64,000 bases of DNA from assembly GCF_029227915.1 (NCBI RefSeq), contig NC_079879.1, positions 10,044,001 through 10,108,000 of the forward strand. The letters run 5' to 3'. This DNA is from Hydractinia symbiolongicarpus. Its lineage: Eukaryota; Cnidaria; Hydrozoa; Anthoathecata; Hydractiniidae. The notes under the pieces are model-generated. The model searched no databases, was not told the origin of the DNA, and worked only from the letters and a program-made list of their open reading frames with translations. A program made the position numbers and the translations under genes. Positions 1-64,000 of this stretch are shown here, piece after piece; within the stretch, counting starts at the first letter, position 1; each line of letters opens with the position of its first letter.

Positions 1-871
1 GCCCTTTGTTTAACACATTGTAGCAGAAACGGTACGCCATTTCTTTAGTTACGCCTCAATAAAGTTAACACTTTAAGTTTATTAATGTGGTCAAACTGCT
101 TTTTAGGATTTTTATGCACCATGTAAAGCAGGATATATTCTCTCGAAATAAAACGGTCATTCTGTCATTGTAATAACCTCTGTTGTGGACCGGGTGGAGT
201 GTGATTTTTTACTAGCCTGGTGCATGCAGCTCTGGACTTCACAAAAAACAATATATTTCCCTCGCAAAATGCAAAAAATTTTCAGTGTTACTTTCGCGAA
301 CATTTTGACGGTTTTTACATTGGGAAATAACTTTAATTAACAAACATGCCCCCAGCATTCTCAAAAGAAGGTCTCCTTTTTCCGTGTAAATAGTTGGACA
401 TTTCGCTTCATAATATTATAATACTACATGTTTTCCGTACAAAGCTTCACCTTCGGTTGATGAACTACTTAAATCGAATACCTCAAAACTGAAAAAGTAC
501 ATTACAGAAAATACTGGAATTAAAATTTCAGTAGTGGCCTATCTATTTTCACCTAACACGCTCACATTTTAAAAAAACTCCAAGGCAAGGCGCGCGAAGA
601 TCAAAAAAAGATGTTAACAAAGGGCGGTTATTTAAAGGATGTGCTGTATCAAGAAGGGATGGGTGGTGGTGAAGTTTATTGAATATATGGAAAAAAATTT
701 TTAATGAAATTTGAATATAAAATACCTCTTTATCCGAAGAAGGGATTGCAACATTTCTGATCCTTAGTCTTTTCTCAATATAATTTGATCGCGATTATAC
801 GCTCGTAACAACCTCTCCCTTATTAAAAATGTAAAGGTTGTTGTAGTCACTGTTGCTAATTTTGTGTTTAG

Positions 872-1809
872 AAGATATCGTCACTGATCTCATTCAAAGT
901 AATTTGATCAAGATTCTACTTTCGCTTTCAACCAACGAAAAATTTTCAAAACAAGTCCGACATAATTGTGCTCGAGCTGTTGGGAAATTTACATTGGCTG
1001 ATTCAAGGTAGGATTTCCAGTTTTATGTTTTAAAAAAATTAAATTACTCTTAAGAGTATTAAGAGTATTATTTCTAAGAAGGAAGCATCTGCAGATTACC
1101 AGTTCCTTGAAAAATGTCTATTTGACATACCCCTAATACCCCAACATGAAAATAAATAAATCAGTAAATAAAACTTTTTCTCAACGAATTTTGACAAAAA
1201 CACACTCGTTTTATCTTAGCTATCAAACCCTCTCCTCGCTGGTTGCTTGCGAGCATGTCAAAGTATATTTCCTCGGAAGAAATGTCACAACTTTTAATCA
1301 GACTGATTTCGATTGTTTTGATGACCCATCGCGATATAAGGAATGATCTTTGTGTAAATTACGCCTAAGGAACTAACTAGGAGTTAAAAACTGGGCCCTA
1401 AGGACCGAAGTGGATAGACTTTATTTTAATCAACCGGACAATTTTGTAACCTAAGTTACTTGTAGTTGAAATGTAACAATTTTATGATGTTAACTTTAAT
1501 CAACAAAAGTCGCTAAAAAATTAGGCCACTGCAAAGCTAAACTAAAAATTGGTATTGCTTATTTTAGAAAAAGCTTACATTTCGCGGTGCCTCCTTTTTC
1601 CAGTTTTTTTTTTTTTTTGTTAAACTTGGGTGAATTGTAGTAATTTAAATTCGAGGACAAGACCGAATCAAAAATGAGTTAAAATTTTAAAATGCTTTTG
1701 AATAATTTTTTAATATTTTATTTTCGTCTTTAGATATTTGCAACAGGTGCGTGATTTGCATGGACTGGAGATTTTACACGAAGTTATGAAAGAAAACAAA
1801 CTTATTTAA
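872..1809 (+). CDS. C-terminal exons of an ARM/HEAT-repeat-like protein (partial)
   Basis: Two exons at 872-1007 and 1734-1809 join in phase (two bases left over, then one) and end in TAA at 1807-1809. The first follows a pyrimidine-rich acceptor ending TTTAG and stops at a GTAGGA donor; the second follows TCTTTAG. Together they give about 69 residues: an amphipathic helical stretch around LIKILLSLSTNEKFSKQVRH, then NCARAVGKF and a final helix with LHGLEILHEVMKENKLI. Helix pairs with conserved leucines and an NCARAVG-like turn are typical of armadillo/HEAT repeats, so a scaffold or adaptor is likely, but the specific family is not recognised. Earlier exons must lie left of the window or in the unassigned first 870 bases. 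A possible AATAAA lies near 1879. The join is well supported; the repeat class is inference. Confidence 0.6.
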
Positions 1810-2985
1810 CTGAATCTTATTGCTAAATATTGAGAGCAAAGTTAACGATATGTGTATATTTTGTATGTATTTTATGCTAAATAAAACTTCTTTATTTCTG
1901 TTATGCGAACAAAATAGTATTTTTGTCATATTAAAAAGTAAAAAGTTTTGCTTTAATATTTGTTGTTTATGTTCACTGCTTATACACCGAATCATTATCA
2001 ACCATATTTTCCCGCTAAAACAAGGCTAATTTAATTAGAAGTTACTAAACAAGACAAAATATTACAAGAAACTAAACACAAGTTTTTCAAAGAATTCCAA
2101 CAGGAAGGAGTGTGACTCCCAAAACGAATAGGGCTAAGGTAAAATGTAATAGGCAAACAAGAATGCACGTGACCCCGTGGAATTCGGCATGTGACTAGAA
2201 GTCGGGTCTAATGACTACTGACTGTCGGATAAAAAACTGGATATTTTGATTTTTATTAAAAGAAAAAGTTGGACAAAGGGTAATATGATCATTTTAGCAT
2301 ATCCCTTCTGTTTCTTCTTTTTAAAAAAAATGAGTAATATTCAAACAATGTTAATTAATTTCGTCTTAACGAGAATATTTATTGTGTGTCATCTCAACAA
2401 AATGTTAAGAACGATCACTATTCAGGGGGTTAGTTCAGTTAAAAAGCGCCAGTGGCGGCTACACTGCTATACATTAAACTTTCATTAATAACTAGAATGA
2501 TTATCGGTGAGGTATTTAATTTAAAGACCTCGACAGACCAAATGTTGCCTACCTTAAACCAAGTATGAAGCCTCTCGTCTGCAATCAACCTATATTTGTA
2601 TTGTGCATGTCTGATAACCCGTGAAAAATCCCATCGTAGAAAGTCTTTAAAACCGTAGTAACTTGGTTAATCTTTGCACGTTTACAACGAAAAAACATGC
2701 CCTTCTCCATTCTCAACCCAGGGTCTTTTTTCCCTTGAGCTGCGTTTTTAAACAGCGGCCTAACAACATAATTATGGGAAACTTTTATTATACTAACAAG
2801 GTACAAGATTTCCATCCAAAAGAACAACGAGCTCCGCTTCTAACTCCGCTCCACAATGCCTAGCAATAAAACGACTTTTAAAAAGCGGAAGAAAACCATC
2901 CTTATAGGAATCCTCCGTCATGCAGCAAGGTAGAAAAATTTACAATGAACTCACAATAATCAATACTTTAATTCATATAACTGCA
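1810..2985. other. AT-rich gene-free stretch
   Basis: This is the 3' flank of the ARM-like gene. No exon with matching splice sites was seen. Around 2690-2850 there are traces of the CCCAGGG-type palindromic repeat family, too decayed to delimit. Confidence 0.4.
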
Positions 2986-3085
2986 CAACCTCGATTCCAT
3001 GACCTGTTGTCTCATTTGGCATATCAGACGGCGAATCAATAAGCGCAGCGCCTATGAGAGACAAAAAGCCTTGGAAACGAGGGTT
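2986..3085. repeat. Short palindromic MITE, family with CTCGTTCCCAGG-type ends
   Basis: This 100-bp copy starts CAACCTCGATTCC and ends in the inverted form (GGAAACGAGGGTT). It is clearly related to the copy at 25082-25196: both carry the internal stretches GACCTGTTG and AGCGCAGCGCC/AGCAGCGCC. Related ends occur at 23239-23328, 42698-42750, 57934-58010 and, with one end decayed, near 31926-32026 and 32340-32405. Confidence 0.65.
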
Positions 3086-3289
3086 ATAACTGCATATTTT
3101 ACACACTTTCAGCTTTACACGATGGTAAATCGCCGGAACCGTTGGAACCTCCATGATTGGAATTACAGTCAAACACTTAACTTTTGGTACCTCTTTACAC
3201 AATGGCCATCTGTTTTTTACCCTCATATACTGATATTATGTCATCGTCTTTCATTATACCTCTGGTGAAATCATATTAAGACATAGTTG

Positions 3290-3745
3290 TCAGATCCTAA
3301 TAACTATCGAGGAATAAGTATTATACCTTCAATAACAAAACTCTTGGAATAAATTATTTTACTGAAATATCCAACCTCGTCCCTAGGACTATTTGCTTCT
3401 CGAAGGCGCTGCGCTTTCTGATAGTTCCAGCGAAATAGCCACGGTAAAAGGTGATGGGGTCGACCTTGTGAAATATGCTATCCTAAAGCAATATAACGAG
3501 TTACAATTTGGTTTTTAATCTGATTCATTAATACTTTACGTCGAATTTTTAATAAAAGGAACTGTAAATGATTAAATTAGCCAAAACATCTGAAATTTGA
3601 ACGCTATAAAAGCCTTCGACTCTTGTAATTGATCATACCTGCTCTCAAAACTATAGGGAAGGCTGCCTTCATCCGTTACCTTGGTATTTCATCGCATAGC
3701 TCTCACTCTAAGTGTCAGACAAGGTACTTCTGTACTTCTATAACA
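3290..3745 (+). mobile_element. LINE reverse-transcriptase remnant (palm region)
   Basis: Broken frames translate to pieces typical of non-LTR reverse transcriptases: NNYRGISIIPSITKLLE near 3298-3350 (the NYRPISLLP motif), QFGF near 3508, and NAIKAFDSCN followed by YLLSKL near 3600-3650 (the KAFDxVxHxxLLxKL motif). There are several stops and shifts, and a palindromic MITE end interrupts the piece at about 3370. A C-terminal piece at 5285-5840 may be the rest of the same LINE, separated by the Helitron and Harbinger insertions. Confidence 0.6.
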
Positions 3746-3882
3746 TCTATATTATAATGCCCGTATACGTCTGTCTGTCTGTCACACAAAATGGTAGCTT
3801 AGCTGCGCAAGTAGCGAGAAGCACGCAATGCGGTATAAAAAGGACGGGCAAACCCGTGCATTTTCCACGGGCTAACAACTAG
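3746..3882 (+). mobile_element. Compact non-autonomous Helitron, 137 bp
   Basis: The element starts TCTATATTATAATGCCCG and ends with a stem (CCCGTG, 7-base loop, CACGGG), a short spacer and CTAG. It lies between an A (3745) and a T (3883), as expected for Helitron insertion into AT. There are no coding sequences. Sequences ending in the same way occur at 12203 and 24079. The terminal structure is read directly; the Helitron class is established knowledge of TC...CTRR ends with a subterminal hairpin and no target duplication. Confidence 0.7.
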
Positions 3883-4208
3883 TATATAATAATCTCATTG
3901 AACAAATTAAAGATGCTGTTTTATGTTTTATGCTGTTACTTTAATGCACTTCACTTTCATTAAAGTTGTTTTGTTATGCGCAGTCGACATTCGTTTGGTT
4001 GATAAGTGCAATACTATCTAGTGCGGAGAAAATGGTGGATCATTGCGTTATATGGATAATATGGATACGAACACTTAAGGCTGAAATACACTATCATTTT
4101 TCAATGATCATTTTCCAATGATACATTCCAATGACATTAAAAATGACAAATTTTGGCGCGAATACACTATCATTAAAACATGAAACTTGAGCATGTTTTC
4201 TTTGCAAC

Positions 4209-4643
4209 ATGGACTCTGAAGAAGAAATAGCAGCTGCTTTTGTTGTATATATGTTATCAAAAAAGAGAGCTAAACATAGGAAAAAGCAAAGAAATGTTTG
4301 AGTGAAGCCGTATAGGCGAAATGAACTTGGCATCTACAATACTCTCATGTATGAACTGCGTGTAGAGGAAATTGCAGAGTATACGCGATTTTTAAGAATG
4401 CCGCCGAATATTGTTGATGAGCTCCTGAATCTCATAAAAGTTGACATTGAGAAAAAAACAACGCATTTGCGAGACCCAATTCCTGCTAAAGTCAAAGTAG
4501 CTGCAACTTTGAAGTTTTTCTCATGTGGAATAAATTACGCCGAATTACAGTATTTATTTTGCGTTCACAAAAGTACTTTGTCACAGTTCATCGCTGAAGT
4601 TTGCGAAGCTATTTACATGCGATTAAAAGAAAAATACCACAAG
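4209..4643 (+). pseudogene. HARBI1-like nuclease, N-terminal part with a nonsense codon
   Basis: ATG at 4209 opens a frame (MDSEEEIAAAFVVYMLSKK) that meets TGA at 4299-4301 and then continues in frame as VKPYRRNELGIYNTLMYELR. The family usually reads WVxP(W/Y)xxRRxxxGxyNTLxxELR there, so the stop most likely replaces a tryptophan. The frame runs through the helix-turn-helix part (PAKVKVAATLKFFSCGINYAELQYLF, then HKSTLSQFIAEVC) to a GTAAAT donor after 4643. The exons carrying the catalytic DDE residues are absent, so this copy cannot encode an active transposase. Confidence 0.75.
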
Positions 4644-4794
4644 GTAAATATATATTTCGTTCAGTAATTTATCAAACAAACGTACACATTAATACTCTGC
4701 ACTTTGTGAGCCCTCACTTTCTGGATTGAGATCTGACAAACTTTCTCGACTCGAAATGATGCGAAAGATATCAGGGATAAATTTTGTGCGTACT

Positions 4795-5094
4795 TTAATT
4801 CCACCGGTGCTGTTCCATGGCAAGAAAAATTTGTCTGAAATTTATACCCACTATCGAAGAAGTTTTTTTTCTTAGGACGATGGAGTCACGTAGGAATAGC
4901 AAGGACTGAAAGTATGGCCATTTACTTTCGTAAACATCATCTCGTCCTGGTCCACTTTTCTTGCTGTTGTTTACTTTCTTCAATTCTGCGCTGAAATAAC
5001 TTTGCAGTGTATTTATTTTACTCCTCACTAATTTCTCTAAAAAGAAAAACAGTTCATAAAAACATGCATGCTTTTCTTTTCTCATCCAAACCAT
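4795..5094 (-). pseudogene. MADF/Myb-SANT-like accessory protein of the Harbinger element
   Basis: The reading frame of about 99 codons carries the second half of a MADF domain: a helix ending ELKKVNNSKKSGPGRDDVYESKWPYF matches the KSGxGxDDVYxPKWxxF pattern. PIF/Harbinger elements typically encode such a DNA-binding partner next to, and opposite to, the nuclease, which matches the position here. The N-terminal half of the domain is missing, so it is probably a fragment or needs an exon not recognised here. Confidence 0.65.
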
Positions 5095-5284
5095 TCGAAA
5101 TAAAACAAACCTTAGAAAAAAAAAGTAATTGAAAAATTAAAAGTTGAACATGTTTAACTTTTAATTTTTAAGGTCATTGGAAATGAGAGTGTAAAAAATG
5201 ACATTTTTTTCTGTATACACTGTCATTTTTCAATGATAATTGGAAAATAATCATTGAAAGTTCAATCATCCGAAAGTTCAATCA

Positions 5285-5840
5285 TCCAGAACAAAATTCG
5301 TAATTTTTAAAAATTTCCATTTCCCTTCCACAAATATATGGATATTCAATTCCACTTACTACGCCGTTTAAACATCTTGGATTTCAATGGAACATATCAA
5401 GATATAGAACCGCAGCTTTGCAACACTCTTAAGCTAATCATAATAGAATAGCTGACATGTGGGCTGCAACAAACGCCATAATTAATACTGGGATACTTTT
5501 TTGCCACCCAAATATAAATCGATTGTCTTACCTACGCTCCTGTATGGATTAGAATTATATGTAATCATATAATGTCTCGTCAAAATTTAGCAGGAATATA
5601 TTAGGGAGAACAGACAATCTTATCCCATCGGGGACGATGTCATAGCAAATATGATATATGATGAGTGCCCCTTTACTCGTTTATTGCGACATAATTTTAC
5701 GAGAGGTCATCCTTTTGCATCTGCATCGTAGTTCTCACAAGCAAACAGCGTTTGCCTCTGAAATAGCACACTTTAAAAATAATATAATCCAGATAACAAG
5801 GAAGAGTCCAAAAATTAACATAATCTCAAAATCGAATACA
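5285..5840 (+). mobile_element. LINE remnant (reverse-transcriptase thumb and tail)
   Basis: Shifted frames give TPFKHLGFQWN near 5370-5400, then RIADMWAATNAIINTGI and FCHP near 5450-5510, then a stretch including DDVIANMIYDE near 5630-5660. These match the C-terminal part of non-LTR reverse transcriptases (CKHLGVxW, RIAxFWGAxNTLIxxGLRFCHP). The copy is heavily mutated and resumes where the LINE piece ending at 3745 stops. Confidence 0.5.
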
Positions 5841-8639
5841 TTTTAAAAGCCATTATGGAAAAATTTATTATTTATATTTACTGGCCCTTTTGTTGTTGTT
5901 GTTGATGTGTTTATGTATATATATATACATAATTATATACTTCTTTGTGTACCTGATGTTTGGGTGGTTAAAATGCATTTATAAAATGCCCTTGGAACGA
6001 GGTTGGCATTTCGCAGAAATATACCAATCGTGAGAAAATTGGGTGAGAAATCGGAATACTTTTCGGGATATCGGAAGCTTTGGAATGGAATGTTTGACCG
6101 CAGCAGAAAGAGAGTGCTGTAACTTATGGAGAATATATATTATTCCCGCGCTTTACCCATATTATGGAAATTCCATAGCAGGGCACGCACCAATTCGAAA
6201 TGCTATCTCCACCGTTTTTTACACAAGTGTTGTTTGCATGTTTTGTAATATGCAGCAAGTTTAAATAGTTAGTTATAGTAAACAAATTTCCTGCACATTT
6301 TTTGTAGCTGCGTAATAAAACTTCGGTATTTTTAACATAGTCATGGGTAAGTTTTGTCCCATTTGCTTTATATGTTTAGGCGATAACAGAGTAATATCTG
6401 AATTTCCCTTTTATGTTAAGTTGCTTGCTAGCTTGTTAGAAACCGATGTGGTGTGATTAATATCAACAAGTCCAGTCCGTCCGTCCTTTTGTCCTACCAA
6501 CCCCTAGTAGTAGCTAGCTTTCGGCTGCGGAGAGGTGTGGCATTACGCTAAGAGATGTCCCAATGTGTTAACTAAGGTTATATCTTTTTGTGGGATCTTG
6601 TGCGTGACCATGTGTGTATATAGATAACATAATGTTCACATACATACGTTCACCAATATTTTAGCAAAACTTAGCTTAGCTAGCCACCTAAAATGTTTTA
6701 GACTATGATGCTGTTTTTTACTAAACAATAGCCAATTTTGTGCTGTGTAACATGACTCTTGCCTAGTATTCTCCATTTCATCTGCCCTCCACACATTGCC
6801 AAAACTATCCACACTTCTGTAAAGACATGTGAAAGTCTCCATGCTATATCTAAGTTTGTCTTGCTATATCTAAGCTTTTCACGCTACATCTAAGTTTGCC
6901 ATTAAATATCTAAATTCACTCTGATATGATATAATTGTTATTTGATTCATTTAAACTCCCAGGTGTTATTTCACTGCCTTTTATTGTGTTCAAATTATAT
7001 AATTAAATACGGTTAATATTAAGGCAAATGTCGCAAATATTTGGTGTTAGAGTCACCCGACCGACCTTTTTTTTTAATCGAAATTTTAATATACTGAGTC
7101 GATAAAGCTAGAATGACAAAAAATGGTACACGCTTGTTGTCTTTCCACAGCCATTACCTACCATTATTATTGTGCTTCGCTTTAAAAAGCGAAAAGGGTC
7201 CTGTGAACTAGCTGAAAACGGCATGCGGAAACTCCATTTAACCGAGGTGCCCAAATTATCATTAAATATCGGTGGTTTAATGGCGCGCGGTGATGGCTGA
7301 GTAGTTGGATACAATGTTTCGAATTTTTGAGTTATCATTCGCCGACCGCTCTATTTTTGGTGCTCAAATGACTTGAACACCAGATATTTGTGACGTCCGC
7401 CTAATAGCAATGATACTTTAAAACAGTAAAGTCTCTGTCCTTATCTACGGTGCTGTGGCTTATTGGTTGTAGTCCCCACAGTTTGCGCACAAGATCAGGG
7501 TTGGTAATGGTAAATTACATTCAATGTTCCTTATTCCATGAAATACATATATTTGATTGATTTGATTTTGATTTAAAGAGATCCTTCCATGCAAAACTAA
7601 TGTTTGAAAATAATAATAATAATCATTCATTTGGATATCCACGTTACATGGTTCTTTATCCTAAATAATAAAAAAATAAGTAACTGCATCATAAAATTAA
7701 TACTTAAAGAAGTTGTAACTAGGATTCACAGGTGTAAAAAGTCCTAGAAAACGGGGGCACAACAAGGAAGAAAATTAAGGACAAAACAAGTAAAAGAAGC
7801 CAAGGCAGAATAAAAGGACATTAAAAATTGATAGAACTATCAAAGGGCTAGGCTGAAAAGTGAAAATAGTAGATGACATAAAACCTTGACATTAAAAACC
7901 TTTAAAATCTAAAATTATATATAGTAAATTATTAAAATTGTTAAAATATTAACATTGTCATAATATTACAATAAAACAACAAAGAGCAGTGAAAACACTA
8001 AAGAAAAAACATAAAATTTGTTAAGAAAGGAAAACATAGGGCGTAGGTAATGGTCAGGACAGCAAAAAAAAAAACACTGAATAAAGTGATAACGCAAATC
8101 AATACAATAACATTGTATATAGCATAAGCTTTGTCAATATAAAATGATTTACTTTCTACAATGAATTTCTTAAAAAAAAATACAGACAACAAAATAATAA
8201 CGATTTTTCCAAATTTGCAGTGGGTTGTGGTATTTCGAAATATACTTTGCAACTTATATTTAAGTCAACACTTTTGGGACTTTTTCCTCTGCAACTAGAA
8301 AAATCGTAATAGCTCTTGCCATATACGTCACGACCAGAATCGAGTATTATTATAAGTCTGTTATTCTCTTGTTAAAGGGAACCGAAGGTATAAAATGATG
8401 TTGGATTTTTTAATATTATAGAGCTTAAAAAGTTGGTTAACAAGTCTTTTTAAATTTTTTAAAAATCTCCCTAAGTTCTTAAGATATTCACATTTTAAAG
8501 AATTTCAAATTAAATTATGCTGCATAAATTATAGTGTCTTTTTTAAAGAATAGCAAATTTTGACATTTTCTGTCATTAATAATTTTAGACCTGTTGAGGA
8601 TTGCACATTTGAACATTATCATCAATGCATAAGAGATTA
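5841..8639. other. Gene-poor stretch with a short tandem repeat and one coding-like patch
   Basis: AT-rich sequence without a confident gene. At 6841-6910 a roughly 20-bp unit (GCTATATCTAAGTTTGTCTT and variants) is repeated three to four times. The 7108-7338 patch on the minus strand is listed separately. A possible tiny first exon of the abLIM gene lies at 6343-6346 (see findings). Confidence 0.4.
7108..7338 (-). CDS. Possible first exon of an unrecognised gene
   Basis: An ATG-initiated minus-strand frame of 76 codons begins MITQKFETLYPTTQPSPRA and is clearly richer in G+C than its surroundings. It contains two candidate donors near its end (GTAGGT and GTAATG after codon ATG at about 7159), so only about 60 codons may be coding. 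No matching downstream exon was found, and no family is recognised. A chance open frame cannot be excluded. Confidence 0.25.
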   Translation of the reverse strand: MITQKFETLYPTTQPSPRAIKPPIFNDNLGTSVKWSFRMPFSASSQDPFRFLKRSTIIMVGNGCGKTTSVYHFLSF

Positions 8640-9200
8640 TACCGTATTTTCCGGTATGTAACCCCCGGGTTATAAGTTTTTACGACTTCCACTGTTAGTG
8701 CGTGTTATAATATGGTGCGTACATTAACATCATATCACAGGAAGCAAGAGTTTTCATTTGCTGGAACTATTGTCTACAAATAAAAAGAAAACAGCTTTGT
8801 CTGATTCAGTACTGTCATTATTAGCAGAAGAATTTTAATTTTAATTCAATATTATTTTTGCAATCGGAGACAAGGAGTTAAGGCGGAGAGAGTCGCTGAT
8901 TCAGACACTCGGTTCTCCTGTTTGGGGTTCACAAGTTTAAAAGTCCCCCACTTTCTCCAGCATGAAAAAAATGATGACACACGCACATTTTTATAAGAAT
9001 GATTACGGTAAGTAAAATACGCTAAATTTTTTTCTTAACACAATGCGGCTTATACAAAAGTGCAGGTATGTAAAACCCATTAAAATTTGATGCGGGTTAT
9101 ACAAAACTGCAGGCTATCTGATAGCATTCAGTTTATAACTCTCTAAAAAAGCTGAGCTACGGGTTATACGATGTGCGGGTTATATACCGGAAAATAAAGG
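8640..9200. repeat. MITE-like inverted-repeat element
   Basis: The left end reads TACCGTATTTTCCGGTATGTAACCC and the right end is its near inverse (GGGTTATATACCGGAAAATA). The motif GCGGGTTATACAAAA and variants recur inside, at about 9050, 9100 and 9170. There is no reading frame. A TA or TTA target duplication is possible but not certain. Confidence 0.6.
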
Positions 9201-10774
9201 TGAATTGATTAACATACATTTTTTTCTCAAAATTACACTTATTTGCTCGTCCCAGACCTCTCAACAAAGCTCAAAATGAGCATTAAATACCAGGACTCCA
9301 CATCTGACCCATGACGCCTCTTGAAAATAATAGATATTTGTTAGGCTAGCCATGTAAAATTTGCGCATCTATCATCTATATCTATCCCTAATAAATGTTA
9401 CATCAAATAACAAAATTGTATCTCCTGACTTCTTCACAATAGATATGATGTTAAAAATTGACCTAGAGATTTAAAAAGTTGCCTAAATGTAGTAAGAAAC
9501 AGTAAAGAAACCAAAAATGTTTTTCAGTGTGTTTGAAAGTCACACTACGATTTATACTATCCGATTTATACTATCCGATTTATCCTGTGTTCTTTATTTG
9601 ATTTTGTGTAAGCATTTTCACTGAGTGACCAAAAATTTTCACAGAGCACTTCAACACAATAAAAGTAAAAAAAAGCAGAATCCAGGATATTATTGGTGTG
9701 TGTTCGTAGGGACTACAGGCAAGTGTAACAACAAAGACAAGGTAATGTTAAAAGTGATCTGTGACTATAAAAGTATAACTAATAATTGAATAAGAGGCTA
9801 TGAAAACCCCACCTGATCGGGAGAGGAGAACATTTACAGTAATATATTTGATGTCGTAATGACCAGTCTATATACAAAGTTTCCTTATGTATAAAGCTTG
9901 AAATACTGATTAAATGTGTCTACAACAGGGGACAAGTAGATATTTTCTTGTATTCTAGCTTGTGCAGTTAATTAATATTTTTTGTTGTTGTTGTTGTAAA
10001 GGAAAAAAATAGAATTGAATACATTAAAATATAATACACTATATTATAAGTACAATAAGTCTTTTAACATTTAAAATTGTGACCTAACCACCCTCCCAGT
10101 CATAGCTACATTGTCTCTTATAGCTGAAATAAAGCTCAATTGAAGAGTTAATTTTATTTAAAGTGTTCTTTTTAAAAACATAAGGAGCCATTTATGTGCA
10201 AAACCTAACAGTTTTGTTGCTGAGATCTTTCCAAACATTAAAAAAATCATTACCATAGAGCAGAGTGTTACAACAAACATATTTTATTTGTGTGTTTTGT
10301 ATATATAATGGACTATTTAAGGTTTAGTTTTGCTGTTTTACATTTAAATTATATATATAGCATGTTATCAACAAGCAGAAAAATTTTTACTAATTGTAAC
10401 AGAGCAGGGTGTTACAATATTATGCAATGTTTCTGACATGTAGTTTTATGCAGTTTAGGGATATATAGTCTTACAATCTCATCTCCATTGGCATTTTTTT
10501 TTGTAAAAAACAAGGATCAAATCTTAATATCTCTAGGAGGGCACATATAATATTTAAGAGTTTTAGATTAAAGTTATGCAACCATCTTAAGAAATATCAA
10601 AAGCTGATCCTGACCTGCCCCTAAATGTTCTTTGTTGACTAAAAGTAACAAAAACTCTTGTCCTTTGAAAACAAATGTCAGTACAGCTGGCATTTCTTTG
10701 TTAATAATGATACATTACAGAATTGTGACTGACTGTTGGAGAAAATGGATTATCAGCAGCTTTCCTTTTTTTAG
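9201..10774. other. AT-rich stretch upstream of the first visible abLIM exon
   Basis: Probably intron or promoter-side sequence of the abLIM gene. No exon was recognised. A 15-bp direct repeat (CGATTTATACTATC) lies at 9550-9585. Confidence 0.4.
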
Positions 10775-13700
10775 TTCAAGAAGATCCTCTGTGTGATCGT
10801 TGTAGTGACTCTTGCTATGGAGATATTGTTAATGTTGAGGGGAAATATTACCATCAGTACTGTTTTTCCTGTATAAGTAAGTTGTTTTTTATTTGTTTTT
10901 ATTTCCCTTTAAAATTTTAGTATCATAAAGCATAACACACTAGAGTATTATTCTTTATGTTACTAAAATTTTGCAATGTTTTTTGTGTATGTATATATAT
11001 ATACAGACACACGCATTTGTCTAGTTAGATTTTTTACTCAAAATTTTTCTTTTAGAATGTAAAAAAGATCTTCTAAAAAATGGATATTTTTTCATTGATG
11101 GTGAGTTCTATTGTAATGAGGATTACTACAAGCTGATGGGGACGCAATGTGGTGGTTGTGGAAAATACGTTGAGGGTGAAGTAGTTAGCGCTTTAGATAC
11201 AGTTTATCATCCTGATTGTTTTGGCTGTGGCAAGTGCAGGTGAATGACTGTGTACTTCTTAAAGTTTGCATATTCAAAAGAGGCTACTTATACATGAACT
11301 CAGTGCTTAGAGAGAACTTAACTTTGTGCATCTGGATTTAGTAACTTTATAAAAATTTACATTGTAGGAAAATATTTCCACCTGGAATGAAGATAACGTT
11401 TGATGGCGACATATTCTTGTGTGAAGACTGTAACAAATCAATTGAAGAACACAAAAGAGCACAACAAAAAGAAGTTAACGGAGAAAAAGCAATAATTACA
11501 AAGACTAGTAAAAACAGTGACACCAGTGCCAGCAGTATGTTATTGTTTTCTGTTCTAAATGTTGTTGGTTGGTGTTTCTATAGGATAGTGGTTGAGAATC
11601 TCACTTAGGCCAATGATCCAGTTAATAATGTATAATCGCTTTTTTAGGAAGTTGTTTTTCCTTTGCTTTATTGAATAGAGCCTGAAGAGGTGGGCTTTTT
11701 GAGCCCACCTTTTCTTAAAAGTGTATGTTGACCCAATTTTAGGGACTTTTAGTCCCAAGCAGGCTCTGGTTTCCCTTGAAGAATAATATGCCTATTTTTC
11801 TAACAATTTGATGTTCTTTTGCTTCAAGGGAACAATATTTACCTTTTTAATTTTAATAAGTCTATATATAAATGTCAAAACTAACTAATTTGCCATTCAT
11901 CAAATTGGACATAAAAATACCCTTCTTGCAAGTCACAAACAAATATTCAGGTATGGTCCAAGATTATGCTATAGATTACACTTCTGTCAAACCCTTAGGC
12001 AGACGTAAAAAGGAAAGAATGACTTCTGATATGAAAAATCTTTGATAACTTCAGCATTGACTTGTTCATATAAAATGAATTTTACTTGTTCTAGCTACGT
12101 TAAATTAACAAAGGCAAATTTTTTGTCTCTCAAAATGTTACAACAAGTAGCGACACACAGGCAATGGGCAAAACCGTGGATTTTCTCAAGGGCCACTGAC
12201 TAGTCTTTTACAATCAATTTAACAGACAAAAATAATGAAAAAATGGTGAAAATCTTTTTACATATTTAGCTGATTATTTTTATGGCAGTAATCAGAAACA
12301 AATTAGTTTTTAAATATCAATAATGAAATATGTTTGAATGATATATTGTTTTAAATATCAATAATGTTATGATCTTATATCTACTTCTATAGATTGTGCT
12401 GGATGTGGCAATGATATAAAAAGTGGCCAGGCATTGTTAGCTTTGGAGAAACAGTGGCATTTATGGTGTTTCACTTGCAATAAATGTGGCTGTTTGCTTG
12501 CAGGAGAATATATGGGCAGGTATAGTCTATTCTGTGTGGTAACAGCAATCATTGTTACCTGGCAAAACTAAAGGTTCTATACTAAAGGTTTTTTTTAATA
12601 AGACTGAAAAAATGTATTTGTACCTTTCAATAAGGAGTTTATTTCTTATAGTGTTAATTAATTGTTTTCCTTTTGTTTCACCCTTTGAATTAACCTATTG
12701 TTATGTCCATCATTTGACTTTATAAATGTAACGTGGATAGCAAAGATACATTACGTTATGCAAAATGTATAACAATCATTTTTCTTTGTGTAGAGATGGA
12801 GTTCCATACTGTGAACAGGATTATCAGACGGAATTTGGTGTTTCGTGTGCAGGTTGTGGGGGTTATATAACTGGCAAGGTTTTACAGGTTCGTGATGTGC
12901 ATAGTTCTTTACAAAGATTAATTATTTTTTGTGAAACCTGATGAACATGGAAACTTTCTTTATTGTGTATTTTGGATAGTTAGCTATGTTGTTGAAGTTG
13001 TTACAAACTTGATAGCTAATGGCTAGCATTTCTAACATCTCCAGGAGCTATGTTGTTTAAAAAGTTTAAATAAAAATTGAAATGAAAAGGAGATCCTGGA
13101 CAACTTCAAAAAAAATTGATTGGATCGCCATTGCAAATAATATTACACTGGTTAACAAAGAGTGAATTATAGTACCGTAGGAATAGACATTTTTTGTTGG
13201 AAACTAAAAGAATAAAAATATTGATTTTGTCACTATGAATAATTTTATTTAACATGGATAAAACATTAAGTATGCAGGCTTTATTCAGTTTTTCTTGGGT
13301 AAAAAAATAGTGCTCTAATAAATATACTGTGTTCGTACAAGAATGTGTTGTATATCTTTAGGCTGGTGAAAAGCATTACCACCCACAGTGCTCCAGATGT
13401 GCAAAATGTGGACAGATGTTTGGTGAAGGGGAAGAAATGTATTTACAAGGATCGGAAATATGGCATCCTCAATGTAGTGAAGAATACCAAAAGGAAGTAA
13501 GTTTCCATAATTTCTGATACGTTATATATAAGTAAGTTTGACATGTTGCTTTTTAACATCAGTTTTTTTCTTCTGTTAGAATAAAGAAGCTGACAATCAA
13601 TGGCTGGCTGAAAATGGTATGGTGACTACGTGTTTAGATGTTTAAGGATGCATGCAGTTTATTTATGTCATTTTTTTTTTCTCGCAAAGGAAATCTCTTG

Positions 13701-16700
13701 TATTTAAAGCATTTCTAAAAGTATTCCCTTAGTTATTAATAAAGCACTTGAATTTTTTATCAAATTACCATTATATTCTAATCTAAATATTTTGGTAATA
13801 GACAATTCCAGTTCTTTTTTGTGTAAGATGTTATGAACTGACTTTCTTTTTCTTTTCTTTTTTTTTATTTCTGCTTACAATCGTGTAAATAATTACCAGT
13901 CTTTCTTTTGTTTGGTTGCTAATCGTTTAACAGCGTTAAATTTATTTGAATAGGATTTTTTTGTACTTGTCAAAAAATTGCAGCAAGTTTAACATAGTGA
14001 TACTTTCTTCTTCTAACAACATTCTGAATATGTTTAACTTCAGAGATTTGAAAACTGAACTTAATATTTTAAAAGGTTTGTGTTTATATTGCATAATGTT
14101 GTATTAATTAAACCCTTAAAACATTTATATCATTTATAAGTAAATTAAATTGGTTGGCTTTGCTATACACACTCGATATTCTAGCCATTTTTTTTTTCGA
14201 TAATTTTAGAGTTTCAGCATAACAGGCACGATGATGAACCAGGTATGTCACATGATTGCGTTAGTAAATGTGTTGATAACAGTACATTTGTCAACAGAAT
14301 CCTGTGTTGGCAAATGTACTGTTATAATTTATAGTTAATTTGTTATGATTTCTTGTGTTAATAAAGAACTCCATTTTGTTTAGTCACAACATCTTCACCA
14401 CGAAGCCCTCGAAGTCGAGTTCAAACAAAATTTTCTAATTCCGATGATAGCAAGCCAGCGTTCAACGGTACTACTTTGTATAGTTTCAACGGAAATGTTG
14501 AGCCAGAAAGAAAATCACAGCCCTACCAAAATGACGACAACAACAACCTCGATGAAAAAACATTTAATAATTATAATAATCATGGCAGACAATCACTTCA
14601 TTCTTCTGAAGGGTCTGGTGATGACAAATCAAGTATTTGGCAACCACCTTCATATCAAGCCGCCACGTCTAAACCCGCTGGTTTCCGCTCCGTAAAACCG
14701 CCACAAATATCTGCATCGGTTTCTGTTAAACCTGCCCAAAATAAGACTCTTTCTCGATCAATAGATGACGAGGGTAAGAAATGATCTTTTCGATAACGTT
14801 AAAATAGTATTTAATAGTTTAATAATATTTGTGTTATTAAAAAAATATAGGCCAGAGTTGATAAATTATTAAAAATGTTATATTTTGGGACGAAAATTAT
14901 ATCTTGTTGCAATTGCTGTTTTAGAAGATGCGCCTCCGCCTGTGCCACCTCCACCAACGAGAACCAGCAGTAACGCTTTCAAAGAAAAGTATGCATCAGG
15001 TGTATATAGTGCTACACCCTTTCAAAAACAAGTAAGTTTTGATGCACTTGTAATTCTTATATTGTTGTGGTTATTTTTCCTGAAAGCATGTCTGTTAAAT
15101 TAGAAAGAATTGAGCAGTGTGTGTTGCTATCGAAACACGTCAAGCGTATATTGTATTTCTTATTGTTTGTTATAATTTATTCAACGTGTATGAACGCTTT
15201 AGGAGCCGGCAAAAACCAGGCCATTGTCTTATATTGAATCAGCGGCAGCTAGAAACAGTAAGAAATTGAAGTTTGTTTGCTCTGTTGTTGTTGCACATAG
15301 TTTGTGTGTCGGTGTGATGACGAAATGTTTCCGGGTTTTTTTAGCATCGATTGAAAAATCGCCTACAGTGACTAGCAGAACGACCATATCTATCAATGTT
15401 AGTATCTTTTATACTGTTTACTGTTTTGTTTTATACACATATTTATTCGTGCTATACCATCGTTTTCACCATTACTTACTTAAAAGTTTGTGGTACTGGT
15501 CTAAAGTTGAATTAGCAATTTAGCTTCGTACGTTTTTGTTTTTATTGGAATAAACGAGAATTAGTTTACTGCACCTTGTCAACATTCTATCCAACGATCT
15601 CGAAATCTGTTCAACCAAATGCTTGTTTATTTAGACTCGAAGTACCAGTAGTACAAGCAGCAACAATGATGAGAAGGTGAGCTAGGTTCTCTTTTACGTT
15701 CAGCTTATGTTCTTTGTGTGTTAGCGTATAATATCGCCATGTGTTTTTAGGACGGCCCTGGTGTAAAGGTGTACAAGAAAGGGGCAGGTGTCAATAAATG
15801 TAAGTACTGTATACAAATGCATAGAACAATTTGTTATTGTTATATGCAATGTTTTCATTTAGATAACTACTGTAAATGACGAATAAACGTCATGGATGGA
15901 ACTTATTATATAAACAATTAACGAAAACACATGCCTTTGTTTAAAATAGAGAAATTGTAATGAGCGGTAATTAATAAAACTTTGGATATGGCAATTTTTT
16001 TAGTAGTATTTAGAATAAAATGTGCGTCCCCTCTATATCTAGTGCTCTTCTAGCGCTATTTTGAAGTTTGTAAAAGTGGACACATCTAATAAAATTAACA
16101 AACGTATTTCTGAAACGCTCATATAAGAGGTTTAAATTTAAACTTATACTAGTAAATATCAGCCAGTTTGCTAATACTTAGTTTTCAAACAATACTACAC
16201 TTTTTCTTTAAAATAGAAGTTTTATCTATACGGTCCTTTTTTCGTTGCTATTACATTTTTTTATGATTTTAGTACAAGCACGCAAGTCGATGAACCTGCA
16301 AAACCCGAAGGTATGCATGAAATATAGTAATAATGTTACCTGATTGATTTTTTCAAGTAGCAATTTTCGCTTGTTGGCTTTTCCCAAATACTTCACAAGA
16401 ACAAATTATCAACGTTTCCTCCAGTTGGTTTGATTAATTGACTATCATAGTTCGTGTATTTATTTGTAAGATGGGCAGAAGGATAATCTTTGTAACAACC
16501 CTGTGATGTATCTTTATAATCCTTACGCATTTAGAATTATAAAACATAATTTTAATTTAGCAAAATGGTTTTGGCCCTCCTGTGGATATAGATCACGAGG
16601 TACAAAGAAAGCTCAAAGAAGATGTAAGTTACGCTTAAAGGGCAACCTCCTAAAGCGTATTTGATGTAAAGTTTATTGTCTTTTGATGTAAATATATTGA

Positions 16701-19471
16701 TTTTTAAATTTTGGGTGATGGAATTATTATGTTTCTTGTTGTTGTTGTTATTGTCAGTGTTGTTGTCGTTGTTTAAATGTTGTTGTTGTTGTTATTCGTC
16801 TTGAAAGAATTACTATCATTGCTAATATATTTCTAATTTTTTTTTCTTACAATTATTTTTATTTTATTAAAAATGTTTAATAGTTATGATGATGTTTATA
16901 ATTTTATGTTGTTATGCGTATAATATAAAATGCACATTTGCGATACACTGCTATGACAAAAAGACAGAACTGTATTAACGGCTATCGATAAATGATGTAA
17001 AAAAATTGTAATGTTGTATTATTTGGCTCTGGTACTTTATTGATGAAAATTGTTACGCAATGGGTGTATACATGCCAATCATAGCTACCCCATTTTATTG
17101 GAAACTTGTGACTAAATCATATATACTCTATAATTACTCCGACATACGTACTTACACCTGACATGTGTTCACTGATGTACCAAGACATACCACACAAAAC
17201 TACTACGAAAGATTCTAGTTACTGTAAACTCAGACCAGTGGTGTACTCTGGTTCAAAGCACAATTTGCATCAATGCACATAACGCTGTTTAAACTCGAAA
17301 CCACACAAACCCACGGAGTCACACACATGGTGCACATATACAAAGATCGCACAAACAGTCTGCCAGTTGCGTCAAGAATATGCACGTGGTATGGTACATT
17401 TCACACAAAAAAGATGATGTATGCACTCGTCCGTTTTGTTGTCACGTTGGGTATATGGTTTTGTTGTATGTAATAAACACTTATTTATGTAGAGCACATA
17501 TCCTTACGAAGTTTTAAAGACAAATAGCTATAGATTGCCATTGGATGTAGACAAAACGAGGCGCGAGGTACACTTATACTATTTGCACGTCCTTCTTTTT
17601 CTCATTTTCTTAAGCTTACCTCTTTAAAAGAACTTTTGTAAAAGATTATCTTCACACCGGTAGCTATATACCTTTGAAATTGTTGTGATAAAAAATTACG
17701 TTTCAATTCAAAAATACTAATCTCTCTTCGAGCATTTTATGTATCTTCACTTCTTGCATGTTATGTATTTTAACTTTCAAGCATGTTATGTATCTTCACT
17801 TCTTGCATGTTATGTATTTTAACTTTCAAGCATGTTATGTATCTTCACTTTCAAGCATGTTATGCATCTTCACTTTCAAGCATGTTATGTATCTTCAATT
17901 TCAAACATGTTATGTATCTTCACTTCCAAGCATGTTATGCATCTTCACTTCCAAGCATGTTATGCATCTTCACTTTCAAGCATGTTATGTATCTTCACTT
18001 TCAAGCATGTTATGTATCTTCACTTTCAAGCATGTTATGCATCTTTACTTTCAAGCACGTTATGTATCTCCACTTTTAAACATGTTATGTATCTTCACTT
18101 TCAAACATGTTATGTATTTTAACTTTCAAGCATGTTATGTATCTTCACTTCCAAGCATGTTATGTATTTTAACTTTCAAGCATGTTATGTATCTTCACTT
18201 TCAAGCATGTTATGCATCTTCACTTTCAAGCATGTTATGCATCTTCACTTTCAAGCATGTTATGTATCTCCACTTTCAAACATGTTATGTATCTTCACTT
18301 CCAAGCATGCTATGTATCTTCACTTTCAAGCATGTTATGCATCTTCACTTCCAAGCATTTATGCATCTTAACTTCCAAGCATGTTATGTTTTTTCACTTC
18401 CAAGCATGTTATGCATCCTCACTACCAAATATGTTGTGCATCTCCAGGAAGAAATCCACGTAAACGGAATATTCAGACCATATGTTTTGATCGTGTGCAG
18501 AGTGCTGTTTTTGTACCTTTTTGATAAATATGAAGAGTTTAAATATGCATGTATGTGTCTAACTTTTTAGCATGTAATATGCATAGAAATCTAATATTAT
18601 TGATTGTCATCACGCAACCACTCGGCATAATGTAATTTCGTCGTCAACATTTTCCTATCGATTCCTTCAGCGTACCTTATCATTTTAATAATTAATTCCA
18701 AATTAACTTTTAATCGCCCTTATATTTTCTGCTGATCAATCGGAAATTTAGTTATTGTGACTAAAAATTCTGTCCCTTCCCTTTGCAATTAAGAAGAGGT
18801 TTATTGTAATTCAAGTTAACTTAAAATGATGATTAAATTTTCGTGTACTAATTTTAACTAATCATTAACCCTGTCAACAACATAAATATACTTCTTTAAA
18901 TGAAGTAAACTTTAAATTTTTTGGTGTCTTTTAAAGAGGTAGCTTTAACAAATTAAGTTAACAATGCTAATCACATGATTAAAAACATAAATTGTCTTTA
19001 CTATATACAGAAATTTAACCGAAAGCAGGGTGTTCACTTACGTGTAGGAAATGTCAAAAAAATTGCCGAAAATCCAAATAGTGACAAAAGTTTAATAAGT
19101 GTCGAGTGAATTATACATCGAAATTTGGCTAAGAAGCAATGTTTTTGGTATTGTTAGTATCCTTAGATATGATATTACTTAGAAAATAAACTGATCAAAA
19201 AAGTCATCAACGTCACGTGATTGCACACCCTGCATGGTCAATTGTAACTCATAAAAGTATATCAGTCAATGTAGTTTTCAATCTTTTTTTCTAGAATTGG
19301 TGCATTCTAGAATTCCTTATTGCTTTCCCTTACTTTATATTTTTCTTGGTTTTTCAGGTATATCTTAGTGATCGCGAATTCTACCAAGCCTTCCAAATGA
19401 CAAGAGAGAAATATTACGCCTTGCCCAAATGGAAACAGGATGACCTAAAGAAAAAGGCTATGTTGTTTTAA
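10775..19471 (+). CDS. ablim: Actin-binding LIM protein (abLIM/UNC-115 type), 18 exons, 5' start not seen
   Basis: Exons: 10775-10876, 11056-11239, 11368-11534, 12393-12519, 12794-12887, 13362-13496, 13580-13616, 14210-14242, 14384-14773, 14925-15031, 15203-15257, 15345-15397, 15635-15676, 15751-15799, 16273-16310, 16561-16623, 17493-17567 and 19358-19471. All junctions agree in phase and give 620 residues ending in TAA. Exons 1-6 encode four LIM zinc domains: CDRC...HQYCFSC, CGGC...HPDCFGC, CAGC...HLWCFTC and CAGC...HPQCSRC. The third and fourth carry the abLIM signatures NGQALLAL-like SGQALLALEKQWHL and GEGEEMYLQG. A long, probably disordered Ser/Pro-rich linker follows (exons 7-16, with PPPVPPPP). 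The last two exons form a villin-headpiece domain (YPYEVL, VYLSDREFYQAF, LPKWKQDDLKKKAMLF) that binds F-actin. The protein should link actin to signalling, as in axon guidance and muscle. The initiating exon was not identified with confidence. Confidence 0.93.
11871..12203 (+). mobile_element. Helitron-like remnant in an abLIM intron
   Basis: The 3' end (AACCGTGGATTTTCTCAAGG, short spacer, CTAG, then T) matches the Helitron at 3746-3882, with a decayed hairpin. The left boundary at TCTATATATAAATG is a guess from similarity to the 5' end of that element. Confidence 0.4.
17731..18446 (+). repeat. 25-bp minisatellite, about 28 copies, in the last abLIM intron
   Basis: The unit is close to GCATGTTATGTATCTTCACT followed by TTCAA (25 bp), with variants TTATGCATC, ACTTCCAAG and ATTTTAACTTT. 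Copies at the edges are more divergent. Because 25 is not a multiple of three and the unit lacks stops in most phases, all three forward frames stay open for hundreds of bases. The resulting long open frame at 17758-18570 is a by-product, not a gene. Confidence 0.9.
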
Positions 19472-22400
19472 TAATTTTAAAAGATACTTCGATTTCGCTC
19501 CTAAATGGGTATAAATGTATGTGCTACGATGTCATATAGTATACACATGTGCACTGTACATAATCTGTTCATACTGATTTGCAGTTTAACTTTTTATAAA
19601 CTGAATATCTCTAATTTCTAAGAGTCAAACTTTTATGCATATATATGAAGATATAAATATATATATGACACTCATCCAGTGAAAATTGTTGTGTGCTAAG
19701 ATATTCATGGTGGTCACTACTCTTTGACACCTCTTGAAACTCCTGGAAATGTGGTATGCTGCAGCAAAACTCCTAAAAAGTTGCAGGATAAACACTGGAA
19801 TTTTTTTTAGTTTTCGGGTTATGACTACTGTTTATGTTTTATTCCCATTGAAATTTCTGTTTTTGTCGAACGAAATTACTCCTGTAAAAAAAGTCGAAAA
19901 GTTCTGAAAAAGTCCTGGGAGTAACTTTTTGAAAATAAGTGGCCATTGTGGTAATGTTTAATTGTGTGTTTTAGTATTGTCATAATCTAACGTCTGGTGT
20001 CTGTGTTAGGTATATTTTGGATTAGTCTATTTGGATAGGTGATTAAATAGTTCACAATAAGTTATGGCTTCATATTTTATCCACCAAGTAAAAAGGAAAA
20101 CACCTCCCTCCCCCACGTATGATTTTTTTTATCTCCTGTGTGTATTTCATATGACACGAAATGTTGTATTTGTATGCGTTTGTTGTACTTCCTACTAAAT
20201 TTTTCTCTACCTGTTTTTTCTCGTTCCTATATTCTGTGAATTTGTTCATGCTACATGTTTGTTTGTATTGCATGGCGAAGTGGTTGCTAATTGGGATAGT
20301 GAAAATATTGTTACAAGTTTAATCCGGTGTCTTGCATGAATCGCTTAAGGATAGAAACATTTATAGGCAAAATACGAAATTTAAGGAATGGAATTTCGCG
20401 GGATATAAAATTTATCACGTTTCATGCTTCAAGAGTTTAATTGCTTATTCGACAGAAACAAGCAAATAATACTAGAAAACAACTTATAGCGGGTGGAAAA
20501 TTATTAGCGATTTCGCGAAACTTTTACCATTTTGTTATTTGAAATGGTCCAAAACAAAATTTCGCGAGAGGAGTTAAATAGCAAAATTTACGAAAGTTTC
20601 TGCCCGTTTATATAACATCGTCGCATCGCCCTTGCATTTCTCAGGATTGGTCGTGCTCTGTTATTCTTTTGGTTCAACTATGAAAAGTAAATAATATATA
20701 TTTTTGCTGATACCTTTTGCGTCAGCAGCTTACAATTGGAACATATTTTATATGTAATGTCGACTTTGAACGAGGTATAAATGTCTTTTTTGTTCACTGG
20801 TTATTATTATTATTAGTATATGTGTTTGTATATTATAGAAGGCGATATATACTGTTCAATATTTATGACTTCACCACTGAGTATTATATAGGCTGTATTT
20901 TTCTAGTTATTTTGCGTGTTGTACGAGTGGCGTGATTTTCAGTTGAAATTCGGTGTGATATTGTTATTCGCTTAGTAGACTTATTACTAGAATCGTTCTT
21001 TTAAAAGTAGTGGTCGTGTGTTTCGCATCTAAAATAAACACTGACAGTAAATTTGCAAGAAGAAAAAGGATATGGAATCCTGCTGAATTTTTTTAGCCCT
21101 CTGAGAGCTTTGTTGTTATTGAATCGTTTATCTTAGTACTGAACGTAAATAGAAAACTTTCACTAACCAAGGAGGTTGACTGACTGAATCGCCAAAAACC
21201 GAGCACACTTTTTCGTATTGCACACGCTTATATTATCGAGTTGATTTGTGATAAATTTTGTTTATAATAATAATTGTTCTGCATTTTAATTGATTGTATT
21301 TTATCTTTTTTTATTTAAATATGGAATTTTGAGTTTTTTCGCATTTTATTTTGTTGTCCGTAGCTTCATCTTTTTATAATTACGGAGAATTTTTGCACAA
21401 AATACCACATATCGACTAAAGGTTTTAAAAATCGCTGGTTTGAATATTTATGCTCTTCTCTCTCTCTCCTGTCTTTTTTATTTTGCAAATGATCCCCCCT
21501 ATTAATTGAATTTGCAGTTTCAAATTAAGAACAAAGAGTTCATCAAAATATTTGTCCCCTGTGTTTCGTGCTTTTTCTCATTTGCAAAAATTAAATTCCC
21601 GCGAAAATTAAAGATTATTCGTAAAATTAAATTCACGGAAAAATTACTAAATTTTCACATCACGAAAAAATTACATCAACCAAACGCTAAATTGTACATC
21701 TGAGAGAATATGTTCCCGACTTTCATGTAAAAGAAACACAAATTTACAAGTTAGACTTGTTTTTGGATTTCGCGGTAGCAGCAATCCACTGCCGACTGAT
21801 TCAATACGAGAAGCATTTACGTATTAACGTGCACTTTCACGAATTCATTTGTGAGTAAATCAAGGAAACTTAGCAAAATGTTTTTAACTGCTAAAAGTGC
21901 TCTGGTAGTCGAACCAGTGCTACGATCAAAAGATAAAAAAATTTTAGTGCAAATCTTCTTTGCTTTACTACACACCCTGCTGATAGAAGAGTTTTTGAAC
22001 CAGTATTGCTGCCGTAAGCACTTTTATACGCAATTTTATAATGTCGTCGATGTAAAGAATTCTGCGGTAACTCTTTATTTTTTAACAATTGATCGCAAAA
22101 ACCTAGTAAAAACGTAACAAGCGAAGCAAGACCAATATTCTCTCCAATGGTTTCTTTTTTTGGAAGTGACCATGTAAACCCTATGTATTTGTAATGCTCA
22201 AGATGAACTTCCATATGATGGTAACCAGATGGAAGATATTCAAAACTTGTTACGGAATTTATTTAGTTTTAAATGCTTGTTGATATATGCCTCTTAAATT
22301 AATAACTGTTCCGAGCTCTGCAAAGATCAATGGGATACAACAACAAAGTTTGTTAGATACCTCCTGTATACATCCATGACTTAAGCTGGAAAGATTATTT

Positions 22401-22724
22401 TGAGCGTAAAACGGTGTCGGTAGAGTTGCAAAATATAAAATATATCCGTGCTCTATAATAATGCAAAACAAAAAGGCACGCGGACAGTTATTTTTCCAAA
22501 ACGATAATCTCCTTTTAAGTCTACCAACAACAGACGATACATGTTAATCTTTTTCGTACTTATAATTCCTATTCGGCTTTTGGCTTTTGTTTTGGTAAGA
22601 GGAGTAAAAATGTCCTCTTTCTCCGCACAAATAGCAGAAGAATCTGGAATGAGAAAAATCTCTTTTGGGGTGATATATTTCTACGCTGATTTTGCGCAAC
22701 ATTAAAATTTTTAAATAAAAATCT
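19472..22724. other. 3' flank of abLIM and AT-rich intergenic DNA
   Basis: The abLIM 3' UTR probably lies in the first part. At 20380-20600 and again at 21590-21680 there are runs built on TTTCGCGAAA and AATTTCGCG, also seen at 57715-57860, which look like a dispersed repeat. No exon was recognised. Confidence 0.4.
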
Positions 22725-23114
22725 TTATGAAAAAGGAAATTTTTTGCTGCATTTTTTAGCCTGTTTTTTTTTATTAGCAGCTGCTAGCAGTCTAGATTGA
22801 TCCATTCTCCTTTTGTCCTTAGAGTTATCTGCTAAAGCATCTAAATCATAACAGTTTGCAACTTCGCAGCCGTCATCTTCTCTATCAGCAAGCTTTTTAA
22901 GCTTTCGACGCTTTTCAAGAATATTCTTACCTTCATTCTTTCTTTCTATCTTTTCTTTTACGTTTTCGAGATTACCTTTAAATACTGCCTGTTCTGCACC
23001 GAGCAATCCACTTTGACATTTAAATTTTGTTCCTATTGTTGTTGTTTTTCTAAATTCTAAGATCTTAGACGATTTTAGTTTCTTTAAACTGTTTTTTGTA
23101 ATATGTCGGTGCAC
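22725..23114 (-). CDS. Lysine-rich hypothetical protein (possible 3' exon)
   Basis: An open frame of about 129 codons on the minus strand ends in TAA-type context at 22725. The product is strongly basic, with a charged helical middle (KEKIERKNEGKNILEKRRK), an acidic patch (REDDGCEVANCYDLDALAD) and a basic tail (ANKKKQAKKC). Composition suggests a nuclear or nucleolar protein, but no family is recognised. The frame has no upstream ATG (it begins with GTG after an in-frame stop), so either an internal methionine or an upstream exon supplies the start. A palindromic MITE lies about 125 bp upstream. Confidence 0.35.
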   Translation of the reverse strand: MHRHITKNSLKKLKSSKILEFRKTTTIGTKFKCQSGLLGAEQAVFKGNLENVKEKIERKNEGKNILEKRRKLKKLADREDDGCEVANCYDLDALADNSKDKRRMDQSRLLAAANKKKQAKKCSKKFPFS

Positions 23115-23238
23115 AAAGTTCTCTTTCCAGCATTAGCAATCCCTTGAATTAGGTAGACCTTGATCCCTTCAATGGCAGTTTTAAGAACACGCAACGTTGA
23201 TCTTTTCGGTGATAGCATCCATGGGATCTGTCATTGTT

Positions 23239-23328
23239 CAACCACGTCCCCAGGGCTCTCTTTGTCTTTCTGACAAACTCGGACGATGAGATTGTCAGAA
23301 AGACATAAAGAGCCCTGGGAACGAGATC
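23239..23328. repeat. Palindromic MITE (CCCAGGGCTCT family)
   Basis: A 90-bp near-perfect palindrome: CCCCAGGGCTCTCTTTGTCT to the left and AGACATAAAGAGCCCTGGGA to the right, around a short centre that repeats TTTCTGACAA inverted. It belongs to the same family as the copy at 2986. Confidence 0.7.
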
Positions 23329-24698
23329 GTTCATAGTTATGCCGAGTTTACGACCACTGTATGCTGTTACATGCAATCCGAGAACTTTATCAACTTTAAC
23401 ACATACCTTTCACACGCATTTCGAATGACATATGCGCATGCGCTACCATCTCTTTTTTTAGAACGGTCTGAAAAACATTTTGCGACTAACTGCCGAAGTG
23501 TCGCCAAGTATCATTTTCCCTGTTTACTGACATTTTAAAGCATAAAACAATAAACGAATTGTAAATCAATTCAGCTTAAGCTAAGTCAAGATACTGTCGT
23601 ATTCATAAAAGTGCTGTTAGCTTGTTATTTGCTCTTTTCAAAATTTTCGTGTACATACGGTTGGATAGTCCACATTTTATCAATAGTCACACGTAACAGT
23701 CGTACAGTGTCAGAGTTAGAAATAGAGCCAGAAATATCTACAGATATGTTTCTACTATCCCTAATCCCCAAAAACCTAAAAAATTTATCTAGACTTACAA
23801 CCTTTTCGTTTCTGCTAAACCAATGCATAACCATAATCATAATCTCTTTTTCTTATGACTATGGCATAACACAACGAATATCACTCACTATTAAGTAGAT
23901 TTATGCACTACCATAGCAGCACCGCATTCCGCATTGTATTTTAAGAAGCATCAGCAAAATATGTAGCAGCTGTCTTTTTTTCGCCATCTTCTTTATTAGT
24001 ACCCGTATGTTGTTAAAAATGGTAGCCGGAATCTGTACGACAGGTGAAACCGTGGATTTTTCAACAGGCTAACAGCTAGTATGCTTTACTAATACCCGCA
24101 TTTTGTTTGTTTGTTTTACGGGCTTACTGATTTATAATGTAATTGAGACACCTTTTTCGTGCAGAAAACACTTAGATCCTTGAATCAAACACAATAAACA
24201 TAGTATTTGTTAACACCAAATACACAAATTTAGCGGGTAGATAATTTTGTAGTTGAAAAAAAGCTTAAATTTATACCCAGCGAAAATAGTACCATTAGGT
24301 AGTCTGCTATTTTAAATTTTTGTCTACCTCATACCTAAACAATTTGTGGACCAAGTAAACACGATACATCTTTTAAAGACAATTAAAGAGGTATTTAACT
24401 TGTTTGAAAGCGTATCGCGTAAGACGTCCTCGAAGGGAAAAAGACGTCTTTTTGTGACGTTTTCGTTCTCGTATGTTTCAAAACGTCTTAAAGACGGCTT
24501 TATTCCGTCTTTTTTAAAACGTTACTGTTATGACAGATCTGCTTAGGAGATTCTAGCCTATAGGAACGTATCACACTATGCAAAATCTGTGTAAAGCGAA
24601 GAATTAGTTCACGTACTTCTAATTATTTATTTATTTACCTAATTTATGTACAGTTCTTTACATTTATTAAATTTATTTCTTCATGCGTCGTCTTTCCG
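23329..24698. other. Gene-free stretch with a Helitron end
   Basis: AACCGTGGATTTTTCAACAG followed by CTAG at 24076-24079 and T is a third copy of the Helitron 3' end; its start, near 23987, is unclear. At 24420-24530 several inverted GACGTCTT/AAGACGTC motifs could form stem-loops. No exon was recognised. Confidence 0.4.
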
Positions 24699-24812
24699 CT
24701 ACGTGTGTTCTGGAAGCTCAGGCTTTGTCGACAAATAAAGTAAATAAAACGCCGTCACAGTTAAAACAACCACAGCAAACACGAGTTCGTATTGTGGACA
24801 TCTATCCAACAT
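24699..24812 (-). CDS. Single-span membrane micropeptide, 37 aa (paralog A)
   Basis: ATG at 24812-24810 opens 37 codons ending in TAG. The product begins MLDRCPQYELVFAVVVLT, continues with a hydrophobic stretch to about residue 27 and ends in the polar tail STKPELPEHT. PQ-(F/Y)-E followed by VFAVVVLT is shared almost residue for residue with the micropeptide at 33286, and more loosely with that at 37801. Such conservation between separate loci supports real coding, since neighbouring DNA is unrelated. A TTTTTTAAG acceptor-like sequence lies 9 bases before the ATG, as in paralog C, so a 5' UTR intron is likely. The protein probably sits in the ER or plasma membrane; its function is unknown. 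Confidence 0.7.
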   Translation of the reverse strand: MLDRCPQYELVFAVVVLTVTAFYLLYLSTKPELPEHT

Positions 24813-25081
24813 TCTTCCAACCTTAAAAAATGGAATGTAAGCTAGAAGTACATGCCATTTAAATTATAAATACTTTAAATATTAAAAATACACAAAAATC
24901 AGCTTTTTCTTCTAGAAGTTACAAAGTTGTCGTTCTTTTAAAATAAATATCTGCCTCATAAGAAACAGTGGCCTTAAAATTATAAATTAAGTCGCTTTGC
25001 CCGTTGCCGGATCTAAAGCCGGACTTTGTCTCATATTGAACATAGTTTCATTGATTCGACTGGTATATACTAACACTATGT

Positions 25082-25196
25082 CAACCTCGATCCCAGGACC
25101 TGTTGCCTCTTTATGCATATCGGAAGGCGAGACGAACATCAGACTTACCAAATAAGAGCAGCGCCGATGAGAGACCAAAAGCCCTGGGAACAAGTT
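25082..25196. repeat. Palindromic MITE (CTCGTTCCCAGG family)
   Basis: Starts CAACCTCGATCCCAGGACCT and ends AGCCCTGGGAACAAGTT, the inverted form. It directly abuts the left end of the integrase-bearing element at 25198. Confidence 0.7.
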
Positions 25197-26072
25197 AACT
25201 ATATGTCAGAATCGCCACTATTTGAACAAACGCCACTATTTGAACAAACGCCACTTTGTGTCATAAATCCGCCACTATATATCACAACAGTATATATAAA
25301 AAAATGAAAAATTGACACTATATGTCACAATTTCAAACAACCTTTACTTTGTTGCGAGCAAACCAAAATGATATCGTAAGGTCGGTGGGCATGCTCTAAT
25401 CATGGATAGATAATGTTGTATTGTATGATTTATGTCAGCGCGATTTTCGTTTTCTAATTAGATTTTCTTTTAATCCTTTAACATACAATTTCCACTTCCG
25501 TTTAAGTAAGAAAGAATTTAACATAAGAAATTCGGACTCAAAACACAACAATACGTCCTAGTACATAGTTTAAAGGAGAAGCGAGCAAAAAACTATTTTG
25601 TGGCAGCCAGAAATTAAATTTTAAGTGAGAGAAAAATATTTATTGATTTCTAAATCCCAAAATCTATTAAGATAGCTACTATAATAACAAATAAATAACT
25701 ATATTTCACAACTAAGTATCCATATAATCTGCCTGGCAACGTCTTTACAGAATTTTCATGGCTGCATGGGGTGAAAATAAGTAGGTTTTGGATGTACTTA
25801 CCAGTAAAAATCAAAAATAACAACTTTTACTTGATAAAACCAAGAATATTTTACGTACTATAGTAGTAACAGCATTTTATAACCTTCATTTAAACTTCTT
25901 TGAACTAAAGAAATATCTGTCATGACCAACAACAGTATTTTTTTCTTGTTTTAGTCTCTTTTCTACACCATACTATCAACTTTCAACGATAAAGTTTGTT
26001 ATGATGAGATGGCGCCAAATTTCAATAAACATGCAGAACGGAAACATTCAATAGCTAACAAATGAAACGAAC

Positions 26073-26201
26073 ATGGCGGCTTCATCTTTATTCCTTGAAT
26101 CTTTACTTTTTCTATCTTTACTCGCAAATTTTTTCAGTTGGACTGTTTTATGGAGCAGACAAATTTATAGTTGGACTGTTTTATGGAGCAGACGAGACCA
26201 A
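26073..26201 (+). CDS. Possible signal-peptide exon with an in-frame duplication
   Basis: ATG in good context (AACATGGCGG) opens 43 codons ending at a consensus donor (CAA then GTAAGT). The product has a hydrophobic N-terminus (MAASSLFLESLLFLSLLANF) and an 11-residue unit, SWTVLWSRQIY, repeated once because of a 33-bp tandem duplication. No downstream exon of matching phase was found, and it lies within the TIR element, so it may be chance. Confidence 0.25.
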
Positions 26202-27199
26202 GTAAGTCAGTCTGGTCTTTAAAATCAACACTTATCATTAACTTTTATTCAGCAGCCATGCCGCAGCGCCTCTTCTTTAATATTTGTGCATAAAGTGAGT
26301 GGTTTAGCTACTATAGTTATATTTAGTTCATTCCGTTGTCACTTTATCATCGTAATGACATACCACCCCAAAGATAGAGCTTTCGACAGCAGAACTGCAC
26401 GATCCCACCGCACAAGTCTGCCAGTGCTGCTTACCTAATTTCGTAAATATTTCTGTTCGTTAAGAGACTTAATTGCAAGCTAAAAGTTACTGTCAAAGCC
26501 TTCAAATAGCCGGCTTCCTAAAAATAGCCTCGTTTTTAAAATAATTATTTTCTTCAAATCTAAATAATATCCAACCAGAATAATATATCGCTCTAAATAC
26601 TTCAGTTTTGTCTTGATAATTTGATATTCTATCTAAATGTCCTTATTTGAATAGCATAGAACCATAATAAAATTTTGGATGACGTCATAATTATTATAAC
26701 TTATGAAATTCGGGAAAGGTGTATTAGATTTAAATAGCCGCTAATCTAACATTTTGTCATCGTTTTCTTGTACACTTGCATAGCCTTGATAGTCTCTTTG
26801 AGTTTCAATTTCCAGGTCAAAGGAATTCTCGTCGCCCTTGTCGAAATAATTTTGTTATATGCCGAAACGTCCTGCCATTTCATCATCTGTTGACATTGAA
26901 TTGTTGTAAAGTTCATCAATTTCCATTTCTAGACCATCAATACTCATATAATGTTCTCCATTTCCTTCATGGCAATATCTAACGGTTATGGTCAGAATGT
27001 TGTCTGAAGCATCTTCTTGCGGTACAATGAGGCCAATACAATTTCTACGTTCGATAGAAACAACATGAATTCAAACGACAAAATACTTACTGGTAGTAAA
27101 TAGTTATCGTAGCTTTCACAACGCGAAGAATCAAATATGTTTGCAAAATCCTTCCAGGTATAAAATGGTGAAAGTCGGTATCTGGAATTAAGTATATGT

Positions 27200-28004
27200 T
27201 AAAGCACTTCATTTGGTGAGGACGTCACAGATGATGTGGAATAGCACTAAATTCTAAATTAGCAATTTCCATTACCCTGTGGATTAAAAGCAATCGAGTA
27301 TCCGTACCTTTAAAAAACATTTTTGAGTCTCCTCTGTTATAAGCAACAAATGCAGGTCGTTTATACGGTTTAACGTGCAAGGAGCTTTCGACAAGTCATC
27401 AATATTACTATACTTTTGACTTTCAAACTTCAAGGAAACTGTCTTGCTGGTAATGTCACATAACTGTATCTAAATTTCTCTCAAACCCACGTCTTTCCAA
27501 GCATTACTTGTGTTCCCTTCTAATCCTCTTCCGTTATCACATTGTAGAAACGTTGGGGACCATGTTCTCGGTATAGACGCATTATTTCATTAGCAAGAAG
27601 TCGACTTTTCTTTTCTGTAATGGCCTTATCCACAAGAAACGACTAAACACATTCTGCACTGTCAAAATTTAACGATAAAATTCTCCACAGTATTCCACGG
27701 CCTCGTCTTTCATATCCACTAAATCTATTTGATGCCGTTCCGTTATTTTATCAGCAGTTAAATGCAAGAAGGACAGCTTTGTTGTTGAAACGACCTGATG
27801 TTGTCAAATAGAACAAAAAAGATGCAAACAACAGTCTGATTCTATGAGTTGTCCTTTCAAGACTACAAAATACATGTTGCAAGAAATGGTAGCTACTTTT
27901 GCAAATATATGTTTCATGCCCATCTTTACCTTCGTAGAGTTGCTGTTTAGACGACATGTCTTGATATGTCTTTCTAAGAAACCCATGAATCGGTTCTTCA
28001 TCCT
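27200..28004 (-). pseudogene. Integrase (rve) core remnant
   Basis: Across shifted frames the minus strand gives TERHQIDLVDMKD (first catalytic aspartate region, about 27735), YRxILTVQNVFSRFLWIRPLQ (about 27660) with a stop in place of the usual tryptophan, and LQCDNGRGLEGN (second aspartate, about 27535). These match the integrase core of gypsy, Ginger and related elements. Multiple stops and frameshifts show it is dead. The third catalytic residue was not located. Confidence 0.7.
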
Positions 28005-29788
28005 TCAGTCTTGCGAACGTCTGACTACTTGGTTGTTTTGTCCATTACTTTAATAATAGGGTTTTGTTCAGACGTGTGTATTATATTTTTGTCACCAACA
28101 TTTACCGCCAACAAACAAATCCATCACCCTTCCATCGGTAATATTTACGTTTTCTCCAACTGGGTTCTTTCGTTACAGGAGTGATATGTCTTTGGAAAAA
28201 ACTGATAGTGGATTCGTGAAAGGCACCACTGATATTGTAAGTTTTTAAAACATCTAAAACAAATATTGACTTCCGCATTTTAAAATTTTTTAATGACAGT
28301 GCGAAAACTAGCGGTGGATCGTATGATTTTTTAATTTGTCATTTATTGGTCAAAAATGAGTATTTCAGGTGGCGCTATTTGTTGTTGTAGATGTACGGTA
28401 ATACTTCACTATTGACGCATATAACACTCACGATACGTGTAATTTAACTTAGTACTTTGATGACGGTCTTGTCACGTGACCATTTGACTGGAGGTTTATA
28501 ATTAGCGTTCCAGATTTAAATTAACATAATGTGACTAAGATTCTATCGTTTGTGAAATACTGTGGCGTTTGTGACATATAGCGGCGATTGTGACGTATAG
28601 TGTCAGTACAGTCTACACTTGGCTACACTCTTCTACAGCCACGTAGTGACTTGTCGACATTACTCTACGTTCGTCTACACTCGTGTACAGACCCTATACT
28701 CGTCTACAATCGTCTAGTGACTCGTCTGTTGTTTTAGAACAGATCCTTTCCCACACTTTTGTAACAGCAGTACTCTTATTTAGCTGGTCAGCAAAAATCT
28801 ATTAATGTATGCTTTCGAGCCTGAAGATGAACATATGGTATACGAAATTTGTATTTCGTTTAAAAACGTCTTTATGAAACAACCCGCTTCTAAAGAAGTA
28901 AAGAGATGGCTAATATATAGACCTGTCCCTGCTTAATTGTCCTTATCTTTATGCATTTTAAAAATGCTATTTTTGCGCTTAATAAAAAACGTCCTTTACC
29001 GCCTTGCGTAGTTGGGGCTATTACAAAATAGGTTATTGTGAAAAATCAAAATTCGAAATATAGTTGTGAGTACTGTGTAGGGAAAACTCGTGACGGAAGG
29101 ACAAACTTAAAGACTAGTTATAAAGCAATTATACTCGTTAATACTTCTTAATTTTTTCAGAAATTTCGTAAGAATAACCACTATGAATTTTTAAGAAGTT
29201 GTTACTTTAAATTTGAGAAAAACTTTAATTGTTGTTAGATTTGGTCCATCTGTCACAATAACCAATCACGAAATTTTCATGCCTGAATAAAAAATTGGAA
29301 TTGAAGTCAATTATTGTTTAACTATCTCGAAACATTCCATTTCAGAAATATTTATCGAGTAAAGTGTCACGATGGCTAATTTCTTTCGATATTGTTGAAT
29401 CTTAATTTGTCCATCCGTCACGAAAGTTAGGCGTTAAACTTTTAAATACCCAGCTTTGTGAAAAAAAAAATAAACTAACTTGTTTTAATTTGAGAGTGGA
29501 AGTTGTAAAATTGCACTCCTAAAGAAGCATAAAGAAAAGTTGTTTTCATTAGCTTACATTTAAATTTTTGTATATTTGCATATTTAATTTTTTGTGCGCT
29601 GAAGCATAACAACTTGCCTATTGTTGTAGTTTTCAGTTTGTCTTTTTTTTAATTTTTCCCGCCTTTCTTAATTTCGAATAAAATGGACATAGACAATCGC
29701 AAATGAAATTGACAAACTAAAAATATCGCCTCGATCGTCTGTACCTTTGTAAATTGTACCATCATGCAATGCTGATGCGCCAACACCC

Positions 29789-30094
29789 CTATTCTTTGTT
29801 TTTCTTGTAATTTTTTTTCTTCCGTAAATTCAAATTCTCCGTTCTTCTTAATACAAACTTGCTATCCTCAGCAATTTGTTTGATAATCTTTTTCCACAGA
29901 GGCATTAAAATCCTATTATAAGAAGTTGAATGGCTTTTTAAATTACTGAATAGCATACTACAGAACATAATTATATTTGCGTGTTTAGAAGTTTTCTCAA
30001 TGATAAGTTGAATAAGCGCAAGATTTAGTTTTATATATAAAACTTTTATTATCAATAAAACTGCAAGTACAATATTGAACTTTTCAATACTCAT
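29789..30094 (-). CDS. Hypothetical small basic protein
   Basis: ATG-initiated minus-strand frame of 101 codons. The N-terminus (MSIEKFNIVLAVLLIIKVLY) could be a signal peptide or anchor; the tail is lysine/asparagine rich. In DNA this AT-rich the length is only weak evidence, and no homology is recognised. Confidence 0.2.
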   Translation of the reverse strand: MSIEKFNIVLAVLLIIKVLYIKLNLALIQLIIEKTSKHANIIMFCSMLFSNLKSHSTSYNRILMPLWKKIIKQIAEDSKFVLRRTENLNLRKKKNYKKNKE

Positions 30095-31285
30095 TTTTGC
30101 TTCACTTATTCAACTTTCTGCGAGCAGATATAAAGGTATGTTAGTTTCTTTATACAATTTGTAGATTTTTATAAGTAGCTAGTTAAATAAAGTAGGTTTT
30201 CTGTTAATATTTTATTGTTTCCTGGAGGTAGCTTGTTTTTACCTTTTATTTACTTTCAAATATTAATACATTTTAATATATATTTTAAAATGTGCGATAT
30301 TTTCTCTAAATTCAAGAAGGGAAGCACTCAAGTTTGAGAAAGGTTATAATATTCTGTGGTTGAAATAAATTTTGTCGTTGCCAGGAAACTTAGCATGATT
30401 TTTCTTACTATTGGGAAGTCACTCAATTTTAATACTCTCAAGAGGGCTTATAGTTGACTTTGCTAATTTTTGTCGCATCACTAAGTTAGTTAAAGAATCC
30501 TGTTAGGCTATCAAGTTTTGTTTTTTCTGAAGCATATTGTCTGTAATCAAAATTTTCGCTTCGTTATTAAATAGTTATACACTTCTGATTGTATTTTGCA
30601 AAAATAATTTGTTACAATAACTGTAACATGCGAGAATAAGCCATTATATTGGTGACAATTAGTGTCATCAGATACATATTAGCTTCATGTTTACGTTTTT
30701 TCGTTACGTTACGTTTGAATAGGATTGGTTAATGGAGTTAATTACATGTGGTAATTATATCCGTGTGTGTGCTTATAATGAGAATTTAAAAGTGCTTTGC
30801 ATGCAAAAATACTTAAATGTCCTATTTTAAAAAGTGCGAGCAGAATTGATAAAAGTTCTGAACTATTTTGGGTTTCTTTCAAGTTCATACAAACTTAACA
30901 ATATTGGAATATTTATTCTGTCATTTCTATAAGCTTAAACAATTAGTTTAACTATCCCAGCATGAACCATAAAAAAATACGGATGTTTTTTTTATTTTCG
31001 GACAAATTTGATTGTTCGAAATTTTTAATTGCCCTAAAAAACCAAAATTTGTTTAATGATGTGTTTATAATAGGTAAGTATGAGCCATATTTTCAATACT
31101 TGTGGTATTGTTGATATTGTTCTTAATTTGATGAAGACGATTATTCAACACCACCGTCATAGTTTTTTTTTTCATTATTAACCTGGTTATTCTCCTTTAT
31201 ATATTTTATTATATATTTATTTATATTAGAAAAATATTTCAAAATGAAATATTAACGCCCTAGAGGCGCGAATGAGTGTGAACCA

Positions 31286-31628
31286 CAGTGAAGCCTCCAT
31301 AAAGCGGACATTTACGGGACGAAAACTTTTGTCCGCTTTGAAGAGGTTGGCACTAAAAAGTTGCTAAATTTAGTTACGGCTTGTTTTTCACTACACAGAC
31401 TTTTGGACTCCCCCCTCCCCCTCCTTACTGGATTGCAGGGGGAAAGAAAAAAGATGGAAAAATGCACTTTTAACATATCCGTTTTACCAGCAAACATAAA
31501 ATATTCCGTTATTTTCATTTGCTTTCAATTGCTAATCATTATGTCCCATTCATTAATGATCATCGTACTGTCTGATAAATGCCTTACTTAAAAGTGTTTT
31601 TTCTGTGTCCACTTTATGGAGGTCACTT
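31286..31628. repeat. MITE with pogo/Tigger-like ends
   Basis: The left end, CAGTGAAGCCTCCATAAAGC, and the right end, read inward as AAGTGACCTCCATAAAGTGG, are inverted copies. CAGTRRACCTC-type termini followed by CGGACA are typical of pogo-like non-autonomous elements. Similar ends (CAGTGACCTCGCTAAAGCGG at 34013, and AGCGGACATT at 33833) mark other damaged copies. Confidence 0.5.
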
Positions 31629-33285
31629 ATGCCTTAAACACTCAGACAGGACCTGCAAACAGTGTCCGTGTTACGGAGTGGTCGTGTCTGCTTCGGAAAG
31701 ATTTTCTTATTAGAGTTTCCTATAAAGAATGTCTGCGCTAGGGAGGCACTTGTATTATTTAAAGGGTTTAAAGTACTTATACTATTTAAGTATTAGAATC
31801 GACAACTATAACGCTTCAAATACTTTATATCATGAAATTCATAGAAAATGGAGAGATAGTGCCTTTGGGTGTACCAAACTACCTGCTTGGAATATTTGCT
31901 AAATTTTTTGTCATTCATTCAGTTGCCGGAAGTTTCCGGCACAACCGTTTTAATGTCACTAAAGAAAGTACGTCGGATATGATGTCTCCACGAAACATAG
32001 AAAAGCCCTGGAAACGAGATTGTTTTAAGCCTTAATTGGATCATTTCAATAAAAACTTATTGAACACATAGATTTTGGTGTTTTTGCGCTCTGACCAAAA
32101 CCAGGTCTAATTGAAATTTTCGCACCTTCTTCGGCAATATTAGGGTTAAACAATGCAAAAAACACATTGTGACCGCTGGTTAGTGACGGAATAATGTCAT
32201 TGGTATCAATGCGAAATATGTGCAAAAAAATTGAATTGGTAAAGGCTAATTGAAATATTTTTGTATTTTTTAATGCAACTTTATACTATAGTCTAAAATT
32301 GCAGCGCATTTTATCTAATTAATCTGAAAGTTTCAGTAGCACCCAAGCAGCATAGTGGTGCGTTCAACTAAAAATAAAGGCAAAAAGTCCTGGGAATGAA
32401 GTTGGAAGAAAACGAAGGAGTAATTGACGAAAGTAAAGTCAAAAGTTTTTTATTTCCGAGCGAAAAAAGAAAGACAAAAAATGGTTAAAAATAGAATTCT
32501 GAGTTTGTGTGGAATTCTGTGTGGAAGACACAAACACAGAGGTAGAGAGAAAGAAAAAGGAGAGTTTGATTCTAAACAATTTTTTGTCCTTTATGGCTCA
32601 CCCTCGTTCCAAGAAATTTTTACATAAGAGATGACGGCGACAATGGTTTATCCTTAGCCGACAGCCATGTTGAACTCTGGAGCTTTGTTTTCCCCCACTA
32701 TATAATTTTTTTTTTAAAAAAAACCCTTTTTATTCTTGCTATTTAGACCTGTTTTAATCTTTCTGATATCAATTTTTTTGTTTTGTTTTACATAATAGCA
32801 TTGCTTACTAACAAAGCAGGGCATGAGCAGATGGGGCGGGTTTTTTGTGCGACTTCGGATGTATCGTTAACAAAAAAAATAAAACAAAAATTACATACAC
32901 TTGTGATTTCTTCTGATAACGTATTACTTTTTAAACCCCTTGAATTAATTAGCATTTAAACTAAAAGAATAAATAAATAAATAGATCATATAAATATTTG
33001 TTTGTTCACAATATAATGCATTATTTTACACAGTCAGTAATTTTTATAAGGAGGTTTTTTTACTGGAATTGTTCACACGGAAAAAAGCTGCTGTTGTTTG
33101 TTTTTTATCATTAAGAATGAATGCGAATATTTCTTTAAAATAAAAATGAATTTCTACTTAAAACAGAAGTAATTTCTTTTAGTAGGTTTTCAGAAACTCA
33201 GTTTGAACTTCTAAAGTGTTATAATATTATTTTAGGTTTAAATAATACGTAACAGAAACGAGAACGGGGTGCCGCGTGAATCACA

Positions 33286-33378
33286 ATGCAAGTTCCACAA
33301 TTCGAGTATGTATTTGCCGTGGTTGTACTTACTATATTAGCAGTATACATGGTAGTGACTGCATACAAGCTTCAATGA
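33286..33378 (+). CDS. Single-span membrane micropeptide, 30 aa (paralog B)
   Basis: ATG at 33286 opens 30 codons ending in TGA at 33376. The product is MQVPQFEYVFAVVVLT followed by ILAVYMVVTAYKLQ: a short polar head, one membrane-spanning segment of about 20 residues and a short basic tail. The last 12 residues (YMVVTAYKLQ and the two before it) closely match paralog C at 37801, and the PQ.E.VFAVVVLT core matches paralog A at 24699. An acceptor-like TTATTTTAG lies about 50 bases upstream, suggesting a spliced 5' UTR. Length and layout resemble sarcolipin (31 residues), and an ungapped alignment of the membrane segment keeps F, V, T and Y positions; regulation of an ion pump is only a hypothesis. 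Confidence 0.8.
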   Translation: MQVPQFEYVFAVVVLTILAVYMVVTAYKLQ

Positions 33379-36300
33379 AAGTACATTATGGACGATCTTC
33401 CATAGACAATGTATACATAGCTCAATGTCAATATCACAAATTTTAAAATGGCGCAAAGAATAATCATGAATGTAAATATATTTTGTTGTTAAAATAAATT
33501 TTATAAAATAAAATAAATAATCATAAAAAAAGACAGTTTTCAAGCACCGCATATGAAGCCGTGGGTTGGTTTCACAATTATTTTCGTAGGTTTTCTATGG
33601 ATCACCATGCTGATATACAACATTCCTAATTTGTTTTGTGTTCAGTTGTCGCTCATACAAAGAAACCCTGATATACATCCTATATTCGTCCTTAAAAAAT
33701 AGGACTTTGCTCTGTGTAATTAAACCTTTGTCATAGGTGTGTTACAAGGTGTTAGTTATGTACAGAAAACTGGTGAAGAAAATGGTTCAGCAAGAGCCAA
33801 TTTCCTACCTACAATAGTAAATCTACTTTTAGCGGACATTTTTAAAACGGACACTTTCTACAATGGACACTTTTCCTAGGAACGAATGAGATGATTGTTA
33901 AACCCTCCCTCATCCCGAGGATTTTTTTCCAAAAAGGAAAAAGTTCCTTGTGACGAGGGTGTGGTAAACGCTTCAGCAAAATCTCTAGGTTGAGGAAACA
34001 TTATAGCAGTGACCTCGCTAAAGCGGACGTCATTTCAAGGTCCCATTCAGAACTAAATAAGGTATACCCCCCCCCCCCCCCCTTCCCCACTCTGCCCCCA
34101 GATGTGACCCATATATAACAATTGGTCATAAGATATTATCGTAAGAACTTTATATGTATTTCTTAACCAAAAACAGCCCTGCGAAGTCTTCTGTTGCTTT
34201 TACCAACTTATTGGTAGCCAACTGCGTTCGCTAAGAGCAAATTCTCAAAGTTTAAGTCTGTTTTAATTTTTTAAATAAAAATAAATATTTCATAATATAT
34301 CATTCTTACGCTGCATATTTCAACTAAAGATAATCTTGTAACCAACGGTGAATTTATACACTAAAGTGGAAATGTAAACAAAAAGTTAAAAAAATATAAA
34401 AATTGATGCTAATAGCAATGTGACACAGATGATACTTTTAAAAAGTTCTAAAGCACACGTTATCGTGTTAGGTGCAAGAATATTTTTTCTTCTTTTCCTC
34501 CTTAAGACCTCCTTATTTTTCACCAATCTTATAAAAACACACATGCAAGGTATAGTTATCCCCTCAACGCTCCCTCAATTCATTTTCCAAACATTTGTTT
34601 AAATTTTGCCTAAAATCTATTTTTTCAATTTAATTTACATTGCAACCTTTTTGCTGGGAGCCGAAGATGGTAGCCTTCAATTTAGAATTATAGTCAGAAT
34701 TTAACGGTTGTTTATGACTGTCAGGGCTGTACAACCATGGGGGAGCGGATAAGGGCACGTCACCCAAAATGTTTGTTGGCTATGGTTAACACGAAGAGAG
34801 GGTTATGCAGAGGTTTTGTTTTTAAAATAGCTTCAGGAGTTAATACCACAAACATTTTCATTGCGGCCTTAGGCCGGAGGTGCCTCATACGGCGGTAAAT
34901 TATTTGCTCTTTTAATTTGCACCCCTCCAACAACCTCACAACAAACAAACAAACTTGAGTGTAAGATGCTTCGGACCTGATTGTTCTGCATTTTTGTGGC
35001 TAACACACTAGATGCATCAAGGTATTTTTCCCAAAATAGCACATACCCGTGAATACAGAACTGATTGATTTCTGTAGCTACTCATAAACGGTACAGCTGC
35101 GGTTCAGTTATTTGTAGTTCTTAAATAACCCATAAATTTTGATTTCACTAAGACGTTTAGTTTGTAAAAATCCTTAAAGTTTTTTCATCAAGATTTTCTT
35201 ATAAAACAACTTTTCTTTAACAAAATATATGTTTACACACACAAAAACACATCCCACGTGGGCTAGATAAACAGTTATTGAGAATGAAATGTCTTATCAG
35301 CACAATTTTTTGTTGTTCTAAGAAATTAACTTTGCTTGTGTTTACTTAAGATCAATGAAACGGTTTTCATTCAGGCTAGGAGTGTGTAAGTCGTTTAGAT
35401 TTCGTTAAAATAAACAGACACAAGCAGCGAATGAATATTAACAAAATAAGGAAATAATACGTTTGGAAGAAGTTATAGTACCTACCACACCGGGTAAGGT
35501 TTTTAGCTGTTTCAAATGCTGCCGAAACAAGTTTCTTCATCTCTTCACTAATTTTCTTTCTTCTTTTTACATTTTTTACATTTTTATATTTTAAATTTGA
35601 AATAACTGACGTCACATGGCTTTACAAAATTAGTTGTTTTACAGCGTGACAGACTAACCTTTTAAGCGTAGTTTCCATTGCTCCATATTGTATGTAATAG
35701 CCACTGTACAACTAATTGTGAGAAATCATACCCAGAACTGTCCGATTTTATGCAATCAGAGCATGAATCGTTTCACGTTTGTTTTTATAATTTCAATGTC
35801 TTAAAATGTTATTTCCCCCACCCCCTATCAATGGAAAATTTATGAAACGAATAAAAGAGGGTAGCCATAATAAATGTTTTTGTTAACTTAACGATATACA
35901 TATGCTGCATCAACATGGTGCTTGTACTGGTTTATATTTTTAGCTCCTTAGCTAGGTATTTTTACTTTTATCACAAATATTGTACTTTGTAACCTTGGGT
36001 AATACGAGATTATAAAACGAAAGTACATCTTGATCCCTATAGCTAGGTAGCCAGGATAGCTAAAGCTAAGCATCAAAATAAGTACATATAAATTTTGTAT
36101 ATATTTGAAAAAGGTAATAAAGATCCAACTAAACTTTAAAATATATAAAAAAATATAAATAACGAAGCTATTGTATTTACTTGTGATTACTCTAGCTGGT
36201 TTTAAAGTTACATTGGAGGGCTGGACGGGGTTAACGTATTATAGGCCCTCATTTTAAAGAAAACAGCAGAACCTACAGCTGCCATTTTGACTCACAGACA

Positions 36301-37800
36301 GGCCGAGTTGAGAAAAGGAAAAATTTCAATTACTAATTGATTGTTTGATTTTTTATTTTAAAACTTTTACAACGTGGTGATTTTAAACTTATAAAATTCA
36401 GATAGGGGTAAAAAATTATATTAGGGCAGAAAACTTATTATATTACGTTAAAACAACAATAATGTTTTCCATATTTACAAACTCTGTGCAAGTATTAGGG
36501 TAATTATAGTTTGTTAATTAATTTATATTTTCAATAATTTTTGTTTACCTGTTAAACAATAAGCACAACGTGAACGTACGTATCTTTACCGTAGTGTTTT
36601 TTTTTTTAAATATTTAGTGATCTAGCGAAAAAAGAAAGTTAACTTATCGCAAATTAACTTTTTATTTCCTGCCCTCCTGCGCAAGCTTATTTTTTTGTTT
36701 TTTGTGGTTAAAGCAGAACAAAATAGGCAAGGCCAATACAGGCGTTGTCACATTTTATCCTTTTAAATACTGCAAGAATTAATTATATTTGTTCGAGTGA
36801 GTTAGGGCATTCGCCATCGAAAAAAAGGTTTCACAATATTAGCATGTAAGCAAAGAACAATAGAATTAACCAATCAAAAAGCACCGTCAGTACATTGTTT
36901 AAGATCCAGCGTAATTTTTCCCACCTTAGCTATTTTGATTTCCTGGTGGTAAGAAAAAATATGCTGGATCTCCTGGGATAACGCGTCGTTGGAGCACTTT
37001 AACCTAATACGTAATTTTGCCAATCACCAAAAATGAACAACATGGAGTTAAATATTTCAAGATTGACTAGATATATAAGAAAGACAAATCTAAAATAACG
37101 CTAGATTTAATAATGTGTCAACAAATTTGTACAACATAAATAAGTCCTAATTATAAATGTCTTAAAAATATTCCTGCTAATCAAACAATATATTTTACAA
37201 AAGTTAACAGAATTTTGATATAAACTTCTTTCACTTTTGCCATTTTATATTTTTTATATAGTTACCTTAAAATTTAAAAGCAATCCCTTCGTCACAGCAG
37301 CTTCCATATTAATTACTTTGTGAACTTCATTTTTTGCGTGGAAAAATTGAATCACAATGGAAATTGATTTCTGCTTAATCTTTTTGCGATATACTCTATT
37401 AGCTGACACTCTGAAATTTACGTAAATTTTGAACATAAAACAATTTAATTTTTTTCTAAACTTGCATTTTTTTATTTACCATGGCATGAACAAACAAAGT
37501 GAAGTAGGAATAATCTGGCATGTTTATTTTACTGGTTAACTTTTTTTTTGCGTCAAAATATTTGCGTACAGTTTTAGCTACTTCTGTTTTGTATTTTTTT
37601 TGGCATGCTTGGCATCACATTTTACTAATTAGAAACATTGCCAGGTGAATGTTAGTAAATAAAGATAGCCTATCAATAAGGAAGCGGTGCACTTAAAGAA
37701 ATTTGTACTTTAAAACCTACCTGCCATATCCTCTTGTGTTTATTTAATTAATTTTTCTTAAGGTTAAAAAGATTATTTATTGGACGATTTGTTATACAGC
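33379..37800. other. Gene-poor DNA between two micropeptide genes
   Basis: AT-rich sequence that may include 5' UTR introns of the 37801 gene. A polyC run of about 17 bases lies at 34066-34082, next to a pogo-like MITE end at 34013. A 49-codon open frame at 33553 and a lysine-rich minus frame at 35376-35615 were seen, but nothing supports either as a gene. Confidence 0.35.
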
Positions 37801-37905
37801 ATGGCAGAAAAAATAAAATCCCCGCAATTTGAATACCTGTTTGCTGTCTTTGTGTTATCTATGATAGCTATCTATATGGTGGTGACTGCGTACAAGCTTC
37901 AGTAG
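37801..37905 (+). CDS. Single-span membrane micropeptide, 34 aa (paralog C)
   Basis: ATG at 37801 (context CAGCATGG) opens 34 codons ending in TAG. The product is MAEKIKSPQFEYLFAVFVLS followed by MIAIYMVVTAYKLQ. Against paralog B, PQFEY, FAV, VL and the whole C-terminus YMVVTAYKLQ are identical, while codons differ at many third positions (for example CCGCAATTTGAATAC against CCACAATTCGAGTAT), which points to purifying selection on protein and not to recent DNA duplication. A TTTTCTTAAG acceptor-like site lies about 40 bases upstream, and AATAAA follows at about 38033. It has one membrane span; its partner and role are unknown. Confidence 0.85.
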   Translation: MAEKIKSPQFEYLFAVFVLSMIAIYMVVTAYKLQ

Positions 37906-38523
37906 CTACAGAACAAACAAAGAAAAGACGTTAAGCATATTTATAGAAAAAATACTCCTTTTGTAAATATATTTGCAAGATTGCTTAATCTTCTAGCGAT
38001 GTAAATATTACCAACGAAATATTTTGATAACAAATAAAAGTCTCTTTCAATCCCATTTTCTGAATTTAATTTTTTTTTCTTGGTGTGTTAAACCAGTGCT
38101 GCTTTTGTTAGATGTCTTTCCAAAATTCAATAGTCCGTACTGATTACAAGAAAGTTAATAGGATTTATTTTCAGTGTGGAACAAGCCATAATCTCGCTGT
38201 CACGTGATTTTTAAACAAAAGGGCGAAGTTCTCAGAAATTCAATCACGTTGATTGGCTGTCAAGTATTTAAGACGAGTCCTTCTCCCAAAAACAACTTGT
38301 TTTATTCTTTTAAGTCTGTCTACATGGGGAAAAAGGTTGGTTTCGTTTAATCAAAGCGAATTAGAAATTAATTGAAAAGCTTGTCAATTTAAGGAACTGA
38401 GGACAAAAATATTTATGTCTTACTGCATAGAAAATAGTGCGCTAGGATGAAACCAAGATTTGAAGTATTAAAAACAAGATCTCATCTCCACTGTGAAATC
38501 ATACAAGTGCATTTTAGTGTAAA
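37906..38523. other. 3' flank of micropeptide C
   Basis: Contains the probable polyadenylation signal near 38033. No other gene was recognised. Confidence 0.4.
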
Positions 38524-38860
38524 ATTCATACATGTGCTGTCATCTCTAATGTCTTCTTGGACGATTCAATAAAAGTTTTCTCTCGTTAAGTATACGCCTC
38601 GGTTAGTTGTATTGAATTTACTTGCGGTAGTTTTCATCTTTTTCACGTAAAGGGCTAGATATCAGCTTTGACTTTGTATAATCCGTTTATTAGGCTTCTC
38701 GTAAAAAAGTGTTTTGGACATGCACCATAAGTAACTAAACACTGATTTTATTTTGTTCCAAAAAGTTAACACATCTACAACGATTTATTGATTGATTTGA
38801 CGAGTGCGTCTCTAGTTTCTGTAATATATTTCCACGATCCAAAATTTATGATGAGAAACA
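38524..38860 (-). pseudogene. Fragment related to the DUF7164-like gene at 59.7-61.4 kb
   Basis: The + strand reads TGTGCTGTCATCTCTAATGT (38534) and TATACGCCTCGGTTAGTTGT (38601), matching TGTGCTGTCATTTCTAATGT and TGTACGCCTCGATGTACCAT in the gene at about 60133 and 60216. Order and orientation are kept through about 38700 (GGGCTAGATATCAGC against GGGTCACAATATCCACC), and a weaker match follows at 38821 (TATTTCCACGATCC). Short deletions and stops break every frame, so this is a decayed duplicate. Confidence 0.65.
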
Positions 38861-39196
38861 GAAGAAGCTCGTGTTTCCTTTCATGAATGCAGCATTAAGT
38901 CCTTTTTCCATTCGCGTAATTTCAAGGCAGTCAGAGCATCCTTTTGTTGATTATTAAAACATTACATAATCACAAGATTCGTGGAAAAAAAGTTAAAAGT
39001 TTCTTAACTTTTTTCTTCTTTCGCGGGAATTTGATAAAAGAAACATAAGGGCAGATAAAGGTAGGCTGGAAAACAAGTTGTAATGAATTGTTACAGTAGC
39101 AAACCATTTGGTCAAAACGCTAATTACTACGGTACATCTGCCACGACTCAAACACCTGGTTTAAATGACAGCATGGTGTTCCAAAATAACCTCTGC

Positions 39197-39508
39197 TTAT
39201 TTTAAACTAATATCGTACAATACTATTATTTGTATATTTCTTTTTAAGTAAAAGCAATTTGTTAGCCATGTTGTTCTACTTTTGTATAAATTTTCCCGCG
39301 CTAGCTGATAGGTCCGAGTGAAAAAATGTGGGAAATTTTCTAAGCATAGATTTTTCACCCGTCTTAAAACTACGGGATGGAAATTTTCAGCAGTTGTAAT
39401 GACACATGTGTAAGGCTTTCCTGAAACTGCTGAAACCAAAGAGGGTGTGATGTCTCTATCTTCCAAAGATAATTCACACGTTGGTTTAAAGATGAATTTG
39501 CCTGGAGC
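39197..39508 (-). CDS. Coding-like terminal exon of an unrecognised protein
   Basis: A phase-0 frame of 103 codons follows an acceptor (TTATGTAG at 39509) and ends in TAA. Base composition is higher in G+C than its surroundings, and the translation looks natural: APGKFIFKPTCELSLEDRD, then SGKPYTCVITTAENFHPVVL and NLCLENFPHFFTRTYQLAR. No family is recognised. The last 30 codons are less convincing, so a donor may occur earlier. Upstream exons were not found, and it could be part of the same decayed duplicated region as the pseudogene fragment just downstream. Confidence 0.35.
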   Translation of the reverse strand, partial: APGKFIFKPTCELSLEDRDITPSLVSAVSGKPYTCVITTAENFHPVVLRRVKNLCLENFPHFFTRTYQLARENLYKSRTTWLTNCFYLKRNIQIIVLYDISLK

Positions 39509-41099
39509 CTACATAATTAAACAAAATATGAAAAATGTGAAAGGTGGAAACCAATTAACTACGCTAGAAATTCGTAAAAAAAAAAAATATTAGTTCATGA
39601 GTAAATTACTAAATTAGTAAGTAAGTGATGGGATTCCATCCTAATGGCTGGCACTTTCTATGAGAATAAGCGGTAATAAGCCTTATTTGCGTGTTCTTAT
39701 TATCGTAAGGTTATTACACCCAAAGCAAGAAGACAATTTGGTACACCTCAGTAATTATTTCAGATTGTCAAACGTTGATCTTAGACACCTTAAAAAGCAA
39801 AAGAAAGAAAATCAACTCAAAGATTATTTCACTTTTTGGGTTTACTTTGTTTCAGAAACTTAACGAAGAATAAAATTTACGATCACGAAATTAACACGAA
39901 AGAAATTAACAAAAATTCTTATATGACCTTATAAAAAGGAATGAAATTAATGCGATATAGCTCCATTGACTTAGCTACAAGAGGTATAAAATAACGCAAA
40001 TCAGGAAATATGTTTTTTGAGAATAGGTTTATTGACAACCATTTTTTCTTGTTTTTCTAAAGACCTCAATCACATCAAATGGATGAAGTGCATTAAAGAA
40101 CAAAGTATGCGAGTGTGAACTTGACATTGCGGTTGATACAAAATTATATTTTCAAATTTAATTACAGATTTTAAATTAACTAATAACCTTTTTTTTAACG
40201 TCCTCGATATTTATGTTTTCTATATCAATATTAATAGTTTAACTGTTTTTTTGTTAAATCGATCTTGGTCCTTAAAAAGTTCGTCAGCTTTACGTTAATT
40301 TACGTCAACCAACACTGACAATATTGCGGTTATGTTTGCGATCTTTAATTTCATGTACAAAAATTATCGACAGCATGTTTTGCAGCAAATTTTTAAAATT
40401 AATAAAAATTTTCATGAACGCAAGTGAAGTATAGTTCAAATTTGGAAACACAATTTTTTTTAAAATAAATTTAAAAATAATAAAATAAACCGGGAATCTA
40501 CATTAAAGCTGCTAGAAATATAACTCAGCAAACTGAATCAGTTACAAAATCACTGTAACTTTAACCTTGGAACTGTAACTCTCCGTATTGCTATCGATTT
40601 GTACTACTCAGTAGTCTCATCAAAAAACGGCGACACTGGCTCGTTCTAAAGGTTTCCTGGCTAAAGCCACATAAAAATGATTTGCTACCTCGAAAATTAG
40701 GGTTAGGGTAAGTTTTAAGAAATTTTTGTTATAAAATTTTTTAGGTAGCGAGCTGGCTATATATACGTATGTTCACATGCTTTAAATTACTTTTTCCTTG
40801 TTAACAAAGCTTGGCTGCGGGGATGTAGTCCGCTTGTTACTGCCATTTTGTTTTCTTCTAACGTGCAATTCCCAGTAAAAAGGTTGTTGTTGTTGTGGTT
40901 ACACGCAATGTCTTGTAAAGCCGAGTAGGCCTTTCCTTTGTCCTTATATAATCGCATATTACCTTTAAGCTTGTATTTATTTGTGACTCGGGGCACTCAA
41001 GGATACACAAAAAATCCAAACAGGGTTCATAAGAGGTGTGCGCCTTAGTGTAAGCAAAAAATCTTATACTTTATTAGCTAATAACTTTCTTTTAAGACG
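39509..41099. other. Gene-free AT-rich stretch
   Basis: Two tandem TTAGGG units occur at 40698-40710. No exon or element end was recognised. Confidence 0.4.
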
Positions 41100-41688
41100 G
41101 ATCAAAGCAGCAAAATTTCAACCAATCGATGATCGCATTGCAACAATAATTGCATTTTGGGTACCTAGATCAGTAACTAATTCCACAGGATAACCGCCAA
41201 TCTCCTTCACACAGGTAAAGTACATACTTGCAATAATGGCCGGTGATTTGTTAGATTTGCTTACTCGGAACCATAGCATAGCGCTGTCGATGGAAAATCC
41301 CCAAAGTTTAGCATTGTCAATATGCCATGCATAGTTTGGACAATAATTGCTATATTTCCTTCACAATATTCCTTGGAACTTGCCAACCTAAAAATTGTGC
41401 GATTGCCATTTTGTAAAGGACAATGTTCATGATTTGAGTCTACAAAGCAACGTAATTCTAATTTGATGGAATACGTATGGCGCCTCTCAAGGCGTAAAAG
41501 AATTTCTTTGTATTGAAGACCACATCGGTAGTAGTATCGAATGACTGATTCTTCATTAAACTTGATTACATCTAAATAAAAAAATTGTAGCAAGTATAGC
41601 ATAATATAGCAAAGCAAGCATGGTCAAGGCTTTTATATTTTCAACTTGGATAGAACATATCATCCTTACCTTCGTCGTTTGTAGCCAT
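41100..41688 (-). pseudogene. Integrase-core-domain gene, frameshifted
   Basis: A short first exon (41688-41670, MATNDE plus one base, donor GTAAGG) joins in phase across a small intron to a frame at about 41574 reading DVIKFNEESVIRYYYRCGLQ and then YKEILLRLERRHTYSIK. That is the N-terminal helix-turn-helix of an animal integrase-core protein family. Farther on, in another frame, come YAWHIDNAKLWGFSID (first acidic site) and CVKEIGGYPVELVTDLGTQN (second). Part of the middle is missing and the frame shifts, so it is inactive although the 5' structure is preserved. It lies directly beside the TTAA element. Confidence 0.7.
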
Positions 41689-41708
41689 ATTAGAATCAAA
41701 AAGGGCAT

Positions 41709-42456
41709 TTAACCCTATTCGGTCCGGGGTTTTTCGAACATACTATGACCGGGGGGGGGGCGAATTCCGCCCCCCCCTCAATAACTTTTCATAGGATTGT
41801 TCAAATTGAATCAAACTTGGCACACTTATAGTACGTCATAAAAGGAACAAAATGGCGGCAATAAATTTTTGCTTGCGTCTGCACATTTTCTGTGACGTCA
41901 TCAGAAGCTTGAAAATTGTTAAAAATGCCATTATCTGCTTAAAATATAGTTACTTTTGTTCTAGAGCGAATTTTTACATTCTCTTTGAAGTTTCTGAAAG
42001 CTAAATAAAGTGTTTTTAACATATCTTCCGGTTTTTACATGGATCGAATAAAAAATTGCCAAAAATTGACCGAAAATCCGTTTTTTCTCGATTTTCGGGT
42101 ATAATCCGACAAAATCGGGAAATCGGATTAGTCACGTGTCAAAATTATTCAAAATGATTCTTCTTGACGAAACAAAGTTGTGTTGCAAGTTTCAAGTTCT
42201 GAGGATAATCCTAACAGGAGTTATTATATTTTCCCCATTATAAGGATTTCATAGAGATTTTAGGGGTAGTTTCGAGTAATGGCCAATATCAAAGCCTCTG
42301 AATGGTATGGGACCTAAAAATTTAGCATGCAGGTGTCTAATAGATAAATGTTGAAACTCAGTAAGTATCATAGCCATATAAGAAAGCAATCAGGAGTTAT
42401 TAAAAAAAAACCGTCAGGGGGGGGGGCGAAATCCCCCCCGGACCGAATAGGGTTAA
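41709..42456. mobile_element. piggyBac-like MITE with TTAA target duplication
   Basis: TTAACCCTATTCGGTCCGGG at 41709 and its exact inverse, CCCGGACCGAATAGGGTTAA, ending at 42456 bound 748 bp; each end begins with TTAA. A G/C-run palindrome (GGGGGGCGAATTCCGCCCCC, at about 41756) sits inside the left end, and a similar G run sits inside the right end. No open frame is present. TTAA plus CCC-type tips is characteristic of piggyBac. Confidence 0.75.
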
Positions 42457-42697
42457 AGCAGGAACTGAATTACCGTATGTTTATGCTAACACGTTTTGAG
42501 TCACTGAGTCTACCATTTTGTAATCTTGAACTATAACGCGCCACTTTCCTTATTAATAAAACTGAAATTAAATTTAGAAAATTCGGTAGAAAATTATTAA
42601 TCTGCCGTGGAAAAAGTTTAATTTTCGGTAGAATTTTTAAATTTATCGTTTGACAACTGTGAGCCACCGTAGGTGCCAGAAATCACAAAGTTCTCCA

Positions 42698-42750
42698 TTC
42701 TCGACCCCAGCGCTCTTTGAGATAATCTCAAAGAGCTCTGGGAAAGAGAA
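42698..42750. repeat. Minimal palindromic MITE
   Basis: A 53-bp hairpin: CCCCAGCGCTCTTTGAGA, then TAA, then TCTCAAAGAGCTCTGGG, flanked by TTCTC and GAGAA. It belongs to the CCCAGGGCTCT family seen elsewhere in the window. Confidence 0.7.
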
Positions 42751-42764
42751 TAAACGTTCCCGGC

Positions 42765-43451
42765 GATCTATATGGCAAGCCAAATTCACAAGTATTCGAT
42801 ATACCTAGTATATCAATCGAAAAACTACGTTTAACGGTAAGAAAAACCAGGTTTTTCGTTCCCGTGATCGAGATACTAGGTTTTTTGATCCGATAAACCT
42901 GGTATCTCAAAGGAAATTTTGGAAAAACTTGGTATTTCGGTCGAGATTCAAGGTTTCTAAAAAATACACCAGTGGATGGATAATAATCCAGTGTAGTGAT
43001 GCATATCTATTTCGACTAAGTTAGGTTCCGCAAAGTACGCCATTGACATCTTGTTCAATGCAGCGATGACTTTTTGCTAAAAAAAACCCTGCAAAATCAG
43101 GTTTTGTTTATACTTTCATTTACCACTACGAGACAGTGATATTGAAACTAGAGAGAGAGAGAGAGGATCCTAGCTAGAGGCAGGCACTGTAAGATAACTA
43201 TTGGTAGTATTATGTTGCCGTTCTAAGAAACAGCCATGGGTATGCCCCAACATAATTTTGCTTTTGTTTCTCGTCATCGTGAAATGTTTTTATTTAAAAA
43301 AAATATCTATTAGCCATACACTGAGTGCACATTTGCAGAAACATGGAAACTCGTCCGATAAACCAGGCTTTTCGATCGATAAACCGGGTTTCTCGAAGGT
43401 ACCGTTGATATACAAGGCATATCGAATAAATGTGAATAGGGCTTGCCATAG
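42765..43451. repeat. Older inverted-repeat element interrupted by the 7-kb transposon
   Basis: The left end, GATCTATATGGCAAGCC, matches the inverse of the right end only if the bases beyond the transposon (50545-50550) are put back after 43451. Its inner arms (TTCGATATACCTAGTATATC against TTCGATATGCCTTGTATATC inverted) also match. AACCTGGTA/GAGATAC-type motifs recur inside. This pins the exact insertion point of the younger transposon. A short GA microsatellite lies at 43152-43166. Confidence 0.7.
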
Positions 43452-43886
43452 TAGTCCAGGAGCTCATAACAGAACTTTAGGTCCCATTTTCTACAAAAGG
43501 TTTGACCCTCTAAATAGGTTGGTAGTATCACGGACAATAAAAATCACATGGTCAGCTGACCCAATTTGGGGGCGTTTGGGTCCCAGGCCCCTAAAATTAC
43601 CCTAATTCGAGACTCCTATTTGGTCCCATAATTCTCAAAGCTTAAAAGTTAGTAACGTGTGTCATTATATGAGAGAATCTGAAAGATGATAAAGCTTACC
43701 GAAAAATTGGGTCTTAAGACTGGGTCAGACCCCCCTCAAAGACCATATTTAGGACCTTAATTTGTCCCCATAAGCTACAAACTCCAAATTTTGCACAAAC
43801 ATTCTCTAACATAGTGTAATGTCAGTGGTCATAAAGCTGACCAAAAATTTGGGTCTCTTGGCCTAGTCAGACCAAGTCTCGCCCCA
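43452..43886 (+). repeat. Left terminal inverted repeat of the 7.1-kb transposon
   Basis: 435 bp, the inverse of 50110-50544. It and the following 250 bp contain a degenerate unit of roughly 120-160 bp, marked by CAAAAATTTGGGTCTCTTGG and GTCAGACC, with copies near 43550, 43701, 43841, 43998 and 44115. Confidence 0.9.
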
Positions 43887-44420
43887 AATCCCTATTTTAA
43901 ACAACTTTTAGAGGGTAAAAAAAACCAATGACTACAAAGCCCAAACTCAATATTTGTGTTCTATACTAACTATGTAATACATAAATGGTCGAGCTTACCA
44001 AAAAATGCGGTCCTATCAGCAGGTCAGACAAAGATCTGAACAGGGACTCAAATTAGACCTCATAAGGTACAAACTTAAAATTTTGTAAGACTATTGTGAT
44101 TTGGCAAAAAGCAAACCAAAAATTACGGTCTCTTGATCAGGTCAGACAATAGTTAGCGATATCAAATTAAAAAAGAAATGCTCTGATAGCATTTAATAAA
44201 ATATAAATATGTACAATAGGTTATAGCAGCATGATTGATATTGTTCTGCATCAGCATCTAAAGATGAGAAATGTCATTCAGTCATAAGATCTAGTTTAAA
44301 CTACAATACAACATTAAAAAATATTAAAAAGGTTACTCAGTTCTAGAATATATGACATTGAATCCTATTCTGTAAATTTTTTGTCATATCCCACAAAAAA
44401 AATCTAACCTTAAATTATCA

Positions 44421-47400
44421 TTACACGTCTTCGTCACTAGTTTCGTCATCACTGTCTGAATCGTCATCACTTGACAGTTCATCAAACCCTTCAAAATCTT
44501 AAGGAGAATGAAATACTTTTAATATTTAAAATAGCGGCGGCAGTAGCGGAAATAAAGAATTGCTTCCGAGTAATAATTAAAAAACTAAGTGACTAGATTG
44601 TAAAACTTAATATCCAAAATTTTACCTTCTACTTCTCTGGAGAATCCATAATAATTTTCATTGCTGGTGACATCTACTGCTTTTGGAGACATTTCGCCTT
44701 CGTACCACTTAATGATATAGCTGCCATCTTTCAGCAGCCAACCCATGTCTTCAGGAAGGTGATTTGGAGGCTCGGACGTTATTGATGACATCCATAACTG
44801 TGCAACATACTTTGTTCGATAAATCTTTTGACGCAACACTCGTAAACAAGGTGGTAGAGAACTTCCATCAAACTTTTTAACACAGGAAATTGCTTCATTT
44901 TCTCCTTTTGGTTTATACTTTTCCAAAAACATTACCAACCTAGCTTCATCTACAGATGATAGATTCCTTTTTCCATACATGCTGCATACAAATTTTTCCA
45001 ACGTTGCAAAAGCGTCATCTGTGACATCAAGATTTGTTCCTAGCTGTTTAAATACATCTTGCACACTTTCATTTTTTTCTAGTAGTTTGAAAGGTCGAAT
45101 TTTTCCTTTCCTACTAAACGATGCTGTATAGTCACATCCAGTGAAAGCATGGTATGCTGGCAAGGCCATGCAAATATTTTTGCCCAATTTCTGGTATATT
45201 TGATTAATACTTATGTACCTTAATGTATTTTTAGTGTAAACACCGGTTTCCATCCAAATATTCAAGCTGTTAGGTAACTTACTAAGGCAGCCAAGAGCAA
45301 TTATCAGCACGTCAGTATCTATGGTTCTTATCACAACGTTTGCTGGTGTTTGAATCGAAGATAGGTGGTACAAAATTCTGGAATCAGCTTCTTCATGAGT
45401 TGAAAACAATTTAACGATCTCGGTTTTGACCACGATCTCTCCTTCAACTCTAAACATGTAGCAGGTATCATTGCGATTCATTATGACTGTTTTGTTTCCA
45501 AGTACTGTTGAATGCATGTTGTTTTCCCAAAAGAAGGCTAAGAACTCCACCAATGCTGCTTTGAAGTGATCATTTCTCAATGCATTCAACCAGTTTGAAG
45601 GTCTTTTTTGCTCAGGTCCAGTTATCTGATAAGCTCCATGTCTCTCAGTACATCGCAAATCCCTTTCACAATCCTTGATACTCGGGTGTACCATTTTGTC
45701 TAGAACAAAATGTATGATGTTTCCCTTGCTAGCACAAACGCGTTTCAAAATGAATGTTGCCAGAGCTCCAAATGTTGCTGGAAGGTCAACAAAAAGATGT
45801 AGGAAAAACATTCCATCAATTATGTTAACATCGACGCGATTTGGATCGTCAGTTTTTACTTTTGCTTCTAACTCGTTCAATAATTTGACTTTAGGGGTCT
45901 TTTGCATTTTGCCATCAACATGTCCAAGAGATAAAGGGACAGGTGTTAGAGGATACTTCAGTACCTCTGCCATATCAATTTTCCTTTGTAGCGAATGGTA
46001 CAAGATGCTACCAAACAAATCTCTCATCATCGTTACAGCAACCACTTTGTTGTCAGCAGCTTTAATATTATACTTCGTTCCCCCAGTTGCAAATGTGTGT
46101 AATGTTTGTCTTCGTATAGGTTTTTCGAATCTTGCTGGATCTTTAGAACATTCGTCAATAAATTTATCACGTGCTTTGCTTCCAACACTAACGATGTTGA
46201 GCAAAAACTTTGTTGTGTCTGGTGAGGCTGCTTTTCCTGATGCTATATTAAAAAGATATTGTTTTTCAATAGCATCGTTAAATGGATTCATGGTTTCCTT
46301 GACCATGTTTATAACTTGATGTAAATCTTTAGAATTTTGTCGCATTCTGCTGGCCTTTAAATCTTGAGACACGTCTTCCTGTTTTGTCATCCCCAAATTT
46401 TCAAACACGTATGACACAATACTTGTTCGAATAGAATGACTTTGTGCCCATCGTTGACGAGCAGAAATAGAATTTGTTAAAGCTGATATACCTTTTCGCT
46501 GACATGCAGCATCTGCATTTATCGTTTGCTCTAATGTCAAGTCGATTGGTAATCTTGAGAATGACTTTTGGGTTCTTCGCAGCGAAAATAATCCCCTTTG
46601 AAATTCAGTGTAAACCTCGGGATGAGAGTCCTTTAGTTTGAGAAGATTATCATGATAACGGACAATCCAACGAGCGTAATTTGGATGGTTCATGCTAAAG
46701 AAATAGTTTGCGACTTTAGGCAAGCAGCACACATACAGATCAAAGTTTCCATCCCTCAAGCTTCTACTAAAATCATGGTAAAGTCGAATCATCTCGACGT
46801 ACCCCATCCAATATTGTGCTGTTGCACCATGATTTCCTTTCTCTGTATCTTGCCTGAATTGACTGTATTCACGCAAGACATTGTTGACTTCTTTGGATAC
46901 TTCATGTCCTTCATGCAAGTTCAAGGGTTCTTGGGATTTTATGAACTTGATTTCTTCTTGGATATCTTCTTTTAATTGAATTTCCTCTCTTTCTTGAAGA
47001 AAATATTGAAAATGAAGAATCTCCATTGCAAGTGCAAGTATTTGGTGACATCTTTTACTTCTCTTGTAACACTTTCCCAGTAAAAATGACTTGAGAGAAC
47101 CTTTTTCAATCACACCAGCTTCATTTAGGATATGCGGACCACCAGATTCAGCGATGTACTTGCCAGATGCGCTAAACATGGCCATCTCTACATGGAATGC
47201 ACCTAGAGCGACAAATATATTGTCAAACTTTGGAGATTCTTCTGCTTGAAGTTGCATAGCCACTTTGGCAATCGCAAGATCATATGTTACTGAAATGTTT
47301 TTTTTACCACATTCATTCGCAATCACCTGTGCACGCCTCAATGTTTCTGCTACTACAGCTATAGAAGTTGGAGACTGATTAATTTGTGGCAGGTACCAAA

Positions 47401-47767
47401 CTTTTTGCAGATTGTTGGTATTTTGAAAAATTATAGAATTCCAGCCAACCCACATTGGTGTAGTGTCGGGTGAAAAATAAAAATCCATCATCCACAAGGT
47501 ATCGTACATGCGTGCTTTGATATATGAAAGGGGTTCTGACGCCCTTCTCTGGTCATCTAGTGGAAGCATTATTCTTGTTAACATCTTAGGTTTTTTTCTG
47601 TACGGCTCTATGTCTAATCCTACAGCCAGAAATGATCTACGTTTTTTCTTTCCAGATAGCTGAGAATTGCCAAGGGTAGAATCGTCATCTTCTTCCAATG
47701 ATTTGTTATTATTTTGTGACACAACTTGGTACGCTATCCCAACAGTATCATGCAACGCCTGTTCCAA
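44421..47767 (-). CDS. Transposon protein, C-terminal part: FEN1/XPG-like nuclease
   Basis: A frame from about 47767 runs about 1,047 codons to a GTAAAA donor after 44626, then joins in phase to 44497-44421, adding the acidic tail DFEGFDELSSDDDSDSDDET before TAA. Without splicing it would stop at 44585. The nuclease-like core lies at about residues 640-900: NIIDGMFFLHLF (about 647), STHEEADSRI (about 789), RTIDTDVLIIALG (about 816) and HAFTGCDYTASFSRKG (about 876). These mirror the EAxA, DxD and LGCDY acidic motifs of FEN1/XPG nucleases. The region is likely to cut or join DNA ends during transposition, but this is inference. There is no ATG at its beginning; it continues the upstream frame after a frameshift. 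Confidence 0.75.
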
Positions 47768-49647
47768 GACTTGACATTAGTTTCATACCATGTGGTGTGG
47801 CATTCCCGGCCTTTGTTGATGTAAAAGTTAATTCTGTTTCTAGTTCTTCGATAATGCTATAGCTAACAGAGTGTCCAAGTCTATTTAACATTTCGATCAC
47901 TTTTTTGCTTCCTGTAATGCTTTTCACTGCCAGTCCAAGCTGCAAATGTTTTGCAGGTTTTTTTTTTCCTGATGTTGCAGCAAATATGACATCGTCAGCA
48001 ATACTTTTTATGCGCCTCTGCTTCTGATTTGACTTTACTATGCGTTGGTCAGGACCACCAATAAGGTAACTGAAAAATTCAATTAATTCATTTGGTGCCT
48101 CAACTTCACCTTTTTTTATATCTGCAAATGTCACTTCATCGGGTATAGGGCATTTTTCAATTTCCATTATGGCAGACCTTAATGCAAACGCTACATCTCT
48201 AATCTTCGCTTTCAATTTTGTCTTCATCGAGTACTCTTTCCTGAAAGCTTCTTCTTCGGAAATGGTGCTGCAGAATATCAAGTTTCCACGTCTTGTTTTC
48301 CCCTTCATGATTTGTATACTTTCTTTGTAATGCTTTAATAATTTTTGCTCAAGTTTTGCTGAAGACGATTCAATATCTTCGAATGCTTCATTCCCGATTT
48401 CTGCTAGTAACATGTGATATTGATTTTTTATCTCGCTGAGTAAGATAACATCTTTTTCTTTTAGGATGTGATCATCAATATAAGCACAAACACCTTCAAA
48501 AGCCTTGCAGTGAATCCCTCTCGCAGTATGCCAGGATGTTTCAAGTTTTTGTCTTTCCATCCCTTTTTCATTCCTCTCTTGTATTGCCAATGGTGTTTTT
48601 TCGGCCTTGCTTTGATAACTGACCCTGCACATTCCATGGTAGTATATTTCTTTGCTTACAAAATCTTCATTTCCGATTCGCACTAACATAGGCTTATCTT
48701 CCAACCAACGTGCATACTTTTTTATATTTTCTTGAAAATTCTCTGTAGATGCTGCATTTAATTTTTGCTTTAAATTTTTGTGCTTCTTTTCCTTTCGCAT
48801 GCAGAAAATACATATCTTTGAAAACACTCCTGTTGAAGATGATTGCACTGTTATGGAAATTTTTGAACGGGTTAAAGGGACAGCTTTAGATACTTTCTTA
48901 TCGTTGGGGAGATTTTTTCTCTGTGTTTCAGACAATGCTATAAATCTTTTGTAACAATTTAAATGAAATCCTTGAATTTTATTCACAAAGCCAGGAAGTT
49001 GCGTATCCTTGTACTTTAGATTTCCATTTTTACGTGTAACTAAGATAGATTTGCACTTTCCCAGGGTTTCCGTATTGAAGAGATTTATTTTGCCAACTTT
49101 GTATCCATCACCAACATGCAGCACACAGCATCGTTCTAAAAGTTACAAAATTGACAAAAACGGTTTTAATTGTGGTGAAAAGAAGGTTTTACGGAAATTT
49201 AGGTGTTCCGATTAAGCAGTGATTTCAAAAACATTAAATATATTGTATAAATACAATACGCCATGTCACTTAAATATAATATACAAAACAACAAAACGTT
49301 AATATGAAGATATATTGTAATTCTTCTGTAAATAGCGTAAAAAATCAGTTAATATAATTAGAACGTAAAAATGTACAAAGGAATTAATATTTACAAGGCT
49401 TCAACATAATCTAACAAGTATGTAAATCAAAGAAGGTCTCATTTACATTAAAGCATCTTCAACTTACCATCACTGTCAGTATTTCCATTTGCATTTAAAT
49501 TGTCATCTACAGTAGCTACAACATCTGCAAAATATCACAATAATAACTTGTTATTGGTTATCTTAAATTAATGTATTCTAATTAATTATGTTTTCCTCTT
49601 ACCATCGCTTTCATTGATCTTATTGAATATTTCTTTGTTCGAAAATT
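47748..49647 (-). CDS. Transposon protein, N-terminal part: zinc-finger region
   Basis: Three phase-matched exons, 49647-49603, 49524-49468 and 49135-47748, encode about 500 residues. Cys/His clusters include RCCVLH and GFHLNCYKRF early on, then CIFCMRKEK and YYHGMCRVSY about 60 residues later: two C..C/H..C modules that should bind zinc and probably DNA. The frame meets TGA at 47750-47748 right after SLGTGVA, while the nuclease frame picks up 20 bases earlier in another phase. The two frames therefore look like one gene broken here. A possible earlier exon (RFRPNTTGNRHNKPDSERKK at about 49935-49995) could not be joined in phase, so the start is unknown. Confidence 0.65.
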
Positions 49648-50109
49648 CTACGAAATGAGAAATTCAATCAATGAAGTAAAAATTGACAAAATATATGTTT
49701 AAAAAATTCAGTTCAACAACAGACTATTAAAACTTTTTTTGACTTATCATCCGAAACTGACTACAACATGCAGTAACTAAAAACTTGATATAATTACATA
49801 TATCTTTACCTGTCATATCTTCTATCTATCACATTTTATCTAAAGTTTCTAATTTTCTATATTTGATAGTCTAATATGCAAATATCCCGGTAATTTGTTC
49901 ACGTTTTTACTTCACTTGCTTCAAAATAACTGCTTCTCTTAACTTTTTTCTTTCACTGTCTGGTTTGTTATGTCGGTTTCCTGTTGTATTTGGACGAAAA
50001 CGTTCTATTCTATTTAAAAAAATTCTAAAAATAAGTTAAGGCCCTGAACACATTGGAAATAAGACAAATGTTTTTCTATTGCTTCTCCTCCGCATTAAAA
50101 ATAGAGATA

Positions 50110-50544
50110 TGGGGCGAGACTTGGTCTGACTAGGCCAAGAGACCCAAATTTTTGGTCAGCTTTATGACCACTGACATTACACTATGTTAGAGAATGTTTG
50201 TGCAAAATTTGGAGTTTGTAGCTTATGGGGACAAATTAAGGTCCTAAATATGGTCTTTGAGGGGGGTCTGACCCAGTCTTAAGACCCAATTTTTCGGTAA
50301 GCTTTATCATCTTTCAGATTCTCTCATATAATGACACACGTTACTAACTTTTAAGCTTTGAGAATTATGGGACCAAATAGGAGTCTCGAATTAGGGTAAT
50401 TTTAGGGGCCTGGGACCCAAACGCCCCCAAATTGGGTCAGCTGACCATGTGATTTTTATTGTCCGTGATACTACCAACCTATTTAGAGGGTCAAACCTTT
50501 TGTAGAAAATGGGACCTAAAGTTCTGTTATGAGCTCCTGGACTA
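50110..50544 (-). repeat. Right terminal inverted repeat of the 7.1-kb transposon
   Basis: Exact-length (435 bp) inverse of 43452-43886, ending GAGCTCCTGGACTA and followed by the TAG duplication at 50545. Confidence 0.9.
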
Positions 50545-50774
50545 TAGATCTAAGGTTACACTGCAACATTTTCATGACCGCTTCGTCGGAGATATCTACT
50601 CTAATAAGTCACATGATCAAAACAAATGCACAAAATTTTAAAATGGCGCACGTGTTGCGTTATGTGGTTTTGCCTAGCACTGCTAAGTTCTTTTTTACAT
50701 TTCCGTCCCATTTTTTAACTAAATTTATTTCTAATTTTGATATATTTTTCTTGTATAGTGTAGCTAGTAGCTAA

Positions 50775-53700
50775 ATGGAACAGCCGAAGTCTTTGAAGCA
50801 TTATTGCTATCTCGTCTTAGCTGAAAACTCTATGGTTGCTGAAACTTCTAAAGGTTAGCCAGCTATTGTTTTTTATTTCAATGATTTAGCTAGCTAGGTA
50901 TAATTGCATTTCATTTTTTAATTCGCTTAAAATAAGATAAGGCAATATAAATTTTTATAAACCGTTATCACTTGTTCGGTAAATACCCACATAACCAAAA
51001 CAAACACCAAGTAAATAACTGCCCACTTTTCTTGAGAAGGCTGTCAACAAACTTTTAGCTAGCTATATTTTTAATGGCTTTATGGGCTGTTAAATGCTTT
51101 AGCTCTTAATGACTTAGAAATACATAATTTTCACAATAGAAGAAATTGCACGTTCTCTAAACCATCTGAACCTTTTCTGAACTTACCCCCCAATACAGTA
51201 TAAAAATCGATTGTCAACATGCACTGACCTTTTAAATATATGCCCAGTTACTAAATAAGTTCAAAGTCCCGATAAGAGGGAAGCAGTTTAAACTGTGTGC
51301 TGATTTTAAAAAACAGGGAAAACAAAAACACTTGTCATTTTATTTTGTATAATTGATCAATGTATATATAAGAATTGTTACAATAGTATAAGTAGAAGGT
51401 GAAGAAAGGGAGAGTTAAAAATATAATGCACTAAAATAATGATCATATTGTAGAAGAACTACTTTGATATGCGAGTATAATGTGTGTAAGTGATATTGTA
51501 GAAGAACTACTTTGTTTGTCACTAACATAACTGCCTGGCAGTGAGCGGGATTTGATCCGCAGTCCCCAGAACTGAGAGCCGCAGACGAACCCACTACACT
51601 ACGTGCGAGCAGATTTCTTTCATTAATTCTGAACTCCTAGAATGTACTAATTGCTGCTGACATTTGTGGGTCCCAGCATGGATTAATTAATTTAGTGGGC
51701 ATGATAGAGAAATTTTTTTCACTGGGAGTTTCTTTACAAAGGTGTCAATATTTTGTAAAAGGTGTGATATGTTCTTAGGCATATATTGATACTACACACT
51801 TTTGGTTGTAGTAAAAATCACTAATGTCCAAAGTTGTTTTTTAGCTAGAGTCAAGGCTTGATCCAAATTATTTTAGTCGTAGATAACTTGCAGGAAAATT
51901 CTTTACCTTTATTTGAGATTGTGGATAACCTTTTAATATTGATAAACCTTTTAATTAATGCATTTGTCATGCCATATTTCAACTACTGCTCCTCGAAATT
52001 GCCTCGTGCAACCCAAGGTAGAGTTGGAAAACTAGAAAAACAATTAAATCCGTACCTTTCTTGAGAAAGAGAGGGAATAATCACTGAATTATTTACTCAT
52101 CAAAACCGATGCCATGTTAGTTTCCAAAGCCATGAATCAAATTGCTCCTAATAACTTGCTCTTAAAATTCCTTTTCGCAAAAATCTGTCATATTCATCAA
52201 ACAAGAGGAGCTTCAAAAAACAGGTTCGCACTTCCCTTGGTCAACACATAATTTGGCAAAAAAGCCTTCCCATTTAGAGCTGCAAAAGTGTGGAATAATC
52301 TTCCAGACCGAGTGACCTGTGATGGAACTCTGTTTTCATATTACTGTGGGTTACTAGCCCTACAGAAGAAGTAGTTACCTACATCCAGGTCCGAAAATGT
52401 TAATTACCGTAATTAACTGTAATTATCAGCTCGTTTTCGATTGGTTAATTTTTATGAATTTCAATCCTCTGCAATTATATAAATACATGCGCAACATCAT
52501 TTTACTTTCCCCGATGATGGGAGAAGGATCTCCCGAAGCGTCGCCTACTAAACTATCATGTTCAAAAATGATAAACTTTCCACAGTAATATGAATACTGA
52601 ACAGACAAACCGAAATAATATCTTCAATAACTCCGCTTTCATTTAAGACTTCCATCTCTAATGTATTTAGCAAATTCTATTAGTGATCATTTTTTAACTT
52701 TGTAATTTTTGTTTTTCATTCTTTTTCTTTTCAATTTTCATAGATTATAAATGTTACTATGTTTTGTTGAGCTGAGGCAGTCTAAGGTTTATCATTTTTT
52801 GTTTCTTTTTTGTTCTAGTGGCCCCCAGTGGAAACAATCCACTAACTATAGGTTTTTGTGATTTTCTGGACTAGCCACTTTAAATATTTATTATTATTAT
52901 TATAACCTTAAATTTAGTGAACTTTAGGATTTTGTTATATGAGTTAGATTTTAATCGGTTATTTGTTTTTCAGAAATATCAACATGCAAACCTTTGTTGC
53001 ATGAATACTCAAGATACCTCTCACCATATGGAGTATCTCTGCTTGAAAATATAACAGGTGTAGCAGGTACATTACATAGTTGTTCCAATAACCTCCTATA
53101 CGTTTCATGATATATTTTATTCAATTTAACACCTTTAGATAGGGTGTTTTATATTTTCAGTGGTTAAGGCTCACTGATTTTGAAATTATATAATCTATTT
53201 GTTGTTTTCCTCATGAAGCCTATGAAGACAGACAATCCCAGAGTACTTAGAAACTAAAGCTAAATTCATGCAGAAAGAGTATTATTTAAATATTTCACAT
53301 TTTTTGGGGGGTTTAAGCCAACCTTAGCAGGAGAATTTAGGAGTAATACCAAGTCTTGTAATTGTTTTAATTTGTATATATATATACCTTGTTGAGACTC
53401 ACTTTAATAATTTTAGTACTAGACCATATTTGGTTGTCACAGTGGTCATTTGTTCAGTCATACTCTTTCAAGGCACGAGCACGTCAAAAAGTTCAAATTT
53501 CATCAAATCGGGAACCTAACATTACTCATAAAGAATTCTTTTATGATGCTTTAATGAGTGATGTGATAGAAGAGTTGCACAAGTTGGTTCCAGTCGGTAA
53601 GTCTCGCTGTTGATTTTAACCACTGTTAAAGCTAATGGCATTTGAGAGGACTAGAATTCTATATGACTTCACAGTTTTTTATATGTGTATTATTCAGGCT

Positions 53701-56548
53701 CAGGTTTACTAAAAGATTTTCACAATTAAGAAGCTCAGTTTAGTAAATTCTATTTTTGCATGATTAAAAAACTGCCAGAAAAGAGTGTTATAAGCATATT
53801 TTATAAGCATAATGAAAATTAAAAGTTGGCTATGGCCATGCTTTTATTAAAATATTTATGTATAGATTTTTCTTACTGAAACATTTATGTAGTTTTTGTT
53901 TAGAAAAATGCCATAAGCAGGCTCTTCATCACATCTTACAATATCCTGATCAAAACTGTAAACGTTCAGACAAATATTTCGAATGCATTAATACTACTAC
54001 TGACTTTATAACATGGTTGTCAAAATTTGTAAAGAGTTTAACTGTCACTACTCTAAGTGCATCAAAAATTGTCAGTCATCTTGATGTGTTTTTGCCATTA
54101 CTAAAGGACGTTAAAAAGTTAACCATTAATCTAATGATTGGTCCATTTGGTGATATAGAGTGCATAAGCGAGCTGCTGTTAATTCTTCGGAAAAATAAAC
54201 TGACTTCAGTCAAACTTTCATGCAATGAAAACTTATTGCTGTTGGACACTGCGAAACTGTTTACCGTAGCAAAATCTATATTTAACCCAATCAATAAGTC
54301 AGTAATTGACTTTTCTGTAGGGACGAATGAAATTAGAACTGAACTGGATTCTGATATAAATTCTGGTATTGATTTATATGAATGTGCATTTGAACCAATA
54401 AAATCTATAACAAAAACTTTACCATGCATTGAGATGGTGGAAACAAATGTTGATAGACTTGAATTATTTTGCTCAAGACATGGATCTAGTGTGCTGCCAC
54501 TTTTTTGTAATGCTTTTATGCAATGGAAGACATTAAACACGCTCGTTATTCGTGATATTCAACTTGTGTCAAACCTAGACACCTCCTTGGTGACACTTCT
54601 TGGATATGGTAACTTGCAAAATTTAGCCATTGAAGACACTGATTGCCGTGGATTTGAACATGCTTTAAAGTACTCTGCTGCACCTGTTTGTACCACTCAT
54701 AGTAAGCAACATAAAATCAGAAAACTGTCTTTGTACGAATCAGTATACAATCCTGATTTACTACGAAATTTAGTTATATATTCAACATGTTTAAAAAGAC
54801 AGTTTGAGAGTGAAAGATGTAGTCAACAGTGTATTTTTCAAGGGTTGAAATCATTGACAGTAACGATGGTCGACGAAGGTTATGAAATCAGTGATTATCT
54901 AAAGGAGAATAAGCTGCTTGAAGAATTGTTTATAGACAAAGCATATCATTTTTCTAACGATAAAGAATTACTTGAAGCCGTGGCAGGTATAGCTATTAGC
55001 TCTTATGTGAATTGAAAAACCCGAAATTGTGTCTGCAAGTGGTTTGGAATGCAATGAGTTTGAATGTACGGATACGCGGATAAATAATTATAAAAAACGC
55101 AAATATTGAATTGCTTTTTTAGATCATCCTCGTTTAACGACATTCAGTTTATCATCAGAATATAAACGTTGTGGCGAGGAGTTGGACGATTCGTTGACAA
55201 GATTGCTACAAAAATCAAATATGCAACAACTTAAGTTTGACCAATGTTTCTCCTTCAGTAAGTGCGATTGAGCAGACACAGGTTTTTCTAAGATGTTGCA
55301 ATTGTTGAAAGATAATCGGAAAATGTAAACAGTGCAAACTGATCCGTTATAAACCTTCAACGTTTACGATTCAATTGATCAATCCTTCTTATGTGCCAAA
55401 CATTAAAGTTATGGTTGATTGGGTATCCACAATTGAACAATTCCTTTCCTTTTTAGAAAGACTTCCTGTTGACATTGATGCAAAGTACACGTCCTATCTA
55501 CATACTTTAATATGGACGAAGAATGGGTTAGGTAAGCGTGTTTCGTCCTGGTTATTTGTACATTCGATTCAAAGAAACGTAGGAGTACAAATCCAGTAAT
55601 TAGTTTTATAAATAATAAGTATGACGATATGCTTGTATATGTATTAGGAAAATCTTCTAATGCATCCCCAGAATGAACTTAATAAACGAATGGTCATTTA
55701 AAGTGATGACGTCATTCCGTTGAAATTTATTTCTAAAACACGAATGCCTTGGAAGCAGATACTATGGATTCATTGGAACATCTTCCTTTTTTCTTTTTAT
55801 GTTCTTAGTAATGAATTGTTTAGACGCACGTTCTGTAGATTGGTTTTGCAGTTCGTACTTAAATGTATTTTTAGACAACAATGGATTAACAGAATTTTCG
55901 ACACTGATTTATAACCACCTAAATTTTCCACACTTGAAATACCTCGATTTAAGGTGAGTCCTATGTTATATAAATATTCGCGTATACACGATAGTGTATA
56001 CGCGAATATTTTTGCCCGATTTTTTTAATTTTTTTATATGGGTTCATCCATCTATAATAGATGGTTTGCATCTATTGAATAAAATTTTGCGTCATGAAAA
56101 TTTGCATATAACCCATTCAAAAAGAATCTATTTTTTATTTTTATTTTTTAAAAAAAATAATTGAAATATTTCGTTTTTTTTATTATTATTTATTTATTTT
56201 TTTTTCAATTGTTTTTACTAAAACTGTACAAATTTTCGCGTAGAGTTTTAATTTTTGTGCACATGCATGAAATGAATAACGAAAACGAATTGTTAAGGTA
56301 TAATGCTATTCTTTTTTCTTCGATTTAGTGACAACAAATTTACTGATAGAGCCATTCCAAATTTCGCAAGGTGCCTTTCCATAAGTAAACGATTTTTAAC
56401 GAAGTTATCCCTGTACAGCAGCTACCTGTCATATCAAGCCATCCTTGATAGCGGTTTTTATCAAGTCTTTCAACAGCACGTTTGTATTATGGTTGGTTGT
56501 TATTCAAATAATAGATCGACTACATCGGATTACATTAGTGAAATGTAA
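50775..56548 (+). CDS. lrrc41: LRRC41-like leucine-rich-repeat protein with BC-box, 8 exons, 666 aa
   Basis: Exons 50775-50853, 52974-53057, 53417-53596, 53904-54986, 55123-55257, 55457-55531, 55809-55953 and 56329-56548 agree in phase and total 667 codons with TAA. The start MEQPKSLKHYCYLVLAEN contains SLKHYCYLVL, a good elongin BC-box. The middle is leucine-rich repeats (for example LKDVKKLTINLMIG, LTSVKLSCNENLLLL, LKSLTVTMVDEGYEI). The C-terminus (YLDLSDNKFTDRAI to TTSDYISEM) aligns with the LRRC41 ending, including the final DYxSxM. LRRC41/MUF1 recruits substrates to a Cullin-elongin BC ubiquitin ligase. The protein is shorter than human LRRC41 (about 812), lacking its low-complexity insert. 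Exon 2 has a second possible donor nine bases on (GTACAT). Exons 6 and 7 are the least certain. Intron 1 holds a SINE-like and a LINE piece. Confidence 0.85.
51440..51612 (-). repeat. tRNA-derived SINE or tRNA-like pseudogene
   Basis: Read on the minus strand from 51610, GCTCGCACG leads into an A-box-like TAGTGTAGTGGG and, 35 bases on, a B-box-like GGATCAAATCC. The 3' side does not pair with GCTCGCA as a true tRNA acceptor stem would, so it is not a functional tRNA gene. Just beyond it, a 22-bp block (ATATTGTAGAAGAACTACTTTG on +) is repeated at 51445 and 51493. Confidence 0.5.
51850..52335 (+). mobile_element. Non-LTR retrotransposon remnant (RT C-terminal region) in LRRC41 intron 1
   Basis: Frames read NAFVMPYFNYCSSKLPRATQ with GKLEKQLNP near 51955-52060, and later TRGASKNRFALPLVNT, a stop, then FGKKAFPFRAAKVWNNLPDR near 52205-52310. 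These match the MPYFDYCS...LQxLQNRAAR and RxFxxRAAxxWNxLPxxV motifs at the end of jockey/CR1-type reverse transcriptases. The copy has several stops. Confidence 0.65.
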
Positions 56549-58326
56549 AACTTTCCTTAGGTGAAAAGATAATTAATAGTGATAAATAAAAGCGAAAAAT
56601 AGTGGTTTAATTTTTATTTGCTGAAATTTTTTAATCTTCGCACTAGCTACAATATGTGTCATCTCTTTAATATTAGCCGTATTATGTGTGTTCAAAATGG
56701 TTGCGCGCAGCTCATTCGGAAAACCAGGAATGGATAAACAACGAAAACATGCTACGTAGGCTATTGTAGTATTGAAGTAATGGCGTCAGGTTTGCACATG
56801 TGTTTGACCTTTTTCTCTTCTATAAGCATTTTAATTTTGTAGTATTTGTTTTCACATGTTAGGCACATATATTTTTACGGGTTTTTTTACCCACGTACAA
56901 ATCTTTAATCACCAATTTTAAGATTTTGGCAAGGAAGGTATATTTTAAACCAGCTTGGCTAGCTAGCTATACTTCAGCTTTACTTATTCCTATTATTTTA
57001 AAGTTTTTATTCTGTTTGGTATACTATTATCCATTTGTATTTAGTGCTGCGGCTATCTAGGTAGCCCAACTACCTCTAATTTTAAAATAAAAGTAGCCAA
57101 ATAAAGTTTGGCTACCAACAAATTTCCTAATAATAATTATGCTAAATACAGTCAGGTGGATGCTACAGCTGTTTTACTGTTTTGAAAATTTTTCTGCAAA
57201 AAAAAATGCTGAGTATTTTTCTAACTGGACTGGGTAATGCCAGATGTTTCTTCATTTCTTTTAACCGAAGTTCTGATAAAGTTTTTTGAAAAATAGTGTT
57301 ATGCCTATACTCATGTGCGACACGGTGTATCTGTAATAAGCGCTCAGTCCAGTGTAATCAACGGGCTGTTTCGTGTGTTTTTAATTTCGTTTACTGTAAC
57401 TTATTCACAAAACAAAATTATATGGACTAATTGTTTTTGCTATGATGGGATAAGAACGGATTGTAATCTAAGTATTTACTTCAGCTTAAAATGTGGAAAC
57501 TTTCCCACACACAGACACATAAAACACAGAAAATAAAACAATTTACAAGTGAATCATGTTTTTATTGAGCTTTATTTAAAGACATCAGAATTTTGTGTTG
57601 TGTCATAATTACTTATATACAGTTGGTCATTTAGATCTGTGCAAATTAAGAAATTCGTAACCGTTCCCAAGTTCAAAATTTTTTGACTATGCCACATGAG
57701 TATTACCTTAAGTGGATAAAATTTCGCGAGGTTTAATTTTCGCGAATCGGTCGTTTCCAAATATTTCACGCGAACAAATCTTCGCGAATCCACCATTTTC
57801 TAATTTTGTGCGAGGATTTATTTTCGCGAATCACAAATTTTTAGGAAATAAATTTTTGTGAGTGTGGGGTTAACGTCAGAAATAATAAATAGTCTTTGTA
57901 AACAAACTATTTTTCTTTTATATTGTGTCGTATCAACCTCGTTCTAAGGGCGTTTTGTCTCTCTTTGCCGTCCGATATGCAAAAAGAAACAACAAGTCCT
58001 GGGACAGAGTATGGAGTTGTATGCGTTTGCATACTTCTTTTACGCAAATTAAACTTTTTAGTCAGCTCTTCAAGCTATATGCATTTTCTCTTTTTGAGAG
58101 TTACTTTTTATTACAAGTTTTCTGTTTCATGTGCAGCAAGGCTACATGCGAACTCTAAAAAGATAGCTATAAATGGCAAAATTTTTTTGTATCAATGGCG
58201 TGAAATTACAGATTTCTTACTCTTTGTCTGATATTGTACGCAATTTCGATGTATTCACAGTTGGTATAAAAGATATAACATTTTTGTGGACGGTGCGTTA
58301 TACAGCACTTTTAGGTTTTTTACTGT
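56549..58326. other. Intergenic DNA with dispersed repeats
   Basis: An AATAAA at about 56583 probably serves the LRRC41-like gene. 57715-57860 holds a cluster of TTTCGCGAA/TTCGCGAATC motifs, and 57934-58010 is a palindromic MITE of the CTCGTTC...CCTGGGA family. No exon was recognised. Confidence 0.5.
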
Positions 58327-59179
58327 TTATATTTGCTGTGTAGAAACCAATTCGTCAAGCCTGTCAATGTCAATAAATTGCTTCTTCGGTTTCTTTGTTG
58401 TAAGACTCAGTCTATCAGGAGCTTTATTTATTAAGAAATCACCTTGACATGAAAATGGTTTACGAACATTTCTTATCTCAAATTTGTGTAACATTTTTAA
58501 CTTAATATTGGATTTCATTGATTCATTTGCCAATTTTAATTTAGATTGTGTAAAAAAATCTTTTCTTGAAGCCAAAAGATATCGTTCTGTATATCATAGC
58601 CAATAGCCAACAAGCAATTTCTATTTTAAGAAAAAGAGAAAACTGGACAAATACCATTGAGCAGTGTGAAATTCATACGTCATCGACTTAAGTAAATAAT
58701 TTGATTTTCATTGGCGTTGATCAAATTTTTTGATATAGATTTTTTTGGCGACGATTAATTTTGGCGTATTTGGTTTAATCTGTTATGGGTGTAATTTAAC
58801 GATTGATTGAAAATGGTATAAGTCATATCTCATGTCGCCAAAAGTTAGTGCTAATGAATCATCGACTACATTGACCGACGCCTAAAACCAATGTGGTTAA
58901 AGTTGCCTTAACTATACAATTTTGGTTTTTAATTTGTCGTGGAACTAATTTGGCAATTTGTCAAATACTTTTAAAATTTTGCCTTGCAAAAACCTCTACA
59001 CCTAACTAATTTATCAGGAATTCATAGTCCATAGTTTTTAAAATTTTGGTGAAGATAAACCCTCCTGGACGATAGAATTTACCAGATTCATCAATAAGAT
59101 CTTCCTGACACAATCTGAATCGAACTGGGCGCCATCCTGATAACGCAGCCTTCGGTTCTTGTAAATTTACTGCGTCCAT
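58327..59179 (-). CDS. Predicted two-exon small protein, 118 aa
   Basis: Exon 1 (59179-59083) starts with ATG and reads MDAVNLQEPKAALSGWRPVR, then FRLCQEDLIDES, with one base left before a GTAAAT donor. Exon 2 (58586-58327) follows ATACAG and completes the codon, reading RYLLASRKDFFTQSKLKLAN and, farther on, SCQGDFLINKAPDRLSL and QFIDIDRLDELVSTQQI before the stop. Phases match and both pieces have natural-looking composition in an AT-rich background. If intron 1 is not removed, exon 1 runs on to a stop after FLIN. There is no recognised family; length and mixed charge resemble small ciliary or microtubule-associated proteins, but that is only an impression. Confidence 0.5.
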
Positions 59180-59692
59180 TTTCAATAAAACGAAAATTTA
59201 GTTGCGACAACATGTAACGGAATTAATTTGTCAATTATCAATTGAATCCACAGTGACAAGTACTTCATGAAAGGGCTACGAAATACTTGAATTAAATATT
59301 AAATTTGGTAATCCAGTCTAAGGCAAAAAGGCCAAGTTATTTGCTGTTTATCCCCCATTATAGTAAATGTCCCTTTTAAAATTTTGGTGAAAGGAAACCT
59401 ATGTATACAAGAAATACCCTTTGTTATAGCTAGTATGTTAATTAAACGAAAAGTTTACAACTTTAACAAAATGTGGATATTAGGCTGACTTATAACAAAT
59501 TAGACAAGACACAACGATGTCAAAGCAATTGGACGCAACAAAAAGCGGCAATCGTTATTTACTAATCGCCTATGTAATCGATGATGATTAATTCTAGTTC
59601 CTCGCTAAGAGTAATTGTACTGTCTTTGATGCGTCATAGTTGATGTTTTATGAAGTAAGAATTAAGAAAAAATATGACTACAACAAAGGTGG

Positions 59693-61355
59693 TTATTCTA
59701 GAAATTTTTTCCTGAGATACTTTCCAACAGAAGACCATGCAATATATGTCGTATACTGTTTGATGTTCATATTAGTCACATTTTGAAAATATATACCTTC
59801 AATAATCTTATGAACGACGTCTCCTGGAATATTGTCTCTACCACTGATAGCTTTGTTTAGATTACTTATAAATTTAAATTTTTGAAATTCACAATCATCG
59901 TGCCAACAATGAATGTGAGGAGTTTCCCAAATACTCTTCTTGCTACAGGATGGTGTATCAAGCTCTTGTTTGTATTTTATAGAAAAATCTTCAATTAAAT
60001 GATTTAGAGCAAGTTCAGCACCGTACAGGAGGGAGACTGGTCTCCACCATCTTACCCATTCTCCTTCACGATTTGCTGTGAAATTAATAGTTTCCAATCC
60101 AGGTGCAGTTGGATGAAATTCATTTAAATACATATGTGCTGTCATTTCTAATGTCTTCTTAGAAGCTACTGTGAAAAGTTTTGTCTCGCCATACCAAGTC
60201 GAACCAACACAATGTACGCCTCGATGTACCATATTTAATTTACTTGCAATAGCTTTTAATCTTTTCATGTTAAATGGGTCACAATATCCACCTTGACCTG
60301 TTATAATTCTTTTATTTGGCCTCCAAATTAAAATGGCAGGCGATAAAAACACGTCAAGGTCAGTTCGCAAAAGATATTTGTACGGCTTCATCAACTCATC
60401 TACATCCGTCCTATTGAACATAACAAAAGAATTGATTGGTCCGTATGGAACATCCATTTCAAATTCTTGTTCAACAAACCAACATTTAGGAGGCGTGGTA
60501 GAGTTGACACTTTTTGTATACAATTCGCATATGTGTTCTAAGTTTGGACATATCAACGGATGACAAAATGTCAACAAATCTACATGCATTACTTTATGCC
60601 TTTTAATTGGACTGATAAGTTTATCTCGATAATCTGTAAAATATTTCCATGAGCCATATAACATAGACACGAATTGATATACTTGATTCATGCTGTTTGG
60701 GATATATGAGATAATTGCAGTACGATCTCTTGGTGTTGGCAGAGGCTGTGGAATAAATTCCTGTGAACTGGTCTGCTGTTTTAAACTGCGAGGAATGCTG
60801 CGATCTTTCTTGTATGAAAAACCAATAGTAAAAGAAGGCCATTCTGAAAGAAATTTTTAAATAATGTCCTATATAACAAGTTCTTGCAAAGGCACTGGGA
60901 AACAGTGATATGTATCTACTATACGATTTTGTCAACTAGACGTTACCAAAGAACACAGTTTGAATTATCGAATTTCAAAGCTATCAGGACATTGGGTAAG
61001 TTAAAAAATGGCAAAATATTATTGAAAATAATTTCATTTTCGTAACTGAAACAAATTTATGCATAATATGGTAATGGTGACAGGCTTGGAGTGTCTTATA
61101 CTTTAAAATTTCCTTGAGAAAGAGCGATTTAAATTTAATCAGTAAAAAAGCGACTAAAGTTCGTTGAAGCGACTAAAATATTTTCACCGATTTTTTTACA
61201 GACAAATTAGGCAAATCAGTGCACACTCTTAAAATCCCTTGGTATAACAAAAATTGATAAATTGATAGTATATTACCTGGATTTTGCCATGTTACAAAAA
61301 CCAAACCAAGAACACATAAACACATCAACAAGAACAGTAATATATGTATCTTCAT
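59693..61355 (-). CDS. DUF7164-type glycosyltransferase-like type II membrane protein, 409 aa
   Basis: Exon 1 (61355-61277) encodes a signal anchor, MKIHILLFLLMCLCVLGLVF, and VTWQNP plus one base before GTAATA. Exon 2 (60843-59693) follows TTTCAG in phase. The frame is complete and intact. After a short stem (residues 27-70), the luminal domain has RTDLDVFLSP with DLD at 188-190, a DxD-like metal/nucleotide-sugar site, then GQGGYC, GVHCVGSTWYGE, EWVRWWRPVSLLYGAELALNHLI and a Cys/His-rich HCWHDDCEF near the end. I recognise the pattern as the DUF7164 family common in cnidarians; Golgi glycosyltransferase activity is inferred. A decayed relative lies at 38524-38860. Confidence 0.85.
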
Positions 61356-63029
61356 TGTGGCAAAAAATCTATGTGTGTGATATGTTTCCTAAAAAATAAA
61401 ACAAGTCTTTTCTGAACCTAACTAAGATTAAGAATTCAAGTCTGTGCTTGTCTGTGACATGTAATCATTTTTTCTAAACTGTACTCGTTTAAAGGATCCC
61501 CAAAATATTTTTTTTGTCTTTTATAAAGCGTTTTTTATCAAATCAATTTCATCAGCCAAGAAATTCCTCGTGGGTTTTTTCCTTATTTTATTGCTTTATC
61601 TAATATCATAGCATATCGATTAAGATTTAACGCAGGATGCTTTAGACCGCAGTAAACGAAATCTACTTTGCTAGCACATGCAGTGAGTAATTACTTTTTT
61701 TATATATATAAGAAACCTGGCGAAGGGCCTAGTTCTAAAAGTTTCTTATTTGTAGGCTGAAATTCCATGTTTTTAGTTCCAAAAATTTCTTATTTAATTT
61801 CTTAATTTTCCCAGTAAAATATAGGTTTCTTATATCAAATAATTAGCTAGTTCTAAAAGTTTCTTTAATCTTTGGACTAGTTGGTTTTAAATGAAAAAAA
61901 TATAGCATTTTTTGTTTCAAAGTCTCTCCCCAGTGATGATTGTAACATTTTCTTCAATTAATTGTAAGAATTAGTTAGAAAAAAGTTTCTTATTTCAGAA
62001 ATAGACATAGAATGTAGTAGTAAAAGTTTCTTAATTTTTGAAGAATTCTGGTAGGTTTCTTATAAACATGTTTCTCATAAAAAAAACGTGTAGTATCATG
62101 TTCAGGGTGCCCACACACGAATGACAAAGAACCAATAAAAAAAAAGTTTAGTCAGAAAATTAACAATATTCTTCTTTGTTCTGTACATTGATTTCCCGCC
62201 ATTTTTAAAGTGTTATGTTGTGTTATGTTACATTTTAACACTCCGGAGAGAAATCGATCCACTTTAGACTTGGAAGTTGATTGATTTCGTTTCACCCAGA
62301 TTTTGCGGTATATGGTGTGGACGATATGATGATTATAAATTCTGTCGAAACACTCCCAATCCGACTTTCGTGTGCCGCTCTCCATCTGTCCTACGTATGC
62401 GCAAGTAGCGAGTTTGAAGCCTGCTGTTTGTAATGATAATTTCACCGTTTTGAGAACTAGTGTGGGGGCAATTATAGCTATATTGGATCCCGCTGGATTT
62501 TTTGGCTAGAAGCAATTTTTTTAGATTCTTTCTAACATTTCTATGAAGATTCAAATTCACCTTAATGCCAATTTTTTATATTAATTTTAGGTATAATTTA
62601 CAGACCAGATCTATTTTGTACAGAAATGACTAATTTTGGCCTTTGAGGACCATCTAAATGTCATGTTTCTGTTGATAAATAGTGCTTTTATGGAAATTTA
62701 CTGTAATATTTCTAAGTAGAAAGAGTGTTGTTTAGTCTTGAATCAGAATCAGAAATCAAAGAAATACAAAACTTGGTTCCCTCATAGTTACGTCATAAAT
62801 TCTGCTTTCCAAAAATAAATTTGTCTTGTGTATTGCAATGGACACACAGAATGATGTAGAAACTCACTAATACTATTTTATGTATGATATGCATGTTTCC
62901 TATTCATTAAACTCAACCTGATACATAAAATCTGTTGAACTTTTATAGAATAGTAATTTGTAATATCAAGACAAAAACAAAAGTATATACAGAAAGAAAA
63001 TATAGTGATCGTTATGTGAGTTAGTTATT
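61356..63029. other. Upstream flank with a repetitive GTTTCTTAT element
   Basis: 61715-62065 carries inverted ends (ATAAGAAACCTGGCGA and TGGTAGGTTTCTTATAA) and many direct copies of AAAAGTTTCTTA inside; the rest shows nothing convincing. A minus-strand frame at 62152-62445 was not supported by splice sites or recognisable motifs. Confidence 0.45.
61715..62065. repeat. MITE-like element rich in GTTTCTTA motifs
   Basis: Inverted ends as above. Internally, AGTTCTAAAAGTTTCTT occurs at 61732 and 61852 and AAAAGTTTCTTA at 61980 and 62020, with related copies between them. No coding frame is present. Confidence 0.5.
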
Positions 63030-63089
63030 TAATAATAGTCGTACTCATGCCAGTACGAGTAGGAGATCATCTGGGCGACCTAAGGGGTT

Positions 63090-64000
63090 ATTACCTACGT
63101 AAAATCTAGAGTCACAGCGTTTGTTGCGATCACAGCACATAGAATATAACAGAAAGGCATGTGTCATATGTCAACATAAAATAGGAGAAATGCATCAAAG
63201 TATCAACGATTCCTATGGGTCAACGGCTATTTGAATATGCATCATCAATTCAGAAAAAAGATATAAAAATGCGACTGAATTCAGCCTGTAATCCATCAGA
63301 CGCTCTAGCAAATGATGTGTTGTATCATTTAAAATGTTATGTGCACTTACAGAGAGAGGCTGGTAAGAACACAGGCACAGATTTCATAGATACAAATCAT
63401 AAAGCTCGGGTAGTAGCAGATATAAAAATCCTGAACCTGGTCGAGTACAAACTTTCTCAAGGGGAAATTCTTAATATTTACACTATTCACAGGACCTATA
63501 AAAGTATTTTGGTAGAAAATGGAATGGGAAAACGTTCTTTAAAGAATGTCTACAAAAATATTTAAAACAGTTGATAGAAGAACAAATTGGGGATGTTAAG
63601 TTCATTAAGTCGTATCGCGCAAATGAATCAACACAGTTATGCAGTTCAAGAACTGAAAGCGAAGCTTTTGATTCTGCCAGTATTCATAGTAGTGCTGACG
63701 ATTATAATGTGCTGTTCAAACCTGCAAAGATACTACGGAAGGAGCTGTAACAAGTTGTTTGGTATTGACAGATCCATATCTGTTAGGGTTAACGAACGAG
63801 GCTACCATCATCAACTTTCTAATTCCATATGCAGCAGTTTTAACAAAAATGTCATTAGGCTTTCTTTAACATTAGGTGAATAGAACTGGAGCTTTGATGA
63901 TTAAGATAACGTTATAAACATAGTAACAAAAGCAATATTACCGAAAGATGTTGAAGCAGTAAGAGGAAGACAATCACAGTGAATTGGAAAGCGACGATGA
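63090..64000 (+). pseudogene. Remnant of a zinc-finger transposon protein, cut by the window edge
   Basis: Broken frames give KACVICQHKIGEMHQ (63150-63195), then, after a shift, LFEYASSIQKKDIKMRLNSA, NDVLYHLKCYVHLQREA, ADIKILNLVEYKLSQGEI and TYKSILVENGMGKRSLKN. After another shift near 63562 come LKQLIEEQIGDVKFIKSYRA and DDYNVLFKPAKILRKEL. The C..C then YHxxCY layout resembles the second zinc module of the 7.1-kb transposon (CIFC...YYHGMCRVSY), so it likely belongs to a related but diverged element. At least two frameshifts make it inactive. No TIR was seen. Confidence 0.6.

Follow-up and report, generated by a model that had tools for sequence, protein, structure and literature searches.

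A 64-kb window of the Hydractinia symbiolongicarpus genome (GCF_029227915.1, NC_079879.1) contains three short open reading frames, designated A, B, and C, which are real genes coding for microproteins under purifying selection, strongest in B and C. The three loci are old duplicates that have been retained as microproteins. The best reading is that their products are regulators of SERCA or of another membrane transporter; that they form an old hydrozoan cluster of three paralogs encoding sarcolipin/regulin-like SERCA peptides has, in our estimate, a probability of about 0.4. Sarcolipin is a vertebrate peptide tuning the muscle calcium pump; it is the protein that A, B, and C resemble most, a likeness in sequence that is suggestive and does not amount to a proven link. 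The original prediction, which had described the three frames as encoding peptides of 37, 30, and 34 residues, was exact in all coordinates, lengths, and sequences on re-checking (Table 1). The conserved core it described was also recovered, with 11 residues (P, Q, E, F, A, V, V, L, A, Y, and K) invariant across the three peptides, and so was the tail YMVVTAYKLQ, complete in both B and C and missing from A. Another gene in the same window has as its best named relative a Hydra vulgaris protein (58% identity), which favors a cnidarian origin.

Table 1. Reading frames and associated signals in the analysed window (window positions)
Feature	Position	Strand	Description
ORF A	24699..24812	-	37 aa, one membrane span; tail LSTKPELPEHT, unlike B and C
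ORF A reading frame		-	no upstream stop as far as 24863, passing through the acceptor-like site
Candidate 3' splice or trans-splice acceptor AG, A	24822..24823	-	TTTTTTAAG|GTTGG; exon would begin at 24821; 9 bases to ATG
AATAAA, ORF A	24672..24677	-	first of several 3' of the stop; weak evidence (AT-rich DNA)
ORF B	33286..33378	+	30 aa, one membrane span
ORF B frame	33280-33378 (stop to stop)	+	in-frame stop immediately 5' of ATG
Candidate acceptor AG, B	33234..33235	+	ATTATTTTAG|GTTT; 50 bases to ATG
AATAAA, ORF B	33493..33498	+	114 bases 3' of the stop
ORF C	37801..37905	+	34 aa, one membrane span
ORF C frame	37768-37905 (stop to stop)	+	in-frame stop 5' of ATG
Candidate acceptor AG, C	37761..37762	+	TTTTTCTTAAG|GTTA; 38 bases to ATG
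AATAAA, ORF C	38033..38038	+	127 bases 3' of the stop

The window was scanned in six frames with a profile of the three peptides. The three loci scored 99.0, 95.3, and 83.7, and the best places in six Markov-random windows scored 21.7–26.7. The fourth-best place, at 21296 (score 26.3), fell inside this random range and was rejected as a further copy. In the 100 kb flanking the window on either side, the best place scored 33.7 and carried an in-frame stop, and no intact extra copy was found. When peptide B was compared with the 481-Mb genome, matches were obtained at these three places only.

Over the 81 bases of the core, the frames of B and C show 22 differences, distributed 6/0/16 over the three codon positions (27 codons). 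The third-position bias was weaker between A and B (11/6/17; 25 codons) and absent between A and C (12/6/12; 25 codons), so that the silent third-position changes originally proposed for the family hold for B/C, less strongly for A/B, and not for A/C. The suggested dN/dS comparison of the paralogs (NG86) divided in the same way: it gave approximately 0.1 or lower for B/C (dN 0.12–0.15; dS 1.5 or saturated) and approximately 0.13 for A/B, both in favor of selection, and only approximately 0.5 for A/C. With the same changes placed at random, residue retention equal to that of B/C or A/B was reached in 0 of 5000 placements each. In local alignments of the three pairs, z ranged between -0.3 and 2.2 for the upstream flanks and between -0.9 and 1.7 for the downstream ones, versus 5.4–18 for the coding parts, in agreement with the earlier view that the flanking DNA is unrelated. 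The dN/dS values, the random placements for B/C and A/B, the decayed flanks, and the three-place genome search with B together supported the interpretation of the loci as selected microproteins.

The best 19-residue Kyte-Doolittle means were 2.34 (A), 2.51 (B), and 2.32 (C), with the most hydrophobic stretch beginning at about residue 9–13. An AlphaFold2 prediction from three sequences gave ORF C a helix over residues 8–33 (mean pLDDT 83.7). A short peptide with a single C-terminal membrane helix, which is a feature of regulins, is thus predicted for all three products (30–37 aa). Pfam searches with A, B, and C gave no sarcolipin or phospholamban match, and a Spore_YhaL hit of B, below cutoff (E 0.19), was discarded as hydrophobic chance. 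No PDB chain was retrieved at E <=10 by phmmer with B and C, and BLASTP of B against sarcolipin gave no alignment at E <=100. Searches of the protein database yielded no candidate for C as a 45-codon stop-to-stop frame, and 13 candidates, none at E <=10, for the alignment of the three peptides; the 94 pattern matches in viral contigs included no relative. Since rabbit sarcolipin itself, used as a PDB query at E <=10, retrieved sarcolipin chains only, BLASTP, phmmer, and Pfam are weak at such lengths. The initial statement that no named family carries the motif stands for database matches, but it overlooked the resemblance to sarcolipin.

Among the 19 proteins compared, the two sarcolipins ranked first and second for A and for B, and for C rabbit sarcolipin (z 4.29) was level with myoregulin (z 4.37). 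All three peptides aligned with sarcolipin without gaps, in one register and with F on F. Scores against rabbit sarcolipin were 36 (A), 46 (B), and 38 (C), and B scored 43 against human sarcolipin; on the same scale, these scores match those of the sarcolipin-phospholamban pairing (44 and 50) and exceed those of sarcolipin with the sarcolambans (27–37). Of 20000 core-preserving shuffles per peptide, 2 attained the rabbit score for B, 26 for C, and 396 for A. Rotated cores were an uninformative control, as rotating a few residues retains most of the alignment (best versus own score: A 38 versus 36, B 45 versus 46, C 37 versus 38). The profile of the three peptides scored 39.3 on rabbit and 36.7 on human sarcolipin, the maximum over 358 Escherichia coli membrane segments being 30.0. 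None of these segments reached the score of 46 between B and rabbit sarcolipin; sarcolipin scores were reached from the sarcolipin side by 4–5 (A), 2–6 (C), and 0–1 (B) segments, and from the peptide side by 1, 0–1, and 0, respectively. Gumbel p values were all post hoc and uncorrected. The profile gave 5.7e-4 with rabbit and 1.3e-3 with human sarcolipin; the single peptides gave, against rabbit sarcolipin, 5e-4 to 6e-4 for B, 3e-3 to 5e-3 for C, and 6e-3 to 8e-3 for A. A post hoc value near 5e-4 for B is not decisive, and A and C are weaker.

There is close to an even chance that the selected microproteins serve some membrane protein other than SERCA, as its small subunit or its regulator (another P-type ATPase, an ion channel, or a respiratory or ER complex, for instance), and that the likeness to sarcolipin is convergence between two short Val/Leu/Ile-rich helices. 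The coding evidence is equally compatible with such a partner, as are the lack of a match in the database searches and the modest Gumbel p for sarcolipin. The charges flanking the helix, read from the sequences, leave the topology unfixed and hence do not imply ER tail-anchoring. Convergence accounts less readily for the agreement of all three peptides with sarcolipin in one register, and for a profile score on sarcolipin above that of 358 of 358 bacterial membrane segments.

An acceptor-like motif, TT[AT]AGGTT, which the original prediction did not mention, precedes every ATG; it occurs nine times in the window, and three of these occurrences belong to A, B, and C. This shared AG shortly 5' of the ATGs, together with the frame of A remaining open through it, would fit each ORF being one exon of a longer spliced protein and the tiny proteins being fragments. 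We consider this improbable, since in B and C the stretch from the AG to the ATG contains in-frame stops, and each of the three frames ends in a stop with AATAAA downstream. The AG is explained by an upstream 5'UTR exon or by spliced-leader addition, which has been reported in hydrozoans (PMC11067881). Chance, decaying non-coding repeats, or mobile-element copies are very improbable: short ORFs are frequent (the window has 325 that begin with ATG and encode 25–60 aa, 15 of them strongly hydrophobic) and the A/C pair alone has little codon bias, but the gap between the three loci and the next place, the unrelated flanks, the absence of a further copy in the genome search with B, and above all the silent-site pattern of B/C, by which this explanation is refuted in practice, argue against it.

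If the three old paralogous hydrozoan genes do encode SERCA peptides, each product would be a complete single-span membrane peptide of 30–37 residues, inserted post-translationally as a single hydrophobic helix. The helix would occupy a lateral groove of the P-type calcium pump (SERCA) in the ER membrane and shift its calcium affinity or turnover, as sarcolipin and other regulins do, and the paralogs might be divided among cell types or states. The ER location, the topology, SERCA as the partner, and the direction of the effect are what we infer here. More tentatively, and somewhat less probably, the cluster may belong to the regulins of calcium pumps as their cnidarian branch; peptide control of SERCA would then predate the cnidarian-bilaterian split, with three cell-type-specialised paralogs working without the Asn regarded as essential in sarcolipin and phospholamban. 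The conservation of SERCA peptides has been described as extending from insects to humans (PMC8396278), and our search of the open-access literature, including exact peptide strings, returned no report of them in cnidarians. If the SERCA reading is true, peptide control of calcium pumps would date from before bilaterians, and a tractable animal would be gained for testing it. Even with another partner, the loci would be a clean case of 30-residue genes kept by selection and missed by size cut-offs.

In the FXYD regulators of Na,K-ATPase, a PFxYD motif lies some ten residues N-terminal to the helix. In A, B, and C, PQ(F/Y)E(Y/L) directly adjoins the helix, and FXYD1 and FXYD2 were rejected, since between 149 and 828 of 1000 shuffles did as well or better. 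Even the best of the set of FXYD1, FXYD2, OST4, STMP1, COX8A, glycophorin A, KCNE1, TOMM5, Sec61b, and a synaptobrevin was reached by 129 of 1000. Phospholamban and DWORF did not stand out against the profile, with 70 and 127 of 358 E. coli segments scoring as high. The insect sarcolambans resemble the Hydractinia peptides in being invertebrate SERCA peptides of 28–29 aa with one helix, their luminal ends being given in PMC9338278. Their likeness to the profile is not significant: 14 of the 358 E. coli segments attain the score of the first (24.3) and 37 that of the second (21.7). For A, endoregulin (27 of 1000 shuffles) came close behind sarcolipin (15–21 of 1000). Myoregulin aligned gaplessly with C, at a score of 42 that a single one of 1000 shuffles attained, and scored 32.7 with the profile, exceeding all 358 E. 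coli segments; it was weaker for A and B (332 and 31 of 1000), and it has a long N-terminal domain, which A, B, and C lack. In its alignment the peptide F pairs with the first of the two phenylalanines in LFxxF, whereas the sarcolipin alignment corresponds to the second; published regulin alignments also conflict with one another (PMC8087094).

Sarcolipin (SLN) is a vertebrate protein and A, B, and C are cnidarian, with no database-level match between them. Before the helix, sarcolipin has TREL and the three peptides PQ(F/Y)E. The place of SLN Asn11 is taken by Val in A and B and by Leu in C, so that a polar residue equivalent to SLN Asn11/PLN Asn34 is missing in this register. Asn11 is described as critical to sarcolipin inhibition, and a polar residue is expected at its place in myoregulin and another-regulin as well (PMC8396278). 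Since DWORF is described as being without elements needed for inhibition, the missing Asn weighs more heavily against an inhibitor of the SLN type than against regulins in general. Sarcolipin Tyr29, which is reported to contact SERCA Phe88 (PMC8396278), is aligned with the tail tyrosine (TAYKLQ) of B and C; A has no such tyrosine, and the rest of the tail differs (RSYQY in sarcolipin). In size and architecture the proteins are close, sarcolipin (PDB 3w5a, 4h1w, 1jdm) having 31 aa and one helix and the Hydractinia peptides 30–37 aa, with B, at 30 aa, aligning gaplessly over FAVVVLTILAVYMVVTAYK to FTVVLITVILIWLLVRSYQ of rabbit SLN.

Translation of three short ORFs, A, B and C (coordinates in the table), reproduced exactly the 37-, 30- and 34-residue peptides of the original prediction, and their alignment bore out both the shared core (P, Q, E, F, A, V, V, L, A, Y and K invariant in all three) and the common tail of B and C, which is identical throughout. 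A 25-residue profile built from A, B and C was run along the six frames of the window, scoring 99.0, 95.3 and 83.7 at their three loci and 26.3 at the next place; since the profile derives from these peptides, only the gap between them and the remaining places is informative. Top scores in six Markov-random windows were 21.7 to 26.7. With the same profile, no intact extra copy was found within 100 kb on each side, where the top place (33.7) contained a stop. Searching the whole genome (480,894,487 bases, 76 contigs) with peptide B, a procedure that scores the best candidates only and may let remoter copies escape, gave three first-look candidates and, at E <=10, three matches: B (4e-11), C (2e-7) and A (0.079).

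The claim that third codon positions differ while residues are kept held for B and C but not for A and C. Over 27 codons, B and C showed 22 base differences, of which 16 fell on third positions, 6 on first and none on second, with dN of 0.12 (NG86) or 0.15 (YN00) against a dS of 1.54 (YN00; saturated and not computable by NG86), and 21 residues were kept versus a mean of 14.2 under random placement of the same base changes (0/5000 reaching 21). For A and B, 14 residues were kept versus 6.9 (0/5000), with NG86 dN of 0.49 and dS of 3.8; YN00 gave values for B/C and none for pairs involving A. The A/C pair showed no third-position excess (12/6/12), 11 residues kept versus 8.0 (341/5000) and dN of 0.49 against dS of 0.93 (NG86); its BLOSUM score, reached by 1/5000 random placements, was the sole outstanding measure, and coding evidence from this pair is weak. 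Flanking DNA was unrelated, as claimed: when the 400 bases on either side were aligned locally, z ranged from -0.9 to 2.2, whereas the coding parts gave 5.4 to 18. Together, codon pattern, residue retention and unrelated flanks indicated that A, B and C are old duplicates retained as proteins, most clearly B and C.

Features of the window (a slash follows the sequence of each candidate acceptor; exon starts are relative to the ATG)
Feature	Position	Strand	Description	Candidate acceptor	Possible exon start
A	24699-24812	-	37 aa	TTTTTTAAG/GTT	9 bases upstream
B	33286-33378	+	30 aa	ATTATTTTAG/GTTT	50 bases upstream
C	37801-37905	+	34 aa	TTTTTCTTAAG/GTT	38 bases upstream
DUF7164-family ORF	59693-60856	-	Pfam match
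Short ORF	from 61355	-
Two adjoining long open frames	44585-49142	-	1063 and 464 aa; no Pfam family above cut-off
Array	17727-18423		28 copies of a 25-bp unit
MADF/Myb-SANT-like match	4795-5136	-	22.4 vs cut-off of 22 bits
Open frame	4302-4667	+	no Pfam match

Each ATG is preceded by an acceptor-like motif, TT[AT]AGGTT, which was picked post hoc from these very sites and is expected at 0.004 per 60 bases. Counting both strands, the window has nine occurrences, of which three are those at A, B and C. The other six (10322, 23774, 41386, 44407, 52905 and 58315) are only candidate acceptors, and the first ATG past each opens a frame of merely 12-26 residues, the 26-residue ORF following site 58315 (+). 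The candidate acceptors would fit a 5' exon or spliced-leader addition, the latter reported in PMC11067881 for hydrozoans including Hydractinia. In-frame stops lie upstream of the ATG in B and C, and the frame of A is open upstream to 24863. AATAAA lies downstream of every stop, at +21 for A, +114 for B and +127 for C, which is a weak sign in DNA so rich in AT.

Elsewhere in the window, the 41 matches listed for the DUF7164 ORF included its closest relative (P0004, 89%), at least seven named Hydra vulgaris proteins at 43-58%, the best of them the closest named relative, and nematode (36%) and protist (32%) records. The natural reading of these matches is that the DNA comes from a hydrozoan other than Hydra. 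The N-terminal signal-anchor of P0004 looks similar, by eye, to the short ORF from 61355, so a separate first exon is probable for this gene. The two adjoining frames may be a gene of a mobile element or of a low-copy repeat. Two + strand reading frames of the array stay open over long stretches, and the MADF/Myb-SANT-like match, barely over its cut-off, and the open frame near it might, as a guess, be a DDE transposon pair.

As to function, working like a regulin (a SERCA-regulatory micropeptide) would be the best single mechanism for A, B and C, at near even odds with their being a regulator or subunit of a different membrane protein. C was predicted from the three-sequence alignment as one helix (residues 8-33, mean pLDDT 83.7), as expected of any comparable sequence. 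BLASTP found no alignment between B and sarcolipin, Pfam no family (the sole match, below cut-off, was taken as chance) and the PDB no match to B or C. Neither Asn11 of sarcolipin, whose contact with SERCA Thr805 is described as critical, nor the RSYQY tail, described as required for inhibition (both in PMC8396278), is conserved, save a tyrosine at the Tyr29 place in B and C. Given these differences and silent searches, A, B and C were not filed as sarcolipins. The exact peptide strings did not occur in the open-access literature searched, and no title or abstract opening among the papers listed from it described SERCA-type or sarcolipin-like micropeptides in cnidarians.

The regulin-like reading draws on a post hoc comparison, suggested by peptide length and helix sequence, with 19 proteins (two sarcolipins with PDB sequences; provisional sequences for 17 others and for every other regulin named below). 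The sarcolipins ranked first and second for A, closely trailed by endoregulin, and for B; for C, myoregulin (z 4.37) and rabbit sarcolipin (z 4.29) were level. All alignments to sarcolipin took a single register, with the F of 'FA' opposite F12, and core-preserving shuffles reached the rabbit score in 2/20000 (B), 26/20000 (C) and 396/20000 (A) cases. As a second background, 358 hydrophobic segments were taken from raw open frames of at least 100 residues, drawn from E. coli K-12 sequence (250 kb). Their maximum profile score (30.0) was exceeded by rabbit (39.3) and human (36.7) sarcolipin and by myoregulin (32.7), while the scores of phospholamban, DWORF and two sarcolambans were reached by 70, 127, 14 and 37 of the 358, respectively. 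For single peptides, the number among the 358 that reached the score was 0-1 for B, 2-6 for C and 4-5 for A from sarcolipin's side, and 0, 0-1 and 1, respectively, from the peptide's side. Gumbel p values were 5.7e-4 (rabbit) and 1.3e-3 (human) for the profile and 5e-4 to 8e-3 for single peptides, which, being related, are not three independent tests. Allowing for the many other conceivable small membrane proteins, this likeness is suggestive and no more. At least 25 of the 358 segments reached the score of every pair with myoregulin or DWORF, so accepted regulins likewise fail such tests. On the same scale, B and sarcolipin scored 43-46, sarcolipin and phospholamban 44-50, and sarcolipin and sarcolamban 27-37.
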